This document shows positions 1 to 64,000 of a stretch of 64,000 bases of DNA, in pieces. The stretch lies in assembly GCF_024006985.1 (NCBI RefSeq), contig NZ_JAMXIB010000003.1, positions 62,001 through 126,000 of the forward strand, in the 5' to 3' direction. The notes under the pieces are model-generated. The model worked only from the letters and a program-made list of their open reading frames with translations, ran no database searches and was not told the origin of the DNA. The DNA comes from Robiginitalea marina. Its GTDB lineage: Bacteria > Bacteroidota > Bacteroidia > Flavobacteriales > Flavobacteriaceae. How positions within the stretch are numbered: position 1 is the stretch's first letter; each line of letters starts with the position of its first letter. The translations under genes and the position numbers were made by a program.

Positions 1-24
1 GGCCACGATGCCTTTTCAGGAGCA

Positions 25-32
25 CAAAGGTA
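25..32 (-). promoter_or_regulatory. Putative leftward -7 promoter element
   Basis: Read on the minus strand, these bases give TACCTTTG, a full match to the Bacteroidota -7 consensus TAnnTTTG. A TTTG (bases 51-48) lies upstream with a spacer of about 15, slightly short for a -33 element. It would drive a transcript leaving the window to the left, starting near base 20. The gene it serves lies outside the window. Confidence 0.35.
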
Positions 33-63
33 TTATTTTTTCCGGCTTCAAAAAAACAATCTT

Positions 64-438
64 TCATCGCGACTTCCGAAGAATCACGGTAACCTGCTGA
101 ACATCCCCGCCCAGGGGAGGGTTGACTTTGGAAATTGCCACCTCCGCTTCTTCCACCTGTGGATGGTCCCTGAAGATGCGGCTCAGGATCCTGTCGGCAA
201 CCGTTTCCAACAGGTGGCTCCTGGTTTCCATTTCTTCCCTGACAATCCCATGCAGGTGAACATAATCCACGGTGTCGGAAAGCCGGTCCGTCAGGGCCGC
301 TTTTTCCAGGTTGGCCTGTACTTCGAGGTCTACCCGGTAGTCCGACCCGATAATGCCTTCTTCCCTGAGGCAGCCGTGGAAGGCATACAGGCGGATGTTA
401 TCCAGGCGTACTTTTCCCAAAATGTTCGTTTTCTGCAA
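64..438 (-). CDS. folB: Dihydroneopterin aldolase
   Basis: Cytoplasmic folate-pathway enzyme that converts 7,8-dihydroneopterin to 6-hydroxymethyl-7,8-dihydropterin and glycolaldehyde. The 124 residues match the usual length of the family. The N-terminal stretch LDNIRLYAFHG is the typical FolB opening, the central part carries a conserved SDTVDY segment, and the C-terminal half has the AEVAISKVNPP region. The gene lies 61 bases downstream of the second PorP/SprF gene on the same strand, so it may be read through from the gliding operon, but nothing links its function to that operon. It is the last gene before the left edge. The function is secure; the operon link is inferred. Confidence 0.93.
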   Translation of the reverse strand: MQKTNILGKVRLDNIRLYAFHGCLREEGIIGSDYRVDLEVQANLEKAALTDRLSDTVDYVHLHGIVREEMETRSHLLETVADRILSRIFRDHPQVEEAEVAISKVNPPLGGDVQQVTVILRKSR

Positions 439-499
439 AACTAGGACAAAAACCAGAGATTACCCTTGATCTGCAGTCGTTTTGGGCGCCCTTCCGGGA

Positions 500-1450
500 T
501 TAATACGTACACCGGCAATTGCTCAGGCCCTGGAACAAATCGACCCCTACGGTAATCACGTGGGTCCCGTAACTGAACGCCAGGATATCATTGAGGATGA
601 TTTGCACCGAGTAGGCGAAATAGAAATTCCCTTTCTTAAGCCCCGCAAAGGGGGCAATGTACAGGGGGCGGCCGATCTGGTCGTTTAAGAACCGGTAGTT
701 TACCCCCGTATAGTAATAGTCCTCAAAATCGTAGAGGCGCAATTTCATATTCAGGTCGGTTTCGGAACGCCCGTCGCTTTCAAAGATCTTATAAAGGACA
801 GAGGGCTCCAGCTCCAGCCGGCTGTTTTTGTTTTTGGAATAGCGGAACCCCGTGTAAACGTAATAATTCCGGAGTTGGTTCGGCTCAAAAATGGGGTTGA
901 ACCCGGTGAGGTCCTTATCGATGAGGTTGGAAGCATTGACGCTGAGGTAAAACTTGTTGATCCGGTACATTACCCCCACGTCGAAGTTGTGGTTGCTGGT
1001 GGACCGGTCGTCGGTTACAGAAGGGTCTCCCCCCAGGTTCTGGAATTCCTCGATGTCGATCCGGAACTGGTTGAAATTATACGAAATCCCGAAAGAAAGG
1101 AATTCATCTTCGTATTTGTCGAGGGTCAGGTGGTGCGCAAAAGACAGGCGGGCACCCTGCTGGCGGGTGAAGCCGTTGCTGTCGTTATACAGGAAAATCC
1201 CCGCCCCCGAACGGTTGCCGATACGGGCGTCGGCAGCCAGGGACTGGGTTTCCGGGGCGTCCTCGATCCCCACCCACTGGCTCAGGCCGTTCAAGCGGAT
1301 CTTGACGTGGTCGCCGATCCCGGCATAGGTCGGGGCCAGCACAAAGGGGTTGTCTGCCAGGTACTGGGAGAGCTGAGGCGAGTTCAATTCCTGTCCGCTA
1401 GAACTCAGCGCGCCTGCCATCAACAACACAAGTAAGAATCTGAAACGCAT
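500..1450 (-). CDS. sprF: PorP/SprF family type IX secretion outer-membrane protein
   Basis: Predicted outer-membrane beta-barrel of 316 residues with a signal peptide (about residues 1-20, ending SSSGQ) followed by the family opening LNSPQLSQYLADNPFVLAP. Repeated amphipathic strands such as FLSFGISYNFNQF, FDVGVMYRINKFYLSVNASNL and YYYTGVNYRF fill the rest, and it ends in aromatic-rich strands. PorP/SprF proteins are T9SS accessories. In Flavobacterium johnsoniae, SprF is encoded directly downstream of sprB and is needed to get SprB to the surface. Here the gene starts 20 bases after the giant adhesin gene on the same strand, the same arrangement. The sprF assignment rests on family and position; several paralogues exist per genome, so strict orthology is not proven. 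Confidence 0.85.
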   Translation of the reverse strand: MRFRFLLVLLMAGALSSSGQELNSPQLSQYLADNPFVLAPTYAGIGDHVKIRLNGLSQWVGIEDAPETQSLAADARIGNRSGAGIFLYNDSNGFTRQQGARLSFAHHLTLDKYEDEFLSFGISYNFNQFRIDIEEFQNLGGDPSVTDDRSTSNHNFDVGVMYRINKFYLSVNASNLIDKDLTGFNPIFEPNQLRNYYVYTGFRYSKNKNSRLELEPSVLYKIFESDGRSETDLNMKLRLYDFEDYYYTGVNYRFLNDQIGRPLYIAPFAGLKKGNFYFAYSVQIILNDILAFSYGTHVITVGVDLFQGLSNCRCTY

Positions 1451-1470
1451 AGCTAGTTTAGGTTAAGTTC

Positions 1471-4400
1471 TTAGCGGTACAGGGTGAAATGGCCCACAAA
1501 TTCCCGGGTGTCCCGTTCCCCGTTCAGTTTGATTACGTACCAGTAGTCTCCGGTTGGGAGTTCCCTTCCGTCGTAGGTGCCGTCCCAACCCTGGCTTCCA
1601 TAGGCTTCCTCGGCAACCACTCTACCATAACGATCATAAATTTTTATTAGTATTTCCGGGAAGCCCTCCATGTTTCTGGGGATCCAGAAATCGTTGTTTC
1701 CATCGCCATCCGGGGTAAAGAAATTCGGGATTTCGATGTCTATGAACTCCATGAAAATCTGGGCCTCGGCCACACAACCATTCTGGTCCACCACGCGGAC
1801 GGTATAGGTGCCGGTTTCCGTGATGTAATACGTGTTGTCGGCACCGTTGTCGTCATCGTTGAAATAGAAGGTGTATTCGGGCACCCCGCCGCCGGCAATG
1901 GCCGTGATCTCATTGATGTTCTGTTGGGCCAATGCAAGGGTGAGCGGCTCAAATGCCTGTATTTCAAAGTCGATGGTCAGTACACACCCGTTGGCGTGCG
2001 AGATGGCCAGGTAGTGCGGGCCGGGAGCCAGGTTGGTGAAATCGGGATCCAGCTGCATGTCGGCAGGGTCGGTCGAATCCAGGGCATACATGACCTGGTC
2101 AGCCATAGCCTGATCTTCCAGCACCACCTCCAGATAGTTGTCCGGGAGGTCTCCCGTACATTCGTAAACCGGGGTTACCACGGCGTTCAGGTTCACTCCG
2201 GGCTCGATGGTTGCAATAACATTGGTCTCACATCCCTGGGCATCCCTCACAAAGATGACGTAGGTGCCCGAAGCCAGTCCGGTAAATGAAGCCTGGGCCG
2301 GTTGGAAGTCAGCATCGGCATTGGAATTGAACGCGGTCTGGTAAGGAGCGGTTCCGCCTGAAATAACCAGGTCGATCAGGCCGTCCTCGCTTCCGACACA
2401 TACCTCAGGGGTAGCCGTAGCCGACACTTCAAGGGGTTGTGGTTCCGTCAGGGTAAACTGGAAGGTGAGGAAGCACCCGTTTACGTCCTGTGCAATTACA
2501 TCGTATACCCCGGCCTCCAGGTCGGTAAAGGTATTTACCGTATCGAACTGGTTCAGGTTCGGGCTAATGGCGTACAGGATGTTCCCTGTGCCGCCGGAAA
2601 CCGCAACAGTAATCGTTCCGTCCGACTCCCCGGCACAGGTGATGTTGGTAAAGCTTTCCTGGTCGATTTGCAGGGGCGCAGGTTCGGTGATTATTATCTC
2701 GGAAGATACTTCTTCGCAATCGTCGCTTACCACGCGGATCCAGTAGCTTCCCACCCCGAGGCCGGAAAAGGTACCGCTTTGCTGAGGCCCTGCCAGCAGG
2801 GAGCTCAGGGCGGCATCGCCGAACAACTCATACTGGTAGTTACCCAGTCCGCCGGTGGCCAGGGCCCGCAGGGAAGCGGTAGCCTCCCCGGTGCAGTTGA
2901 TCATTGCCGCACTGGTGTCAATGGTCAGGGCAAGCGGGGGAACGGGCTCGATACTTACCTGGTTGGAAAGGTCCCCTTCGCACCCGAAGGAATCCCGGAC
3001 ATAATACTGGTAGGTGCCGTCGGCCACGCTGAAGGTGTGGGTGTTGCCACCCGACATCGGGCTGTAGTTCACCCCATCGGTACTGTATTCATACGGGCCT
3101 GTTCCCCCGGTCGCACCCAGGACGATTTCACCGTTGCCGGCACAGGTCATCTGGGCGGTTTGCACCAGGGTGGCGAACACTTCCGTTGGCTCGCTGATCA
3201 CCACTTGAGGCGTTTCCATCCCGCAGTTCCAACCGTCGGTGACGGTAATGCTGTAGGTGCCTGCGCCCAGGTTTGCAAACACGGGGTTGCTTTGGGCCCC
3301 GGAGGTAAAGGTCACCGTAGTGCCGGTGGCATCGTAGACATTGAGCTGGTAGGAATAGGATCCTTCCCCCCCGCTGACGTTGATCGCCGATACCGCCGCA
3401 TTCTCGTCCCCGTAACAGGCAAGGGTTGTGGGCGTTGCCGTGATATCTGCGCTAATGGGCAGGGGTTCCGTAAGGGTAATGGTATCGTTGAAGACACACC
3501 CTGCAACGTCTGTCACTGCCACGGTGAAATTCCCTGCAGAAAGGCCGGTAAAGAGCAGGCCGCCACTGCCGCTTGCGGTATAGCTCTGACCGGTGGTGGT
3601 ATTCACCAGTACCACATCATATGGGGCATATCCGCCTTCCGGGCGCACTTCGATTTCCCCCTGGTCGTTGGTACAGGTTACCCCGGCAACTTCGGAAACC
3701 GAAGCGGTAAGGGCCATGTCAGGAGAGGCAATGGTAAACACATTGGAATCTTCTGCACAGAACGGGGCGTCGGATTGCGTTACGCGGATAAAGTAATTTC
3801 CTCCACTGAGCCCGGTTACCAGAATGGGGTTGGTGGCGGTGGAACCGCTTCCAGTAATCCCAGTGGAAACCGCTGCGCTGGTAAACACCTCGTAAGTGTA
3901 GTTTCCGGTATATCCACTGACCTCCACAGAGGCTTCTCCATTGGCATCCCCGAAACAAACCACGGGGCTTACCGGGCTTGCAGTCACATCGATCAGGTCG
4001 TAAGGCGCAATGTTGTAGGGCGCCGTAAGCACATAGCAACCTGTGGCATTGTCAGTCACACGGAAGGTATAGCTTCCCGGGGCCGACAATTCAAAGGTGG
4101 CTGAAGTGTTTGAGGGCGTCCCGGTCAGGATACCGTTAGGGTTGCCCAATGGCAATAGTTCAAAGGTATAGGTGTTGGCAGGGTTGCCGTCATCGGTTAC
4201 CGTAACCAGCACTTCTTCAGGGTTAAGGCAGGTGATGGCCACATTTTGGGCGACACCGGCTGTAAAGGCATTCAGGGGCTCCAGGACTACAGGCACGATT
4301 TCCACACACCCGTTGGCGTCGCGCACCGACACACTGAGGTTCTGGGTGCTGCCGGTGTCTGCCACCCCGAAGGTGTTTGCCGACTGGTAATTCACCCCGT

Positions 4401-7400
4401 CTATACTGTAGAGGTAGGGGGCCGTACCGCCTCCGGCAATAGCGGTGACGGTTGCGGTGTTCACCGAGTTGTCGGGGGCACAGGCAAAGGCTGTGGCGCT
4501 GGCCGACAAGGTAAGCACAGGCGGCTCATCGATGGTGACATTCTGCTGGGCCACGCAGGACAGGCCGGAAATAGCCTCTACCACGTAGTTGCCCGCGGAT
4601 AATCCGCTGAACAGGGGGTCTGACTGAGGCCCGGCGATCGGGATCCCCCCCTGGTATAGCACATAGGTATAAGGCGGGTTGTCATTGACGCCTGCCCCTG
4701 AAGGCTGCAGGTTCACCCGGATGCTGCCATCGCTGCCGCCATTACACGTTACATCGGTAACCGTAGCCGGGGCGAGGGTAACCGGGGTCGGGGCCACAAG
4801 GGCCACATTTACGGTTTCCGTACAGTTGGGGGTGGTATCCAGGTCGCTTACCACAAAGACATAGGTGCCGGCCTGATCCAGCCCGGTAAACACCCCGGTG
4901 GTATTGCTTGCCGTGGTGATGCCGTCAGGAAAGGTTACCGTGTAATCGAAGTTCCCGGAACCTCCCTGGGCCGCAATGGTAATCTCGCCCTCAGGGGTTG
5001 TCGTACAATCCAGGGGTTTTACCACGGTACCCACCAGGGCCAGTACATCATATAACACTTCGGGGCCCACTACGGTGCTGCAACCCCACTGGTCGTTAAC
5101 GCGGACTTCATAGGAACCTTCTCCAAGCCCGCTGAATACGGGGCTGCCCTGGGGCGCACCGAAATCTGCCCCATTGCGGATCAGCTGGTAGGTGTAGTTG
5201 CCGCCCTGACCGCCGAGGACCCCAACCACTTCGATTTCTCCCTGGAAGGCCGTACAGTTCTCCTGGTTTACCTGGAGGGAAGCCGTAATGGGTGCAGGGT
5301 CTGCCAGTACGATATTGTCCTGGATCAGTTCCGCACATCCCCGGGCGTCGATCACCCAGGCCTGGTAGGTGCCGGCCCCAAGGTTGTCGAACACGGGGGA
5401 AGCGATATAATCCCCGGGCCCTGCGGGGGCTGAAGTGCCGACGTAGTAAGTATAGCCGCCCCAGCCGCCCAGGACGTTGTAGATTTCAATACGGCCATCC
5501 ATGCCCACACACGTAATCGGATCCACCAGTACGGCGGCGCTCAGGGCTGCAGGAGGGCCTGCAATATTGAACAGTTCCGTCTGCGTACATTGGGGCGCAG
5601 CGGTCTGGGTCATTTCCACCCGGTATTCCCCGGCGAAAAGTGCAATCGGAGCCGTAGGCCCGTTGGTGGGGCTGTTTCCGAAATCCACGACCACATCATC
5701 TGCCGTATTGCCCGGGGTCCCGTTGGTGTCGTAAATCGTCCAGTCAAAGCCTCCGGCATAGGTGGCATCCAGGAGCTCAAAGGTAACGGCCCCGGATTGG
5801 GTGCCAAAGCAGGTGACATCTGAAACGATATCCACGGCAATGTCGAACGTGTTGGGGTCCGTCAGGGTCTCCACGACGCTCAGTACACACCCGGTGTCGG
5901 TATGCCGCACCAGGAAGATGTAGGTGCCTGCGGAAAGCCCCCCGAAGGTGTTGGAAGCCTGCCAGGTTGCCCCGTTATCGATGCTGTATTCGAGCAGGGC
6001 GGCATTCCCACTGGCGGTAGTTGCCGTCAGGCTGATCTCGCCATCGGCCCCCGGAACGCAGCTCAGGGGGTTGGTGATGGCCGCGGTAAGGCCCTGCAGT
6101 TCGTCAAAGGCAGGAATAATCGCCGTGGTGCTTCCCACGCAGCCATTGCTGTCGTATACGTTGATGGTATAGCTGCCCCCGGCCAGGTTGGTCTCGGCGT
6201 ACAGCGGGTTGTTGCCGCTTTGCACCACCACATCATCGGCCGTGCTGGGGGTTCCCTGGTCGTTGATGAACTCGTACACCGCATAGGTGCCGCTTCCACC
6301 GGTAATGCCGGAGGCATCCACCAGGATGGTCGCGTTCCCCGGGTTATTGCCGGCGGGGCATGCGAAAGGGGTGACCACGGGGACGGGTACCGCAACAGGG
6401 TCCGGTTCGCCTATGGTGATCCCTGTGATTACTTCCGTACAGCCGTTGGTGCCGGTGGCTGTGATATCGTATGTGCCCGCGGGCAGCCCTTCAAAGGTGT
6501 TGGTGGCGGCATTGAAGGAGCCGGCTGCCGGGCTGATCGCAAAGGTCAGGGGATTGATGCCGGTATCGGTCTGGAACAGCCTGATAAAGCCATCGGAATC
6601 CCCGTTACAGGTCACATCCTGATGGATTTCCGTGAATTGCGGCAATACCGCGGGGGGCACCTCCACATCCACTGTGCCGAGGCAGTTGGGAACTGAAGTG
6701 CCGGTATCGTACACGGTAATGGTGTAGGTACCCGGGGCACTGGCGAGGTCCCATACATAGGGGCTTCCGGGCAGGGCGGTCCGCACCTGGCTCACCGGGC
6801 CGCTGATTTCGTAGTCGTAGGAGCCGGAACCGGAGGTTACCGCGATGGTGATCTGGGCGTTGTTGTTGGGCGCAGGCTCGCAATCGAGCAGGGTGGTAAG
6901 GCTGGCATTGAATTGCAGGGGGGGCTGGATGTCAAAGAAATCCGTTTCCCCGCAGCCGTTCACGTCCCGCACGGCAATGCTCTGCCCCGGGCCGGAACTA
7001 AGCCCGGTCACGGTAAACTGGTTGGAGGCATTGAAGGCCACAGCCTGCCAGGCACTTCCGTTAACGCTGATCTGATAGGGTGCAATGCCCGGGGAGGTCA
7101 GGGTAACAAGGACCTCAAAAGTCCCTTCGGCAACGCATTCATCCACCACGGAAAGGGCGATTTCCGGCTGGGGATCCAGGGCCACGGTAACGGCGTCGGA
7201 CTGGATGCAGTCGTTGGCGTCCTTCACGTACACGATATAATCCCCGGCCTCCACATTGGCAAAAGTGCTGCTGGTCCATCCCGGGTCTGCGGCTGTTGGT
7301 GCCGGGTCGGTGGCCGGCAGGTACTGGAATTCATAGGGCGCCGTCCCGAACTGGGCGGTGGCGGTAATCACCCCGTCGTTGGGGTTACAGGTATCGTTTT

Positions 7401-10400
7401 CAGGCGAGTCGGCGGTAACCTGCAGCAGGTTGGTCGACTGCGAAATGGTAAATTCCGGGGTGGCTACGGAACATCCGTTAAAGGCGCCGCCCACTTCGGT
7501 CAGCAGCACATAGTACACGCCCTGGTCAAGGGGCCCGAGGTTGCTCAGGGTAATAGGTCCTGCCGGGGGGTTCACCGGCTGGCTACCTGAGATGACTGGG
7601 GTCAGGGGGGCATTGGACTGGAAGTTATAGATCTCCCAGGTTACCGCGGTGGCCCCGGGGTCGAACCCGTCGAGGTCGAAAGAGATGCTGCCGTCCGCAG
7701 CGCCCGTACAGGAAATGTCCCTGGGCGCCATGGCGCTCGCCACCATGCCGGAAGGGCTGTTGATGGGTGCACTGGCCGTCTCGAAATAGTAACAAAGGGT
7801 CACCAGGTCATGCACTACAAACGTGTAGGTGATGCCCGGTACCAACCCGGTAAAGGTGGCCGTATCCCCCCCGGGCACGTCAGGGGCCTGGTAGGTTGAG
7901 GAATACGGGGTTGAGTAGGTTTCGAGGATGGCAAATTCATAATTCCCGCTTCCCACCACCGAGGATACGGTTACGATGGCCGTTCCGCCCGTGGTACAAT
8001 CGGCGGTAAGGGTAGACACGTCGATATCCAGGTCGTCCGGGGGCGAGGCAATGATGTTGGTGGTGAGCACGGAACAACCATTGGCATCCACCACATCCAC
8101 TTCATAGATCCCGAATTCAAGGATCGAGAAGGTGTAATCTTCCCCTCCGGCGGTCGTGGGATAGCTGGCGGAATAGCCATTGTTTCCGGTCAGGTAATAC
8201 GTGTATTCCCCGGTGCCCCCGGTCAGGTTCTCCACGGTAATGGAACCCGGGGTGGTCCCGGAAGTGGCGTCGCAGGTAATCGGCACCAGGTTGATGTCGT
8301 AGGAAAGGGCATCCGGCTGGGCAATGCTCACCGGGAAGGGCAGCGAGGCGCAGCCCTTGCTGTCGGTAATGGTGACCTCATAGTCCCCGGCAGGCAGACC
8401 CGTGGTCTGGACGCCGTAGGAGGTGCTGGTGTTGGTTTCAAACACCTCAATGGTGTAAGGCCCCAGGCCTATGGAGGTATCGATCACCACATCCAGGGTT
8501 CCGGTCAAGGCCCCGTTACACAGGATGTCTGTGGGCGTTACCGCACTGATTACCGGGGTATCCGCCGGGGTCACCGTTACCGGGCCGGTTACCGCGATAC
8601 AGGCGGTGGGGGTAGTGGTATCCGTTACGCGGAAGATATAGGTGGCAGCGGTATTTGTGGTAAACGTATTCCCGGTAAAACCAGTCGTATTCCAGGTGGT
8701 TCCCCCGGTATCGGACCACTCATAGGAGTAGGTGCCGGAGCCGCCGGAAGCATTTACGTCGATGGTCGCCGGGGCGATACAGCTCAGGTCTGCGGTCAGC
8801 ACCGCAGCGGCCAGCAATTGGGGGTTTATGGTCACCGCAATCGGGGTGCCCACACAGCCATAGGCGTCCCTAACATTGATGTCGTAGGTGCCTGCCGCCA
8901 GGTTGCCGAAGGTGTAGGTGGTGGAAGAGGCCGGGCTGGGGGTCATCCAGGGCCCTCCGTTGATATTGAAGAGGTACAGGCCATTGCCATCGGTTACATT
9001 CACGGCAATTTCCCCGTCATTATTTCCACTATAACAAGCCGTGGGCGTGGCAGTGAAGGCGAGGGCCTGGGGGGGTGCGATAGTGATCACCACATCGATG
9101 GGATCTTCGCATCCGTTGATGTCCCGTACGCGCACAAGGTAGTCTCCTGCGGGAATGGAAGTGAAGACATTGCTGGCCTGGTAGGCAGTAATCACGGCGC
9201 CAAGGCCGTCTTCCAGCTGGTATTGATAGGCAGGGGTCCCCCCGGTAGCAGAGGCCGTAATGGTCGCCCCGGCATTCGAGCACGTAATTTCTTCGGTAAT
9301 GCCGGCCGATGCAACCACCGGAGCGGGCTCGGCCAGGGTCGCGTTCAGGGTAATGGCGCAGCCGGGATCAAGGGCATCCCGTATCTCAATGGTATACGGA
9401 CCCGCCGCCAGGCCCGTAAGGGTGACTGGACTGCTGGTCTGGGGGGCGGAATAGCCCCCGCCGTTTACCTGGTATTCAAAGCCATTGACCGCATTGAAGT
9501 TTTCCACTTCAAAAGTGATCTGCCCGCTATTGTCGCCGGCGCAGAGGAGGCCCGTCTGGTTGAGTAGAGCCGCCCCAAAAGCCAGGCCGGACTCAACCAC
9601 CACAGCGGTTTCTGTGGTACAGTCGCTGCCGTAATTCACGGTGATGGTATGGTTCCCCGGGGTAACGCCCGCAAACACGTTGGAAGCCTGGAAAGCGCCC
9701 CCGTCGAGGGAATAGGTATAGGTTGGATCGGACGGCAGCACGGTAATCTCCCCGGTACCGTCGCAGCTGTACGCAACAGTGGTGCCCAGGGAAGGTTCTG
9801 CCGGCAACGGGTCGAGAATCAGGGCAGGAAGCGACAGGACGCAACCCACAGCGTTGGCATCCCTCACCTCAACAGTAAAGGTTCCGTCGGACAGGCCGGA
9901 ATATACGATGCCCCCCGGGGTGGGCGCACTCCATGCACCGCCGTTGAGGCGGTATTGATACGACCCCGACCCCCCGCTTGTGGGGGTTACCCCGCCCACG
10001 GTGATTTCACCGGGCTGCAGGCAGGTATACGGTTGGGTTATTGCGGCTTCGGCCACCAGGGGAGCGGGCTCCGACAGAGTTACCACGTCGGTTGCCTCAC
10101 ACCCTTCGGCGTCCTGTACCCTGATGGCATAAGTGCCGGCCGGCAGGTTCACGAAGTTGCTTCCCGTCTGATAGGTGGCGCCATCATCGATGCTGTAGCG
10201 ATACGGGGCATTCCCCCCGGAGGCGGCGATGGCAATTGCCCCTGTATTGTCGCCGAAACAAAGGATGTCTGTGGGCGTAGGGGTGATGGCCAGGGGCGGA
10301 TCCTGGGTGATGGTGAGGTCCACCATGGCTTCGCAGTAATCGGCTCCCCCGGCATTGTCGCGCACATAAACGTCGTAGTCTCCGGCACCGCTTACGGGGA

Positions 10401-13400
10401 TGGTGTTAGAGGCACCGAAGTCCCCGGCAACCGGCGTGACCCCATCCCCAACAACGGCGTATACAAAATTCCCGTCGCCCCCGGAAGCAGAGATGAAGAC
10501 GTCCGTATCCGTGGCACAGGCCGTAATCGGATCGGCGGAAGCGCTCAGGGCCAGTTCCGGATCAACAGTGATGTTCGCGCTGGCCGTACAGTTTTTGCCA
10601 TCGATAACCTCGACGGTGTAGGTGCCCGGGCCCAGTCCGCTGAAGACGTTGGATGCTCCGTAAGCACCTCCGTTGAGGCGATACAGGTAATTTCCGTCCC
10701 CGCCCGAAAGGATGGTGGCGGTAAGGGTAAGGCCTGTGGCATCATCATAGCACAGGTCGTTGGCCGTAAGCCCCAGTACAGGGGGTATTGCCGCGTCGAG
10801 GACGGTGTTTGCGAAGGCCACACACCCATTGGCGTCGCTCACTTCTGCCGTATACGTGCCGACCTGGGCAAGCCCGGTAAACACCCCGCTGGTGTTCGAC
10901 AACGTACTGGTGTCGGGCAGGGTCAGGGTATAGGTGAAACTGCCCCACCCTCCCGAGGCTGTCAGGGCAATGCTGCCATCTGCCGTACAGGTTGGCTGGG
11001 TAGCTACCAGGTTAAGGGCCAGGGTAGTGGATGGTTCCTCTACGGTCACTGAAGCCGTATCGGTACAGCCGGTATCGGAATCGGTGACGATGATATCGTA
11101 GGTTCCCGCAGCAAGGCCCGTCAGGTCAATCGCATTGGCAGTTTGTGCCGTGCCTGAAAATGCGGCCGGTCCGGTCACGGCATAATCGTAAGAAGAAGCA
11201 AATCCGGAAACACTGAACTGCACGGCCCCGTCGGCACCTCCCAAACAACTGACCGGGGAGATTTGCAGGCCCGAAACACCAATTGGGACCACCGGGGCGA
11301 TGGTAAAGTTTTCTTCATAGGTACAGCCATTGGCATCGGTTACGCGGAAGGTATAGGTGTCCGCGGCCAGTCCGGTGAAGGAGGCTGTATTTCCGGTGGT
11401 TGAACTGGCAGCAATCGCTGCCGGGGCAATAACCTCAAACACAAAGGGCGCAGTTCCGTCGGCAACGGATACCGAAACATCGGAAGTCAGGGCCGGGCAT
11501 TGCGGTTGTGTTGCGGTGAAGGAGAGGTCGCTCGGCAAACTTAGCGGATCTATGGTAATGGGGTTCGCCACCGTGGTGCACCCGTTGGCGTCCCGGACGG
11601 TTATGGAATAGGTCCCGTCGGCCAGGCCGGTAAAGGTTTCCGCCCCTGCTCCGCTGACAAAGTTTATCCCGTCAATGCTGTATTCATAAGGGGCCGTACC
11701 CCCGCTCACATTCTGTGCCTGGATGCTGCCGTCCTGCAGGCAGGTGTAGTCCTGTACCAGGGCGGCATCTGCCGCCAGGGTATTGGTAGGCCCGGAGATG
11801 GTGTAGTTTTCGAAAAACTCGCAGGAAGCGCTTCCCTTGCGGAAATCGAGGCGCACCATGTAATCGCCTTGAGGCAATCCCGGGAATGATCCGGAAGTGT
11901 TGGAAGCGATTTGCACGCCGTTTTCGTCGATGAGGAAAAAGGTGAGCTGGTATCCGTTCCGGTCGATCACATTAAAGGTAATGCTGCCACTGGAATCCCC
12001 GAAACACTGTTCGTCCACCACGGTCGTGGGGTCGTATTCCACCGGCGGCTCAAAGTAAATCGTCACCGGGTTTGAAATGTCGAAGCAGTTGTTGCGGTCG
12101 ACCACCACGAAAGTATAGGTCCCGGGGTCCCAGACATCAAAAATCACACTGGTCTGGAACTCAGAGGCCGGGATAGAGGCCGGGTCGGGATAGGAGATTT
12201 GAGTGACCCCCCCTTCGTCCACAAATTCCCAGATGGCATAGGTGTGGGGCGTGCGTCCCCCCGTGGATTCCATCAGGATGTTCCCTTCCCGGCAGGTAAT
12301 GTTCTGTGAAACACGTGCGGTCAGTTGCAGGTCAGAAAGGTCTTCAATAATGACCTGTTCTGTGTACGCGCAGCCGTCATCGGTGTTTACCGCCACGTCA
12401 TAGGTGCCCGGGGCCAGGTTGTCAAAGGTATAGTTGTTGTCTGTGGAAGGCCCGAAGGTGTCTATCGAATTTCCTCCCTGGGAGATCTCATAATAGTATT
12501 GCGGGTTTACGTCGAGTACGGAAATGCTGATAGACCCCAGCCCGCTGCAGTCCGCTGCCCGGGAGGTCAGGTCTACCTGGAAGTTCCGGCGCAGCACCCC
12601 GATGTTTTCGAGGCGGAAAACGCATCCACCGACCACACCCTGCTGGCGCATTTCCACCGAGTACGCCCCGTTGTTTGCAATGTCAAAGCTGGGGCCGTTT
12701 CCGGCAGCATAAGGCACCAGGATGTTGCCGTTGGTTGCATCCAACAGTTGGTATTCATAGTCTGCCGGCATGTTGGTAACCGTGATGTTCCCCGGGGTCG
12801 CACAAATAATGTCCGTAACATTGAACTGGGGGTCGAGCGGGTTCTTAAAGATGTTGAAATAGAATCGCGTAAAGCAGCCATTCTGGTAATTGATCACCAC
12901 CCGGTATTCCCCGGCATCCGAGGCCAGGAAGTCGTTTCCGGTGTCTACGGTGTTCCAGCCACAGGCGGAATTCTTGTTGGCACAGTCTTCCCCTGCGTCC
13001 AGGCAGCTGGCCTCGTCCAAACGTTCCCAAACAATGCTGGTAGCATCGGGGATGTTGATTTCGATAAGTTCCGTATCGTTGGCGCCGCAGAGGAAGATCT
13101 TCGGCAGCGGTTCCCCGTCATTGGGGCAGACCACGATCTCTCCCTCCACGGTATTGGAGGTGTCGTTGATTAGGGTTGCAATAGGGTTGGTCTGGGTCAC
13201 CCCGGGCAAGACCACGGTAATAAATTCCTGGAAGCCCTTGCATGGGTCGGCGACGATCTTATCGACGATGTAGGAGCCGGCTTCGGTCACCTGGAGGGTG
13301 CTTGGATCGCCGTCGGGGTCCCCGTCGCTGAGGGGGGTGTCCCCTGCGTCGATCTGTCCGTTTCCATTGTTGTCAAAATACCAGAGGTACTCGTCAAAAT

Positions 13401-15138
13401 TGTCCCCCGCATCCAGGACCACACTGTTCCCGCAGAGTTCCACGGTACGGCTGAAGTCGCAGTTTTCGAGGTCATCGAGCAGGAAGTTGGTGGCTCCCGG
13501 GGTTACAAAGCCGCAATTGTCAAAATCGGATACGCTGGGGTCATCCGTGATCTGGGCGCTGTTCAATGAGCCCTGATAGGTGGAATACGCCAGGTTTTCA
13601 ATTACATCGGTACAGGCATTGATAAAGTCAAAGCAGTTCTCCGCAACCTGCACGCGCATGCGGATACGGGCGACAGGATCCCCTTCCTGCACCAGGTTGT
13701 CGGGAATGCTGAAAACCACTTCACGAGTGGCGGCATTGTAGGTATAGGTGACTCCCGGGGGTAGCACCAGCGCAGCCTCATTGAGGGTGGTGTTGAGCGG
13801 GAGGACGTCCCGGATGGTGTAATTGATGGCATCGTCATTGCCGACGTTTTGAAAGGAAAGCACATAATCCAGGATCTGGCCGAGGTTTACCCCCTGCCCG
13901 GTTATGTCGTTCCCCCCGATATCTTCCACGGTTTTTTCCAGGACGATTTCCGGTTCGATGATTTCTACGGAGAAGGTCGAAAGAAAGGCCCCGTACCCGT
14001 CCCCGGAGGAGGTGAACTGCAGGGTTGCCCCGGTTTCATCGTTCGGCAGTACAGAATTAAACGGGTTGTTCAGCTCAAAAATATCCAGGTCCAGACCCAG
14101 GGTGTTGGTTCCATAGGGGGTCCTGGTTGGTACCTGGGCCCCATTGTTACTGATTGTGGAGTTAAAGAAATTGTTCGCCGGGTTCAGCCCGGTAGTGAGG
14201 TTAGTGAAACCGCCTACGGAATTGGCGCGAATCCGGAAGCGGTCATTGCTGATTCCCCGGTCCCCTTCCAGGGCCGCCACCCCAATGCGGGCGCGTACGG
14301 GAAAACCCGGGGGCAGGGTCCTGAACCCGGATACATTCACGTTAACGGCAGGGACGCTTCCCTGTACCCCGGCATACCCGTCGAAAGTCGAAATGAACTT
14401 CCCGGGTTCGTTGGGGTTTTCATAGATGACCACGAGTATCCAGCCGGCAGAACTCGACCCGTTTCTCCGGCCCCGGGTGGCCCGGATGTTGGCCACGGTG
14501 TATTCGCCGTTCGGATTGGGAAGGGATTGTACCAGGGAGGTGACATCCTTATAGCAGATAATGGGGGAATCCTTAAAGGAGTTGTTGATGTTTACGGGGT
14601 CGTACCCGTCAAAGATAATGTCGTCTTCTTCCCCTGGCGGGTCGGGGTTGGCGTCAGCAACCAGATCAATATAGGCGCCCCCGGGCATCCTGAACTTTAC
14701 CTGGTTCCAGTCTTCTATTCGGGGCGTACCGTCAAATTGGGCAGATGCGTTTGTGCTTCGGTCGTTGGGGTAGGTTGAGGCCCAGTATAACCCGGCATAG
14801 CGCACCAGGGAGCAGTCTACATCGGGTACGCTCAGTTGTGCACTGCTGGAGCTGAAGGTGGTTGGGTCCCCGTCGATGTCGATGTATTCCATCCACAACG
14901 AGTTGTTGTTCGCGGTCCCGTTATAGGGGGTGTTTGCCTGGGCGGGGTTGGTTTCGCTTGCCCTGTTGAGGATGTTGTTCCCCACAAAAAGGATATCGCC
15001 CCGGACTTCTATGTTCCCCCCCGCCAACCGGGGAGTAAAGGGTACTGCTTCCTGGGCAAACCCATGGAAGAAACCCCAGAATCCCAGGGAAAAGAGTAAA
15101 AGTAGTTTTGAAGAGAGCGTGCGTAAAACTGGTCTCAT
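1471..15138 (-). CDS. sprB: Giant SprB-type gliding/adhesion protein with T9SS type B sorting domain
   Basis: Cell-surface adhesin of 4555 residues. It has a signal peptide (about 1-29, ending HGFAQ), an N-terminal region of about 740 residues without the repeat (including a DUF11-like segment near 400-540 and an acidic DNNGNGQIDAGDTP motif that may bind calcium), then about 42 modules of roughly 85 residues (about 770-4465). The C-terminal sorting domain (about 4467-4555) starts IPNFFTPDGDGNNDFW, the gliding-motility-associated type B domain. Each module opens with a Cys after a Thr/Ser-rich strand, has a GG(T/S)xPYxY core and closes with AGTYxVxVxDxxGC. F. johnsoniae SprB is a moving T9SS-secreted surface adhesin that drives gliding on surfaces. 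The gene starts 5 bases after the upstream PorP/SPOR gene and is followed by an SprF-like gene. The reading frame is intact. It could also be a non-motility adhesin of the same family. Confidence 0.85.
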   Translation of the reverse strand: MRPVLRTLSSKLLLLFSLGFWGFFHGFAQEAVPFTPRLAGGNIEVRGDILFVGNNILNRASETNPAQANTPYNGTANNNSLWMEYIDIDGDPTTFSSSSAQLSVPDVDCSLVRYAGLYWASTYPNDRSTNASAQFDGTPRIEDWNQVKFRMPGGAYIDLVADANPDPPGEEDDIIFDGYDPVNINNSFKDSPIICYKDVTSLVQSLPNPNGEYTVANIRATRGRRNGSSSAGWILVVIYENPNEPGKFISTFDGYAGVQGSVPAVNVNVSGFRTLPPGFPVRARIGVAALEGDRGISNDRFRIRANSVGGFTNLTTGLNPANNFFNSTISNNGAQVPTRTPYGTNTLGLDLDIFELNNPFNSVLPNDETGATLQFTSSGDGYGAFLSTFSVEIIEPEIVLEKTVEDIGGNDITGQGVNLGQILDYVLSFQNVGNDDAINYTIRDVLPLNTTLNEAALVLPPGVTYTYNAATREVVFSIPDNLVQEGDPVARIRMRVQVAENCFDFINACTDVIENLAYSTYQGSLNSAQITDDPSVSDFDNCGFVTPGATNFLLDDLENCDFSRTVELCGNSVVLDAGDNFDEYLWYFDNNGNGQIDAGDTPLSDGDPDGDPSTLQVTEAGSYIVDKIVADPCKGFQEFITVVLPGVTQTNPIATLINDTSNTVEGEIVVCPNDGEPLPKIFLCGANDTELIEINIPDATSIVWERLDEASCLDAGEDCANKNSACGWNTVDTGNDFLASDAGEYRVVINYQNGCFTRFYFNIFKNPLDPQFNVTDIICATPGNITVTNMPADYEYQLLDATNGNILVPYAAGNGPSFDIANNGAYSVEMRQQGVVGGCVFRLENIGVLRRNFQVDLTSRAADCSGLGSISISVLDVNPQYYYEISQGGNSIDTFGPSTDNNYTFDNLAPGTYDVAVNTDDGCAYTEQVIIEDLSDLQLTARVSQNITCREGNILMESTGGRTPHTYAIWEFVDEGGVTQISYPDPASIPASEFQTSVIFDVWDPGTYTFVVVDRNNCFDISNPVTIYFEPPVEYDPTTVVDEQCFGDSSGSITFNVIDRNGYQLTFFLIDENGVQIASNTSGSFPGLPQGDYMVRLDFRKGSASCEFFENYTISGPTNTLAADAALVQDYTCLQDGSIQAQNVSGGTAPYEYSIDGINFVSGAGAETFTGLADGTYSITVRDANGCTTVANPITIDPLSLPSDLSFTATQPQCPALTSDVSVSVADGTAPFVFEVIAPAAIAASSTTGNTASFTGLAADTYTFRVTDANGCTYEENFTIAPVVPIGVSGLQISPVSCLGGADGAVQFSVSGFASSYDYAVTGPAAFSGTAQTANAIDLTGLAAGTYDIIVTDSDTGCTDTASVTVEEPSTTLALNLVATQPTCTADGSIALTASGGWGSFTYTLTLPDTSTLSNTSGVFTGLAQVGTYTAEVSDANGCVAFANTVLDAAIPPVLGLTANDLCYDDATGLTLTATILSGGDGNYLYRLNGGAYGASNVFSGLGPGTYTVEVIDGKNCTASANITVDPELALSASADPITACATDTDVFISASGGDGNFVYAVVGDGVTPVAGDFGASNTIPVSGAGDYDVYVRDNAGGADYCEAMVDLTITQDPPLAITPTPTDILCFGDNTGAIAIAASGGNAPYRYSIDDGATYQTGSNFVNLPAGTYAIRVQDAEGCEATDVVTLSEPAPLVAEAAITQPYTCLQPGEITVGGVTPTSGGSGSYQYRLNGGAWSAPTPGGIVYSGLSDGTFTVEVRDANAVGCVLSLPALILDPLPAEPSLGTTVAYSCDGTGEITVLPSDPTYTYSLDGGAFQASNVFAGVTPGNHTITVNYGSDCTTETAVVVESGLAFGAALLNQTGLLCAGDNSGQITFEVENFNAVNGFEYQVNGGGYSAPQTSSPVTLTGLAAGPYTIEIRDALDPGCAITLNATLAEPAPVVASAGITEEITCSNAGATITASATGGTPAYQYQLEDGLGAVITAYQASNVFTSIPAGDYLVRVRDINGCEDPIDVVITIAPPQALAFTATPTACYSGNNDGEIAVNVTDGNGLYLFNINGGPWMTPSPASSTTYTFGNLAAGTYDINVRDAYGCVGTPIAVTINPQLLAAAVLTADLSCIAPATIDVNASGGSGTYSYEWSDTGGTTWNTTGFTGNTFTTNTAATYIFRVTDTTTPTACIAVTGPVTVTPADTPVISAVTPTDILCNGALTGTLDVVIDTSIGLGPYTIEVFETNTSTSYGVQTTGLPAGDYEVTITDSKGCASLPFPVSIAQPDALSYDINLVPITCDATSGTTPGSITVENLTGGTGEYTYYLTGNNGYSASYPTTAGGEDYTFSILEFGIYEVDVVDANGCSVLTTNIIASPPDDLDIDVSTLTADCTTGGTAIVTVSSVVGSGNYEFAILETYSTPYSSTYQAPDVPGGDTATFTGLVPGITYTFVVHDLVTLCYYFETASAPINSPSGMVASAMAPRDISCTGAADGSISFDLDGFDPGATAVTWEIYNFQSNAPLTPVISGSQPVNPPAGPITLSNLGPLDQGVYYVLLTEVGGAFNGCSVATPEFTISQSTNLLQVTADSPENDTCNPNDGVITATAQFGTAPYEFQYLPATDPAPTAADPGWTSSTFANVEAGDYIVYVKDANDCIQSDAVTVALDPQPEIALSVVDECVAEGTFEVLVTLTSPGIAPYQISVNGSAWQAVAFNASNQFTVTGLSSGPGQSIAVRDVNGCGETDFFDIQPPLQFNASLTTLLDCEPAPNNNAQITIAVTSGSGSYDYEISGPVSQVRTALPGSPYVWDLASAPGTYTITVYDTGTSVPNCLGTVDVEVPPAVLPQFTEIHQDVTCNGDSDGFIRLFQTDTGINPLTFAISPAAGSFNAATNTFEGLPAGTYDITATGTNGCTEVITGITIGEPDPVAVPVPVVTPFACPAGNNPGNATILVDASGITGGSGTYAVYEFINDQGTPSTADDVVVQSGNNPLYAETNLAGGSYTINVYDSNGCVGSTTAIIPAFDELQGLTAAITNPLSCVPGADGEISLTATTASGNAALLEYSIDNGATWQASNTFGGLSAGTYIFLVRHTDTGCVLSVVETLTDPNTFDIAVDIVSDVTCFGTQSGAVTFELLDATYAGGFDWTIYDTNGTPGNTADDVVVDFGNSPTNGPTAPIALFAGEYRVEMTQTAAPQCTQTELFNIAGPPAALSAAVLVDPITCVGMDGRIEIYNVLGGWGGYTYYVGTSAPAGPGDYIASPVFDNLGAGTYQAWVIDARGCAELIQDNIVLADPAPITASLQVNQENCTAFQGEIEVVGVLGGQGGNYTYQLIRNGADFGAPQGSPVFSGLGEGSYEVRVNDQWGCSTVVGPEVLYDVLALVGTVVKPLDCTTTPEGEITIAAQGGSGNFDYTVTFPDGITTASNTTGVFTGLDQAGTYVFVVSDLDTTPNCTETVNVALVAPTPVTLAPATVTDVTCNGGSDGSIRVNLQPSGAGVNDNPPYTYVLYQGGIPIAGPQSDPLFSGLSAGNYVVEAISGLSCVAQQNVTIDEPPVLTLSASATAFACAPDNSVNTATVTAIAGGGTAPYLYSIDGVNYQSANTFGVADTGSTQNLSVSVRDANGCVEIVPVVLEPLNAFTAGVAQNVAITCLNPEEVLVTVTDDGNPANTYTFELLPLGNPNGILTGTPSNTSATFELSAPGSYTFRVTDNATGCYVLTAPYNIAPYDLIDVTASPVSPVVCFGDANGEASVEVSGYTGNYTYEVFTSAAVSTGITGSGSTATNPILVTGLSGGNYFIRVTQSDAPFCAEDSNVFTIASPDMALTASVSEVAGVTCTNDQGEIEVRPEGGYAPYDVVLVNTTTGQSYTASGSGGLLFTGLSAGNFTVAVTDVAGCVFNDTITLTEPLPISADITATPTTLACYGDENAAVSAINVSGGEGSYSYQLNVYDATGTTVTFTSGAQSNPVFANLGAGTYSITVTDGWNCGMETPQVVISEPTEVFATLVQTAQMTCAGNGEIVLGATGGTGPYEYSTDGVNYSPMSGGNTHTFSVADGTYQYYVRDSFGCEGDLSNQVSIEPVPPLALTIDTSAAMINCTGEATASLRALATGGLGNYQYELFGDAALSSLLAGPQQSGTFSGLGVGSYWIRVVSDDCEEVSSEIIITEPAPLQIDQESFTNITCAGESDGTITVAVSGGTGNILYAISPNLNQFDTVNTFTDLEAGVYDVIAQDVNGCFLTFQFTLTEPQPLEVSATATPEVCVGSEDGLIDLVISGGTAPYQTAFNSNADADFQPAQASFTGLASGTYVIFVRDAQGCETNVIATIEPGVNLNAVVTPVYECTGDLPDNYLEVVLEDQAMADQVMYALDSTDPADMQLDPDFTNLAPGPHYLAISHANGCVLTIDFEIQAFEPLTLALAQQNINEITAIAGGGVPEYTFYFNDDDNGADNTYYITETGTYTVRVVDQNGCVAEAQIFMEFIDIEIPNFFTPDGDGNNDFWIPRNMEGFPEILIKIYDRYGRVVAEEAYGSQGWDGTYDGRELPTGDYWYVIKLNGERDTREFVGHFTLYR
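1740..12830 (-). repeat. Tandem array of about 42 SprB-type protein modules
   Basis: Reading the translated adhesin by eye gives about 42 consecutive modules plus a degenerate final one that lacks the opening Cys. Each module has an opening T-C or similar, a G(x)I(x)V strand, GGxxPYxYxID, a FxGLxAGTY turn and a closing D(A/x)NGC. The modules diverge strongly from one another, so this is a protein-level repeat and not a near-identical DNA repeat. That makes recent expansion by slippage less likely across most of the array. Confidence 0.85.
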
Positions 15139-15143
15139 CGAGG

Positions 15144-17249
15144 TTAGGTTAGTTGGTTAGGGGTTACGCGCATGATCCACATTTTATCGGTATAACTGTT
15201 GTTGAGCCCGGAGTAATAGGAGATCAGGGCGCTGTTCCAGTTATCGTGGCGCTTCAGGTAAACGTAACGGTAGTTGTTTTCGGGGTTGATGAAGTAACTG
15301 GCGCTAAGACCCAGCGAGTTCAGGTACTGCACAAACCGATTGGCATTTTTTGGGCTGGAGAAAACGTTGGCGATCAGGAAATACTTGGTTCCATCGCCGG
15401 CGGACAAGGCCTCAGCATCACCTTTTTCCCCCTGGGCCAGGCGATCGCGGACGATCACGTTTTGACGCAGGACGTCGTTTTCAACCCCGGCGGCTTTTTT
15501 GCTGACTTTTTCGGAATTGGCCGCGTAGGCCTCGTTGGTATACCGGTTTTCCACATTCATGACCCAGAGGGCACCTCCATAGGCGCCGTCCATCCCGGAA
15601 CGGGCAGCAGCTTCCGCCTCTTTCCAGGTTTCAAAACGATTCAGGTACACGTATTTCAACCCGTTGCTCGGGTTTTCGATATGTTCCGCGGTAATGCCCG
15701 AGGCTTTCAGGTCTTCCATAAAGCGGCTCATGTAATGCGTGCCTTTGTATACATTGGCAACCAGGTAATAGCCATCAGCCACACCTTCCAGGTCCTTGAA
15801 TTTCCGCTGTTTTACCGGTGAAGGCGCCTCGGCTGTTGTAGCCAGGGCCCTGGCCGGCGCCCTTGTTATATCTTTGGCGGTTTCGGCCGGTTTCGGCTCA
15901 TCGACTACGCGTTCAGCCAGGGCGGCATTGCGCGGCTGGGAAGGGAAAAGGGTTTCCCCTGCCTCAGGTTGTTGTTCGTGGGCCTGGGTGCGGGAGGTAT
16001 CCCCGGCATCGGCCAACCCGGTTTTCTGGTTGTTCAGAAAATATACCTGTCGGGCTTTTTCCTCCATTTGGGGAAGGTTACCCCCGGTTTCCTGGCGCAC
16101 CATGCGCATAACCATTTCAAAACGTTTTTCCAGTTCCGATTCCCGGGTGCGTTCCAGGGAATCCTGGCGGAACATCAATTCGGCGAGGATGGCGTCGTTT
16201 TCCGCAAGGCGCCGTTTGAGCTCTGCGATTTCAACATCCTTGTCGGTCGGGGTTGTTTCAAGGGCTTCCCCTTCGGCGCTGGCCAGGCGGTCTTCATATC
16301 CGTCCTCAAGCATTACCCGGTCTTCCGTGAGGTTCGGGGTAAAGGAGTATGCAAAGGAAATTTCATGGGTAACCCCGAAGTTGTCAAAGGTGCTGGTGAG
16401 GCCTTTTTCCATGGTATAGCCAATGGAGAGCCTGCGATTAAGGTTAAACCCGACCCCCGCGGAGGCGCCGTAAAAGCTGTCGTATCCCCCCTGTACCCAT
16501 CCGATTTTGGGAAGGTCCAGGATGAGGCTTCCCCCCAGTACGAGGTCTTCCTCCCCTACCTTGCGCACCCGCGCCAGGGGCATCAGCCGGCCTTGTTCAA
16601 AGATCCCGGACTGATTTTCAAACTGATGGGTATATTGAAAGTGACTCGAAAAGGTCTTCTCTTTGAAACTGGTAATCGCCTCACTGGTTTTAAGGTTGTA
16701 ATCGATCAGGTTTTCCGCATAAACGCCGAAATCGAACGGGCCGTATGAAATATTGAATCCGGGCTGGAACGTGAGCAGGGAACTGTCCTGGAAACCGCTC
16801 AGAAAGGGGTCGTCTTCTACAGGGTTTGCCCGGCTTTCATCAAATCCACTATTGTAATAGGAAAGGTTGGCCCCGAAGGTGAAATTGCTCTTGTCGCTGA
16901 GCTTCACCCCATAGGCATAATTGGCCAGCACGCCGTAATTGCTAAGGGTTCCCTCCCTCTGGGTATACAGGCTTAAGCCCAGCCCCGAACGGTCACCGAT
17001 ACGCCCGCTGTAGCTGAGGAAATAACTTTGGTTGTTGTCGTCGAAGGTTACGGCCTGGTTCCGGTGCAGCAGGTTGATATAGGATTTGTCTTCCCGCACC
17101 GTGGAAAAGGTGGGGTTGATCAAAAACCGGTTGAACTTCAGCAAGTTCTGTGCGGGCACTTCATAGGCAATAAAAGGGTTGTCTTCCTGGGCCCGGGACA
17201 GGGGCAGGAAAGACAAGCACACCAATAAAAACAACAACTTGTGTTTCAT
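15144..17249 (-). CDS. PorP/SprF-type barrel fused to coiled coil and two SPOR-like modules (SprD-position protein)
   Basis: A 701-residue envelope protein. Residues 1-20 are a signal peptide. About 21-310 are a PorP/SprF-like beta-barrel (strands such as YFLSYSGRIGDRSGLGLSLY and GASAGVGFNLNRRLSIGYTMEKG). About 325-400 are charged and probably coiled coil (EIAELKRRLAENDAILAEL). Two similar modules follow at about 490-565 (GYYLVANVYKG to ALWVMNVENRY) and 620-701 (KYFLIANVFSS to KMWIMRVTP), which look like divergent SPOR domains. SPOR domains bind peptidoglycan glycan strands, so this protein could anchor an outer-membrane T9SS partner to the cell wall; that role is inferred. It sits between the Ig-repeat gene (7-base gap) and the giant adhesin (5-base gap), the place of sprD in F. 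johnsoniae. I do not assign sprD firmly. Confidence 0.75.
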   Translation of the reverse strand: MKHKLLFLLVCLSFLPLSRAQEDNPFIAYEVPAQNLLKFNRFLINPTFSTVREDKSYINLLHRNQAVTFDDNNQSYFLSYSGRIGDRSGLGLSLYTQREGTLSNYGVLANYAYGVKLSDKSNFTFGANLSYYNSGFDESRANPVEDDPFLSGFQDSSLLTFQPGFNISYGPFDFGVYAENLIDYNLKTSEAITSFKEKTFSSHFQYTHQFENQSGIFEQGRLMPLARVRKVGEEDLVLGGSLILDLPKIGWVQGGYDSFYGASAGVGFNLNRRLSIGYTMEKGLTSTFDNFGVTHEISFAYSFTPNLTEDRVMLEDGYEDRLASAEGEALETTPTDKDVEIAELKRRLAENDAILAELMFRQDSLERTRESELEKRFEMVMRMVRQETGGNLPQMEEKARQVYFLNNQKTGLADAGDTSRTQAHEQQPEAGETLFPSQPRNAALAERVVDEPKPAETAKDITRAPARALATTAEAPSPVKQRKFKDLEGVADGYYLVANVYKGTHYMSRFMEDLKASGITAEHIENPSNGLKYVYLNRFETWKEAEAAARSGMDGAYGGALWVMNVENRYTNEAYAANSEKVSKKAAGVENDVLRQNVIVRDRLAQGEKGDAEALSAGDGTKYFLIANVFSSPKNANRFVQYLNSLGLSASYFINPENNYRYVYLKRHDNWNSALISYYSGLNNSYTDKMWIMRVTPNQLT

Positions 17250-17256
17250 CTTTAAA

Positions 17257-19509
17257 CTAGCGTATGACGGTAATCGTACCTTGTTTTAACGTTTGTTCGG
17301 CATTACGGATCTTGTAGTAGAACACCATGTTCTGCCTGGGGAACCCGGCAGCCGAGGAGGGCCAGTTGTTCTGGTAATTGTTTACGTTCAACACCTCTTC
17401 GCCCTTGTCGTTATAAATGGTCACTATAACCTCCGGCTTGCCGGAATAGGTGTTCGGGAGCACCCACTGGTCGTTGATGCCATCCCCATTCGGGGAGATT
17501 ACGTTGGGTACCCGGAAGGTGTCCAGATAGCTTACGGTGATGACCCGGCTGATTTCACAGCCCCCCAGATCCGCCAGCAGCAGGTATGTCCCTTCCTGGC
17601 TAAGGGTAACGGAGGAAAGGCTCGAGATTTCCATGTTGTTGGCATCGAACCAGCGATAGCTGTCGGCCCCGGAGGCATTAATGGTGCGGCTGGTCCCTTC
17701 GGGAATGCGCAGATCGCTACCCGCGTCAAGGGTAATCAGGTTTTCATCCAGGGCGCTCAGGGTGATTTCATTGGAGGCCACAGGACATCCGGCGCGCTGT
17801 AATACCAGTTGGTATGTGCCTGGGGTGCTTACCTCGACGGAGGCAGCGACCTGGCTCAGGGCGACACCGTCGCGGTACCAGGCGTAAGACTCCCCGGTGA
17901 GGTCCCTGGAAGTGCTGAGGGTGATGGGCTGTGATGGCCCGCATACCGTAAGGTCAGTACTGGTAATGCTCAGGGTTTCATTTGGCCGGAGCTGCACGGG
18001 CAGGGTGTTCGAGGAGGGGTCGTACGTTGAGATGCGGCCCTCCACATGGTAAGTTCCGTTTTCTGAATCCCCGGCAAGGCTGATGCTTTGTGAGGTGGCT
18101 CCACTGATCGGGGCGCCGTCCAGGAACCATTGGAAAGTCATGCTGGCAAGCAGGTCTGCGGTAACGTCAGTCGTGTTGCCCCCGTTGTCTACTGCGCGGA
18201 TGGCTCCTACCTGAAGGACTGTGTTGCTGCTTGTACAGGAAACGTATCCGGCCCCATAGGCAATTGCGATCTCCAGGGAGGCCGGAGCCACTACCGTAGT
18301 AAGTTCGGAATCGATGGAGGTGGAGGCGCACGACCCGCCGGTAAGGGATACGCGGGCAAAATAAGTGCCGGTGTCACTATCCGATACGGCGAGCGAGGGA
18401 GAAGTTGCCCCCGAAACAGGGCTGCCGTCGCGATACCACTGGAACGTAGCCCCTGAGGCATCGGTCGAAACGACCAGGTTTTGGGTCTGTCCCGGGAGGA
18501 CCACTACGTTTCCGGGGTTCTCCCGGGTTACTGTAAAATTGCCTGCATTGGAAATGGTGATCGGGGCGGAACGCTCCACGCAGGCCCCGGGACCAAAAAC
18601 TTCTACCTGGTAGCCCCCCTCGAAACCAGCTACTGCGGCATCGACCAGGTAACCTGACGCATCCACGGCAGGACTGGTTATGGCCACTCCATCCCTGAAC
18701 CATGTATAGGTAAGTCCCTGGTTGATAATGTTGGCTTCCAGCAATTGGGTTTCCCCCGAACACAGGGTGGTTTGTGCAGGAGGGTTGATTGCGATGCCCA
18801 GGCTGCTTCCCGTTGTGATGTCTATAAGGTTGGAAAGGGTGTTTCCCGATCCGGAACACGCCCCATAATCAATTTCCACATTGTACATCCCTCCCTGTGA
18901 AGCTGTAAGGACGGGCCCTTTTTCCGAGAGTGGCGTACCGCTGCGATACCAGTTATACTGATAGGTATTTGCGTTGGGAAGGTTGTATACTTCCAGTGTT
19001 ATCGCATTCCCATCACACACCTGTGCGGTACCATTGCCAAAGTCGGCCTGGCCCTGCTGGCGGATGGTAAGGGCGCTATTCACATCCAGATAATACATCG
19101 GATACGAAACAGAGGCGGGGCTGGTAGCCGCCGGGCTTGTGCTTCGCACGCGCAGGCGGTAGCCCTCACCTCTGGTATCCTGGGGTAAAGAGAACTGGAA
19201 ATGAAAATCAAATGTGGTATTCTTCGAAGCATCCCTGGCCAATTCCGTGGGAGAACTAAAGCTGCCATTGGCGTCGGAGAGTTCGAGGATGAATTCGTTG
19301 TCTGAATTCACAAGGGGTGGGCCCCAGGTAAACCGGGCCCAGTAATCGTTAAAGCTCTGAGAGGCACAGGCTGCACTCCATGGGGTAGAGCCTGCGGGGG
19401 GTGTCTGGTTTGGGGCTGCTTGTGGGGCATTCAGTACCTGGCCGTTTGCTGAATAATGGCCAACGAAGGCACAGAGCAGGGCTGCTGTAAGAAGTAGTTT
19501 TTTGCTCAT
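17257..19509 (-). CDS. Ig-like repeat surface protein with T9SS type B sorting domain (SprC-position protein)
   Basis: Secreted protein of 750 residues with a signal peptide (about 1-23, ending YSANG). It carries about six Ig-like modules recognisable by the strand (Y/F)xW(Y/F)RDGxxL followed by a GxYxVxV strand (for example YTWFRDGVAI, FQWYRDGSPV, YAWYRDGVAL). A C-terminal gliding-motility-associated sorting domain begins VPNVISPNGDGINDQW and ends in a basic KQGTITVIR. It is the first gene of the leftward gliding operon and is followed after 7 bases by the PorP/SPOR gene. By position it corresponds to sprC of F. johnsoniae, but I cannot show orthology. Export by T9SS is well supported by the sorting domain; its job (accessory adhesin, or scaffold for the giant protein) is inferred. 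Confidence 0.75.
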   Translation of the reverse strand: MSKKLLLTAALLCAFVGHYSANGQVLNAPQAAPNQTPPAGSTPWSAACASQSFNDYWARFTWGPPLVNSDNEFILELSDANGSFSSPTELARDASKNTTFDFHFQFSLPQDTRGEGYRLRVRSTSPAATSPASVSYPMYYLDVNSALTIRQQGQADFGNGTAQVCDGNAITLEVYNLPNANTYQYNWYRSGTPLSEKGPVLTASQGGMYNVEIDYGACSGSGNTLSNLIDITTGSSLGIAINPPAQTTLCSGETQLLEANIINQGLTYTWFRDGVAITSPAVDASGYLVDAAVAGFEGGYQVEVFGPGACVERSAPITISNAGNFTVTRENPGNVVVLPGQTQNLVVSTDASGATFQWYRDGSPVSGATSPSLAVSDSDTGTYFARVSLTGGSCASTSIDSELTTVVAPASLEIAIAYGAGYVSCTSSNTVLQVGAIRAVDNGGNTTDVTADLLASMTFQWFLDGAPISGATSQSISLAGDSENGTYHVEGRISTYDPSSNTLPVQLRPNETLSITSTDLTVCGPSQPITLSTSRDLTGESYAWYRDGVALSQVAASVEVSTPGTYQLVLQRAGCPVASNEITLSALDENLITLDAGSDLRIPEGTSRTINASGADSYRWFDANNMEISSLSSVTLSQEGTYLLLADLGGCEISRVITVSYLDTFRVPNVISPNGDGINDQWVLPNTYSGKPEVIVTIYNDKGEEVLNVNNYQNNWPSSAAGFPRQNMVFYYKIRNAEQTLKQGTITVIR

Positions 19510-19783
19510 GGTCTCTTTTTTTTGAGATTGGTAACTTGCTTTTTGCCCTGTCGATGGCTGAAGTCGTTTCCCGGAGCCCTCTGATTATGGTTGTTTTGAG
19601 GCGGGCAACCCGGGGGGATTTCAACATCTACTAACAAAGATGCTTCTTAGGCGGGCCCTGAGGAATTTATTGTTGTAGGGCAGGGGTTATCTGTTGTGAA
19701 ACAGGGGGAATTGTATGGATGTACCGATTAATTTAATCGTTGAAAGGCATTTTTTCTACCTTTACCGCCTGAATGCACCACAT
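19510..19783. other. Divergent intergenic region between gliding operon and glnS
   Basis: This 274-base gap separates the leftward gliding operon from rightward glnS and must hold both promoters. On the minus strand, CATCTTTG (bases 19644-19637) is one base off the TAnnTTTG element and could serve the gliding operon, but no convincing -33 element accompanies it. The glnS candidate is listed separately. No RNA gene or repeat was seen. Confidence 0.3.
19740..19764 (+). promoter_or_regulatory. Possible glnS promoter
   Basis: TTG at 19740-19742 and TACCTTTA at 19757-19764 resemble the Bacteroidota -33/-7 pair (the last base differs from TAnnTTTG, and the spacer is short at 14). Transcription would start near 19771, just before the ATG at 19784 and after the ATG at 19715. 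This supports the shorter glnS start. Confidence 0.3.
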
Positions 19784-21472
19784 ATGAGCGAGTCGGGAAA
19801 ACCCCTGAATTTTCTGGAACACCTTATTGAGGAGGACCTGCGGAACGGCTTTAAAAAGGAGCTCTTGCGGTTCCGGTTTCCCCCGGAGCCAAACGGGTAT
19901 CTGCATATCGGGCACGCGAGTTCGATATGCTTGAATTTTGGGCTTGGACTTCGGTATGGCGCCCCGGTGAACCTTCGTTTCGATGATACCAACCCTACCA
20001 AGGAAGAACAGGAGTACGTAGATGCGATCAAGCTCGATGTGGAGTGGCTGGGCTACTCCTGGGCAAAGGAATGTTACGCCTCAGATTATTTCCAGCAACT
20101 ATACGATTGGGCCGAGGACCTTATTCGGGCCGGGAAGGCCTATGTCGACAGCCAGAAGTCAGAGGATATCGCCAAACAAAAGGGGACACCCACCGAAGCG
20201 GGGGTCGCAAGCCCGTATCGGGACCGGAGTGTTGCGGAAAACCTGGAGTTATTCCGGAAAATGAAGGCCGGAGAGTTTCCGGAGGGCGCTCATGTGCTTC
20301 GGGCACGGATAGACATGGCTTCCCCTAACATGCTGATGCGCGACCCCGTCATGTACCGGATCTTGCACCGATCGCACCACCGCACTAATACCGAATGGTG
20401 TATTTACCCGTTGTACGACTGGACCCACGGGGAGAGCGATTACATTGAACAAGTGTCCCACAGCCTCTGTACCCTCGAATTTGCCCCGCACCGGGAGCTC
20501 TACGACTGGTTTTTAGACCAAGTGGTAGAATTTGATAAGGTCAGGCCGAAGCAACGCGAATTTGCCCGCCGAAACCTCAGCCACACCGTGGTGAGCAAAA
20601 GGAAGCTGCTGCAGTTGGTGCAGCAGGGGTTCGTCAAGGGGTGGGACGACCCGAGGATGCCCACCATTTCCGGGTTGCGCAGGAGGGGGTGCACGCCCGA
20701 AGCCCTGAGGAACTTCGCCCAAACCATTGGAATTGCCAAAAGGGATAATGTGGTGGATGTGGCCCTGCTGGACTTCCACATGAGGGAACACCTGAACCGG
20801 GTCGCCCCCAGGGTGATGGCTGTCCTCGATCCGATCAGGCTCGTAATTACCAATTATGAAGAGGCGAAGGTCGAGTGGCTTGAAGCGGAAAACAACCCGG
20901 AAGATCCCCAGGCGGGATCGCGGGAAATCCCGTTTTCCAGGGAACTGTATATTGAACGGGACGATTTTCGTGAAGAGGCAAACCGAAAGTTTTTCCGGCT
21001 CAGGCTCGGGGGGGAGGTGCGCTTGAAAAACGCCTACATCATCAAGGCCGAGGAGGTGAGGAAGGATGCCGGGGGGAATATCCTTGAGATCCATTGCACC
21101 TACGACCCGAAGAGCAAAAGCGGCAGCGGGACGGAAGAGAGCCTGCGCAAGGTGAAGGGCACCCTGCACTGGGTTTCGGCCCCGCACGCCATAGAGGCGG
21201 AAGTTCGCCTTTACGACCGGCTCTTTTCAGACCCTACCCCGGATTCCCATAAAGACCGCGACTTCCTTGAATTTATCAACCCGGAATCCCTGACCCTGGT
21301 ACGGGCCAAAGTGGAACCCGGGTTGGCCACAGCCCAACCGGGCGACCGGTTTCAGTTCCAGCGCATGGGATATTTCTGTTTGGACCCCGACAGTACCCCG
21401 GGGAACCTGGTCTTTAACCGCACCGCAACCCTGAGGGATACCTGGGCAAAACTCGAACAAAACGAGGAATAG
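19784..21472 (+). CDS. glnS: Glutaminyl-tRNA synthetase
   Basis: Class I aminoacyl-tRNA synthetase that charges tRNA-Gln with glutamine in the cytoplasm; 562 residues, usual for the bacterial GlnRS family. The class I signatures are visible: YLHIGHAS near residue 42 (HIGH) and VVSKRKL near residue 270 (KMSKS). The GlnRS-type sequences RFPPEPNGYLHIGHA and FDDTNP are present. A longer frame begins at 19715, but homologues start close to the HIGH motif and a candidate promoter lies inside the extension, so I prefer the MSESGKPLNFLEH start. It is transcribed divergently from the gliding operon. The separate gltX in this window is a discriminating-type companion, so the amidotransferase route to Gln-tRNA is not required here. 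Confidence 0.95.
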   Translation: MSESGKPLNFLEHLIEEDLRNGFKKELLRFRFPPEPNGYLHIGHASSICLNFGLGLRYGAPVNLRFDDTNPTKEEQEYVDAIKLDVEWLGYSWAKECYASDYFQQLYDWAEDLIRAGKAYVDSQKSEDIAKQKGTPTEAGVASPYRDRSVAENLELFRKMKAGEFPEGAHVLRARIDMASPNMLMRDPVMYRILHRSHHRTNTEWCIYPLYDWTHGESDYIEQVSHSLCTLEFAPHRELYDWFLDQVVEFDKVRPKQREFARRNLSHTVVSKRKLLQLVQQGFVKGWDDPRMPTISGLRRRGCTPEALRNFAQTIGIAKRDNVVDVALLDFHMREHLNRVAPRVMAVLDPIRLVITNYEEAKVEWLEAENNPEDPQAGSREIPFSRELYIERDDFREEANRKFFRLRLGGEVRLKNAYIIKAEEVRKDAGGNILEIHCTYDPKSKSGSGTEESLRKVKGTLHWVSAPHAIEAEVRLYDRLFSDPTPDSHKDRDFLEFINPESLTLVRAKVEPGLATAQPGDRFQFQRMGYFCLDPDSTPGNLVFNRTATLRDTWAKLEQNEE

Positions 21473-21761
21473 CTATGCCCTATGAAAATCCTCCGCGCCA
21501 TTGATGCGAACTATTAAAAACGACTTAAAATAAGGCGGTTTAATCGGGGATTTTCCGGAAGCCGGGTCGAAGTATGCTAAATCGGACGAAAGAGGCTTCA
21601 GGAGTCTGGTTTAAAGGGGTTGGCCAATTTCCCTGCCTGGGTACCCCGGCAGGCCTTCTGGAAGGGGCCGCTTTCCGTGGCCGTTTTCCTTTCCTGCTCC
21701 TCGGAAATTCACTATCTTATAGGCTCGTAAAAAATTGTTTAACCAACAAATACCAAAAACT
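21473..21761. other. Intergenic region with no recognised feature
   Basis: This stretch of 289 bases lies between glnS and the small envelope-protein set. It has GGCC-containing inverted sequence near 21665-21690, but no clean terminator stem with a T-tract and no convincing -33/-7 pair. A 76-codon open frame at 21574 looks non-coding: no family features, and it overlaps the next gene. Confidence 0.3.
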
Positions 21762-22091
21762 ATGGCAAATGATAGCGGATCGGTGGTGCTGGCTTTGCTG
21801 GTAGGTGCCGTTATCGGTGCGGGCGTCGGGATCCTGTATGCCCCTGACGAGGGAACCAAAACGCGGGAGCGCCTGAAGGAGAAGGCCCGGGAAGGCGCCG
21901 ATGAAATAAAGGAACGGGTCTCTGAGGCCCGCAAGCAGGTGGAAACTTCTGCGCGCAAGCAGCATAAGGAGTTTGAGAAGAGCCTCGATGAGGCCATTTC
22001 AAAATTCAGCCACCGGGCCGATGATGTCCTGGCAGGACTGGAGCGTCGCCTGGAGGAACTCCGTAAGGAAAACGCCAAATTTCAAAAATAG
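21762..22091 (+). CDS. YtxH domain-containing small envelope protein
   Basis: A 109-residue protein with one N-terminal membrane segment of the glycine-rich YtxH type (VVLALLVGAVIGAGVGILYAP, residues about 7-27). A long charged, mostly helical tail follows (KEKAREGADEIKERVSEARKQVE, then ELRKENAKFQK), probably a coiled coil in the cytoplasm. YtxH proteins are often stress-associated, but their molecular role is not settled. The ATG at 21762 is chosen because the membrane segment follows at once; the upstream in-frame ATG at 21735 adds only MFNQQIPKT. It leads a three-gene set with a 3-base gap to the holin-like gene. Confidence 0.8.
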   Translation: MANDSGSVVLALLVGAVIGAGVGILYAPDEGTKTRERLKEKAREGADEIKERVSEARKQVETSARKQHKEFEKSLDEAISKFSHRADDVLAGLERRLEELRKENAKFQK

Positions 22092-22094
22092 AAA

Positions 22095-22445
22095 ATGGCT
22101 TTCGAGCAGTTAAAGGAAGATTGGTCCGATTCTCAGAGGGCCACCCGGGAATACATTGACAGCACGGTAGACTACTACCGGCTCAGGACGTTCAAATTTG
22201 TAATGAAATCCTTTTATGCCCTGGCCCTGGCCCTGGTCCTGGGGATGTTCGGATTGCTGGCGCTTTTCTTCCTGTCCATTGCCGGCTCCTTTGCCCTGGG
22301 GGACCTCCTGGGCAACCCAACGCATGGCTTTTTGATGGTGGGGGGGCTCTATGTGCTTTTAGGGGCCCTGGCATTTGCCCTTAGGGGCAGGCTACAGTCG
22401 GCCCTGCTCAAACGGTTTTCAGCTTATTATTTTGACGGGGAATGA
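22095..22445 (+). CDS. Holin-superfamily-like membrane protein (phage holin family / Holin-X type)
   Basis: A 116-residue protein with a cytoplasmic N-terminal amphipathic stretch (residues 1-35), two strongly hydrophobic segments (about 37-66, FYALALALVLGMFGLLALF, and about 76-94, GFLMVGGLYVLLGALAFAL) and a short basic tail. This is the pattern of chromosomal proteins annotated as phage holin family or Actinobacterial Holin-X, which are not known lysis proteins. It is the middle gene of the set, overlapping the next by 4 bases (ATGA). No phage genes are nearby, so I read it as a resident envelope protein, perhaps stress-related. Confidence 0.7.
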   Translation: MAFEQLKEDWSDSQRATREYIDSTVDYYRLRTFKFVMKSFYALALALVLGMFGLLALFFLSIAGSFALGDLLGNPTHGFLMVGGLYVLLGALAFALRGRLQSALLKRFSAYYFDGE

Positions 22446-22666
22446 AAGACTGGCACTACACTTCTTTTAAGGAAATAGACAGGGACCTTACCATCCTTGA
22501 ACTGAAACGCGACATTGCAGCCGAGGAACTCAAGGCCGATTTCCGCAACCTGAAGGAAAGCCTCGAACCCCGGGAGCTCCTTTCGGATCTGGTTGGGGGC
22601 GACGTGCTCAAAAAATTTCTTTTCTCCTGGGCAATGGGCTACCTCCTTAGGAAAATACGGGGATAG
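22442..22666 (+). CDS. Small soluble protein of the YtxH/holin set (possibly DUF6327-like)
   Basis: A 74-residue protein with a charged helical first half (ITILELKRDIAAEELKADF-like, residues about 15-35), a short linker with PRELLSDLVGG, and a C-terminal mildly hydrophobic helix ending YLLRKIRG. It starts within the stop of the holin-like gene (ATGA overlap), which argues strongly for translation coupling and a shared role. I recall similar third genes in flavobacterial ytxH-holin sets under the name DUF6327, but I cannot confirm that here. The function is unknown. Confidence 0.65.
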   Translation: MKDWHYTSFKEIDRDLTILELKRDIAAEELKADFRNLKESLEPRELLSDLVGGDVLKKFLFSWAMGYLLRKIRG

Positions 22667-22690
22667 CTCCCCGGCGGACTGGGCTTTTTC

Positions 22691-22731
22691 AAAGGGCGGC
22701 CACACCCAAGAGGCTAAGTGGCCTGCCCTTT
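22691..22731. terminator. Convergent hairpin terminator between the small envelope set and the SPFH gene
   Basis: Bases 22691-22703 (AAAGGGCGGCCAC) pair with 22718-22731 (GTGGCC-T-GCCCTTT), a 13-base-pair stem with one bulged T and a 14-base loop. Short T-rich stretches follow on both strands. It lies where the two convergent transcripts meet and overlaps the last codons of the SPFH gene, so it could serve both. Confidence 0.65.
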
Positions 22732-23664
22732 ATTCTTGCCTTCAGCATCCTTTTTCTGCTGCTTCATTGCCTCCCCGATCTGATTGCTCGCGGTAAAGGA
22801 AGCCACCATATTGTTTAGCATATCGCTGGCCGCCTGGGGGGAATTGGGAAGCAGGATAAGGTTGGTATTGGTTTCTTCCCCTATGGCCTGGAGGGTGTCG
22901 TAATGTTGGGTGACGACGATCAGGGCGGAAGCTTCCTGGGAATTGATGCCTACTTTGTTCAACACCTCCACCGATTCTTCAAGGCCCCGCGCGATTTCCC
23001 GGCGTTGATCGGCGATACCCTGGCCCTGCAGGCGTTTGCTTTCCGCTTCTGCCTTGGCCTTTTCCACAATCAGGATACGCGCCGCATCCCCTTCGAACTG
23101 GGCTGCGATCTTCTCGCGTTCCGAGGCGTTGATCCGGTTCATTGCAGCCTTTACCTGGGCATCCGGGTCGATATCGGTGACCAGGGTTTTGATGATGTCA
23201 TACCCGTAATCGAGCATGGCGTCCTGTAACTCGGACTTTACGGCAATGGCGATATCGTCTTTTTTCACAAAAACGTCATCGAGTTTCATCTTGGGGACCT
23301 CGGCCCGCACCACGTCAAACACATAGGAAGTAATTTGTTCGTGCGGATACTCCAGTTTATAGAAGGCATCATAGACCTTGTCGCGGATAACCACATATTG
23401 AACGGAAACCTTCAGCTTTACAAAGACATCATCGAGTGTCTTGGTCTCTACAATCACATCGAGCTGCTGGATCTTCAGGCTTAATTTGCCCGCGATGCGA
23501 TCAACCAGGGGGATTTTCATCTGCAGCCCGGAATTCCGGATGCTGTGAAACCGACCAAAGCGTTCAACAACCACCGCGGTTTGTTGTTTCACCACAAAAA
23601 AAGACCAGAACAGCAGCAGGATGCCAAGGGCGATAAATGGCACCCAAAAGAAAAGATTTGCCAT
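22714..23664 (-). CDS. SPFH/band 7 (stomatin-like, slipin/paraslipin) membrane protein
   Basis: A 316-residue protein with one N-terminal membrane segment (about 4-24, FFWVPFIALGILLLFWSFFVV), then a band 7/SPFH domain (about 25-200) with the family features VVERFGRFHSIRNSGLQMKIP and DVFVKLKVSVQYVV. An alanine/glutamate-rich coiled coil follows (about 185-235, KAKAEAESKRLQGQGIADQRR) and a polar tail. Such proteins form cage-like or raft-like oligomers at the inner membrane and often scaffold proteases or partner NfeD proteins. No NfeD gene is adjacent. The gene follows gltX by 91 bases on the same strand. The family is secure; the specific role is not. Confidence 0.85.
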   Translation of the reverse strand: MANLFFWVPFIALGILLLFWSFFVVKQQTAVVVERFGRFHSIRNSGLQMKIPLVDRIAGKLSLKIQQLDVIVETKTLDDVFVKLKVSVQYVVIRDKVYDAFYKLEYPHEQITSYVFDVVRAEVPKMKLDDVFVKKDDIAIAVKSELQDAMLDYGYDIIKTLVTDIDPDAQVKAAMNRINASEREKIAAQFEGDAARILIVEKAKAEAESKRLQGQGIADQRREIARGLEESVEVLNKVGINSQEASALIVVTQHYDTLQAIGEETNTNLILLPNSPQAASDMLNNMVASFTASNQIGEAMKQQKKDAEGKNKGQAT

Positions 23665-23755
23665 AGCTTATGTGTGTTGATTATGGTTTTAAGGTACGAA
23701 GAGTCCCTGAAATAGGTCGTCCTTTGGCCTAAAATGTTACAGCCCCGGCAAGGGA

Positions 23756-25261
23756 TTACAGCGACTCCAGGGCGTATTGGATCCGGGTCAGGGTCTGCTC
23801 CTTTCCGATCAGTTCCATAATCTCATAGAGGTGCGGTCCCTGCAGCGCCCCTACCAGTACCAGCCGCAGCGGGGGCATGACCTGGCCGAAAGAAAGCCCG
23901 TTGTTCTGAATCCATCCGGTTACGGCCTTTTCGATATCCGCAGCGGTAAATGGGGTTATCGCCGTGAGTTCGGCAGCCAGCGAACGCATTAATTCCGGGG
24001 TGCCCTCCTTCCACTGTTTGCTTACGGCTTTGGGGTCAAATTCGGTTGGCGCCTGGAAGAAATACGATCCCAGGCCCCAGAACTCGTGGACAAAGGACGC
24101 CCTATCCCTGATCAGGCCAACTACCTGTGCGAGGTAGGCGTCTGAAAAAGAATCTGCTTCCACCCCGTGTCCGGTAAGTACGGTACGGAACAGCGGGACC
24201 AGGTCTGAAATGGGTTTGGCCTGCAGGTATTGGTGGTTATACCATTTGTTTTTTTCCGGGTCGAAGCGGGCCCCGGATTTCTGGACCCGGTCCAGGTCAA
24301 AGGCCTGCACGAGCTCTTCCCTGGAAAACAGTTCCTGTTCCGTTCCCGGGTTCCACCCCAGTAAGGCCAGGAAATTAACCACGGTTTCCGGGAAGTAGCC
24401 GCTCTCCCGATAGCCGGGGCTGTCTTGCCATTGAAGGGGAAATACCGGAAATCCCATTTTTTCCCCATCCCTTTTGCTGAGCTTCCCCTTGCCCTGGGGT
24501 TTCATGATCAGCGGCAGGTGGGCGAACTGCGGGGGCTCCCAGCCGAAGGCTTTGTATAATTGAAAGTGCAGTGCCAGGGAGGGAAGCCATTCCTCCCCGC
24601 GGATAACGTGGCTGATTTCCATCAGGTGGTCGTCCACGATGTTCGCCAGGTGGTAGGTAGGCATCCCGTCGCTTTTGAAAAGCACCTTGTCGTCGAGGGT
24701 ATTGCCGTCTATCCGGATCTCCCCGCGGATAAGGTCCTTCAGGGTGATGACCGTATCGAGCGGCCATTGGAAACGAATGGCGTAGGGGGCTCCCTGTTTG
24801 AGCAGGGCGGCTACTTCCTCCTGGTCAAGGGTCAGGGAATTTTTCAGGCCTTCCCGGGTTTCCCAGTTGTAGGTGAAGGTTTTGCCTTCTGCTTCGGAGG
24901 CCATCCGGAGGCCATCCAGTTCTTCAGGGGTATCAAAGGCGTAGTAAGCCCAGGAGGTTTCCACCAATTGTTGCGCATAGGCGGAATACAAATGCTTGCG
25001 TTCGCTTTGCCTGTAGGGGCCGAAACCCCCATCCCGCCCAGGGCCTTCATCAAAGGGGATTCCCAGCCATTCCAGGGATTCCACGATATATTCTTCAGCC
25101 CCCGGAACAAAGCGGTTCTGGTCGGTGTCCTCGATGCGCAGCAGGAAGCTCCCCCCGTGTTTTTTTGCAAACAGGTAGTTGAACAGGGCGGTACGGACCC
25201 CCCCAATATGTAAAGGCCCCGTGGGACTTGGGGCAAAACGAACGCGCACCGTCTGGTTCAT
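23756..25261 (-). CDS. gltX: Glutamyl-tRNA synthetase
   Basis: Class I aminoacyl-tRNA synthetase for glutamate, 501 residues, usual length. The N-terminus RVRFAPSPTGPLHIGGVRTA contains the HIGH-like motif, and KGKLSKRDG near residue 262 is the KMSKS-like loop. The C-terminal third is the helical anticodon-binding domain. With glnS in the same window, both Glu and Gln are charged directly. It is preceded by alkB (54-base gap) and followed by the SPFH gene on the same strand. Confidence 0.96.
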   Translation of the reverse strand: MNQTVRVRFAPSPTGPLHIGGVRTALFNYLFAKKHGGSFLLRIEDTDQNRFVPGAEEYIVESLEWLGIPFDEGPGRDGGFGPYRQSERKHLYSAYAQQLVETSWAYYAFDTPEELDGLRMASEAEGKTFTYNWETREGLKNSLTLDQEEVAALLKQGAPYAIRFQWPLDTVITLKDLIRGEIRIDGNTLDDKVLFKSDGMPTYHLANIVDDHLMEISHVIRGEEWLPSLALHFQLYKAFGWEPPQFAHLPLIMKPQGKGKLSKRDGEKMGFPVFPLQWQDSPGYRESGYFPETVVNFLALLGWNPGTEQELFSREELVQAFDLDRVQKSGARFDPEKNKWYNHQYLQAKPISDLVPLFRTVLTGHGVEADSFSDAYLAQVVGLIRDRASFVHEFWGLGSYFFQAPTEFDPKAVSKQWKEGTPELMRSLAAELTAITPFTAADIEKAVTGWIQNNGLSFGQVMPPLRLVLVGALQGPHLYEIMELIGKEQTLTRIQYALESL

Positions 25262-25314
25262 AACCGTTTTTTCTCAGGCAAAGATAGGGAGGAACCATAA
25301 ACTGGCAAGGAAGC

Positions 25315-26373
25315 TCAGGCCGGTTTCATGGCTTCGGGGATTCGGGGGTTCATGATCCGGAACCACAGGGGCGGGACCAGGGAGAGGACCATGGAAGTAG
25401 GGTACCCAAAAGGCAGGTCCGGCGAGCGCTCGTGGTAATCGAGCACCTGGTATTTTTTTGAGGATTTATAGTGGTGGTCGCTATGCCTGGTAAGCTCATA
25501 AAGGACGATGCGCCCCACGATATGGTTGCTGTTCCACGAATGGATTTCCCTTACCCTTTCATAGCGTCCAGAGGGAAGTTTTTGCCTCAAAAGCCCGTAG
25601 TGCTCAATGTAATTAACTGTTTCCAGCAGCAGGAACCCGATTATCCCCGCACAGGTAAGCAATACAAGGCCCACGGGGCCAAAAAAGAAGTACAACAGGA
25701 CCAGGTAGGCAGCGCTGATAACCAGGTACCAGAACATGTCGTTTTGGAGCGAGAAGAATCCTTTCCCTGCCCTTCGGAGCAGGTCGGCCTGTATGCGCCA
25801 GGCGCTGCGGTACTGTCCGGCCACCGCGCTCGCCCAAAAGCTGTATACAGATTGGTTGTACCTGGCGGTTGCCGGGTCTTCGGGGGTGGCAGCGTTCAGG
25901 TGGTGGCCATAGTTGTGTTCGATGTAGAAGTGCATGTAGAAACTGGGAAGGAGCAGGAGCTTGCCCAGAAAGCGCTCCGGGGAACCTTGCCGGTGGCCCA
26001 GTTCGTGGCCTACATTGATACCGTTGGTCCCAAGGGCAATCCCCAGGGAAATGGCGATCCCCACGTACTCCCACCCGGTGGCAGCGCCATGGGTTACCGT
26101 TGAACCCGCCAACCACAGGAGCCCGAAAACAATAGGGACATTGGCGTATAGCATCCAGTCATAAACCCGGTTTCCGGCTACTTTTTCACTCCCATCGGGG
26201 GGAAGGTTTGAGGCATCCTGCGGGAGCATGATTTCAAGTATGGGAATAAGCACAAAGGCATACACCGGCGTAAGAAAAGTAAGGGCACCGCCTTCTGAGA
26301 TGCCTATAAAAGCAGTCAGCGGGATGCTTAGGGCAGCGAGGTATTTCAGCGAGGCCATAGGGCGTTTTAACAT
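25315..26373 (-). CDS. alkB: AlkB-type alkane/fatty-acid membrane hydroxylase
   Basis: Integral-membrane non-haem di-iron monooxygenase, 352 residues, with several hydrophobic segments. The four histidine-rich signatures of AlkB are all present: HELGHR near residue 124, EHNYGHH near 149, NYIEHYGL near 256 and LTRHSDHHYKS near 297. AlkB hydroxylates the terminal carbon of medium-chain alkanes with electrons from rubredoxin; homologues in marine flavobacteria may act on other lipids or hydrocarbons. No rubredoxin or rubredoxin reductase gene is adjacent. It is divergent from the DUF4175 gene, whose true start is 55 bases away. An internal ATG six codons in (MASLKYL) is an alternative start. Confidence 0.9.
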   Translation of the reverse strand: MLKRPMASLKYLAALSIPLTAFIGISEGGALTFLTPVYAFVLIPILEIMLPQDASNLPPDGSEKVAGNRVYDWMLYANVPIVFGLLWLAGSTVTHGAATGWEYVGIAISLGIALGTNGINVGHELGHRQGSPERFLGKLLLLPSFYMHFYIEHNYGHHLNAATPEDPATARYNQSVYSFWASAVAGQYRSAWRIQADLLRRAGKGFFSLQNDMFWYLVISAAYLVLLYFFFGPVGLVLLTCAGIIGFLLLETVNYIEHYGLLRQKLPSGRYERVREIHSWNSNHIVGRIVLYELTRHSDHHYKSSKKYQVLDYHERSPDLPFGYPTSMVLSLVPPLWFRIMNPRIPEAMKPA

Positions 26374-26428
26374 GTTTTTGGCCCGGGGTTTACGGACATC
26401 ACATTATCTTGGTACTAAAGATAATAAT

Positions 26429-29400
26429 TTGGACGCTTATCAGGGCATACTGGACAAACTCCAGGCCTTCATTTCCCGGTACTACCGGCGACAGATCATA
26501 AAGGGAAGTTTCCTGTTCCTTTTTTTCGGGGGCCTGGTATTCCTCCTGATCGGAGCGCTGGAGTATTTCCTTTGGTTATCCCCCGGAGTCAGGACGGGGC
26601 TTTTGGTCCTGGGGACCCTGGTTGAGCTCTTCTTTCTGGGAAGGTATGTGGCTGATCCGCTCCTCAGGCTTTTCCGATTAAAAAAGGGGTTGACCCCCAA
26701 GGAAGGGTCACGCCTGATCGGCAGGCATTTTCCCGAGGTAAGCGACCGCTTGTATAACCTGCTCGAACTGGCGGAAAGCCGGGAAAAATCGGAATTGTTG
26801 GAGGCCAGCATAGAACAGCGGTCCAGGGCCCTTCAAAGGATCCCCTTCCCCCAGGCGGTCAGGATGGGCGAAGCCTGGAAGTATTGGCGGTATGCCGGTA
26901 TCCCACTGGCCCTTATGGCGCTGATCTGGATAAGTGGCAAGGGGGTGGAATTTATGCGGTCCTATGAGCGGGTGGTAAATTATGGCATGGCTTATGACCC
27001 CCCGGCGCCATTTCGCTTTGAAGTGCTAAACGCAACCCTGAAAGGGCGGGAAGACCAACCTTTTGTCCTTAAGGTGCGCACCCCTGGCAGGTTGCAGCCG
27101 GAGTCGGTACGCGCGGTAATCGGGGGGAAGCAGGTAATCCTGGAAGATTTTGGGGATCATTTTGAACACACCTTTGTGCCTCCCCTGACACCGGTATCCT
27201 TTTATCTGGAAGGCGGGGGCATTACCTCGGCGGAATACCGGCTGGAAGTGATGCGCGTACCCCTGATAGACCGTTTTGAAATGCAGGTGGAGTATCCTGA
27301 ATACCTTTCGCTGGAGCGGGAAACGATAACAGGGAGCGGGAACCTGGTAGTTCCTGAAGGTAGCCGGATTACCTGGAAGATAGGGGCCGTACATGCCGAC
27401 ACCCTGGTGTATTCCGATGCCGATACGGTTCTCAGGAGCGTGGCGGAGCGCGGGGCATCCTTCAAAAGGCGGTTCTGGAGTGGCATGAAATACGCAATAA
27501 GCGCTTCAAATGCTGATTTTCAGGAGTTTGATAAGCTTGAATATCAGGTTGAGGTGATCCGGGATGAATCCCCGGAACTGGTGGTACGCATGGAACGGGA
27601 TTCCCTGAACCCGAACCTGTATTACTTCGCCGGAGAGGTTTCGGACGATCATGGAATCACATCGCTTAAGGTTTTCTGTTATCCGGACGGTAAACCGGGC
27701 GAAGTCCAGGTTTTGGACGTAGGGGCCCCGAAGACCACCTTGCATCGGTTTTACTATACCTTCCCGTCAGGGCTTCAGGTAAACCCGGAAACGGATTATA
27801 CCCTTTTTTTCCAGGTGGTGGACAACGACCGGCAACATGGGGGAAAGACCACTACCAGCAGGGAGTTTCCCCTGAAATTACTTTCGGGAGAAACCCTCCG
27901 CAAGCGGTTGCTTGAGGAGCAGGAGAAAGCGCTCGAAGGTTTGGAAAACACGGAGAAGGGACAAAAGGAAATCAGGGAGGGCCTCGAGGAATTCAGGCGA
28001 ACCCAGAGGGAAGACGGCTCCCTGCGGTTTGAGGACAAGCAAAAGTTGCGAAACTTCCTGAGCCGGCAGGAACAACAGGAACGGCTGATGGAAAAGTTCA
28101 GCAGGGAAGTTTCGGAGCGAATGGACGCAGGGGAAAAATCCCCTGAAGATGAGCTATTGCAGGAGCGCCTTGAGCGACAGGAACTCGAGGCGAGGAAGAA
28201 CGCCGAGCTGATGGATGAGCTCCAGAAGGTATTGGACCAGCTCGAGGGGGAGGAATTGCAGGAGCGCCTCGAAGAGTACTCCAAAACCCAGAACAGCAGG
28301 GAGCGGAGCCTTGAACAGCTATTGGAGCTTACCCGCCGGTACCTGGTGCAGGAAAAGTCCAGACAACTGCAAGGGGAACTGGAAAAACTCGCGGAGAAGC
28401 AACAGGCCCTGTCGGATAAGCCGCTGTCGGAACAACGGGGCAAAGGGGAGCAGGAAGAAGCAAATAAGGCATTTGATGCCTTACGGGAGGCCCTGGAGCG
28501 GCTGGAGGAACAGAACGCAGCCTTGAAGAAGCCATTGCCCTGGAAACGCGATCAGGAAAAGGAGCAATCCGCCGCCAAAGATCAGCAGGAAGCCCTCGAC
28601 GGCATTAAGGGCGGGGAAGAAGAGCCGCAAGACAAGAATGACGGGCAGGTACGGAATAAGCAGAAGTCGGCTGCCCGCAAAATGAAAGAACTGTCTGGCC
28701 AACTCGGAGCAGGGGCTGCCATGGGAGGAGCCCAAAGCCTCGAGGAAGACACGGAAATGCTTCGGCAGATCCTCGACAACCTCGTTATTTTTTCGCTGGA
28801 GCAGGAAGCGCTTTTCGAGGGGATGCGAAGGGAGGGCGAACAGGGGTTGTCACAACCGGGGGACGTTAGGAAGCAGCAACAACTCAGGGACCTGTTTGGC
28901 CATGTGGACGACAGTCTTTTTGCCCTTTCCCTGCGAAGGGCAGAGCTTTCAGAGCTTATTAACACGCAGATCACGGAGGTGTATTACAATATAGACAGGG
29001 CACTGGAGGCCCACGGCAATGGTGATTGGTATAAGGGACTGTCGTACCAGCAGTACGTGGTAACGGCCACCAACGAATTGGCGGCCTTTCTTGCCGATAT
29101 CCTCGATAATATGATGGAATCCCTTATGCCGGGTAGCGGCAGCGGTGCAGGCGGCGATTTTCAACTACCGGATATCATCCAAAACCAGGAACAGTTGCAG
29201 AAAATGATGGGTGAGGGCCAGGGGCAGGGCTCCAAGCCCGGGAAGTCGCCCGGAGAAGACGGCCAACAGGGGAAGGGAAAAGGCGATGCTGACGGAGAAG
29301 GGGAGCGCGAAGGAAATAAAGAGGGCAAGGGCCCTGGAAAGGGCGGGAAGAACCCATCCGGCCAAGGGGGAGGACAAAGCGGGCAGGAGGGCTCAGGGGG

Positions 29401-29851
29401 CTTTTCCGAAGCAGAATACAGCCGCATATACGAGATATATAAGCGGCAACAACAGATACGGGCGGCACTGGAAAAGCAACTGGAGGATATGATGGAAACC
29501 GACAGGAAGCTGGCAGAGCAAATTGCCAGGGAAATGGAGTTGTTTGAGAACGATATTTTGTCGAGTGGTATAACCGAACGGACAGCCGAACGGCTAAACC
29601 GCATCCGGCAACAGTTGCTTAAGCTCGAGAATGCGTCCGTGGAACAGGGCGAAACCGAAGAGCGGCAAAGCCGGGTAAACCGCGATCAGTTTTCGGCCCC
29701 GGTATTTGATAAACCGGAACCGTTTGAGAGAAAGGGGGCGGAGAGTGAACTATTAAACCGGGAGGCCTTACCTTTGCGCAGAAAATACAGGGAAAAGGTT
29801 AAAGAATATTTCAGGGAGAATGATACGCTATCACTACCAAACCGACTTTAA
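26429..29851 (+). CDS. DUF4175 family large membrane protein
   Basis: Two N-terminal membrane segments (about 25-45 and 55-75), a third near 170, then a large beta-rich, probably periplasmic part. A very long charged helical region follows (about 560-900, rich in E, Q, R, K: GLEEFRRTQREDGSLRFEDK and similar). A Gly/Gln/Lys low-complexity stretch lies at about 990-1060 and a final helical part after it. The function is unknown. I place the start at the TTG at 26429 (product MDAYQGILDKLQAF, 1140 residues): the family usually begins this way, and the upstream ATG at 26372 gives an unrelated extension that runs antisense into alkB. A TATCTTGG at 26405 could be the -7 element. It overlaps ybeY by 32 bases, so the two are translationally linked. 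Confidence 0.75.
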   Translation: MDAYQGILDKLQAFISRYYRRQIIKGSFLFLFFGGLVFLLIGALEYFLWLSPGVRTGLLVLGTLVELFFLGRYVADPLLRLFRLKKGLTPKEGSRLIGRHFPEVSDRLYNLLELAESREKSELLEASIEQRSRALQRIPFPQAVRMGEAWKYWRYAGIPLALMALIWISGKGVEFMRSYERVVNYGMAYDPPAPFRFEVLNATLKGREDQPFVLKVRTPGRLQPESVRAVIGGKQVILEDFGDHFEHTFVPPLTPVSFYLEGGGITSAEYRLEVMRVPLIDRFEMQVEYPEYLSLERETITGSGNLVVPEGSRITWKIGAVHADTLVYSDADTVLRSVAERGASFKRRFWSGMKYAISASNADFQEFDKLEYQVEVIRDESPELVVRMERDSLNPNLYYFAGEVSDDHGITSLKVFCYPDGKPGEVQVLDVGAPKTTLHRFYYTFPSGLQVNPETDYTLFFQVVDNDRQHGGKTTTSREFPLKLLSGETLRKRLLEEQEKALEGLENTEKGQKEIREGLEEFRRTQREDGSLRFEDKQKLRNFLSRQEQQERLMEKFSREVSERMDAGEKSPEDELLQERLERQELEARKNAELMDELQKVLDQLEGEELQERLEEYSKTQNSRERSLEQLLELTRRYLVQEKSRQLQGELEKLAEKQQALSDKPLSEQRGKGEQEEANKAFDALREALERLEEQNAALKKPLPWKRDQEKEQSAAKDQQEALDGIKGGEEEPQDKNDGQVRNKQKSAARKMKELSGQLGAGAAMGGAQSLEEDTEMLRQILDNLVIFSLEQEALFEGMRREGEQGLSQPGDVRKQQQLRDLFGHVDDSLFALSLRRAELSELINTQITEVYYNIDRALEAHGNGDWYKGLSYQQYVVTATNELAAFLADILDNMMESLMPGSGSGAGGDFQLPDIIQNQEQLQKMMGEGQGQGSKPGKSPGEDGQQGKGKGDADGEGEREGNKEGKGPGKGGKNPSGQGGGQSGQEGSGGFSEAEYSRIYEIYKRQQQIRAALEKQLEDMMETDRKLAEQIAREMELFENDILSSGITERTAERLNRIRQQLLKLENASVEQGETEERQSRVNRDQFSAPVFDKPEPFERKGAESELLNREALPLRRKYREKVKEYFRENDTLSLPNRL

Positions 29852-30239
29852 GCTCGGGGAGGAAGACAAATATACCGATTGGATTTTGAAGAGTGTTTCA
29901 AGGGCCGGGCGCAAGGTCTCAGGGCTGGATTATATTTTTTGTGACGACGAGGCCTTGTTGGAAATGAACCGGAACTATCTTGACCATGATTATTATACTG
30001 ACATCCTCACTTTTGATTATGGCACCCCCACGGAGTTGAAAGGGGACCTTTTTCTCTCGGTAGACCGCATTAGAGATAATGCTGAGCAGCTGGGGGTTGC
30101 TTTCGAAGAGGAAGTCAGGAGGGTGATGATCCACGGCGTATTGCACCTGATGGGATATACCGACCATTCCGAAAAAGAAAAGGCGGGAATGCGGGCCAGG
30201 GAAGAGGAATGCCTGGTATTGTTCCACGTGAAACATTGA
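29820..30239 (+). CDS. ybeY: Endoribonuclease YbeY, rRNA maturation factor
   Basis: Zinc-dependent single-strand endoribonuclease involved in 16S rRNA 3' end maturation and 70S quality control. The 139 residues fit the family, and the zinc-binding signature HGVLHLMGYTDH (about residues 106-117) is complete. The region TDILTFDYGTP is also typical. It starts inside the end of the DUF4175 gene and ends 4 bases before mnmG. Its last seven codons (LVLFHVKH) are written in DNA that also forms a parS-like 16-mer, so the C-terminus may be shaped by that site. Confidence 0.95.
   Translation: MIRYHYQTDFKLGEEDKYTDWILKSVSRAGRKVSGLDYIFCDDEALLEMNRNYLDHDYYTDILTFDYGTPTELKGDLFLSVDRIRDNAEQLGVAFEEEVRRVMIHGVLHLMGYTDHSEKEKAGMRAREEECLVLFHVKH
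30220..30235. promoter_or_regulatory. parS-like ParB-binding site 1 (end of ybeY)
   Basis: TGTTCCACGTGAAACA matches all 16 positions of the chromosomal parS consensus TGTTNCACGTGAAACA known from Bacillus subtilis and conserved widely. It lies within the last codons of ybeY, directly before mnmG. Function as a ParB loading site is inferred from the exact match and from the second site at 32111. Confidence 0.75.
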
Positions 30240-30243
30240 GGCT

Positions 30244-32112
30244 ATGTTTGGGGAGAAATATGATGTAATTGTAGTGGGCGGCGGTCACGCCGGGTGTGAG
30301 GCCGCGGCTGCCGCGGCGAATATGGGATCCAGGACACTCCTGGTTACCATGAACCTACAGACCATCGGACAAATGTCCTGTAATCCGGCCATGGGGGGTA
30401 TTGCGAAAGGACAGATTGTTCGGGAGATCGATGCGCTGGGCGGGTATTCGGGTATTGTGTCGGACCGTTCGGCCATCCAGTTTAAAATGCTTAACAAAAG
30501 CAAGGGGCCTGCCATGTGGAGTCCGAGGACACAGAATGACAGGATGCGTTTTGCAGAACATTGGCGGCTTGCCCTGGAAGCTACCCCCAACCTGGATTTC
30601 TACCAGGAGATGGTTCGTGAATTGCTTATCGAGCAGGATAAGGTCGTGGGGGTTCGGACCTCCCTCGGCATAGACATCTACGGGAAGTCCGTGATCCTTA
30701 CCAATGGGACGTTTTTGAACGGACTGATCCATATAGGCGAAAAGCAGTTTGGTGGTGGCCGGGCAGGGGAAAGCGCCGCCAGGGGTATTACGGAGCAGCT
30801 GTTAGGGTTTGGCTTTGCTTCAGGACGGATGAAAACCGGCACCCCGCCCAGGGTCGACGGCCGCAGCCTGGATTATTCCCGCATGGTCCCGCAGCCCGGG
30901 GATGAGGCCCCTGGAAGGTTTTCATATACTGAAACCCCCTTGTTGCAGCGGCAATTACCCTGCCACATGACCTATACCAGCCCGGAGGTCCATGATTTAT
31001 TGAGGGAGGGATTTGATCGTTCCCCCATGTTTAATGGGAATATTCAAAGCACAGGCCCCAGGTATTGCCCTTCCATTGAAGACAAAATCCACCGGTTTCA
31101 CGAAAAGGAGCGCCATCAGATTTTTGTGGAGCCCGAAGGCTGGGAGACAGTGGAGGTCTATGTTAACGGCTTTTCCACTTCGCTGCCTGAAGACGTGCAG
31201 TTTCGGGCCTTGCGATCGGTAGCCGGATTTGAGAAAGTAAAGCTCTTCCGGCCGGGGTATGCTATAGAATATGATTATTTCCCCCCCACCCAATTGAGAC
31301 ATACCCTGGAGACCAAGCTGATCGGAAACCTGTATTTTGCCGGACAAATTAACGGCACCACAGGTTATGAGGAGGCTGCTTCACAGGGCCTGATGGCTGG
31401 AATCAATGCGCATCTGAAGGTAAATGAGAAGGAGCCTTTTCTATTGCGCAGGGATGAAGCCTATATCGGGGTGCTTATTGACGACCTGATTACCAAAGGG
31501 ACCGAGGAACCGTATCGCATGTTTACTTCCCGGGCCGAATACCGCACCCTCCTGCGCCAGGATAATGCAGACCTCAGGCTTACGGAGCGGTCGTATGCCC
31601 TGGGCCTTGCCGGGGAGGATAGGATGCGCCGGATGCTGCAGAAAAAGGAAAAGTCCCAGGAACTCGTGCAGTTCTTTAAGGATACTAGTTTCGTGCCCGA
31701 CCAAATCAACCCCATCCTGGAGGAAGTGGGCTCCAGGAAAGTGGCTCAGGGCGACAAGCTCTTCAAGGTTTTTTCGCGACCTAAAGTGCAAATGTCGCAT
31801 TTAATGCGCCTGGAGGGGGTCGCTACCTTCGTCGCGGACCATGAAATGGATGAGGAGGTGCAGGAGCAGGCCGAAATTGAGGTCAAATATTCCGGGTACA
31901 TTGAGAAGGAACGAAACAATGCCGACAAATTGCAGCGTCTGGAACATTTAAAGATCCCGGATGATTTTGAATACGACAAGCTCTCCTCCCTTTCGTTCGA
32001 AGCACGGGAAAAGCTTTCTGCGATTCGTCCGGCCACGGTCTCTCAGGCCTCAAGGATAAGTGGTGTTTCACCGAGCGACATCAGTGTTTTGCTGGTCTAT
32101 CTCGGGAGATAG
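30244..32112 (+). CDS. mnmG: tRNA uridine 5-carboxymethylaminomethyl modification enzyme MnmG
   Basis: FAD-dependent enzyme that, with the GTPase MnmE, installs the (carboxymethyl)aminomethyl group on wobble U34 of several tRNAs. The 622 residues are standard. The FAD-binding VVGGGHAGCEAAAAAA (residues 9-24), the two family signatures GPRYCPSIEDK (about 271-281) and TGYEEAASQGLMAG (about 377-390), and the helical C-terminal domain are present. The older name is gidA; in many bacteria gidA sits beside the replication origin and parAB. It lies 4 bases after ybeY and is bracketed by two parS-like sites. Confidence 0.97.
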   Translation: MFGEKYDVIVVGGGHAGCEAAAAAANMGSRTLLVTMNLQTIGQMSCNPAMGGIAKGQIVREIDALGGYSGIVSDRSAIQFKMLNKSKGPAMWSPRTQNDRMRFAEHWRLALEATPNLDFYQEMVRELLIEQDKVVGVRTSLGIDIYGKSVILTNGTFLNGLIHIGEKQFGGGRAGESAARGITEQLLGFGFASGRMKTGTPPRVDGRSLDYSRMVPQPGDEAPGRFSYTETPLLQRQLPCHMTYTSPEVHDLLREGFDRSPMFNGNIQSTGPRYCPSIEDKIHRFHEKERHQIFVEPEGWETVEVYVNGFSTSLPEDVQFRALRSVAGFEKVKLFRPGYAIEYDYFPPTQLRHTLETKLIGNLYFAGQINGTTGYEEAASQGLMAGINAHLKVNEKEPFLLRRDEAYIGVLIDDLITKGTEEPYRMFTSRAEYRTLLRQDNADLRLTERSYALGLAGEDRMRRMLQKKEKSQELVQFFKDTSFVPDQINPILEEVGSRKVAQGDKLFKVFSRPKVQMSHLMRLEGVATFVADHEMDEEVQEQAEIEVKYSGYIEKERNNADKLQRLEHLKIPDDFEYDKLSSLSFEAREKLSAIRPATVSQASRISGVSPSDISVLLVYLGR

Positions 32113-32126
32113 TTCCACGTGGAACA
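32111..32126. promoter_or_regulatory. parS-like ParB-binding site 2 (end of mnmG)
   Basis: AGTTCCACGTGGAACA contains the perfect 14-base palindrome GTTCCACGTGGAAC, the core of parS variants of the Pseudomonas type. It overlaps the stop codon of mnmG by two bases. Together with site 1 it brackets the gene. Confidence 0.7.
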
Positions 32127-32179
32127 CATAGGCGGATGGTATAACCAGGACATTAACACCCCGTCGCGGGGAGCCGGTC

Positions 32180-33025
32180 ATGCAGGAAAAGACATATATC
32201 CAAACAAAAGACTATTTGGTTAGCGGGGAGGAATTCGACCTGGTCTGGGCTGTAGGCGGGAAAGCACTCAGAACGGTTCCGGCCCCGGAGGACCCTGCCC
32301 CCTATTACGAAACCCCGCAGTACATTTCCCATACCGATGGGGCTTCTTCCATTTCAGAAAAGTTATATCAGGGCGCCAAACGCATTAACCTGTGGAAGAA
32401 GCGCCGTTTGATCGAGTCCTTTGCCGGCCCGAAAGGCGCTCTGCTGGATATCGGTGCCGGAACAGGGGATTTTGTGCGCTATATGGGAGGACGTGGGTGG
32501 CAAACCTTCGGAATCGAACCCAGCCCGGCTGCAAGGGGGAGGGCAGCTGAAAAGGGTGTCGGGCTCTATACAGGGCTCCAGGAGGTGAACGGAAGCCTTT
32601 TCGATGTGATCACGCTTTGGCATGTGCTGGAGCACCTGCCCGATCCGGAAGGAAGCCTCCGGGATATTTCCGGCCTTTTAAAGCCCGGGGGATGGCTTGT
32701 ATTGGCACTTCCCAATTTCAGGTCCCTTGATGCACGTCATTACAAGTCGTATTGGGCGGCCTACGATGTCCCCCGCCACCTTTGGCACTTTTCCAGGGAG
32801 GCGATACCCCCCCTTGTGGAGCCTTTCGGGTACCGCCTGGTTTCAGTCAGGCCCCTTTGGCTCGATGCCTTTTACATCAGCTGGATGTCCGAAAAGTATC
32901 GCGGGAGCGCTGTGGCCCCTTTAAAAGGGATGTTCTGGGGGGCTGTATCTAACCTTTTCGGGTGTTTCCAAAAGGAATATTCGTCACATATTTATATTTT
33001 GCACAAAGCGGATAAAAGCCGATAA
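32180..33025 (+). CDS. Class I SAM-dependent methyltransferase
   Basis: A 281-residue cytoplasmic protein with a SAM-binding core. Motif I LLDIGAGTGDF lies near residue 90, an acidic EPS end of the second strand follows (FGIEPSPAA), and ITLWHVLEHLPDPEGSL near 150 is the typical post-motif region of the Methyltransf_23 type. Residues 1-75 precede the domain and do not match a family I know. The substrate is unknown. It lies 67 bases after mnmG on the same strand, separated by the second parS-like site. The context in flavobacteria (after mnmG, before an OmpH-like gene) is recurrent in my memory but not informative about the substrate. Confidence 0.82.
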   Translation: MQEKTYIQTKDYLVSGEEFDLVWAVGGKALRTVPAPEDPAPYYETPQYISHTDGASSISEKLYQGAKRINLWKKRRLIESFAGPKGALLDIGAGTGDFVRYMGGRGWQTFGIEPSPAARGRAAEKGVGLYTGLQEVNGSLFDVITLWHVLEHLPDPEGSLRDISGLLKPGGWLVLALPNFRSLDARHYKSYWAAYDVPRHLWHFSREAIPPLVEPFGYRLVSVRPLWLDAFYISWMSEKYRGSAVAPLKGMFWGAVSNLFGCFQKEYSSHIYILHKADKSR

Positions 33026-33262
33026 AGTATTAATATCCAGTAAAATAGAAGCTTTTTGGGGGCTGTAAACCCCTTTCGCCCCAGTACCCCCATCGGCTGT
33101 TCGGCCCCGGAACCGGCGGGCAGGTGAAAAAAAGCCCGCGTAAACAACTCAGGGCTGGCCGCTTTGGTGAAACAGGGGGAATTCAAAGAATTCCAGCCAC
33201 AACAACAGGCCGTACCAAAAGCTTTGCTATTTTAGCACGCGCTAATATTTAACAAGAACGAA

Positions 33263-33769
33263 ATGAAAAATTTTATGGGGCTTTTTGCAGCCCTTTTATT
33301 GCTCAGCTGCCAGCAGCAAAAAATCGGCTACGTAGACAACGTAAAGCTGATGGACGGATATCAGAAGAAACAGGACGTTGAAGCGGAATACCAGCGGAGG
33401 TCAGAGGTGTTTTCAAGGAAAAGGGATAGTATTTCACAGGTGTTTCAGCTCGAAGCCCAGGAGCTTCAAAACCGGACCAAAACCATGTCAGAGCAAAAGG
33501 CACAGGAGGAATTCGGGTTGTTCCAGCAAAAGGGACAAATGGTCGGCCAGCAACTGCAGCAGGAAGAGCAACAGATGCAACGGATGGGGCAGATGAAGAT
33601 GGATAGCGTGGTCCAGCAGGTCAGGAAGGCCGTAAAGGAATATGGGAAGGCCAACGGCTTTACATATATCCTTACCGGGGGAGAAGGCGGAAGCGTACTC
33701 TATGGAGATGAAAAGCAGGACATTACGGAAGAAGTCCTCAAGGTTTTGAACGAGGCGAATCCGAAGTAA
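33263..33769 (+). CDS. OmpH/Skp-family periplasmic lipoprotein
   Basis: A 168-residue Skp-like chaperone homologue. The signal sequence ends in a lipobox (ALLLLSC, Cys16), so it is likely lipid-anchored, unlike soluble Skp of Escherichia coli. After the strand IGYVDNVKLMDGY comes a long glutamine/glutamate-rich helical hairpin (about 40-125, the Skp tentacle region) and the closing strand segment FTYILTGGEGGSVLYGDE. Skp-type proteins hold unfolded outer-membrane proteins in the periplasm. A clear terminator follows the stop codon by about 20 bases. A possible -7 element TATTTTAG lies about 35 bases upstream. Confidence 0.8.
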   Translation: MKNFMGLFAALLLLSCQQQKIGYVDNVKLMDGYQKKQDVEAEYQRRSEVFSRKRDSISQVFQLEAQELQNRTKTMSEQKAQEEFGLFQQKGQMVGQQLQQEEQQMQRMGQMKMDSVVQQVRKAVKEYGKANGFTYILTGGEGGSVLYGDEKQDITEEVLKVLNEANPK

Positions 33770-33790
33770 CCACAACCTTCAATAGTACGG

Positions 33791-33818
33791 CCCGGCCCCC
33801 TACAGGGCCGGGTTTTTT
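33791..33818 (+). terminator. Intrinsic terminator after the OmpH-like gene
   Basis: CCCGGCCC (33791-33798) pairs perfectly with GGGCCGGG (33805-33812) across a 6-base loop, followed by six T. It stands just after the OmpH-like gene and touches the stop codon of the convergent doxX gene. Confidence 0.85.
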
Positions 33819-34215
33819 ATGGCTGCAGGAGGAAAACAAGGAATACGGCAGGCACAAAATAGATGACAACGGTTTGCGCCCCTGCATAATCCTGGGCTAT
33901 CCGCTGGCCGAAGAGCAGCATCAGCAGGGCGATGCAGGAGGTAACGCCTCCCCAGAAGGCCCACTGGGTGCCGGCCCCGGAAAGCAACTGGATAATGCCC
34001 CCTGCGGAAATAATTCCGGCCAGCAGCTCGGTGAGTGTCAGCACCAGCAAAAGGGCTGGAACACTCCCTTTCAAAGGACTCTTGGAAAAATGTCCCCGGA
34101 GCCACTGCAGGTTTCCCTTCCAGTTCAGGAGTTTGTCCAGGCCGCTTTGCAGGAAGGTGATCACCAGGAACGCCAGCAGCAGGATTTCGGTTGCATGGGA
34201 TAAAATAGTGTTCAT
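33817..34215 (-). CDS. DoxX-like small membrane protein
   Basis: A 132-residue protein with four hydrophobic segments (about 8-25, 51-70, 78-101 and 113-130). The N-terminal helix ends ITFLQSGLDKLLNWKGN, the usual DoxX-like opening with a conserved Lys and an aromatic residue after the first membrane segment. DoxX-like proteins are linked to quinone or redox stress chemistry in some bacteria, but the activity of this branch is unknown. It lies 11 bases downstream of the DNA polymerase III delta' gene on the same strand and converges on the OmpH-like gene. Confidence 0.7.
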   Translation of the reverse strand: MNTILSHATEILLLAFLVITFLQSGLDKLLNWKGNLQWLRGHFSKSPLKGSVPALLLVLTLTELLAGIISAGGIIQLLSGAGTQWAFWGGVTSCIALLMLLFGQRIAQDYAGAQTVVIYFVPAVFLVFLLQP

Positions 34216-34226
34216 CGGATAGGGGG

Positions 34227-35375
34227 TTATCCGGCCTTGCGGTGCAACAGCCGGGTTAGTTTAATGGAAAGGTCCGTAAAGATCATCCGGGAGTTCCCGT
34301 TCCTGCTGACATGGTACAGGGCCTTTTCCAGCTCGATGGACATGGGCAGGATGTTGTTCTCATGGATGAAGGGAGCAAATCGCTCCAGGCGAAAGTCGGG
34401 CTGCCTCATTTTAAGATACACCAGGGGCTCAGCCCCGTAGTTTAACAGCAAGGCCTGCCGGATTACGGTAAGGCAGTAGGCCAGGAATTTCTTTTGGGTT
34501 TCGCGCCCGGTTTTGGCGACCTCGTCGCTCCACAGGATCAGCTCGTGAACCGACGCCTTGTTGCCCCTGGCTTTGAACGCGGTTCGGGTCCATTGCACGA
34601 ACCATTGCTCAAAAACCAGATCCTCGGAGTCCTGCAACATAAGGTCCAGGGCCCGGTTAAAGTTCCCATTGGCTTCCTGCGCAATCCTGAGGGCCTCGTC
34701 CCGTGCGGCTCCTTTTTCGACCAGCCCATCGGCAATGACGGATTCCGGAAGGGGCGGGAAATGCAAGACCTGGCAACGGCTGCGAAGGGTTTGCAGGAGC
34801 TGGGACTCATCTTCGGCAACCAGAAGAAGCACTGTTTTCTGGGGGGGCTCCTCAATGAGTTTGAGCAATTTGTTTGCCGCCGAAGCATTCAGGCGTTCCA
34901 CCATCCAGACGATCATTACTTTATACCCGCCTTCGTAAGCCTTAAGGCTTAATTTTTTTACCATGTCCTGGGCTTCGTCCACCCCGATCTGCCCCTGTTT
35001 GTTGTCGATCCCGATGGCCCGGTACCAGTCAAAGAGGTTGCCATAGGGTTGTTCCCTGACAAACTCACGCCACTGGACCAGGTAGTGGTCGCTAACCGGA
35101 TGCCTTTTTGCGCTTTCCGATTTGGCAACGGGAAAGGCGAAATGCAGATCAGGATGGGTAAGTTGCCGGCACTTAATGTCGCAGGCCGCGTCGCCGTTGT
35201 TTTCTCCCCCCCGGTGCCCGCACAGCAGGTATCGCGCATAAGCCAGGGCCACTGCCAGCGCCCCGCAGCCTTCAGGCCCTACAAAAAGCTGGGCGTGGGG
35301 AACCCTTCCCGCATCTGCACTGGCAGTCAGGTGGTGTTTGAGGTGATTTTGTCCGAGGATCTCCGAAAACCGCAT
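34227..35375 (-). CDS. holB: DNA polymerase III subunit delta' (clamp loader)
   Basis: A 382-residue AAA+-type clamp-loader subunit. The opening FSEILGQNHLKHHLTASAD is typical. The P-loop position reads GPEGCGALAVA, without the usual GK(S/T), which fits delta' as a non-ATP-binding clamp-loader subunit. KVMIVWMVERLNASAANKLLKLIEEPP and the sensor-region LRSRCQVLHF (SRC motif near residue 202) are hallmarks. Residues between about 55 and 110 hold two Cys and several His. It reads away from pgk with a gap of about 110 bases. Confidence 0.88.
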   Translation of the reverse strand: MRFSEILGQNHLKHHLTASADAGRVPHAQLFVGPEGCGALAVALAYARYLLCGHRGGENNGDAACDIKCRQLTHPDLHFAFPVAKSESAKRHPVSDHYLVQWREFVREQPYGNLFDWYRAIGIDNKQGQIGVDEAQDMVKKLSLKAYEGGYKVMIVWMVERLNASAANKLLKLIEEPPQKTVLLLVAEDESQLLQTLRSRCQVLHFPPLPESVIADGLVEKGAARDEALRIAQEANGNFNRALDLMLQDSEDLVFEQWFVQWTRTAFKARGNKASVHELILWSDEVAKTGRETQKKFLAYCLTVIRQALLLNYGAEPLVYLKMRQPDFRLERFAPFIHENNILPMSIELEKALYHVSRNGNSRMIFTDLSIKLTRLLHRKAG

Positions 35376-35451
35376 ACCCCCAAAGATACTATAATTTGGG
35401 CCTTCGCCTTTGAAATCCGAATTATGGACGCGGGGTCAGGCCATTATTGGT

Positions 35452-35459
35452 TATTTTTG
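35452..35459 (+). promoter_or_regulatory. pgk promoter -7 element
   Basis: TATTTTTG matches TAnnTTTG exactly and stands 24 bases before the ATG at 35483. No good -33 TTG lies at the usual distance. The start site predicted near 35466 rules out the in-frame start at 35447. Confidence 0.5.
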
Positions 35460-35482
35460 GATCCAGATCAAATCACATAGGA

Positions 35483-36679
35483 ATGAAAACCATTGACAAC
35501 TTCGATTTTAAAGATAAAAAGGCCCTGATCCGGGTAGACTTCAACGTGCCCCTGGATGAGGATTTTCACGTGACTGACACCAATCGGATCGAGGCCGCAA
35601 AACCCACCATCATCAAAATTTTGGAAGATGGCGGGAGCGCTGTCCTGATGAGCCACCTGGGAAGGCCCAAGGGGACAAAGAACCCCGATATGTCGCTTTC
35701 CCATATTTGCGACACGATTTCCGAAGTCCTGGGGGTGAAGGTAAAGTTTGTGCCCGACTGCATAGGCCCGGAGGTGGCTTCCGCAGTATCGGCCCTTAAA
35801 ACCGGGGAGGTCCTACTCCTGGAAAACCTCCGGTTTTACAAGGAAGAAGAAGCAGGCGACAGGGGTTTTGCCGAGCAGCTTTCCCGCTGGGGCGACATTT
35901 ATGTCAATGATGCCTTTGGCACAGCCCACCGGCCGCACGCCTCCACCACCGTGGTAGCCTCCTTTTTCGGGAAAAACAAATGTTTCGGCTATTTGATGGC
36001 AGGCGAGATAAAGGCCATCGAGGCCGTTATGAAAACAGGGGAAAAACCGGTAACCGCCATCCTGGGCGGGGCAAAGGTTTCCAGCAAGATTACCATAATC
36101 GAAAATATCCTCGACAAAATCAACCATTTGATCATAGGCGGGGGAATGACGTACACCTTCGTCCTGGCACAGGGGGGCAAAGTCGGCGACTCCATTTGTG
36201 AGCCCGACAAAACGGATCTCGCCCTTTCCATCCTCGAAAAGGCCCGTCAAAAAGGGGTAAAGGTGCATCTTCCGGTTGACGTTGTGGCGGCAGACCACTT
36301 TAGCAATACCGCGAAAACCCGCGTGATGCCGGCAGCGGCTATTGAAGAGGGCTGGCAGGGGCTCGATGCAGGCCCTAAAACACTGGAGGAATTCAGGGAG
36401 GTGATCTTGCAGTCGAAGACCATCCTTTGGAATGGCCCGGTAGGGGTTTTTGAAATGGAAAAATTTGCCGCTGGAACCATAGCCGTGGGCAATTACGTGG
36501 CCGAAGCAACTAAGGACGGAGCCTTTTCCCTGGTGGGGGGAGGCGATTCTGTGGCTGCAGTGAAGCAGTTCGGTTTCCAGGACCAGGTGAGCTATGTTTC
36601 CACAGGGGGCGGCGCCATGTTGGAAAGCCTGGAGGGAAAGACCCTGCCGGGGATAGCAGCCATCCTTGAAAATGACTGA
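35483..36679 (+). CDS. pgk: Phosphoglycerate kinase
   Basis: Glycolytic/gluconeogenic enzyme that transfers phosphate between 1,3-bisphosphoglycerate and ADP; 398 residues, the standard length. The N-terminal substrate region RVDFNVPLD, the loop SHLGRPKG (about 58-65), [11 protein letters not shown], and the nucleotide-binding GGGDSVAAV near residue 353 are all intact. The start [13 protein letters not shown] is chosen over the upstream in-frame ATG because the -7 element lies between them. It stands alone between holB (divergent) and the lytic transglycosylase gene. Confidence 0.97.
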
Positions 36680-36788
36680 ATCACTTAGTAACCAATGGGT
36701 TCCGGGTACTTAATGGGAAAAAATTTCGTTCTTAATTAAAAATATGCGATTTTAGTTCGCCCTCACAGAAGTTAATCCAGTACTTCCC

Positions 36789-38384
36789 ATGAAAAAGTAT
36801 CTATGCCTTGGGGCTTTGCTCTGTATCTCCCTGGGGAGCGCCCAGGATCAGGATATGACCCCGGTACACGTCGAACCCGACAGTATTGCGCCGCCACAGC
36901 AGGAGGTTGCCTCCCCGGCGGGCTCCTCTGAACTGTCGGGGCCCGATGTCGTGACAGATTCCCTGGCCCTGGAAGACCACCCTCAGGCAGCACGGATCGA
37001 CAGCCTATGGATCATGGAGCTCCAGGCGGCCCGCGAAAATTTTGCCCAGATGTACCAGGAGGTACAGGAGGCGGCTTCCGACACCCCGGGCACTCCCGAT
37101 TCCCTGCCGGCCCAGCCGGTGACCCTCGACACGGAACTACTGCGGGAACGCCTCAGGCTGCTGAACGAGAAAACACCCTTCAACATCAGCTATAACCCTT
37201 CCCTGGAACGCGTTATCGTCCACTTCCTCACCTATAAGCGGGACCTCATGGAGCGCATGCTGGGGGTAAGCCGGTATTATTTCCCGCTTTTTGAGCAAAC
37301 CCTGGATCAATACAACCTTCCCCTGGAGATCAAATACCTGGCCATCGTGGAATCGGCCCTTAACCCCAGGGCCAGGTCGAGGGTCGGGGCAACCGGCCTC
37401 TGGCAATTCATGTATACCACGGGAAGGATGTACGACCTTCAGGTAAGCAGTTATGTCGATGAACGGAGCGACCCGGAGCGGTCTACCGATGCCGCGGCCC
37501 GATACCTCGCCAAGCTTTACGAGCTTTTCGGCGACTGGGACCTGGCCCTGGCCGCCTACAATTCGGGCCCGGGCAATGTAAACAAAGCGATCAGGCGATC
37601 AGGGGGGTATGAAAACTACTGGAACCTTCGCCCCTTCCTGCCCCGGGAAACCGCCGGCTATGTGCCTGCCTTCCTGGCCACCATGTATCTTTTTGAATAC
37701 GCCGGGGAGCATGGCCTTACCCCTGCGGAAGTAAGGGAGCCCTATTTTGAAACCGACACCCTTCGGGTGAAATCGACCATTACCTTTGAACAGATTTCAA
37801 AATACACAGGGGTGCCGCGGGAGGAGATAGAAGTGCTCAACCCCTCCTATAAGCTGGGGATTATCCCGGGGATCACGGGGAAGGAATATACCCTTCGCCT
37901 GCCCAGGCGTTCCATCGGGGTGTTTGTAAACAACGAGGAAGCCATTTATGCCAGGGTTCAGAAGGAGTTGGCCACGCGCGAAAACCCGTTGCCGCAGTAT
38001 GTAAAGGCAGAAGAACAGATCCGCTACCGGGTCCGTAGCGGCGATTATCTCGGAAAGATCGCGGAACGCCATGGAGTTACGGTAAGCCAGATCAAGCAGT
38101 GGAATGGGTTGAGGTCGAACATGCTCAGGGTTGGGCAGAGGCTTACCATTTACCCGAGGAAACCGGTGGTTTCCCAGGACGTGGCTTCCGGTTCCAATGG
38201 GGCGGAAGGGAATACTTCAGGAAAGGACCTGCAAGTGTATGTGGTTGAAAAGGGAGACTCCCTTTGGACCATTTCGAAAAAGCACCAGGGAATTACTGTG
38301 GAGAATCTACGAGAATGGAACGGTATTCGCGGGAATGATATAAAACCCGGGACAAAATTGAAGCTTTGCAACTGTTCCCCCTAA
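36789..38384 (+). CDS. LysM-containing membrane-bound lytic transglycosylase (MltD-like)
   Basis: Periplasmic enzyme that cleaves peptidoglycan glycan strands with formation of 1,6-anhydro-muramic ends; 531 residues. It has a signal peptide (1-18, ending LGSAQ) and an acidic linker. An SLT goose-lysozyme-like domain lies at about 170-310, with catalytic Glu in VESALNPRARSRVGATGLWQF near residue 188 and AAYNSGPGNVNKAI. Two LysM domains follow at about 412-460 (RYRVRSGDYLGKIAERHGV) and 481-528 (VYVVEKGDSLWTISKKHQG). LysM modules bind GlcNAc-containing glycan. Its end overlaps the frame of the next gene, whose chosen ATG is 14 bases downstream of the stop. Confidence 0.88.
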   Translation: MKKYLCLGALLCISLGSAQDQDMTPVHVEPDSIAPPQQEVASPAGSSELSGPDVVTDSLALEDHPQAARIDSLWIMELQAARENFAQMYQEVQEAASDTPGTPDSLPAQPVTLDTELLRERLRLLNEKTPFNISYNPSLERVIVHFLTYKRDLMERMLGVSRYYFPLFEQTLDQYNLPLEIKYLAIVESALNPRARSRVGATGLWQFMYTTGRMYDLQVSSYVDERSDPERSTDAAARYLAKLYELFGDWDLALAAYNSGPGNVNKAIRRSGGYENYWNLRPFLPRETAGYVPAFLATMYLFEYAGEHGLTPAEVREPYFETDTLRVKSTITFEQISKYTGVPREEIEVLNPSYKLGIIPGITGKEYTLRLPRRSIGVFVNNEEAIYARVQKELATRENPLPQYVKAEEQIRYRVRSGDYLGKIAERHGVTVSQIKQWNGLRSNMLRVGQRLTIYPRKPVVSQDVASGSNGAEGNTSGKDLQVYVVEKGDSLWTISKKHQGITVENLREWNGIRGNDIKPGTKLKLCNCSP

Positions 38385-38398
38385 ACCTGACGACTGCC

Positions 38399-39379
38399 AT
38401 GAGATCCTTATTCCTAGCCTGCCTGGTGGCCATTCCCCTGTTTTCCTGCCAGGAAAAGCCCGAGAAACAATACAAACCGGCTTCCCTGGGATCCCTGAAC
38501 ACCCTGGCCGTAGTGATGGACAACGAACTATGGGAGGGGACCGTGGGGGACAAGGTCAGGGAACACTTTGCAGCACCCGTGCTGGGGCTGACCTGGGATG
38601 AACCCGTCCTGAATTTGGAGCACATGCCCCCGAGTGTTTTCCGGGGCACCACCCGGCACCGAAGGGCGGTACTCTATGTTGGGAAAGACAGTGTTGAAGG
38701 GGCCCAAATCCAGGAGGATGTCTACGCCTCCCCTCAAAAACTGGCCGTGATTAAGGCGACCAGTGATTCTGCCCTCCTCGGCGCTATTGAAGTGGCTGCA
38801 GACCGGATTATAGCCGAAATCAAGGCCATGGAAATGGAAGAGGCCCAGGAGCGATTTTTGCGCTCCCTCAGCAAGGATACCCTGCTGAAGGAAAAATTCG
38901 GGATCTCGCTCAGGCTTCCCTCTGTCTACAAGGTGGGTAAGCAGGAAGAAAATTTCGTGTGGATGGACCGGGAGATCCAGAAAGGGAGCATGAACATTGT
39001 GGCCTATGAATTACCGGGCAATAACTTTTCGTCGGATTCCACTCTGGTTCAGGATATTGTCAAAATGCGGGATTCGGTGGGGAAAATGTATATTCCCGGC
39101 CCCGATGTTCCCGGGAAAACCACGTATATGGGCACCGAAAAGGCTTTTGCCCCCTATATTTTTCCCGCCGAGATAGGCGGGAAGAAGGCCGTTGAGGTAC
39201 GGGGCATCTGGGAGGTGGTCAATTATCCCATGGCAGGCCCGTTCTTAACCTACATCATCAATGATAAGGAGCGGAACAGGTTCCTGGTGCTGGAGGGATT
39301 TACCTTCGCCCCTGCCACCAACAAACGCGATTATATGTTTGAATTGGAGGCCATTATGAAAACCATACAGTTTCACTAG
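38399..39379 (+). CDS. DUF4837 family lipoprotein
   Basis: A 326-residue predicted lipoprotein: the signal peptide ends ALPLFSC-like (PLFSC, Cys17). Two similar halves appear, with GSLNTLAVVMDNELWEGTVGDKVREHF in the first and LLKEKFGISLRLPSVYKVGKQEENFVWMDREI in the second. This matches my memory of DUF4837, a Bacteroidota family found beside lytic transglycosylase genes. The function is unknown; the position suggests a cell-wall role. I chose the ATG at 38399 because the signal peptide starts there; the in-frame ATG at 38366 lies inside the preceding gene. A terminator follows about 28 bases after the stop. Confidence 0.72.
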   Translation: MRSLFLACLVAIPLFSCQEKPEKQYKPASLGSLNTLAVVMDNELWEGTVGDKVREHFAAPVLGLTWDEPVLNLEHMPPSVFRGTTRHRRAVLYVGKDSVEGAQIQEDVYASPQKLAVIKATSDSALLGAIEVAADRIIAEIKAMEMEEAQERFLRSLSKDTLLKEKFGISLRLPSVYKVGKQEENFVWMDREIQKGSMNIVAYELPGNNFSSDSTLVQDIVKMRDSVGKMYIPGPDVPGKTTYMGTEKAFAPYIFPAEIGGKKAVEVRGIWEVVNYPMAGPFLTYIINDKERNRFLVLEGFTFAPATNKRDYMFELEAIMKTIQFH

Positions 39380-39406
39380 AGCACTTCGCAAATAATGCAT
39401 GTAGAG

Positions 39407-39437
39407 AACCCCTTCCGCACTGGCAGGGGTTTTTTTG
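39407..39437 (+). terminator. Intrinsic terminator after the DUF4837 gene
   Basis: AACCCCT (39407-39413) pairs with AGGGGTT (39425-39431) across an 11-base loop, followed by a run of T to 39437. It ends the rightward lytic transglycosylase-DUF4837 unit and faces the small leftward gene at 39452. Confidence 0.75.
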
Positions 39438-39451
39438 GGCTTCGGGGTCCA

Positions 39452-39619
39452 TCAAAGCGCAAACCCCCGGGTAACCCCGAAAAGGAATGCATAAAGGGTG
39501 AGTACCCAAAGGGCAAAGCAAAACCAGGAAAACGCACGAAAGTGTTTCTTGAGGATGAGGTTTCCCCAATGGCGGAATGCCTCCAGAAAACCTTCACGGA
39601 CAAGCAGCAGTTTCTCCAT
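39452..39619 (-). CDS. Small membrane protein (DUF6747-like)
   Basis: A 55-residue frame on the minus strand: an ATG at 39619, a first half with charged residues (MEKLLLVREGFLEAFRHWG), a basic patch (LKKHF), then a hydrophobic segment (WFCFALWVLTLYAFLFGV) and a short TRGFAL tail. The aromatic and charged pattern, the single membrane segment and the ending GFAL match small flavobacterial proteins I recall as DUF6747. The function is unknown. It is short, but coding-like: good codon use, a clean amphipathic then hydrophobic layout, and no competing better frame. It lies about 205 bases downstream of the OmpA-family gene on the same strand. Confidence 0.6.
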   Translation of the reverse strand: MEKLLLVREGFLEAFRHWGNLILKKHFRAFSWFCFALWVLTLYAFLFGVTRGFAL

Positions 39620-39823
39620 GGGACGATTTGCGTCAAATTAGCCTTCAAAAATGGGAAGGAAATCGACCCCAACCGCAAAAAGTCAGATGAAACACCGAAA
39701 AATCGGGCAAACTTGTGTTTTTTGCAGGCATTCAGGCCTGCAGGCGTAATGAGGTATTCGACTAAGGGGGCAGCCCCGACGGAAAAAGATGCGCTTAAGG
39801 CGTAGTCTTTTGGGGGATGGAGG

Positions 39824-42340
39824 TTACATTTTTACAACGATGAATTCAGACCGGCGGTTGAGCTGATGCTGACTCGGCGAACAGGCCACCGACCCGTCAC
39901 AGACGTTTAACAGCCGTTCTTCCCCATAGCCGATGGCACTTTCGATGCGACTGGCTTCAATGCCATGCTGAATGAGGTAATCGCGGGTAGCCTTGGCGCG
40001 TTTGTCGGACAGGTACTTATTGTATGCCTCCGGTCCGCGGGAATCGGTATGAGACTCTATTTTGATGACCATGGACGGGTACTGTTTCATGGTTTCCACC
40101 ACATGGTCCAGTTCACGGGCGGCATCAGGGCGGATGGAATACTTGTCAAAGTCGAAATAAACCGTTTCTGTGCGCAACTTCCTGATGCCATCTTCGATAT
40201 TGATCAATTCCTCCAGCCTGTTTAGGGCCACTTCAGCGGTTACCATTTCGTTGTCCCCGGTTTGTATGGGCTGTACTTCTTCGGCGTAGGCCTCCTTGCG
40301 GATGCGCAGCTGGTACCTGGTGTGGCTTTCCAGGCCTTCGAACACAAAACTGCCATCGGCTGCGGAAACAACCTCTTTGAGCTTTATCCGGTTCTCATCG
40401 AGGAGTTCCACCAGGGCCTCGGGGAGGTGTTCCCCGGTGACCAGGTCGGCAACCACCCCGTTGATGGCGTTTTTATTGGCTTCTTCAGGCAGCAGCCTTT
40501 TGAAGGAATACAGGTCATCATCCCCTTTTCCTCCCCGGCGGTTCGACGCGAAATAGCCCGTTTGAGAGGATTCGTCAATGATAAAGGAGAAATCGTCATT
40601 TTTGCTATTCACCGGTTTTCCGGCATTTTTTGCCTCCAGGAAACCTTCCTCAGGGTCGTAGGTGGCTTCAAAAACATCCAAACCGCCGAGCCCCGGGTGG
40701 CCGTTAGAGGAGAAATAAAGGGTGTTTCCGCTGATGAAGGGGAATAACTCCTTTTGCTCTGTATTGATATTCGGGCCCAGGTTTCTGGGTTCGGAAAAGG
40801 ATCCGTCTTCAAAAATGTCGACCACAAAAATGTCGGTGTCGCCAATGGTGCCGGGGCGGTCGGAAACAAAATACAGTTGCTTCCCGTCAGGGCTCATGGC
40901 CGGGTGGCCTGTGGAGAAATCGTCTCCATTGAAAGGCAGTTCTTCGGCATCGCCCCACTGGCCGTCTACATTGCGCGACCGGTATAATTTTAAGTTATTG
41001 ACCCCATTTCTGTCCCTTTTCAAACGCTTGCCCCCGGAATTGTTGCGGGTAAAATACATGGTTTGCTGGTCTGGGGAGAAGGTAACCGCAGCCTCGTGGT
41101 ACTTGGTGTTGATTTTCTTCGAGAACTTGACGGCTGATTTTAGTTCTTCCGTCTGTTCATTCATTTTCGCCACGTAAAGGTCGAGGTAAGGCTGGTTGTT
41201 CCAACGGTACCGACGGGTTTTGAAAAAAGAAGAATCTGCCGCGGAGGCAAATACCAGGCCTTTTTTGCCATAGAACATGGGGGCAAAATCGGAATATTTC
41301 GAATTGATCTCGAGGTTCTTTATCTCAAAGAGGTCTTCTGCGCCCAGGATATTGTCGAGCATGGCCTCTCGTTGCTGCAAAGCCTCTTTCCTCAGTTTCC
41401 CTGCAGGGGTTTTTTCAACTTTCTTGTCATACAGCCTGAGCAGCCTTCGGGCGCGGGAATATTTTCCCATTCCCTTGGAGGCGTGTGCATATTTGAAAAG
41501 TTCTTCCGTGGTCATGGCCTCTTTCCGCGTTTCGTACAGGTGCTCATACCAGAAATACGCCCGCTCCATGTTGGAATTGAAATAATGGGCATCCGCTGCT
41601 TTTTCGATGATTTCAGGATCCTGGCGATCCGGATTGCGCAGAAGGGCCTGTTCGTATAACTGTGCAGCCTCTTCATACCACATCTTGTTGAAATAGGCAT
41701 TTGCTTTTTTCAGGATTTGGTTCGACGCACCGCTTTTATCTTGTGTTGGGGCGCTGGGCGGGGGAGAAGCCTGCAGGGGGCGGCTGAGTTCCGGGGCGCT
41801 TGTTTCGAGGGGGATTTCCCGGAGCAGGGGCCCCTTTTCTTCCGCAACGACTACGGCCCCGGGAGCCTGTGGGTTATTTTCTACCCTAAGGATCCAAATC
41901 GCGCCCAAATAGCGGCCATCCAATTGTGTCTGGACCGCGCTGAGGGCATCATCTCCACTTTCATACCGTTCGGCATAAACGTAATTCAGGTCGTTCTCCG
42001 GGTTGACGAAACTACCGGCCTCAAGCCCCTTCCGGGATAATTTTTGCACAAGCCGGTTTATGTTTTTGGTCTCTTTAAAGGCCCCTACAATGAGGTAGAA
42101 TCCTTTGGAGACTCCCGTTAACCTGGAAAAGCTTCTTATGGGGACCTCCATGGATGCAGCTTTTTCGCTGAAATTCATGGGTTGCTGCCGGGGCGTCATT
42201 ACAGGCGATGTGCCTGACGACGAATCATCGAAATTGAGGGAGGCAAGGGCGTCTGAACCCTGCAATTGGGAAAACACAGGGGACCCAGCGCAAAAGAGCA
42301 CCAGGAGGATTGCTATGCAGAGCGGCATCCGGAACTTCAT
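39824..42340 (-). CDS. OmpA-family envelope protein with SPOR-like, TPR, PD40 and carboxypeptidase-regulatory-like domains
   Basis: An 838-residue secreted envelope protein. Signal peptide about 1-25 (CIAILLVLFCAGSPVFSQ). A SPOR-like module at about 80-155 (GFYLIVGAFKE to AIWILRVEN) resembles the two in the PorP-fusion protein at 15144. TPR-like helices lie at about 195-330 (YFNKMWYEEAAQLYEQALL). A PD40 beta-propeller-like region lies at about 360-615 (TGHPAMSPDGKQLYFVSDRPG). A carboxypeptidase-regulatory-like domain follows at about 625-705, then an OmpA domain at about 717-838 (SHTDSRGPEAYNKYLSDKRA) that binds peptidoglycan. This architecture is common beside T9SS PorP/SprF genes. I start at the MKFRMPLC ATG; the upstream ATGs add residues that would precede the signal peptide. 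Confidence 0.8.
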   Translation of the reverse strand: MKFRMPLCIAILLVLFCAGSPVFSQLQGSDALASLNFDDSSSGTSPVMTPRQQPMNFSEKAASMEVPIRSFSRLTGVSKGFYLIVGAFKETKNINRLVQKLSRKGLEAGSFVNPENDLNYVYAERYESGDDALSAVQTQLDGRYLGAIWILRVENNPQAPGAVVVAEEKGPLLREIPLETSAPELSRPLQASPPPSAPTQDKSGASNQILKKANAYFNKMWYEEAAQLYEQALLRNPDRQDPEIIEKAADAHYFNSNMERAYFWYEHLYETRKEAMTTEELFKYAHASKGMGKYSRARRLLRLYDKKVEKTPAGKLRKEALQQREAMLDNILGAEDLFEIKNLEINSKYSDFAPMFYGKKGLVFASAADSSFFKTRRYRWNNQPYLDLYVAKMNEQTEELKSAVKFSKKINTKYHEAAVTFSPDQQTMYFTRNNSGGKRLKRDRNGVNNLKLYRSRNVDGQWGDAEELPFNGDDFSTGHPAMSPDGKQLYFVSDRPGTIGDTDIFVVDIFEDGSFSEPRNLGPNINTEQKELFPFISGNTLYFSSNGHPGLGGLDVFEATYDPEEGFLEAKNAGKPVNSKNDDFSFIIDESSQTGYFASNRRGGKGDDDLYSFKRLLPEEANKNAINGVVADLVTGEHLPEALVELLDENRIKLKEVVSAADGSFVFEGLESHTRYQLRIRKEAYAEEVQPIQTGDNEMVTAEVALNRLEELINIEDGIRKLRTETVYFDFDKYSIRPDAARELDHVVETMKQYPSMVIKIESHTDSRGPEAYNKYLSDKRAKATRDYLIQHGIEASRIESAIGYGEERLLNVCDGSVACSPSQHQLNRRSEFIVVKM

Positions 42341-42555
42341 ATCCATGGATCTGATGGTTTGGCAGGTGCCCTTACAAGAAGGGTACATCCCAGGTTCCGA
42401 AAGTACGCGAAAGCCTTTTCTATCGTATTTTTTTGTTGTAAATCCAAATAAATTCGACGTGTAGCAGGGAAATATGTGGTTTTTAGAAAGTTAAAGGCAG
42501 CTGGTTTGACGACATTAAAGGGCCTCGCGGACAGGCCAGACCCCGGGTTCAGGGA

Positions 42556-42584
42556 ATAAAAAAAGCATCCCCGAAGGATGCTTT
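42556..42584 (-). terminator. Intrinsic terminator after tatA
   Basis: On the minus strand AAAGCATCC (42584-42576) pairs with GGATGCTTT (42570-42562) across a 5-base loop, then runs into seven T. It lies about 20 bases past the tatA stop. Confidence 0.85.
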
Positions 42585-42606
42585 AACTTATGGAACCTAT
42601 ACAGGG

Positions 42607-42789
42607 TTAGTCTTTTTTCTCGTCCAGCTTGTCGTCTTCCCGGGAGGCATCCTTGAATTCCTTGATACCGCTTCCCAGCCCCCTCATCAATTCAGGGATT
42701 TTCTTTCCCCCAAACAGCAGGAGCACAACCATAACAATGATGGCTATCTGCCAGGGTCCAATCGCCATAAAAAAACTTAGTGCATTCAT
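42607..42789 (-). CDS. tatA: Twin-arginine translocase subunit TatA/TatE
   Basis: Inner-membrane pore subunit of the Tat pathway, which exports folded, often cofactor-bearing proteins. The 60-residue length is right. One membrane segment (about 8-25, [17 protein letters not shown]) is followed by the hinge and amphipathic helix [23 protein letters not shown], then an acidic/lysine tail. The IGPW start and FGxKKIPEL are diagnostic. It is divergent from the M23 peptidase gene and has its own terminator; tatA next to an M23 peptidase and a GH3-type gene recurs in flavobacteria as far as I recall. Confidence 0.93.
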
Positions 42790-42983
42790 GCCAACACATT
42801 TTTAGGAAAGTAAAGGTAGTAAAAAAGCGGTTAGAAACCCGTTTATTGTGGTAATAGATGTATTTTAGACCTGTTAAATCAATCTGTCTTCCCGCCTGAA
42901 AAAAGGTGTTTTTTGGCAGGGCCTTACCTTCAGGGCCTTTATTCAGGTGGCAGCACCGCGCCGGTGGAATAATTACAGACACC

Positions 42984-43850
42984 ATGGAGAAGAAGAAAAG
43001 GAGAAAGGAGATCAAGCGCAAGCTGCTGCATAAATACAGGCTGGTAATCCTGAATGAAAACACCTTTGAGGAAAAGATTTCATTCAAACTCAACCGGCTC
43101 AACGTCTTTGTTACCGGGACCCTTGCGGCCATCGCACTTATTGCCCTCACCACATTGCTTATCGCCTTTACCCCTTTAAGGGAGTATATCCCCGGATACT
43201 CTTCCACCGCGTTAAAGCGACAGGCGACCCTGCTTACCTACAAAACCGATTCCCTGGTGAATGCACTCACCTATACCAATCGGTATTTGGAGAATATCAG
43301 AAGTGTTTTGACGGGGGAAGTCCAGACCTCACAGATTACTTCCGATTCAATTTTCGAAGGAATGAAGATCGACCCTTCTCAGGTAGATTTGAATCCCATT
43401 CGCGAAGACAGCCTCTTAAGGGCGCAGGTGGCACTGGAAGACAAGTATAACCTCTTCGAACAACCCACTTTTGACGGCAGTGTCCTGCTCTTTACCCCCC
43501 TGACCGGGTCCATATCCCAGGGCTACGACCCCGACCACCAGCATTTTGCCGTCGATATCGTGGCGCCCCGGGACACCCCTGTAAAAGCGGTGGCGAACGG
43601 GACGGTAATCTTCTCTGAGTGGACGGCCGCCACCGGTTATGTGGTGATCGTGGACCACCAGCAGGGCCTGCTTTCGGTGTACAAACACAATGGCTCCCTC
43701 ACCAGGGAACAGGGGGCCGTGGTTCGCGCCGGCGAGGTTATCGCCACGGTGGGCAATACCGGGGAACTCACCACCGGCCCACATCTGCACTTTGAGCTTT
43801 GGAAGGACGGGAACCCTGTGAACCCTATGAACTATATCGATTTTAACTAG
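42984..43850 (+). CDS. M23 family metallopeptidase (LytM/MepM-like)
   Basis: A 288-residue inner-membrane-anchored peptidase that probably cuts peptide cross-links in peptidoglycan. The basic N-terminus (MEKKKRRKEIKRKLLHKYR) is cytoplasmic, with one membrane segment at about 40-63 and a short coiled region. The LytM domain at about 175-285 has zinc ligands in HFAVDIVAP (H and D, near residue 188) and HLHFELW (near 268). The active-site pattern is complete, so it is probably an active enzyme and not an EnvC/NlpD-type activator. The ATG at 42984 precedes the basic stretch; the frame extends further upstream to 42906. GH3 starts 2 bases after the stop. Confidence 0.88.
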   Translation: MEKKKRRKEIKRKLLHKYRLVILNENTFEEKISFKLNRLNVFVTGTLAAIALIALTTLLIAFTPLREYIPGYSSTALKRQATLLTYKTDSLVNALTYTNRYLENIRSVLTGEVQTSQITSDSIFEGMKIDPSQVDLNPIREDSLLRAQVALEDKYNLFEQPTFDGSVLLFTPLTGSISQGYDPDHQHFAVDIVAPRDTPVKAVANGTVIFSEWTAATGYVVIVDHQQGLLSVYKHNGSLTREQGAVVRAGEVIATVGNTGELTTGPHLHFELWKDGNPVNPMNYIDFN

Positions 43851-43852
43851 GC

Positions 43853-45355
43853 ATGAGCTCCATGAAGGCAATAGCGGCCCGCATCTTTGCACGCCTGGTG
43901 CACCGGCGCGCTGCGCAGTGGATCCAAAATCCGGTTCAGGCCCAGGACCGCACTTTTCGGGAACTCATTGGCAGGGCCCGGAACACTCGATTTGGACGGG
44001 ACCACGGGTTTGGGGACATACAAACCCATTCCGAATTCGTGCAGGCAGTGCCCATCCGCGACTACGAGGAATTAAAGCCGTACATCCTCCGGGTGCTGGA
44101 GGGCGAAGCCGATGTCCTTTGGCCGGGCAAACCCCTTTATTTTGCCAAGACCTCCGGGACAACTTCCGGGGCCAAGTATATCCCCATCACCGGGCCATCG
44201 ATCAAAGAACAGGTAAAGGCCTCCCGAAATGCCATCCTCAACTACATCCACGAAACAGGGAAGGCATCTTTTGTAACGGGCAAAATGATCTTCCTGCAGG
44301 GGAGCCCGGTACTGGAGGACAAAAATGGAATCAAAACCGGCCGGCTTTCGGGCATCTCTGCCCATTACGTCCCGGGGTACCTCCAGGCGAACCGCCTGCC
44401 CAGCTGGGAAACCAACTGCATTGAAGACTGGGAAACCAAGGTAGAGCGCATCGTCGACGAAACCATGGGAGAGAACATGACGGTTATCGCGGGCATTCCC
44501 TCCTGGGTGCAGATGTATTTTGAGCGGTTGAAGGAGCGCACGGGGAAGGACGTTGGCCGCCTGTTTCCCAATTTCCAGCTATTTATCTACGGGGGGGTCA
44601 ATTACGAACCGTACCGCAGCAAATTTGAAAACCTCATCGGGCGCAGGGTCGACAGCATTGAACTATTCCCGGCCAGCGAAGGCTTCTTCGCCTACCAGGA
44701 CCGACAGGGGGAAAAAGGGTTGCTATTGTTGCTCGATGCCGGCATCTTCTATGAGTTCGTCAGGGCCGAGGAGTTTTTTGAGCCCGGTGCGAAAAGGCAC
44801 ACCATAGGGGAAGTAGAGGTCGGTGTCAACTACGCCATGGTGGTCTCCACCAATGCCGGCTTGTGGGGCTACAACCTTGGGGATACCGTAGCCTTTACTT
44901 CCCTGAGCCCATATCGCGTTATCGTAACCGGCCGTATCAAGCACTTTATTTCCGCTTTCGGGGAGCATGTCATTGCCAAGGAGGTGGAGTTTGCCATGGA
45001 AAAGGCCATTGAACAAACGGCCGCAAGGGTCAACGAATTTACCGTAGCCCCGCAGATCACCCCGGAAGGCGATCAGCTTCCCTATCACGAGTGGCTTGTG
45101 GAATTCGAACGGGAACCTGAGGATGAAGCCCTGTTCCTCAGCATCCTGGACCAGACCATGCAAGAGCAGAACAGTTATTATAAAGACCTGATTGAAGGCC
45201 ACATCCTGCAACCCCTCAAGTTGACCCGCATCCAGGACGGCGGCTTCCGGGAATACATGAAGTCCATAGGAAAGCTCGGGGGCCAGAATAAGGTGCAGCG
45301 GCTGGCCAATGACCGTGCCCTGGCGGAGGCCCTATACCCTTTCCGGGAGGTATAG
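43853..45355 (+). CDS. GH3-family adenylating acyl-amino acid (amido) synthetase
   Basis: A 500-residue member of the GH3 family, adenylate-forming enzymes best known from plants, where they conjugate jasmonate or auxin to amino acids. The ATP-binding loop KTSGTTSGAKYIPIT (about 99-113), the segment ELFPASEGFFAYQ near 264 and NLGDTVAFTSLSPYRVIVTGRIKHFI near 340 are typical. In flavobacteria the natural substrate is unknown. It is translationally close to the M23 peptidase gene (2-base gap), so an envelope-linked amide or acyl substrate is possible; that is inference. Auxin chemistry should not be assumed. Confidence 0.82.
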   Translation: MSSMKAIAARIFARLVHRRAAQWIQNPVQAQDRTFRELIGRARNTRFGRDHGFGDIQTHSEFVQAVPIRDYEELKPYILRVLEGEADVLWPGKPLYFAKTSGTTSGAKYIPITGPSIKEQVKASRNAILNYIHETGKASFVTGKMIFLQGSPVLEDKNGIKTGRLSGISAHYVPGYLQANRLPSWETNCIEDWETKVERIVDETMGENMTVIAGIPSWVQMYFERLKERTGKDVGRLFPNFQLFIYGGVNYEPYRSKFENLIGRRVDSIELFPASEGFFAYQDRQGEKGLLLLLDAGIFYEFVRAEEFFEPGAKRHTIGEVEVGVNYAMVVSTNAGLWGYNLGDTVAFTSLSPYRVIVTGRIKHFISAFGEHVIAKEVEFAMEKAIEQTAARVNEFTVAPQITPEGDQLPYHEWLVEFEREPEDEALFLSILDQTMQEQNSYYKDLIEGHILQPLKLTRIQDGGFREYMKSIGKLGGQNKVQRLANDRALAEALYPFREV

Positions 45356-45421
45356 CCGGAGAAAGCCCGAATGGCTTTTCGGGGGAAAATCACAGGGCGT
45401 CCCCGAACAGAAATTTAAACG

Positions 45422-45429
45422 TATTTTTG
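45422..45429 (+). promoter_or_regulatory. -7 promoter element of the DUF6909-type gene
   Basis: TATTTTTG matches TAnnTTTG exactly and lies 16 bases before the ATG at 45446, leaving a leader of only about 10 bases. No clear -33 TTG was found at the usual distance. Confidence 0.45.
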
Positions 45430-45445
45430 CCTCAGAGCTGTTTCT

Positions 45446-47116
45446 ATGGAAGCTACCCGAGCCCAGGAATCTACCAACGCCATTGAGCGCCTGTATATTA
45501 CCATGCGCCACCTGTTTAACCGCGGGTTCTATAAGCCTATGGGGGTTTCCGGGGAGACCCTGAGGAACGCCCTGTTGCAATTGCGCCCTGAAATTTACGG
45601 GAGTATCGCCGAGGACAAAGCGGAACTGGAAGGCCTGGTATATGTGCTCGAACGCCTGCCGGAAGGGATTGAACAATGCCGGTACATCAACCTGACTTCA
45701 GATGAAGGGTATGGCAAATCGCATTTCACGCCTATCGTGCCCCCGAAGCGCAGGAGGAATTGCTACCGCATTGATGCCGAGCAGATGAACATCGAGATTA
45801 CCCGGGGGCGGTCTGATATCTACGACATCCTTACCCACCTTACCTTCCTGTTCATCGAATCGGGCAAGATAAGCCGCCGGGTTCTCATTGAAGACACCCA
45901 TAAGACCATCCGTGACTGGCAAAAACTGGAAGCGGCGGTACAAAAGAAGAAACTGGCCCTTTCTGAACGGGAAGTAGCCCTGATCCACACCGCCAACATC
46001 CTGGGCAGGTCTTTTGTGGAAGTGATGGCCGTCTACGAGAAACTGGCGACCAGGAAGGATCCCGAGCGATTCCTGAGGATCATCTACTGGTTGGGCAAGC
46101 TCGCGATTGAAGAAGAGACTACCGGCGAGAAACGCACCATAACCTTCAGCGCCACCCTTCGCGAAAGGCTTGGCCACCATATTCACGGGGAACGCTGGGC
46201 CAATACCATCAAAGGGGCATTACACAAGCACGGCCTGCTTGGCCGTCCGGTGCATATCATCAGCTCCAACATGCATAGCGTGCTGAACTCGCTTTTTGCC
46301 CGCACGGCCCTTGCGAAAGAGTTTCCAGAAAGCAATTCCCTGGAAATCTTTGAGGCCCTCAGCATGCCCAAAAACCAGGCCCTACGCGATAAAGTTACCG
46401 CCCTGGCCCGAAAAAACGGCATGCTTGAGATCGACGACACCTCCGGCACCAACATTGACGTACAGATTTTCGACATGGCCCGCTTGACCAGAGATGCCTG
46501 TTGCTATGAGGTCCCGCAGGGGCCCGACGAGAACAAGCCGGTTATCCTGGTAATGGATTACGCCTTCGGGGAGCAGGCCTTTGAATGTATCGATGAGCTG
46601 CTGAAGCCCTACAGGGAAAATGGCGCTCCGGTATTCCTCGACGTTCATTCCATTTCCATCATGGGGAAGGCGGGGATCCTGCAGGGGGACAAGGGCGACC
46701 TGATGATCCCTTCCGCCCACATCTTTGAGGGCACAGCCGACAATTACCCGTTTAAGAACGAGCTTTGCAAAACCGATTTCGAAGGGTATGGCCTGCAGGT
46801 ATGCGAAGGGACGATGGTGACCGTTTTGGGGACCTCCCTGCAAAATAAGGACATCCTCACGTTCTTCCACCAGTCTACCTGGAATGTCATCGGCCTGGAG
46901 ATGGAAGGGGTCCATTACCAAAAGGCCATCCAGTCCGCTTCTCGCATCCGCAAGAGCATCCGCGAAGACGTGAAGGTGCGCTATGCCTACTACGCCTCCG
47001 ACAACCCCTTGAAAACGGGGCACACCCTGGCCTCCGGGGGGTTGGGGACCACGGGGGTCAAGCCAACCTATTTGATTACCGATAAAATTTTGATGCAGAT
47101 CTTTAATTCCAACTGA
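45446..47116 (+). CDS. Conserved protein of unknown function (DUF6909-like) with nucleoside-phosphorylase-like C-terminus
   Basis: A 556-residue soluble protein. I associate it with the Bacteroidota family DUF6909, from memory. The N-terminal half (about 1-330) is helical and charged, with MNIEITRGRSDIYDILTHL and AVQKKKLALSEREVALIH. The last 200 residues look like a nucleoside phosphorylase fold: VILVMDYAFGEQAF, a GKAGILQGDKGDLMIPS segment, NVIGLEMEGVHYQKAI near residue 486 (compare the EMEG/EMEA ribose-binding strand of AMP nucleosidase and PNP-type enzymes) and YYASDNPLKTG (compare SD catalytic segment). Whether it is active is unknown. It sits 2 bases before the Wzz-like gene, but is GC-rich and belongs to the housekeeping side. 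Confidence 0.6.
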   Translation: MEATRAQESTNAIERLYITMRHLFNRGFYKPMGVSGETLRNALLQLRPEIYGSIAEDKAELEGLVYVLERLPEGIEQCRYINLTSDEGYGKSHFTPIVPPKRRRNCYRIDAEQMNIEITRGRSDIYDILTHLTFLFIESGKISRRVLIEDTHKTIRDWQKLEAAVQKKKLALSEREVALIHTANILGRSFVEVMAVYEKLATRKDPERFLRIIYWLGKLAIEEETTGEKRTITFSATLRERLGHHIHGERWANTIKGALHKHGLLGRPVHIISSNMHSVLNSLFARTALAKEFPESNSLEIFEALSMPKNQALRDKVTALARKNGMLEIDDTSGTNIDVQIFDMARLTRDACCYEVPQGPDENKPVILVMDYAFGEQAFECIDELLKPYRENGAPVFLDVHSISIMGKAGILQGDKGDLMIPSAHIFEGTADNYPFKNELCKTDFEGYGLQVCEGTMVTVLGTSLQNKDILTFFHQSTWNVIGLEMEGVHYQKAIQSASRIRKSIREDVKVRYAYYASDNPLKTGHTLASGGLGTTGVKPTYLITDKILMQIFNSN

Positions 47117-47117
47117 T

Positions 47118-48119
47118 ATGGCCACACCTGGAACCAAACCGCCCGAGACTTCCGACGAGATAGATTTGGGGCAACTTTTCAAACTGATTGGAAAGGGATT
47201 CCAAAAGATGTTTCGCGGTTTCCTTTTGATCTACCTCTATTTCAAAAGGAATTTTTTCTGGTTTGCCGGCCTGGGGGTTTTGGGGGTGCTCACGGGGTAT
47301 TTAGTCAACCGACTCGTGGAGCCACTGCAAAAGCTGGACGTTATAGTTACCCCAAACCTCGACAATAGGAATTACCTCTATGATGTAGTGGCCGAATTAC
47401 AATCAAACCTTAAAGCTAAAGATACTGCCTTTCTAAGATCTCAGGGAATACCGGTCAATAGTGTTGAGGGCTTTGATTTGGAAATCACCGACTTGAGGAC
47501 TAAAAGCACCAATACTCCGGGGGATTCTGAGCTCTTGGAGTTGATGAAGGATTTTGGCAATTCCCCGGCGATCGGAGATCTTGTGAGGGAAGCGTTAAGG
47601 GAAAAAACCACCAAAGATCACAGGATAACTTTCTATTTCAAGGATCCCATTGCCGGGGAAGCAATTGCCGGGAAGTTCATGGAGTATTTCAATACCAATG
47701 CGTATTATTCCCAATTATTGGAAACGCAAAGGAAAAACGCACAAGAACGGATTCAGCGAAACGATTCCCTGGTAAAACAAATAGACCAGCTCATCAATAA
47801 CTATACTGAGCAGATGAACCGGGAGCAGGGAGGAACCGAGGGTCGCCTGGTCCTTGAAAACCAGGAACCCCTGAATGTGCCTTCCCTGTTTGAGTTGAAA
47901 AACCAACTCATTAGGGATACGGAAGCCAAACGACTGGAACTCGACATGAAACAAGAGGCGATTACCATCGTGAGCTTTGGGAAGCCGCATAAAGTTATCA
48001 AACCATTGGCCCTGAAAAACATCGTCTTGTTCCCCTTGTTGTTCATTGGAGGCTTTCTGGTGGTTTCCATGGTGCGGTACCTGAACAGGAAGTCTATGGA
48101 ATTAATTCCAAACAAATAA
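47118..48119 (+). CDS. Wzz-type chain-length determinant protein
   Basis: A 333-residue inner-membrane protein with the polysaccharide co-polymerase layout: a cytoplasmic start, a first membrane segment (about 50-68, FFWFAGLGVLGVLTGYLV), a large periplasmic helical part (about 70-295) and a second membrane segment (about 298-321, NIVLFPLLFIGGFLVVSM) with a short basic tail. There is no kinase domain, so it is a PCP-1-like protein and not a Wzc tyrosine kinase. It should set the chain length of the polymer made by the Wzy-like protein encoded downstream. Base composition falls from GC-rich to AT-rich within the gene. It opens the polysaccharide locus and ends 2 bases before rfbB. Confidence 0.78.
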   Translation: MATPGTKPPETSDEIDLGQLFKLIGKGFQKMFRGFLLIYLYFKRNFFWFAGLGVLGVLTGYLVNRLVEPLQKLDVIVTPNLDNRNYLYDVVAELQSNLKAKDTAFLRSQGIPVNSVEGFDLEITDLRTKSTNTPGDSELLELMKDFGNSPAIGDLVREALREKTTKDHRITFYFKDPIAGEAIAGKFMEYFNTNAYYSQLLETQRKNAQERIQRNDSLVKQIDQLINNYTEQMNREQGGTEGRLVLENQEPLNVPSLFELKNQLIRDTEAKRLELDMKQEAITIVSFGKPHKVIKPLALKNIVLFPLLFIGGFLVVSMVRYLNRKSMELIPNK

Positions 48120-48121
48120 TT

Positions 48122-49183
48122 ATGACTTACGAAAAATCTATTCTGATTACCGGAGGAGCGGGTTTTATCGGTTCTCATGTTGTTCGGCACTTCATCAATA
48201 AATATCCGCAAGAGTACAGAATCTTTAATCTGGATGCATTGACCTATGCAGGAAACCTAGAAAACCTAAGGGATGTTGAGACCGCTCCTAATTATAACTT
48301 TATTCACGGCGATATTGTTAATGAGACCTTCATTAGAGAACTTTTTAAGGAGTTTTCATTTAATGGTATCATTCACTTAGCCGCGGAATCCCATGTGGAC
48401 AGATCTATTGCCGATCCAATGGCATTTGTAAAAACGAACATAATAGGTACGGTTAATTTATTAAATGCAGCACGGGATTGCTGGGAGCCCAGTCCTGAGG
48501 GCAAGCTTTTCTACCACGTCAGCACAGACGAGGTTTATGGTTCACTTGGGAATACAGGCCTTTTTACCGAGGAAACCTCCTATAGCCCAAATTCACCCTA
48601 TTCAGCTTCCAAGGCAAGCTCAGATCACTTTGTCAGGGCATATGGTGAAACTTATGGTCTCCCTTTTGTAGTTAGCAATTGCTCCAATAATTACGGACCC
48701 TACCACTTCCCTGAAAAGTTAATCCCATTGTTCATAAATAATATTATCAATTATAAACCATTGCCCGTCTATGGAGATGGAAATTACACCCGGGATTGGC
48801 TTTTTGTAAAGGATCATGCGGTTGCCATAGATCTGGTTTTTCACAAGGGGAAACAGGGAGAAACTTACAATATTGGAGGGTTTAATGAATGGAAAAACAT
48901 TGATCTCGTGCGATTGCTTTGTCAGAAGATGGACAAAAAACTGGGTCGGCCCGAGGGGACCTCAGAAGGGCTAATTACATTTGTAAAAGATCGGCCGGGT
49001 CATGATTTTCGATATGCAATAGATGCCACTAAAATCAATCAGGAACTTGGATGGAAGCCCTCGGTGACTTTTGAACAAGGACTGGAACAAACCATAGATT
49101 GGTATTTGTATAATCAACAATGGCTCGACCATGTTACTTCTGGAGAATACCGGGAGTACTATCAAAAGCACTATTTAGACTAG
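48122..49183 (+). CDS. rfbB: dTDP-glucose 4,6-dehydratase
   Basis: Extended short-chain dehydrogenase that converts dTDP-glucose to dTDP-4-keto-6-deoxyglucose; 353 residues. NAD-binding [11 protein letters not shown] (about 10-20), [11 protein letters not shown], the catalytic tyrosine in [13 protein letters not shown] (about 158-170) and [14 protein letters not shown], all diagnostic for RmlB/RfbB. Its product can feed both dTDP-rhamnose (rfbCD) and the 4-amino sugar branch (DegT and NeuD-like genes). It is followed by rfbA after 19 bases. Confidence 0.96.
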
Positions 49184-49202
49184 AAAGGGAAATCCAGACA
49201 GA

Positions 49203-50069
49203 ATGAAGGGAATAATATTAGCCGGAGGATCTGGCACGCGACTACACCCCATCACCCTTGCGGTAAGCAAACAACTAATGCCCATATACGACAAGCCCAT
49301 GATTTACTACCCCTTGTCGACCCTCATGTATGCGGGCATTCGCGAAATTTTAATTATCTCAACACCAAAAGATCTCCCGCTGTTTCGGGACTTGTTGGGA
49401 GATGGTTCACGGTATGGTTGTTCATTTGACTATGCCGTTCAAGATGCCCCGAACGGTCTTGCTGAAGCGTTTCTCATAGGCTCGGAATTCGTAGGCGGCG
49501 ATAAAGTGGCTTTGATCCTCGGAGACAATATCTTTTACGGGTCGGGTTTAGCGCGTTTGCTTCAGGCCAATAATGACCCTGACGGGGGAATTATTTATGC
49601 ATACCGCGTTCACGATCCTGAACGATATGGGGTTGTGGAGTTTGATAAGAACGGCCGGGTAATAAGTATTGAGGAAAAGCCCCAACATCCCAAATCGAAC
49701 TATGCGGTGCCGGGGATCTATTTTTACGATAATGACGTATTGGAAATTGCGCGCAACATCAAGCCCAGCGCGCGGGGGGAACTTGAAATTACAGACGTCA
49801 ACAGGGAGTATTTACAGCGCGAGAAATTGAATGTAAGCATCTTGGACCGAGGAACTGCCTGGCTGGATACTGGCACCTTTCAGTCCCTGATGCAGGCTTC
49901 CCAATTTGTTGAGGTGATCGAGGAACGTCAGGGGCTTAAAATTGGGGCGATTGAGGCAGCTGCCTTTGAAATGGGCTTTATTGACAAATCCCAATTCCTC
50001 AGTCTTGCCGAGCCTTTAATGAAGAGTGGCTATGGCAGAAGCTTAATGGGTATTATAGAAAAGGACTAA
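49203..50069 (+). CDS. rfbA: Glucose-1-phosphate thymidylyltransferase
   Basis: Makes dTDP-glucose from dTTP and glucose-1-phosphate, the first step of the dTDP-sugar branch; 288 residues, the usual length. The nucleotidyltransferase signature [20 protein letters not shown]-like (residues 8-27), GDNIFYGSG near 108, [20 protein letters not shown] near 160 and GTAWLDTGT are present. Its stop overlaps the rfbC start by one base (TAATG). Confidence 0.96.
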
Positions 50070-50614
50070 TGAAGTTTGAGAAAACCGGACTGGAAGGTTG
50101 TTTTATTATTGAGCCAACTGTTTTTGAGGATAACAGGGGCTATTTTATGGAGACGTTCAGCCAACGCGAATTTGAGGCGAATATAGGCCGAGTGAATTTC
50201 GTCCAGGACAACCAATCTCATTCCAAAAGAGGCGTTGTCCGAGCCCTCCACTATCAGGTAGGAGATGCCGCTCAGGCCAAACTGGTGCGTGTGCTACAGG
50301 GGCGCGTTCTCGATGTGGCAGTAGATCTTCGAAAGGATTCCTTAACGTTTGGGGAGCATATAGCTGTTGAACTTTCAGAAACCAATAAAAAGCAGATTTT
50401 TATCCCGCGCGGATTCGCGCATGGATTTGTGGCACTGAGTGAAACGGCAGAATTCTTTTATAAGTGCGATAATTTTTATGATAAAAATGCTGAGGCGGGC
50501 ATTATCTATAGCGACCCCGATTTGAAGATTGACTGGGTGCTCTCTGAATCAGACATTACACTTTCCTTAAAAGACGCGGCCCTGCCATTGCTTAAGAATG
50601 CAAGGCTCTCATGA
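50069..50614 (+). CDS. rfbC: dTDP-4-dehydrorhamnose 3,5-epimerase
   Basis: Cupin-fold epimerase converting dTDP-4-keto-6-deoxyglucose to the 4-keto-rhamnose form; 181 residues. The catalytic histidine region GVVRALHYQ (about 58-66), DVAVDLRKDSLTFG and FIPRGFAHGFVALSE (about 111-125) are typical. It overlaps rfbA by one base and rfbD by four, indicating translational coupling. Confidence 0.96.
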   Translation: MKFEKTGLEGCFIIEPTVFEDNRGYFMETFSQREFEANIGRVNFVQDNQSHSKRGVVRALHYQVGDAAQAKLVRVLQGRVLDVAVDLRKDSLTFGEHIAVELSETNKKQIFIPRGFAHGFVALSETAEFFYKCDNFYDKNAEAGIIYSDPDLKIDWVLSESDITLSLKDAALPLLKNARLS

Positions 50615-51468
50615 AAGTACTTGTTACAGGAAGCCAAGGACAACTGGGGAAGAGCATAGAGAGGCTCCGGAAAGGATTCCCATCGCTGGATTTTGTATTT
50701 ACCACGCGAGAGGTATTAGACATTACCAATCCAGACATGCTTAGTGCTGCTTTCTCTGAACATTCACCGGATTATTGCATTAATTGCGCCGCCTATACGG
50801 CGGTTGACAAAGCAGAAGAAGAGCCAGCCCAGGCATTTTCAATCAATGCTGATGGCGTTGGCTTTTTGGCAAAATGCTGTCAGGAATACAACACTACCCT
50901 GATCCACCTGTCTACTGATTTCGTCTTTGACGGCAAATCTCCCAGGCCTTATACTGAGGAAGATACTCCGGCTCCTCTAAGCGTTTATGGGCGCAGCAAA
51001 TGGGAAGGTGAAAGGATAATAGAGTCTACCCTGCATCGCTATTTCATTATCAGAACCTCCTGGGTATTCTCGGAATACGGGCGTAATTTTCTAAAAACGA
51101 TGCTTAAGCTGAGTAAGGAGAGAGATGAGCTGAAAGTGGTGGATGATCAGATTGGCAGACCGACCTATGCCGTTGATCTGGCAAGATATATACTCGAACT
51201 TATAGAAAGCGCAACACCACCGATGGGACTAGTGCACTTCGCAAATCAAGGGGAGTATAGTTGGTATGGTTTTGCCCAAGAAATTTTCAGGAAAGCGGGG
51301 ATTTTCGTAAAGCTTCACCCAATTAAATCCAAGGATTATCCCGCGTTGGCAAAAAGGCCCGTATATTCTGTTTTAAATACAGCAAAAGCGGAGCAAATTT
51401 TGGGAACCAGCATACCAAGAGTTGAAAACGCAATTGAAAGGTGCTTACAACAACTTCATGTGGAATAA
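50611..51468 (+). CDS. rfbD: dTDP-4-dehydrorhamnose reductase
   Basis: NAD(P)H-dependent reductase completing dTDP-L-rhamnose synthesis; 285 residues. Dinucleotide-binding VTGSQGQLGKSI (residues 5-16), NCAAYTAVDKAEEEP, STDFVFDGKSPRPYTEED and the YxxxK motif in VYGRSKWEGE (about 126-135) are present. It overlaps rfbC (4 bases) and the following lipoprotein gene (11 bases). Having rfbABCD complete means rhamnose is very probably a sugar of the polymer. Confidence 0.95.
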   Translation: MKVLVTGSQGQLGKSIERLRKGFPSLDFVFTTREVLDITNPDMLSAAFSEHSPDYCINCAAYTAVDKAEEEPAQAFSINADGVGFLAKCCQEYNTTLIHLSTDFVFDGKSPRPYTEEDTPAPLSVYGRSKWEGERIIESTLHRYFIIRTSWVFSEYGRNFLKTMLKLSKERDELKVVDDQIGRPTYAVDLARYILELIESATPPMGLVHFANQGEYSWYGFAQEIFRKAGIFVKLHPIKSKDYPALAKRPVYSVLNTAKAEQILGTSIPRVENAIERCLQQLHVE

Positions 51469-51967
51469 ACTTAATCTCATAGTAGCAGCGCTTGTATTGG
51501 CGGGCTGCCAGACAGGAAGCTCCACTAAAGAGCAAGACTTCTTTCAGTTATCACTAAAGTTGAAGACCTGTGCCCAGGATGAATTCCAGCTCTTTTACCT
51601 GGATCAGAAAACGGATACATTTTCAGACAACCAGAGACTCCGTATTCCTGTATCACCAAGTGATTCATTTCAAGAAATCCTATTCCAAGTGCCGATTGAT
51701 TATTATCCGCCCCGGTTCCGGATCGATCTTGGAGAACATCGACAGACCTGTTTCCTTGAGGTTGACACTATAGAAATTAAATTCCGACACAAAAAAATCA
51801 TCATACCGCCCCGGGCCATTCAAAGGTATTTTGATTCAAACATCTATATGGAACTGGAGGATTCCATCATCAGGCGATTCCCTGTTAAAGGCAGATATGA
51901 TCCAATTCTCTTTTCCAGCCCGCTTCTTGAAAAGGAAATGTATCTTAGATTCCAATTGGAAAATTAA
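51458..51967 (+). CDS. Small lipoprotein of unknown function in the polysaccharide locus
   Basis: A 169-residue predicted lipoprotein with a short signal peptide ending in a lipobox (LVLAGC, Cys17). The mature part is beta-rich, with charged/aromatic stretches such as FQLFYLDQKTDTFSDNQR and DYYPPRFRIDLGEHRQTC. I do not recognise a family. The ATG at 51458 is chosen because it starts the signal peptide; the ORF could open at 51422 inside rfbD. It overlaps rfbD by 11 bases and precedes the flippase by 14, so it is co-expressed with the locus. It may be a periplasmic or outer-membrane accessory of export; this is only positional. Confidence 0.6.
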   Translation: MWNKLNLIVAALVLAGCQTGSSTKEQDFFQLSLKLKTCAQDEFQLFYLDQKTDTFSDNQRLRIPVSPSDSFQEILFQVPIDYYPPRFRIDLGEHRQTCFLEVDTIEIKFRHKKIIIPPRAIQRYFDSNIYMELEDSIIRRFPVKGRYDPILFSSPLLEKEMYLRFQLEN

Positions 51968-51981
51968 CAAGATAGCCGTAT

Positions 51982-53424
51982 ATGTCGGTTAGAAAGAAAA
52001 CAGCTTCCGGGATTTTCTGGATGTCACTGGACGTCCTTATGATTAGGGGGTTGACATTCATTACCTCTATTCTTTTGGCAAGACTCCTTAGCCCAGAGGA
52101 ATTCGGGCTGGTTGGCATGCTGTTAATATTCATTGCTATTGGCACTACTTTGGTGGAAAGCGGGTTGTCCGAATCCTTAATCCGCACCATTGCGCCGGAT
52201 CAACGCGATTTTTCGTCCGTTTTTTATGTCAATATTCTTTTAAGCCTTTTGGCTTATCTGATTTTATACTTTACCGCTCCCTGGATTGCTCATTTTTATG
52301 GTGTACCCGCCCTAGTATCCCTGGCAAGAGCTTATGGGGTCACATTTGTACTTTCCGGGTTATCAGTGGTACAGTCCACGATCCTTTTACGTGAGCATAA
52401 ATTCAAGAAACTCATGTTGCTGAATTTGCCGGGATCCATTGCCGGGGCAAGTGTGGGGCTTTATATGGGGTATTCAGGATCGGGGGTTTGGAGTATAATT
52501 TTTATGTATCTAACCATTTATGGGGTTCAGGCACTGTTTTTATGGCTATTCTCGACATGGAGGCCATCTTGGGTGTTTTCCAGGAAAAGGATTATTTATC
52601 ATTTGAATTTTGGATATAAACTCCTGTTGTCCGGGCTGATAAACGCAGTGTTCAACAATCTCTACAACGTGATTATCGGCAAATTTTTTGCCGTAAGGTT
52701 CCTGGGGTATTATGAGAGATCCTATGCCTTTAGTCAACAACCGGTTATGATTCTTTCCGGAGTTTTGGCCAAGGTTACCTACCCTATAATGGCTGAGATT
52801 CGCGAAAACAAGGAAAGGGTCTCAAACATGTACCGTTTGCTGTTTCAAACCTCATTCTTTTTGGCGGCCCCCATAATGATAATTGCCGCAGCCCTGGCAA
52901 AGCCGATATTCTCCTATTTCCTGGGTCCGGCCTGGGAAGGCGCTGCGACATTTTTCCAAATTCTCTGCCTGGCCTCCGTGTTTTATCCCATCAATGCTTT
53001 TAACCTGAATATTCTTAAAGTCTATGGCAGGACTGACCTTTTTTTGAAATTGGAGGTCATCAAGAAAGCAATTATGTCGGCAGGCCTGGCTATTGGATTT
53101 TATTTTGGGATTGTTGGCCTGCTATGGAGTCTTGTTGCCGCGGCATTTATGGCCCTATTAGTCAACGCATCGTATAGTGCGATTTTAATTGGATATGGCC
53201 CTGTCAAGCAGCTTAAGGATATGGCCCCGATTGCTTTAATTTCAGGGCTCACCTATATTCTGCTCCATTTTCTTTCAGCCAATCTGGACATGGAAACTGA
53301 AATAATTAGGATAACTTTGCTTACGTGCTTGGGGATAGGAGTATACCTGCTTCTTGCTCTCCTTCTAAAGATACCCGTGCTAAGTTTTATTAAGGGGGTG
53401 ATTAAAAACCACTTACGATTATGA
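51982..53424 (+). CDS. wzx: Wzx-type polysaccharide flippase (MOP superfamily, WzxC/RfbX-like)
   Basis: A 480-residue integral inner-membrane protein with about 12-14 hydrophobic segments. It flips undecaprenyl-diphosphate-linked repeat units to the periplasmic face. The N-terminus RKKTASGIFWMSLDVLMIRG and segment ARLLSPEEFGLVGMLLIF, with the GYYERSYAFSQQPVMIL region in the middle, fit the lipopolysaccharide biosynthesis/oligosaccharide flippase branch of MOP proteins. It is coupled to the aminotransferase gene by an ATGA overlap. The substrate is the repeat unit built by the enzymes of this locus (inferred). Confidence 0.85.
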   Translation: MSVRKKTASGIFWMSLDVLMIRGLTFITSILLARLLSPEEFGLVGMLLIFIAIGTTLVESGLSESLIRTIAPDQRDFSSVFYVNILLSLLAYLILYFTAPWIAHFYGVPALVSLARAYGVTFVLSGLSVVQSTILLREHKFKKLMLLNLPGSIAGASVGLYMGYSGSGVWSIIFMYLTIYGVQALFLWLFSTWRPSWVFSRKRIIYHLNFGYKLLLSGLINAVFNNLYNVIIGKFFAVRFLGYYERSYAFSQQPVMILSGVLAKVTYPIMAEIRENKERVSNMYRLLFQTSFFLAAPIMIIAAALAKPIFSYFLGPAWEGAATFFQILCLASVFYPINAFNLNILKVYGRTDLFLKLEVIKKAIMSAGLAIGFYFGIVGLLWSLVAAAFMALLVNASYSAILIGYGPVKQLKDMAPIALISGLTYILLHFLSANLDMETEIIRITLLTCLGIGVYLLLALLLKIPVLSFIKGVIKNHLRL

Positions 53425-54497
53425 TAAATGTAACCCAAACCTTTCTTCCCCCATTGGAAGAATACATGACGGTTTTTAAACGGGCCTACGATGCTCGATG
53501 GATTACCAATAGGGGTAGTTTGGTTTTGGAATTGGAGAGCAAGCTCCAGTCATTTTTGGGAGTAAATCAAATGATTATCACGAATAATGGGACTACACCT
53601 CTGCAAATCGCGCTTCGTTTGCTGGCTAATCAGGGAGAAGTTATTACCACGCCCTTTAGCTATGTGGCAACAAGTTCCGCTATTGTATGGGATCGAAGCA
53701 CCCCTGTTTTTGTTGACATTGACCCGGAATATCTGACCATTGACGAGACCAAAATAGTAGAAGCCATTACAGAGCGAACCACGGCTATATTGGCAACCCA
53801 TGTATTTGGAAATCCATGTAATGTGGAGGCGATCGACAGGATTGCGAAGCGACACAATCTTAAGGTAATCTATGATGGAGCGCATTGTTTTGGGGTGAAG
53901 TATAAAGGCTCTTCCCTTTTCAACTATGGGGATGTAAGCACATGTAGTTTTCATGCCACCAAACTATTCCACACTGGAGAGGGAGGGGCAATGTTCACAG
54001 AAAGTCATGAACTTTTTCATAAACTTTATTACAGCCATAATTTTGGACATGACGGACCTGAAAATTTCCATGGACTTGGCATAAATGGCAAAATATCGGA
54101 GCTACAAGCTGCAATGGGCCTTGCCTTGCTACCTTATTTGGAGCAGATAATGGCTGAACGAAAAAGGGTTTATGATCATTATGAGGCAGAACTGGACCTG
54201 CGGGATATTCAAAGCATAAAGATTAGGGAGGGAACTTTATGGAATTATAGCTACTTTCCTATCTTGATGCCAAGCGAAAACACACTCCTTAAAGCTCAAA
54301 GGGAACTGAACCAAGAGCGGATTTTTCCGCGACGCTATTTTTATCCTTCCCTTAATAAGATTCCCTATATTAATGGTCCTGATATGCCTGTTTCTGAAAA
54401 TATTGCCTCAAGAATTCTTTGTTTGCCCATGTATCCGGAATTGCAGAAACCTGATCAGGAACGAATATGTGGTATTATAAATAAAAATATATGCTGA
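53421..54497 (+). CDS. DegT/DnrJ/EryC1/StrS-family sugar aminotransferase
   Basis: PLP-dependent transaminase acting on nucleotide-linked keto sugars; 358 residues. NNGTTPLQIALRLL (about 52-65), YDGAHCFGVKYKG and the PLP lysine in FHATKLFHTGEGGA (Lys near residue 182) are intact. Beside rfbAB, an acetyltransferase and a WecF-like transferase, the likely substrate is dTDP-4-keto-6-deoxyhexose, giving a dTDP-4-amino sugar such as Fuc4N or Qui4N (inferred; 3-amination by FdtB-type enzymes is an alternative, but no FdtA isomerase gene is visible). It overlaps the acetyltransferase gene by 7 bases. Confidence 0.88.
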   Translation: MINVTQTFLPPLEEYMTVFKRAYDARWITNRGSLVLELESKLQSFLGVNQMIITNNGTTPLQIALRLLANQGEVITTPFSYVATSSAIVWDRSTPVFVDIDPEYLTIDETKIVEAITERTTAILATHVFGNPCNVEAIDRIAKRHNLKVIYDGAHCFGVKYKGSSLFNYGDVSTCSFHATKLFHTGEGGAMFTESHELFHKLYYSHNFGHDGPENFHGLGINGKISELQAAMGLALLPYLEQIMAERKRVYDHYEAELDLRDIQSIKIREGTLWNYSYFPILMPSENTLLKAQRELNQERIFPRRYFYPSLNKIPYINGPDMPVSENIASRILCLPMYPELQKPDQERICGIINKNIC

Positions 54498-55138
54498 TAA
54501 TTGGTGCCGGAGGACTTGCATCAGAAATTCTGGAGATCATTCATCGTCAGGGATTGACTAATGATTTAGCGTTTTATGACGATGTAAATCATTATAGCGA
54601 TTATCGCTTATTTGATAACTTCCCGATTTTATCAAATCTGGAAGCCGCCAAATTCTATCTGAGCACCACTTCCCCAAACGTGATTTTGGGCGTGGGAACT
54701 CCTTCCACAAGGAAGTTTCTTGCAGACAAATTCACTTCTCTTGGAGGGGTCTTAACTTCCACAATCGATAATAGGGCGATTATTGGATCTTACGGGGTAG
54801 AGGTGGGTGATGGCTGCAACATCCTTGCAGGCGCAGCGGTATCCAATAAGGTGAAAATCGGAAAAGGGTGCCTGATATATTATAATTCGAGTATTACGCA
54901 TGATTGCCATTTAGGGAATTTTGTCGAGGTTTCACCAGGCGCCCAGATTCTGGGAAGGGTCGCAATCGGGAATTATGCGAGCATTGGCTCGAACAGTACT
55001 ATTTTGCCTGACGTTACTGTAGGATCTGGAGCAATTGTAGGCGCTGGAGCGGTTGTAACCAAAAACGTTCCGGAGAATTGTGTGGTTGTTGGGATTCCCG
55101 CCCGTGTTATACGAAAGAACCAAGACTTCGCTACCTGA
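54491..55138 (+). CDS. NeuD/PglD-like sugar O- or N-acetyltransferase
   Basis: A 215-residue left-handed beta-helix acetyltransferase. The N-terminal nucleotide-sugar-binding part (LIIGAGGLASEILEII, residues 2-17) is of the PglD/NeuD type. A hexapeptide-repeat helix follows at about 90-205 (VEVGDGCNILAGAAVSNKVKI, the basic ITHDCHLGNFVEVSPGAQILG and AIVGAGAVVTKNVPENCVVVG). It would acetylate the amino group made by the aminotransferase. It is linked by overlap to the upstream gene and by 2 bases to the GT56 gene. Confidence 0.85.
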   Translation: MLIIGAGGLASEILEIIHRQGLTNDLAFYDDVNHYSDYRLFDNFPILSNLEAAKFYLSTTSPNVILGVGTPSTRKFLADKFTSLGGVLTSTIDNRAIIGSYGVEVGDGCNILAGAAVSNKVKIGKGCLIYYNSSITHDCHLGNFVEVSPGAQILGRVAIGNYASIGSNSTILPDVTVGSGAIVGAGAVVTKNVPENCVVVGIPARVIRKNQDFAT

Positions 55139-55140
55139 TT

Positions 55141-56256
55141 ATGGGGGAGCTCATACATTTATTTGAAGATGAGAAATTCGTAGATTCTACAATAGAGCAA
55201 TTTGAGGCAGTAGCCCCGGGTAAAAATCGTTATCTGGTCTTTTCCGATCACCAACCATTGAATCACCCTAAACGGGTTGATAAAATCGAAATCCTTCCCA
55301 ATCGATTCGGAGCGTTAAACCTGCCAAGCATCTATCAGGATTGTGATTTCATTATGGTTCACTACATGACGCCAATTAAGGCCTATGTAGTTAAAAATAA
55401 GCCTGCAGACATCCCGGTACTTTGGTCAGTGTGGGGGAAAGACGCCTATGACCATTTTTCGGATTTTGAACAGTTTTTACCAATAACAAGAAAACTGGTT
55501 AAATGGGATTATCGGAATTTGTTGAAAAGGAGCCCAATTTATCAAGTATATCACCAATTAAAATACGGCGTAAAGAGCATAGATAAAGAAAAAGAGGTGC
55601 TCGAAAAAATAGACTTCCTAAGCACAGTTCTACCAACGGAATATAAATTAATTTGTAGTGAATTTGGGCTCCGGGCAAAATATGTCCAATTCAACTACGA
55701 CAGTCTTGGTAACACATTACAAGAGAAAACAAACACTTCTTTAGGGGATAGGGTATTACTGGGAAATTCAGCGACACCCACGAATAATCATCTGGATGTG
55801 TTTCCTTTTTTAAAGGATAGGGGACATTTGCTCGTTGTCCCGCTCAATTATGGCGATCGACTATATGCATCGAAGATCGTTGAAGCCGGACAGAATTGCT
55901 TCGGCCACAACTTCCTGCCAATTTTGGAATATATGGATTTTAGAGCCTATAAGGGTTTGGTAAGGGATTGTAATAGTATGATCATGTATCACCTTCGTCA
56001 GCAGGGACTGGGGAATATTTTGTTGGCTCTTCAGCTTGGCCTTCGAGTGTTTTTGCACCCCTTTGGGGCGGTCTATCAATATATGAAGAATATCGGCATG
56101 GAGGTATTTGATCCGGATAAGGATCGAGAATTAATTGGAGTAGAGCTTTTAAATGAACAAAAAATCAAAAACCGAGGACTTGTAAACAAATATTGGGGAG
56201 AGGCACAAATTTATCAGGGCACGACAAATATCGTTGACCTTGTAAGAAGCGAATAA
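55141..56256 (+). CDS. WecF-like TDP-Fuc4NAc:lipid II transferase (glycosyltransferase family 56)
   Basis: A 371-residue cytoplasmic or membrane-associated glycosyltransferase. Several stretches correspond to Escherichia coli WecF as I remember it: VLWSVWGKDAYD near residue 97 (WHIWGADLYE in WecF), LLGNSATPTNNHLDV near 205 (LVGNSGDRSNEH), LLVVPLNYGDRLY and RQQGLGNILLALQLGL near 287. WecF moves Fuc4NAc from its TDP carrier to the enterobacterial common antigen lipid II, which fits the aminotransferase/acetyltransferase pair upstream. The ATG at 55141 is two bases after the upstream stop; an earlier frame start lies inside that gene. The exact sugar is inferred. Confidence 0.72.
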   Translation: MGELIHLFEDEKFVDSTIEQFEAVAPGKNRYLVFSDHQPLNHPKRVDKIEILPNRFGALNLPSIYQDCDFIMVHYMTPIKAYVVKNKPADIPVLWSVWGKDAYDHFSDFEQFLPITRKLVKWDYRNLLKRSPIYQVYHQLKYGVKSIDKEKEVLEKIDFLSTVLPTEYKLICSEFGLRAKYVQFNYDSLGNTLQEKTNTSLGDRVLLGNSATPTNNHLDVFPFLKDRGHLLVVPLNYGDRLYASKIVEAGQNCFGHNFLPILEYMDFRAYKGLVRDCNSMIMYHLRQQGLGNILLALQLGLRVFLHPFGAVYQYMKNIGMEVFDPDKDRELIGVELLNEQKIKNRGLVNKYWGEAQIYQGTTNIVDLVRSE

Positions 56257-56270
56257 GATGAATTACAGTT

Positions 56271-57521
56271 ATGCATTTTAGTGCCGGATATAAGGTTGTG
56301 TATTATTTTATAGTGCTGCTTGCCTTCTTGCTCGGGGGTACTTTGCAATTTCTGTTCGGCCTTTCCAATACGGTGCTTACGTTTCTGATCTGTGCCTTGT
56401 TGTTTTCAATCTATATTTTATATGCCTTGCTGAAAGGAAGAATAGTGATGACTAAGGTGGTGATATGGGGGTCGATCTATTTGGCATTAATAATAGTAAT
56501 GGGTCTGGTGAAACAATTACACCCGGTTTACTGGATTGCCTACTCTATTTTCCCATTACTTCCTTTAGCGATTTATCTGGTATATTTCATCAATCAAAAG
56601 GAAGGATATGTTAGCTTTCGAAGTATGTTTCTTCTTTTTTACTCCATCGCGGTTATTCAGCTTCCTGTTTTATTAATTCAAAAGAATTTCTATAACCTCC
56701 TTATTGGATTGAATAGAAGCGGTCAGAAAATTGAATGGTATGACTTTATGTACGGAACGCTTTTTATAAAGTCTGACCATTCTTTAGGGATTTTACTACT
56801 ATTGATCATAGCCACGATGATCTTCAGAAGGGATTTGATCAGGAAGTGGATTCCATGGGTAAACCTGTCTATTATCTACTTGGGGGTTACGCTTTTTCTT
56901 ACTGAATCCAATATTTCCAAACTGGTTTTCCTGATTATACTGGCAACTGTTTTCGTTGTTCCAATTTATCACAGGTATAAAGGAACGTTTGTCTTCAAAG
57001 CTGCTGTTGGATTTCTTGTGGGGGCCTTAATAGCAGTTGGAGTGTTAATGAGGAATTCGGATTTGGTTCAAAGAAAACTTGGAGGCACAATCGAGCGCCA
57101 GTTTTCCATAGAACAGGCACAGCGATTTTATGATCTCGGTACAGCGAAAAGGTTTCAAGTGATCATGGTGGCGGTTTCCAATATGGAGACAAAGTGGTTC
57201 GGGGATGGACCCTATTCCTATTTCGATATTCGCACGGGAGAATTCCGTCAAACGAGACACTTTTCGCAACTAATCTGGAGTTATTATGATCTTGGACTTG
57301 TAGGCCTGATTGTTGTGCTAATTTTCATATTTTGCCTTGCCAAGCAATTTCAAATAGACCGGGGAATACCCTTCCTATTCTTATTCCTGATTTTTATTCT
57401 GTATTCCTTTTATACGACCATTTTATCTGATGTGGCCATTCTTTTGGCCGCCTTTAGCCTTCTCGGGAAGACACCGGGAAATTTTCAAGGGGAGCAAATT
57501 GCACTAACAAAAACGGATTAA
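56271..57521 (+). CDS. Wzy-like polysaccharide polymerase
   Basis: A 416-residue integral membrane protein with about ten or more hydrophobic segments, a long periplasmic-type loop near residues 265-330 (RKLGGTIERQFSIEQAQRFYDL, then DGPYSYFDIRTGEFRQTRHFSQL), and a short cytoplasmic tail. Wzy proteins are poorly conserved in sequence; the call rests on topology and position between glycosyltransferases and a second Wzy_C-like gene. It would join repeat units in the periplasm before chain-length control by the Wzz-like protein. Confidence 0.6.
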   Translation: MHFSAGYKVVYYFIVLLAFLLGGTLQFLFGLSNTVLTFLICALLFSIYILYALLKGRIVMTKVVIWGSIYLALIIVMGLVKQLHPVYWIAYSIFPLLPLAIYLVYFINQKEGYVSFRSMFLLFYSIAVIQLPVLLIQKNFYNLLIGLNRSGQKIEWYDFMYGTLFIKSDHSLGILLLLIIATMIFRRDLIRKWIPWVNLSIIYLGVTLFLTESNISKLVFLIILATVFVVPIYHRYKGTFVFKAAVGFLVGALIAVGVLMRNSDLVQRKLGGTIERQFSIEQAQRFYDLGTAKRFQVIMVAVSNMETKWFGDGPYSYFDIRTGEFRQTRHFSQLIWSYYDLGLVGLIVVLIFIFCLAKQFQIDRGIPFLFLFLIFILYSFYTTILSDVAILLAAFSLLGKTPGNFQGEQIALTKTD

Positions 57522-57525
57522 TACC

Positions 57526-58692
57526 ATGAATTTAGTAGTAATCCCCTTCCATGACTGGAGAAAAAGTGAAAAGGAAGGATTTCGTACCCGGGATGTTCAT
57601 TTTATCAGAGCCTTTCACGAATTGGATGGCATCGAAAAAATACTGGTCATAAACCGGCCATCTACTCCCATAGAACTTTGGGCTAAAAAGTTCTCCAAAG
57701 ACCTTCGCGGGGAGGTGGTTCTTGAGAAAGGAAAGTTTCGTCTGACGAAAATAGATGAAGGGTTATATGTGGCCGATTGCTTTTCAAAGGATATGTTGGG
57801 CCAGGCAATTCATCGGCAGGCATGGTTTCTCGACGCCTTTGGCCACGAAGATTATTGCCGTTTTGTGCAGAAGGCCTGCGAGCTCCTCGATATGAAGGGG
57901 GCACCATTACTTACGCAAAATGTGTTTTCATTTAAAATGGTTTCCAGGCTCGAAGCCCCTTTCAAATTATTTGATGCATGGGATAATTTTCTAAAGTTTC
58001 CGGCTTATCAAAAATTTAAAGGGCGATTGTGGGAAGGCTATCAAAGCCTGTCAGAGACAGCTGATGCCTGGATAACCAATTCGCATGAAAACATTTCATT
58101 TTTTCGAAAAAATTTCAACCCCAGGAGAATTGAATTGGTTAAGAACGGAGTGCGGCGGGATTTTGGGGGTGATACATTCAGCGAACCAGAAGACCTGGGG
58201 CAAATTGCAAGGCCGATTTTTGGATTTGGGGGAAAGATATCCTACCTGCTGGATTATGAACTGATTAATTTTATCACAAAAGCCATTCCGGACGCCTCTT
58301 TCGTCTTTGTAGGCCAGATTTTGGATAAGGAAGTATTCAAGAAGATTATAAGGCGGCCCAATGTTCATTTTCTGGGTGACAAGCCGTATGCAGAGTACGC
58401 GAATTATGTAAAGGGTTTCGACACGTGTCTTGTGCCTTACAGGATCAAAGAGGGGCAACACGGGGGAGACTCCATGAAAGTCTATGAATACTTGTTACTT
58501 GGTAAAAAGGTGGTCGGCACTAATGGGAATGGCCTGGAAGATCTTCAAGATTATATTTACGTCGCACATACCCCCCAGGAATTTGCCCTGGCCTTAGCCG
58601 ATACAACCAATGCGAGATTGCCATTCCCCATAGAGGAACATACATGGAAGGCGAAGGCGGAAAAACTTGTCGAAAAATTCAAGGAGTTTTAG
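57526..58692 (+). CDS. Glycosyltransferase (GT-B type, family 1/4-like)
   Basis: A 388-residue GT-B glycosyltransferase. The C-terminal half has the donor-binding features: PIFGFGGKISYLLDYELIN (about 228-246), FVFVGQILD, NVHFLGDKPYAEYANYVKGFDTCLVPYR and SMKVYEYLLLGKKVVGTNGNG (about 318-338), which stand for the usual Rossmann half and a conserved glutamate. The N-terminal half is more divergent. It adds one residue to the lipid-linked repeat unit; the sugar is unknown. It follows the polymerase gene after 4 bases and precedes the ligase-like gene by 12. Confidence 0.78.
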   Translation: MNLVVIPFHDWRKSEKEGFRTRDVHFIRAFHELDGIEKILVINRPSTPIELWAKKFSKDLRGEVVLEKGKFRLTKIDEGLYVADCFSKDMLGQAIHRQAWFLDAFGHEDYCRFVQKACELLDMKGAPLLTQNVFSFKMVSRLEAPFKLFDAWDNFLKFPAYQKFKGRLWEGYQSLSETADAWITNSHENISFFRKNFNPRRIELVKNGVRRDFGGDTFSEPEDLGQIARPIFGFGGKISYLLDYELINFITKAIPDASFVFVGQILDKEVFKKIIRRPNVHFLGDKPYAEYANYVKGFDTCLVPYRIKEGQHGGDSMKVYEYLLLGKKVVGTNGNGLEDLQDYIYVAHTPQEFALALADTTNARLPFPIEEHTWKAKAEKLVEKFKEF

Positions 58693-58704
58693 AAGTATTT
58701 TCTG

Positions 58705-59958
58705 ATGGCGGTTAATTGGAAAGATAGGGCCACATATTTCGGAATTATCGCCTTGGGAATACCTTTTTCTATATCCATTGGGAATCTTTTCTTGTTCTTG
58801 GGCGGGGCCGGGCTTCTGTTTTTGACCTTGAAGCAAAGTCGGTATTCTTTCAAGATTTCAAGCCCAAACATTGCGTGGCTCTACCCCTTGTCGTTTTTTG
58901 GCATGGTTCTCACAAGCGCTTTGTTCAGTGGTGATGTAGTTCGAGGGATGGTGCAGGTAGACAAACATTTAGTTGTGGCCCTATATGGTCTAATTTTTAT
59001 GTTTTGTAGCCCGGTAGGCAGGGATGAATATGAATTTACCCTCAAGGCCTTCACAGCAGGGACATTCCTGGTGTGCGGTTTGTTGCTTCTCGCCGCAATT
59101 ATAAAATTTATTGGGAGTGGGGATTCGGAGGTGTTTTTCTTTTTCGAATTTGGAGCCTTTTTAGATCTGCACCCGGTATATATCGCAATTAATTTGGTGA
59201 TTTCATCACTCTATTTAATTCATGAGTATTCTAAAAAGCCAAGAAGCAAAGAACAGACCTTGTTGTTTGTTGGCGTTCAAATAATCTTTGTGACGGGGCT
59301 TTTATTATGCGCCTCAAAGGCCGTATTGGTTATTTTCGCTATCATGGCTACGGTGGAATTCTTTCTAGCCCTAAGGAAGAAATCCCAGAAGCTTATTGGT
59401 GTTCTAATTATTGGAATCCTTTTGACCGGAGCATTTGCCATTCCCCAATTACATAAGCGATTTTCAGAAGGATTGCATTTTGACCTTGAAGAATTTCGAC
59501 CTGTTTCCGATTTATCCGAGGCAAAAGTGTTTAGCAATGAGGAAAAAGCCAATATTAGTGACCTCGAAATTCGCTATCTTTTGTGGAGTATTGGATTACA
59601 CCATTGGGATGATGATCGTGTGTATCTGTTTGGATATGGTATTGGAGATGTTCAACATTATCTTGACTATTACTACATGTACTATGGGCTGGCTCCCTCG
59701 TGGTTTGAAGGATATAATTTGCACAATCAGTACCTGCAATATTTAATCACGTATGGCATAGTTGGATTCTGTTTATTCATAGCGTACTTGTTAATCAGTT
59801 ATCGGAATGCTCTGATTACAAGGAACAGACTACATTTGTACTTTTTAATTCTCATATCTGGCATATTCATTTTCGAATGCCTTCTTTCTCGCAATAAAGG
59901 GTTGGCCATATTTATTTTTCTAAACACCATATTCTTATCAAGGAATTATATAAAATGA
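58705..59958 (+). CDS. O-antigen ligase/polymerase family membrane protein (Wzy_C)
   Basis: A 417-residue integral membrane protein with about ten hydrophobic segments and a long periplasmic loop near residues 265-325 (containing DLEIRYLLWSIGLHHWDDDRVYLFGYGIGD and YNLHNQYLQYLITYGIVG). The LHNQYLQYL histidine in that loop recalls the Wzy_C/O-antigen ligase signature. It could be a ligase that attaches the finished polymer or a second polymerase. Its 3' end overlaps the next glycosyltransferase by 4 bases. Confidence 0.7.
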   Translation: MAVNWKDRATYFGIIALGIPFSISIGNLFLFLGGAGLLFLTLKQSRYSFKISSPNIAWLYPLSFFGMVLTSALFSGDVVRGMVQVDKHLVVALYGLIFMFCSPVGRDEYEFTLKAFTAGTFLVCGLLLLAAIIKFIGSGDSEVFFFFEFGAFLDLHPVYIAINLVISSLYLIHEYSKKPRSKEQTLLFVGVQIIFVTGLLLCASKAVLVIFAIMATVEFFLALRKKSQKLIGVLIIGILLTGAFAIPQLHKRFSEGLHFDLEEFRPVSDLSEAKVFSNEEKANISDLEIRYLLWSIGLHHWDDDRVYLFGYGIGDVQHYLDYYYMYYGLAPSWFEGYNLHNQYLQYLITYGIVGFCLFIAYLLISYRNALITRNRLHLYFLILISGIFIFECLLSRNKGLAIFIFLNTIFLSRNYIK

Positions 59959-61049
59959 AGGTTGCCATATTAGGAACCCGGGGCATCCCGAACCATCACG
60001 GTGGATTTGAACAATTTGCTGAATTCTTCTCGGTGTATATGGCAAAAAAGGGTCATGATGTTATTGTATATAATTCTCATAATCATCCCTACAAGAAGAA
60101 GGAATTCCAGGGCGTGAAGATCATTCATAAATACGACCCAGAACACAAAATTGGGACACCAGGCCAATTCGTTTACGATTTTAATTGTATTTGGGACTGC
60201 CGGAGGAGAGGCTTTGACATCATTCTCCAACTCGGTTATACCAGCAGTTCGATATGGGGTAAATTCCTGCCGAATGAGGCAATTATTCTAACCAATATGG
60301 ACGGTTTGGAATGGAAGCGAACTAAGTACACCAAAAAAGTTCAGGGGTTTTTGAAATATGCAGAACGTTGGGCCGTAAAAACCAGCGATCATTTAATTGC
60401 TGATTCACTAGGAATACAGGATTATCTTAAGGATAAGTATAAAATGGATTCTACTTATATACCCTATGGTGCAGAACTTTTTTTGGATCCGGACGAATCT
60501 GTTTTAGAGGAGTATAACCTGAAAAAAAACGGGTACAATATGCTCATAGCCCGTCTTGAGCCCGAAAATAATATTGAGGTTATTTTAAATGCGGTTATGA
60601 AGGACCGCAATCAGAGACAATTTCTTGTAATTGGCAAACATGACACTGCATATGGTCGCTATTTGAAGCAAAAATTTGACCGGTGTTCTCATATTCAATT
60701 TTTGGGGGGAATTTACAACCTTAGCCACCTGAACAATTTAAGGTATTTTTCCAACCTCTATTTTCATGGACATTCTGTCGGCGGGACAAATCCTTCTTTG
60801 CTGGAAGCCATGGCTTCGGAGTCATTTATTGTTGCCCACGATAATCCTTTTAACCGAAGTATTCTTGGGGAGGATGCGTATTACTTTCAAACTTCAGAAG
60901 ATATTTTTTCGAAATTGTCATTGATAAAAAGAGAACACTCCGAATGGATTTTGTCTAACAAGAATAAAATTCAAGACATCTATAATTGGCCGAAGATCAA
61001 CGGGCAGTATGAAGACCTTTTCATGTCCTGCCTTGAACATACCCAGTAA
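59955..61049 (+). CDS. DUF1972-type glycosyltransferase (rhamnosyltransferase-like)
   Basis: A 364-residue GT-B enzyme. The N-terminal GTRGIPNHHGGFEQFAEF (about 6-24) is the DUF1972 signature seen in WchF/Cps2T-type enzymes, which add L-rhamnose to a glucose-linked lipid. The C-terminal part has MLIARLEPENNIEVIL, GGIYNLSHLNNLRYF and GTNPSLLEAMASES (about 276-290) for donor binding. Since rfbABCD make dTDP-L-rhamnose here and the initiating enzyme is of the glucose-phosphate type, it is a good candidate for the second-residue rhamnosyltransferase (inferred). Low GC, as in the locus centre. Confidence 0.78.
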   Translation: MKVAILGTRGIPNHHGGFEQFAEFFSVYMAKKGHDVIVYNSHNHPYKKKEFQGVKIIHKYDPEHKIGTPGQFVYDFNCIWDCRRRGFDIILQLGYTSSSIWGKFLPNEAIILTNMDGLEWKRTKYTKKVQGFLKYAERWAVKTSDHLIADSLGIQDYLKDKYKMDSTYIPYGAELFLDPDESVLEEYNLKKNGYNMLIARLEPENNIEVILNAVMKDRNQRQFLVIGKHDTAYGRYLKQKFDRCSHIQFLGGIYNLSHLNNLRYFSNLYFHGHSVGGTNPSLLEAMASESFIVAHDNPFNRSILGEDAYYFQTSEDIFSKLSLIKREHSEWILSNKNKIQDIYNWPKINGQYEDLFMSCLEHTQ

Positions 61050-61086
61050 CAGACAAAATATATAGTAAACTATTATTTCAGTAGAT

Positions 61087-61093
61087 TAGGAGG
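61087..61093 (+). promoter_or_regulatory. Strong Shine-Dalgarno-like sequence upstream of the initiating transferase
   Basis: TAGGAGG, an uncommonly good anti-16S match for this phylum, lies 15 bases before the ATG at 61109. The spacing is long for use at that ATG, and the nearer ATG at 61104 opens a frame that stops after 12 codons. Function is uncertain. Confidence 0.35.
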
Positions 61094-61108
61094 CAATTTG
61101 TCAATGAC

Positions 61109-62461
61109 ATGCTATCGCGACAACATAGATATTCCTTTTTGATTACCCCGGCATCGTATTTTGTTGATCTTTTTGTAATCAATTTGTTCGCGTACTTCCT
61201 TCCAATTAATCTACTGGAAGCCATACTTTTTCATTTTTACATATCTATTGCCTGGATAGTAATTGCGATATGGTCAGAATTCTATCTCATCTACAGATAT
61301 ACCAAAGTAACACACATTCTAAAATTACTGGTTCGCCAGTTTTTCTTTTACTTCTTAATCCTTTACGCGTTCATCGGCTTTTTCAAACAGCCAAACATGA
61401 GCCGCCTCGCTCTTGCCCAATATACGGTTATTGTATTTTTGGCCGTCTCTGCACTCAAGTTCCTAAACTACTATCTCCTCATGGAGTATCGTGAAAAGGT
61501 GAAAGGAAACTTAAGAAACGTAGTAGTCATAGGAGACAATCGAAAAACAGCCCAACTCATCGAGGTGTTCAAAGAGCGAACGGAATTCGGTTATAACTTC
61601 ATCAGACAATTTTGCCCAAAAGAAAAAGGATTTGAAATTAGGGAATGCTTTAATTACCTCCTTCAAAATAACATCGACGAAATATACTGTTCGGTTTCAG
61701 AACTTAAAAATGAAGAAATCCTGGAATTCATCAACTTCGCCGATAACAACCTCAAAACCCTGAAATTCCTTCCGGACAATAAAAACATCTATTCGAAGAA
61801 ACTCAAATTCGAATACTACGATTACCTCCCGATACTTTCTCTGCGGGACATCCCCCTGCATAACCCCATAAATGCCTTTATCAAAAGGACTTTTGATATT
61901 GTCTTCAGCCTGCTGGTGATATTCGGACTGCTTATCTGGCTGACTCCCGTGCTCGCGATCCTTATTTGGCTGGAATCAAAGGGCCCCCTCTTCTTTGTGC
62001 AGAAACGCTCGGGCCTCGATAACAAGGAGTTTTATTGCTACAAGTTCCGTTCCATGGCCATGAACAAGGAAGCCGACAAACAACAGGCGCAAAAAGATGA
62101 TATGCGGATCACCCGGATTGGACGCTTTATTCGGAGTACCAGTATAGACGAACTTCCCCAATTCTACAATGTGCTGTTTGGCGACATGTCGGTTGTAGGG
62201 CCAAGACCCCATATGATCAGGCATACGGATGAGTATTCGAGAAAAGTGGACAAATATATGGTGCGCCACTTTGTAAGACCCGGGATTACGGGTCTGGCCC
62301 AGGTCCGCGGCTACCGGGGAGAAATTGAACGGGATAGTGACATTCAGAACCGGATAAAGTTTGATGTTTTTTACATCGAAAACTGGTCTTTCCTGCTTGA
62401 TTTGAAAATTATTGTGCAGACCGTTTTAAATGCCCTAAAGGGCGATGAGAAAGCCTATTGA
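61109..62461 (+). CDS. Initiating polyprenyl-phosphate sugar phosphotransferase (WcaJ/undecaprenyl-phosphate glucose phosphotransferase type)
   Basis: A 450-residue membrane enzyme that loads the first sugar phosphate on undecaprenyl phosphate. The N-terminal half has four or five membrane segments and a small nucleotide-binding-like domain (RNVVVIGDNRKTAQLIEVF, about 136-154). The C-terminal catalytic bac_transf part (about 255-450) has FVQKRSGLDNKEFYCYKFRSM, STSIDELPQFYNVLFGDMSVVGPRPH (about 346-371) and RPGITGLAQVRGYRGE. The donor is likely UDP-glucose or UDP-galactose. Base composition shifts sharply within the gene: 32% GC in one hand-counted line of the 5' half and 62% in one of the 3' half, so it looks like a recombined gene. 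Confidence 0.85.
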   Translation: MLSRQHRYSFLITPASYFVDLFVINLFAYFLPINLLEAILFHFYISIAWIVIAIWSEFYLIYRYTKVTHILKLLVRQFFFYFLILYAFIGFFKQPNMSRLALAQYTVIVFLAVSALKFLNYYLLMEYREKVKGNLRNVVVIGDNRKTAQLIEVFKERTEFGYNFIRQFCPKEKGFEIRECFNYLLQNNIDEIYCSVSELKNEEILEFINFADNNLKTLKFLPDNKNIYSKKLKFEYYDYLPILSLRDIPLHNPINAFIKRTFDIVFSLLVIFGLLIWLTPVLAILIWLESKGPLFFVQKRSGLDNKEFYCYKFRSMAMNKEADKQQAQKDDMRITRIGRFIRSTSIDELPQFYNVLFGDMSVVGPRPHMIRHTDEYSRKVDKYMVRHFVRPGITGLAQVRGYRGEIERDSDIQNRIKFDVFYIENWSFLLDLKIIVQTVLNALKGDEKAY

Positions 62462-62472
62462 TTTTGTCGGGG

Positions 62473-62480
62473 TATCTTTG
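62473..62480 (+). promoter_or_regulatory. Possible -7 element upstream of the UDP-glucose dehydrogenase gene (distal)
   Basis: TATCTTTG matches TAnnTTTG exactly, 102 bases before the ATG at 62582. No -33 TTG at the right distance. It is one of two candidates for this gene. Confidence 0.35.
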
Positions 62481-62519
62481 CTGCCCTGCGGGGTAAGAGG
62501 CCGGTTTGTCTGGAATTAA

Positions 62520-62550
62520 TTGCAGGGCCTATAGGGAATGTGTAATATTG
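62520..62550 (+). promoter_or_regulatory. Possible -33/-7 promoter of the UDP-glucose dehydrogenase gene (proximal)
   Basis: TTG at 62520-62522 and TAATATTG at 62543-62550 are separated by 20 bases, within the Bacteroidota range; the -7 differs from TAnnTTTG at one base. The start codon follows 31 bases later. Confidence 0.4.
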
Positions 62551-62581
62551 ACCTGTTCAAATATTTAAACGGTTATTGCCA

Positions 62582-63883
62582 ATGAAAATCTCCGTAATCG
62601 GCACCGGCTACGTTGGCCTGGTCACCGGGACTTGCCTGGCTGAAACAGGCAATGAGGTGGTCTGTGTGGATATAGACCAGGACAAGGTCAGACGCATGCA
62701 AGAGGGGGAAGTCCCCATTTATGAACCCCATCTGGACGTGCTTTTTTTGAGGAATATTGAAGCGGGAAGGCTCACCTTCACCACTTCCCTTAAGGAGGGG
62801 CTTGGCCATGGAACCATTGTGTTCCTGGCCCTCCCTACCCCGGAGGATGAAGATGGTTCTGCAGACCTGAAGTATGTTTTGGGGGTGGCTGAGGAAATCG
62901 GAAAGCTAATTTCGGAGTACCGGGTCATTGTGGATAAAAGTACCGTTCCTGTCGGCACCTCTGAAAAAGTGCATGCGGCCATTGCCAAATCGGCGAAATG
63001 CGAATTCGACGTGGTATCCAACCCCGAGTTCCTGCGCGAGGGATTCGCGGTAGATGACTTCCTGAAGCCGGAACGCATAGTCATTGGTTCGCAGTCTGAA
63101 CGGGCCATCGAGTTGATGAAAAAGCTTTACAAGCCCTTTGTGCGCTCTGGAAACCCGATGATCGTGATGGATGAAAAATCTGCAGAGCTCACCAAATATG
63201 CCGCCAACGCCTTTCTGGCGACCAAGATTACCTTCATGAACGAGATTGCGAATTTCTGTGAGCGCGTTGGGGCCGATGTGGACAAGGTCCGTATCGGTAT
63301 GGGGACCGATTCCCGGATCGGGAAGCGTTTCCTCTTTCCCGGTATCGGCTACGGGGGGTCCTGTTTCCCCAAGGACGTGAAGGCGTTGCACAAGTCGGGG
63401 AAAGATTCGGGCTATGAATTCCAGATCCTCGATTCTGTGATCCGGGTAAATCATAAGCAGAAAACGATCCTCATCCCAAAAATCACCAAATATTTCGGAG
63501 AGGACCTCAAAGGCAGGAGGTTTGGAGTATGGGGCCTTGCCTTTAAACCGGAAACGGATGATATACGAGAAGCACCCGCCCTTTATATGATAGAGGAATT
63601 GTTAAAAAGGGGGGCAGAAATTGCCGCCTTTGACCCGGAGGCGATGGAAAATGTCAAGCGCCGCCTTGGGGATCGAATTTCCTTTGCGCCCAGGATGTAC
63701 GGGGCCCTGGAAGATGCCGACGCCCTGATCATTTGCACTGAATGGGGGGTTTTTCGGAACCCGAATTTCACCCTGATGAAGGAATTGCTCAAAGCTCCGG
63801 TGATTTTTGACGGAAGGAATCTCTACGATGTGGAGGAAATACGCTCCGAAGGATTTCACTACGAATCCATTGGAAGGGGATAG
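62582..63883 (+). CDS. ugd: UDP-glucose 6-dehydrogenase
   Basis: NAD-dependent enzyme that oxidises UDP-glucose to UDP-glucuronate in two steps; 433 residues. Dinucleotide-binding [17 protein letters not shown] (about 5-21), the central [23 protein letters not shown], and the catalytic cysteine in [11 protein letters not shown] (Cys261) are complete. The ATG at 62582 is preferred to a TTG two codons upstream. GC-rich again like the main chromosome. The next gene appears to be a sugar epimerase/decarboxylase, which would take UDP-glucuronate further. Confidence 0.95.
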
Positions 63884-63912
63884 GATCGAACTACCACTTA
63901 AATAAAATTCAT

Positions 63913-64000
63913 TTGAAACGCATATTAATTACGGGGGCTGCAGGGTTTCTGGGATCTCATTTGTGTGACCGGTTTATTGCCGAGGGCTACTACGTGATGG
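63913..64000 (+). CDS. NAD-dependent epimerase/dehydratase family protein, start only (UDP-glucuronate decarboxylase-like)
   Basis: The right edge cuts a gene after 29 codons. From a TTG at 63913 the product begins (M)[15 protein letters not shown], the Rossmann nucleotide-binding signature of the extended SDR family, followed by [13 protein letters not shown]. No ATG lies in frame upstream, so TTG is the likely start. Directly after ugd, a UDP-glucuronate decarboxylase (UDP-xylose synthase) or a UDP-glucuronate 4-epimerase is the likely identity; the ending of the gene is needed to tell. Confidence 0.7.

Follow-up and report, generated by a model that had tools for sequence, protein, structure and literature searches.

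The ybeY-mnmG locus and its two palindromes

The window, that is, the whole 64,000-nucleotide stretch of Robiginitalea marina DNA that was analysed, contains two parS-like sequences at the ends of two genes encoded on the same strand:

29820-30239, + strand: ybeY (rRNA maturation RNase YbeY); TIGR00043, 99.9 bits against a cut-off of 45; PF02130 match at residues 32-132
30220-30235, + strand: parS-like site 1, TGTTCCACGTGAAACA, in frame in the final codons of ybeY (LFHVKH)
30244-32112, + strand: mnmG (gidA), between both sites; TIGR00136, 835 bits against a cut-off of 524.85
32111-32126, + strand: parS-like site 2, AGTTCCACGTGGAACA, a perfect 14-base palindrome overlapping the mnmG stop codon

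The identities of both genes are supported by Pfam and NCBIfam. Site 1 lies entirely within ybeY, the product of which ends in VLFHVKH, and has 0 mismatches (16/16) to the parS consensus TGTTNCACGTGAAACA. Site 2 takes in the final two bases of the mnmG stop codon and contains the 14-base core, matching TGTTYCACGTGRAACA at 15/16 positions; the palindrome formed by the inner 14 bases of site 2, GTTCCACGTGGAAC, is perfect. The sites start 1891 bp apart. The description in an earlier note made from the sequence alone, of a full consensus match at 30220 and a perfect 14-base palindrome at 32111, positioned 1.9 kb apart at the ends of ybeY and mnmG, is therefore accurate.

Within the window, a scan allowing three mismatches returned four matches, both strands of sites 1 and 2, versus a mean of 1.26 in shuffled sequences, and 8 of 100 shuffles reached four matches, so that the count at this level is weak evidence for the sites. 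In the genome (3,249,261 bases), the exact core GTTYCACGTGRAAC occurs at only two places, sites 1 and 2, with none in the backward control and, by our own arithmetic, about 0.05 expected by chance in 3.25 Mb. The earlier note had proposed a genome scan with up to two mismatches. This identified five places, as did the backward control, and the three additional places were dropped as noise.

Elsewhere in the window, there is an unusually long ORF of 4555 aa on the - strand (1471-15138), and a 1207-aa ORF (26228-29851, + strand) that shares bases with the beginning of ybeY and has no Pfam match at E 0.001. The G+C content falls to 0.41-0.44 at positions 48001-64000, compared with about 0.54 over the remainder of the window, and this stretch may be an acquired region.

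Conservation of the mnmG address

Nine of ten genomes in the genus have exactly two sites, spaced by 1889-1891 bp; the tenth, 74% complete, has none. At the family level, the motif is present in 388 of 397 genomes, with six backward-control hits in total, and a hand count of the table gave two sites in 331 genomes, one in 17, three or more in 40 and none in 9. Among those listed, the 31 two-site family genomes outside the genus have spacings of 1894-2046 bp. Across the phylum, the motif is present in 363 of 395 genomes.

To what extent the address is shared is apparent from the genes at the sites. Either mnmG or ybeY is present at 16/16 genus loci, 30/30 family loci and 23/30 class-level loci, with one of the four sites in the class-level genome L103 located within mnmG. 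Among the seven class-level exceptions, L113, L114, L116 and L117, four out of five loci from one other family of the class, have their parS-like sites in or beside a threonine synthase gene. The best 80 of at least 590 MnmG relatives, all named loci picked by MnmG similarity alone, were tabulated by exact core. Of their 188 sites, 187 are in the 1300 bp preceding mnmG or the 600 bp following it, one is elsewhere and none is within mnmG; 76 loci have a site in the upstream interval, 70 in the downstream interval and 67 in both. Named Flavobacterium loci have up to 8 sites around mnmG and genomes of the genus coded g128 have up to 10, whereas the Tenacibaculum and Polaribacter loci have no site within 4 kb after mnmG. 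The number of sites is thus flexible, and their place is fixed.

Seven of the nine family genomes with no site still encode ParB, and the two without ParB are 75-76% complete. Five of the nine are at least 90% complete and at least one of these, G132 (a single contig of 2.7 Mb, 99% complete), has ParB. With one mismatch allowed, G378 shows two near-misses at a distance of 1907 bp, against four hits in its control; G014 has two about 23 kb apart (control 0), G132 has one (control 2) and G222 has one (control 1). The remaining five have no near-miss with one mismatch. A Capnocytophaga MAG locus (L213) has neither a site nor a ybeY upstream of mnmG. Two MAG contigs, L170 and L192, are titled Limnohabitans and Chitinophaga pinensis, but their MnmG sequences group within Flavobacterium and these titles are probably wrong for these contigs.

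As both sites closely flank a single operon and one of them, in many genomes, is positioned just before mnmG, the palindromes could instead bind some other CACGTG-type regulator of ybeY-mnmG expression, rather than ParB. This is very unlikely, as the motif conforms to the parS consensus down to the tolerated Y/R positions, site 2 is downstream of the gene, and the sites are near the skew-inferred origin (see below); the class-level loci away from ybeY-mnmG, four of them at threonine synthase, also fit an operon switch less well than a centromere able to move. An RNA function, with the sites forming hairpins in the ybeY-mnmG transcript that serve in its termination or processing, appears extremely improbable. 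Folding of GTTCC-ACGT-GGAAC into a 5-bp stem and a 4-base loop is conceivable, but neither site has a terminator-like match (the region has two elsewhere, versus 2.9 expected from shuffles) and the would-be loop, ACGT, is fixed as strongly as the stem, although in loci that were tabulated by exact core. We return below to the reading as parS sites.

The C-terminus of YbeY

Site 1 is in frame within ybeY in all eight genus relatives for which the ybeY side was compared. The earlier note had suggested comparing the C-terminal codons of ybeY and the site across flavobacteria, and predicted that the end of YbeY is constrained by the DNA site as well as by the protein. In a table of 81 rows (the window plus 80), ybeY was readable in 78, and in 40 of these it ends in FHV[EK] or FHME. 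The parS codons TTY-CAC-GTG-RAA encode 38 of the 40 tails, versus 1.9 of 40 expected from mnmG codon use in the same genomes, with the caveat that the 40 rows are related and so are not 40 independent trials. The other two, L187 and L210, are from a Kordia MAG and an uncultured relative. Their YbeY tail reads FHMEQ, the GTG of parS having become ATG (CAC-ATG), so that the exact site in ybeY is lost and the site after mnmG is retained.

The only freedoms in the tail are those of the parS pattern, TTC or TTT and GAA or AAA, the latter exchanging Glu and Lys with a reversal of charge. In two more rows the site is translated in a different frame (VSRET). No site is present in ybeY in the remaining 36 rows, and 35 of them have a site between ybeY and mnmG. 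Placement inside or outside ybeY requires a minimum of six changes on the MnmG tree, a quick tree on which the direction of change is not given and starred branches force fewer.

That FHV[EK] is a selected feature of the YbeY protein, with the resemblance to parS being secondary, would be consistent with 38 of the 40 in-gene sites being in one reading frame, and with the retention of FHME in two relatives after the exact site was lost. We regard this as highly improbable given that there is no silent change of the His or Val codon among the 38 FHV tails, that Glu and Lys are swapped, that two rows use another frame, and that the tail is missing from 36 rows, almost all of which have an intergenic site. 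The tail is also beyond the Pfam YbeY match, which covers residues 32-132 of 139 aa. Of the prediction in the earlier note, the constraint by DNA is upheld and the constraint by protein is not. Judged from these sequence comparisons, it is the DNA site, not the peptide, that drives the FHV[EK] tail; the tail is a by-product, with a site inside the reading frame fixing its codons. Across many genera, how a protein ends is here clearly dictated by a DNA site.

ParB, ParA and Smc

One ParB scores over the cut-off in the genome (TIGR00180, 158 bits versus 58.45), encoded on contig C49 directly after a gene for a ParA-type ATPase; the absence of ParB, which the earlier note had listed as an outcome that would count against its proposal, is therefore not the case. 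Solved ParB and Spo0J chains align with this ParB, and so do Noc chains. A simple naming is complicated by the NCBIfam models, of which Noc gives the higher score (231 bits, short of its cut-off of 315) and parB_part the lower (157 bits, over its cut-off of 58.45). The Pfam ParB C-terminal dimerisation domain is just below threshold. At two HTH positions, which presumably help to separate recognition of parS from recognition of Noc sites, the protein keeps Arg and Gly; the residues there in the solved Noc chain 7nfu are Gln and Arg.

Smc is over the cut-off of TIGR02168 in none of the ten genus genomes, versus 10 of 14 controls, in a test that used this model alone. With no Smc over the cut-off, the usual loading of Smc by ParB is probably absent, in its ordinary form, from this genus. 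This raises the question of what role ParB has near the origin, and with which partner, in cells without ordinary Smc.

Position relative to the origin, dnaA and parAB

The window is located on contig C33, parB on C49 and dnaA on C11. Over the initial 57 kb of C33 the cumulative GC skew fluctuates noisily around zero; it is lowest near C33:57500, a point about 34 kb upstream of ybeY, and then rises almost throughout. G003, a single-contig relative from the genus, has parS at 757-759 kb and dnaA at 2.78 Mb. Its sampled skew is mostly negative as far as about 788 kb, of mixed sign between there and 848 kb, positive up to about 2.5 Mb and then negative to mixed. Origins were placed by a step fit to sampled stretches, with bootstraps that assume equal arms, and denser sampling near parS in G003 may sharpen the fit for that genome. 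The fitted origins are at 840-850 kb in G003 (parS at 757-759 kb), 2100-2190 kb in G152 (parS at 2030) and 2360-2510 kb in G780, Polaribacter sp. BM10 (parS at about 2449). Bootstrap median distances from origin to parS are 22, 170 and 69 kb in G003, G152 and G780, with 95% of bootstraps within 82, 490 and 818 kb, respectively, and the fits are loose in G152 and G780 (R2 0.57 and 0.37). The corresponding median distances from origin to dnaA are 1529, 2100 and 1105 kb. As anticipated in the earlier note, which had suggested mapping the hits relative to the GC-skew minimum, parS is near the skew-inferred origin in its own contig and in three complete relatives, loosely so in two. Clusters of E. 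coli-type DnaA boxes were also sought near the skew switch; in neither C33 nor 160 kb of G003 did their density exceed 1 per 500 bp, and oriC was not found.

In all 16 of the genomes examined that are complete or in a single contig, of which two are related only at the level of class and 13 have lengths rounded to 0.1 Mb, parS is at least 1.04 Mb from dnaA and at least 0.65 Mb from the best ParB. A second, weaker ParB-family hit is 0.46 Mb from parS in G262. The site in G772 is not at mnmG. Only mnmG, and neither parAB nor dnaA, has stayed with parS. Thus, of the origin-proximal layout envisaged in the earlier note, with gidA next to parS and parAB, the association of mnmG with parS near the skew origin is borne out and adjacency to parAB is not. 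The motif appears to mark the origin where dnaA does not, although six of the 16 genome sequences start at dnaA.

A probable two-site centromere

On the evidence of sequence and position, the two palindromes are very probably the parS sites of a chromosomal ParABS system, with no other exact site in the genome. They match the consensus, ParB and ParA are encoded, and the sites are near the skew origin. The proximity of parAB to parS or the origin, which is usual but not universal, is lacking here, as is the Smc condensin on which ParB-Smc loading depends. The best reading is a minimal two-site ParABS centromere, which would be of a known kind with an unusually fixed address. By analogy with known ParABS biology, ParB produced from the parAB operon elsewhere would load at both sites as a CTP-dependent clamp and slide over ybeY-mnmG and neighbouring DNA, and ParA would move the ParB-DNA complex to the daughter cells soon after replication of the nearby origin.

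A further, doubtful possibility is that in Flavobacteriaceae the centromere unit is the bracketed mnmG itself, with two putative ParB loading sites ~1.9 kb apart defining a fixed ParB-coated segment and so tying mnmG transcription to segregation. This would apply to cells without ordinary Smc and with parAB and dnaA about 1 Mb away and, if true, it would explain why sites have multiplied on both sides of mnmG in Flavobacterium, almost never inside. The putative two-site centromere in itself provides a simple, testable centromere address for a large bacterial family. As a chromosomal parS it would be ordinary in kind; what sets it apart is the fixed address, the minimal number of sites, the distance to parAB and dnaA, and the dictated protein end.

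Comparison with known systems

Chromosomal ParABS systems with TGTTNCACGTGAAACA parS sites include Spo0J/Soj of B. subtilis and ParAB of Caulobacter. The palindrome, the ParA-ParB gene pair and the location of the sites near the skew origin are the same here, but there are only two exact sites, fixed around mnmG, parAB is about 1 Mb away and the genus has no Smc over the cut-off. In B. subtilis, there is a parS within the spo0J coding sequence. Both that parS and site 1 overlap a reading frame; here, in contrast, the overlap is with the C-terminal end of ybeY, extends over many genera and has at least six changes into or out of the gene on the MnmG tree. None of the literature matches listed describes parS at ybeY-mnmG in Flavobacteriaceae, and the 2007 parS survey of Livny and co-workers could already include some of these sites.

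A study of gut bacteria, including two Bacteroidetes, describes parS clusters that mark skew origins away from dnaA, with no known condensin in the two Bacteroidetes (PMC10197239). Common to those clusters and the sites described here is that parS is found with the skew origin and dnaA not always so. No conserved gene address is given in the passages of that study considered here (PMC10197239), whereas in this family parS is found throughout at ybeY-mnmG, with codon overlap in ybeY.
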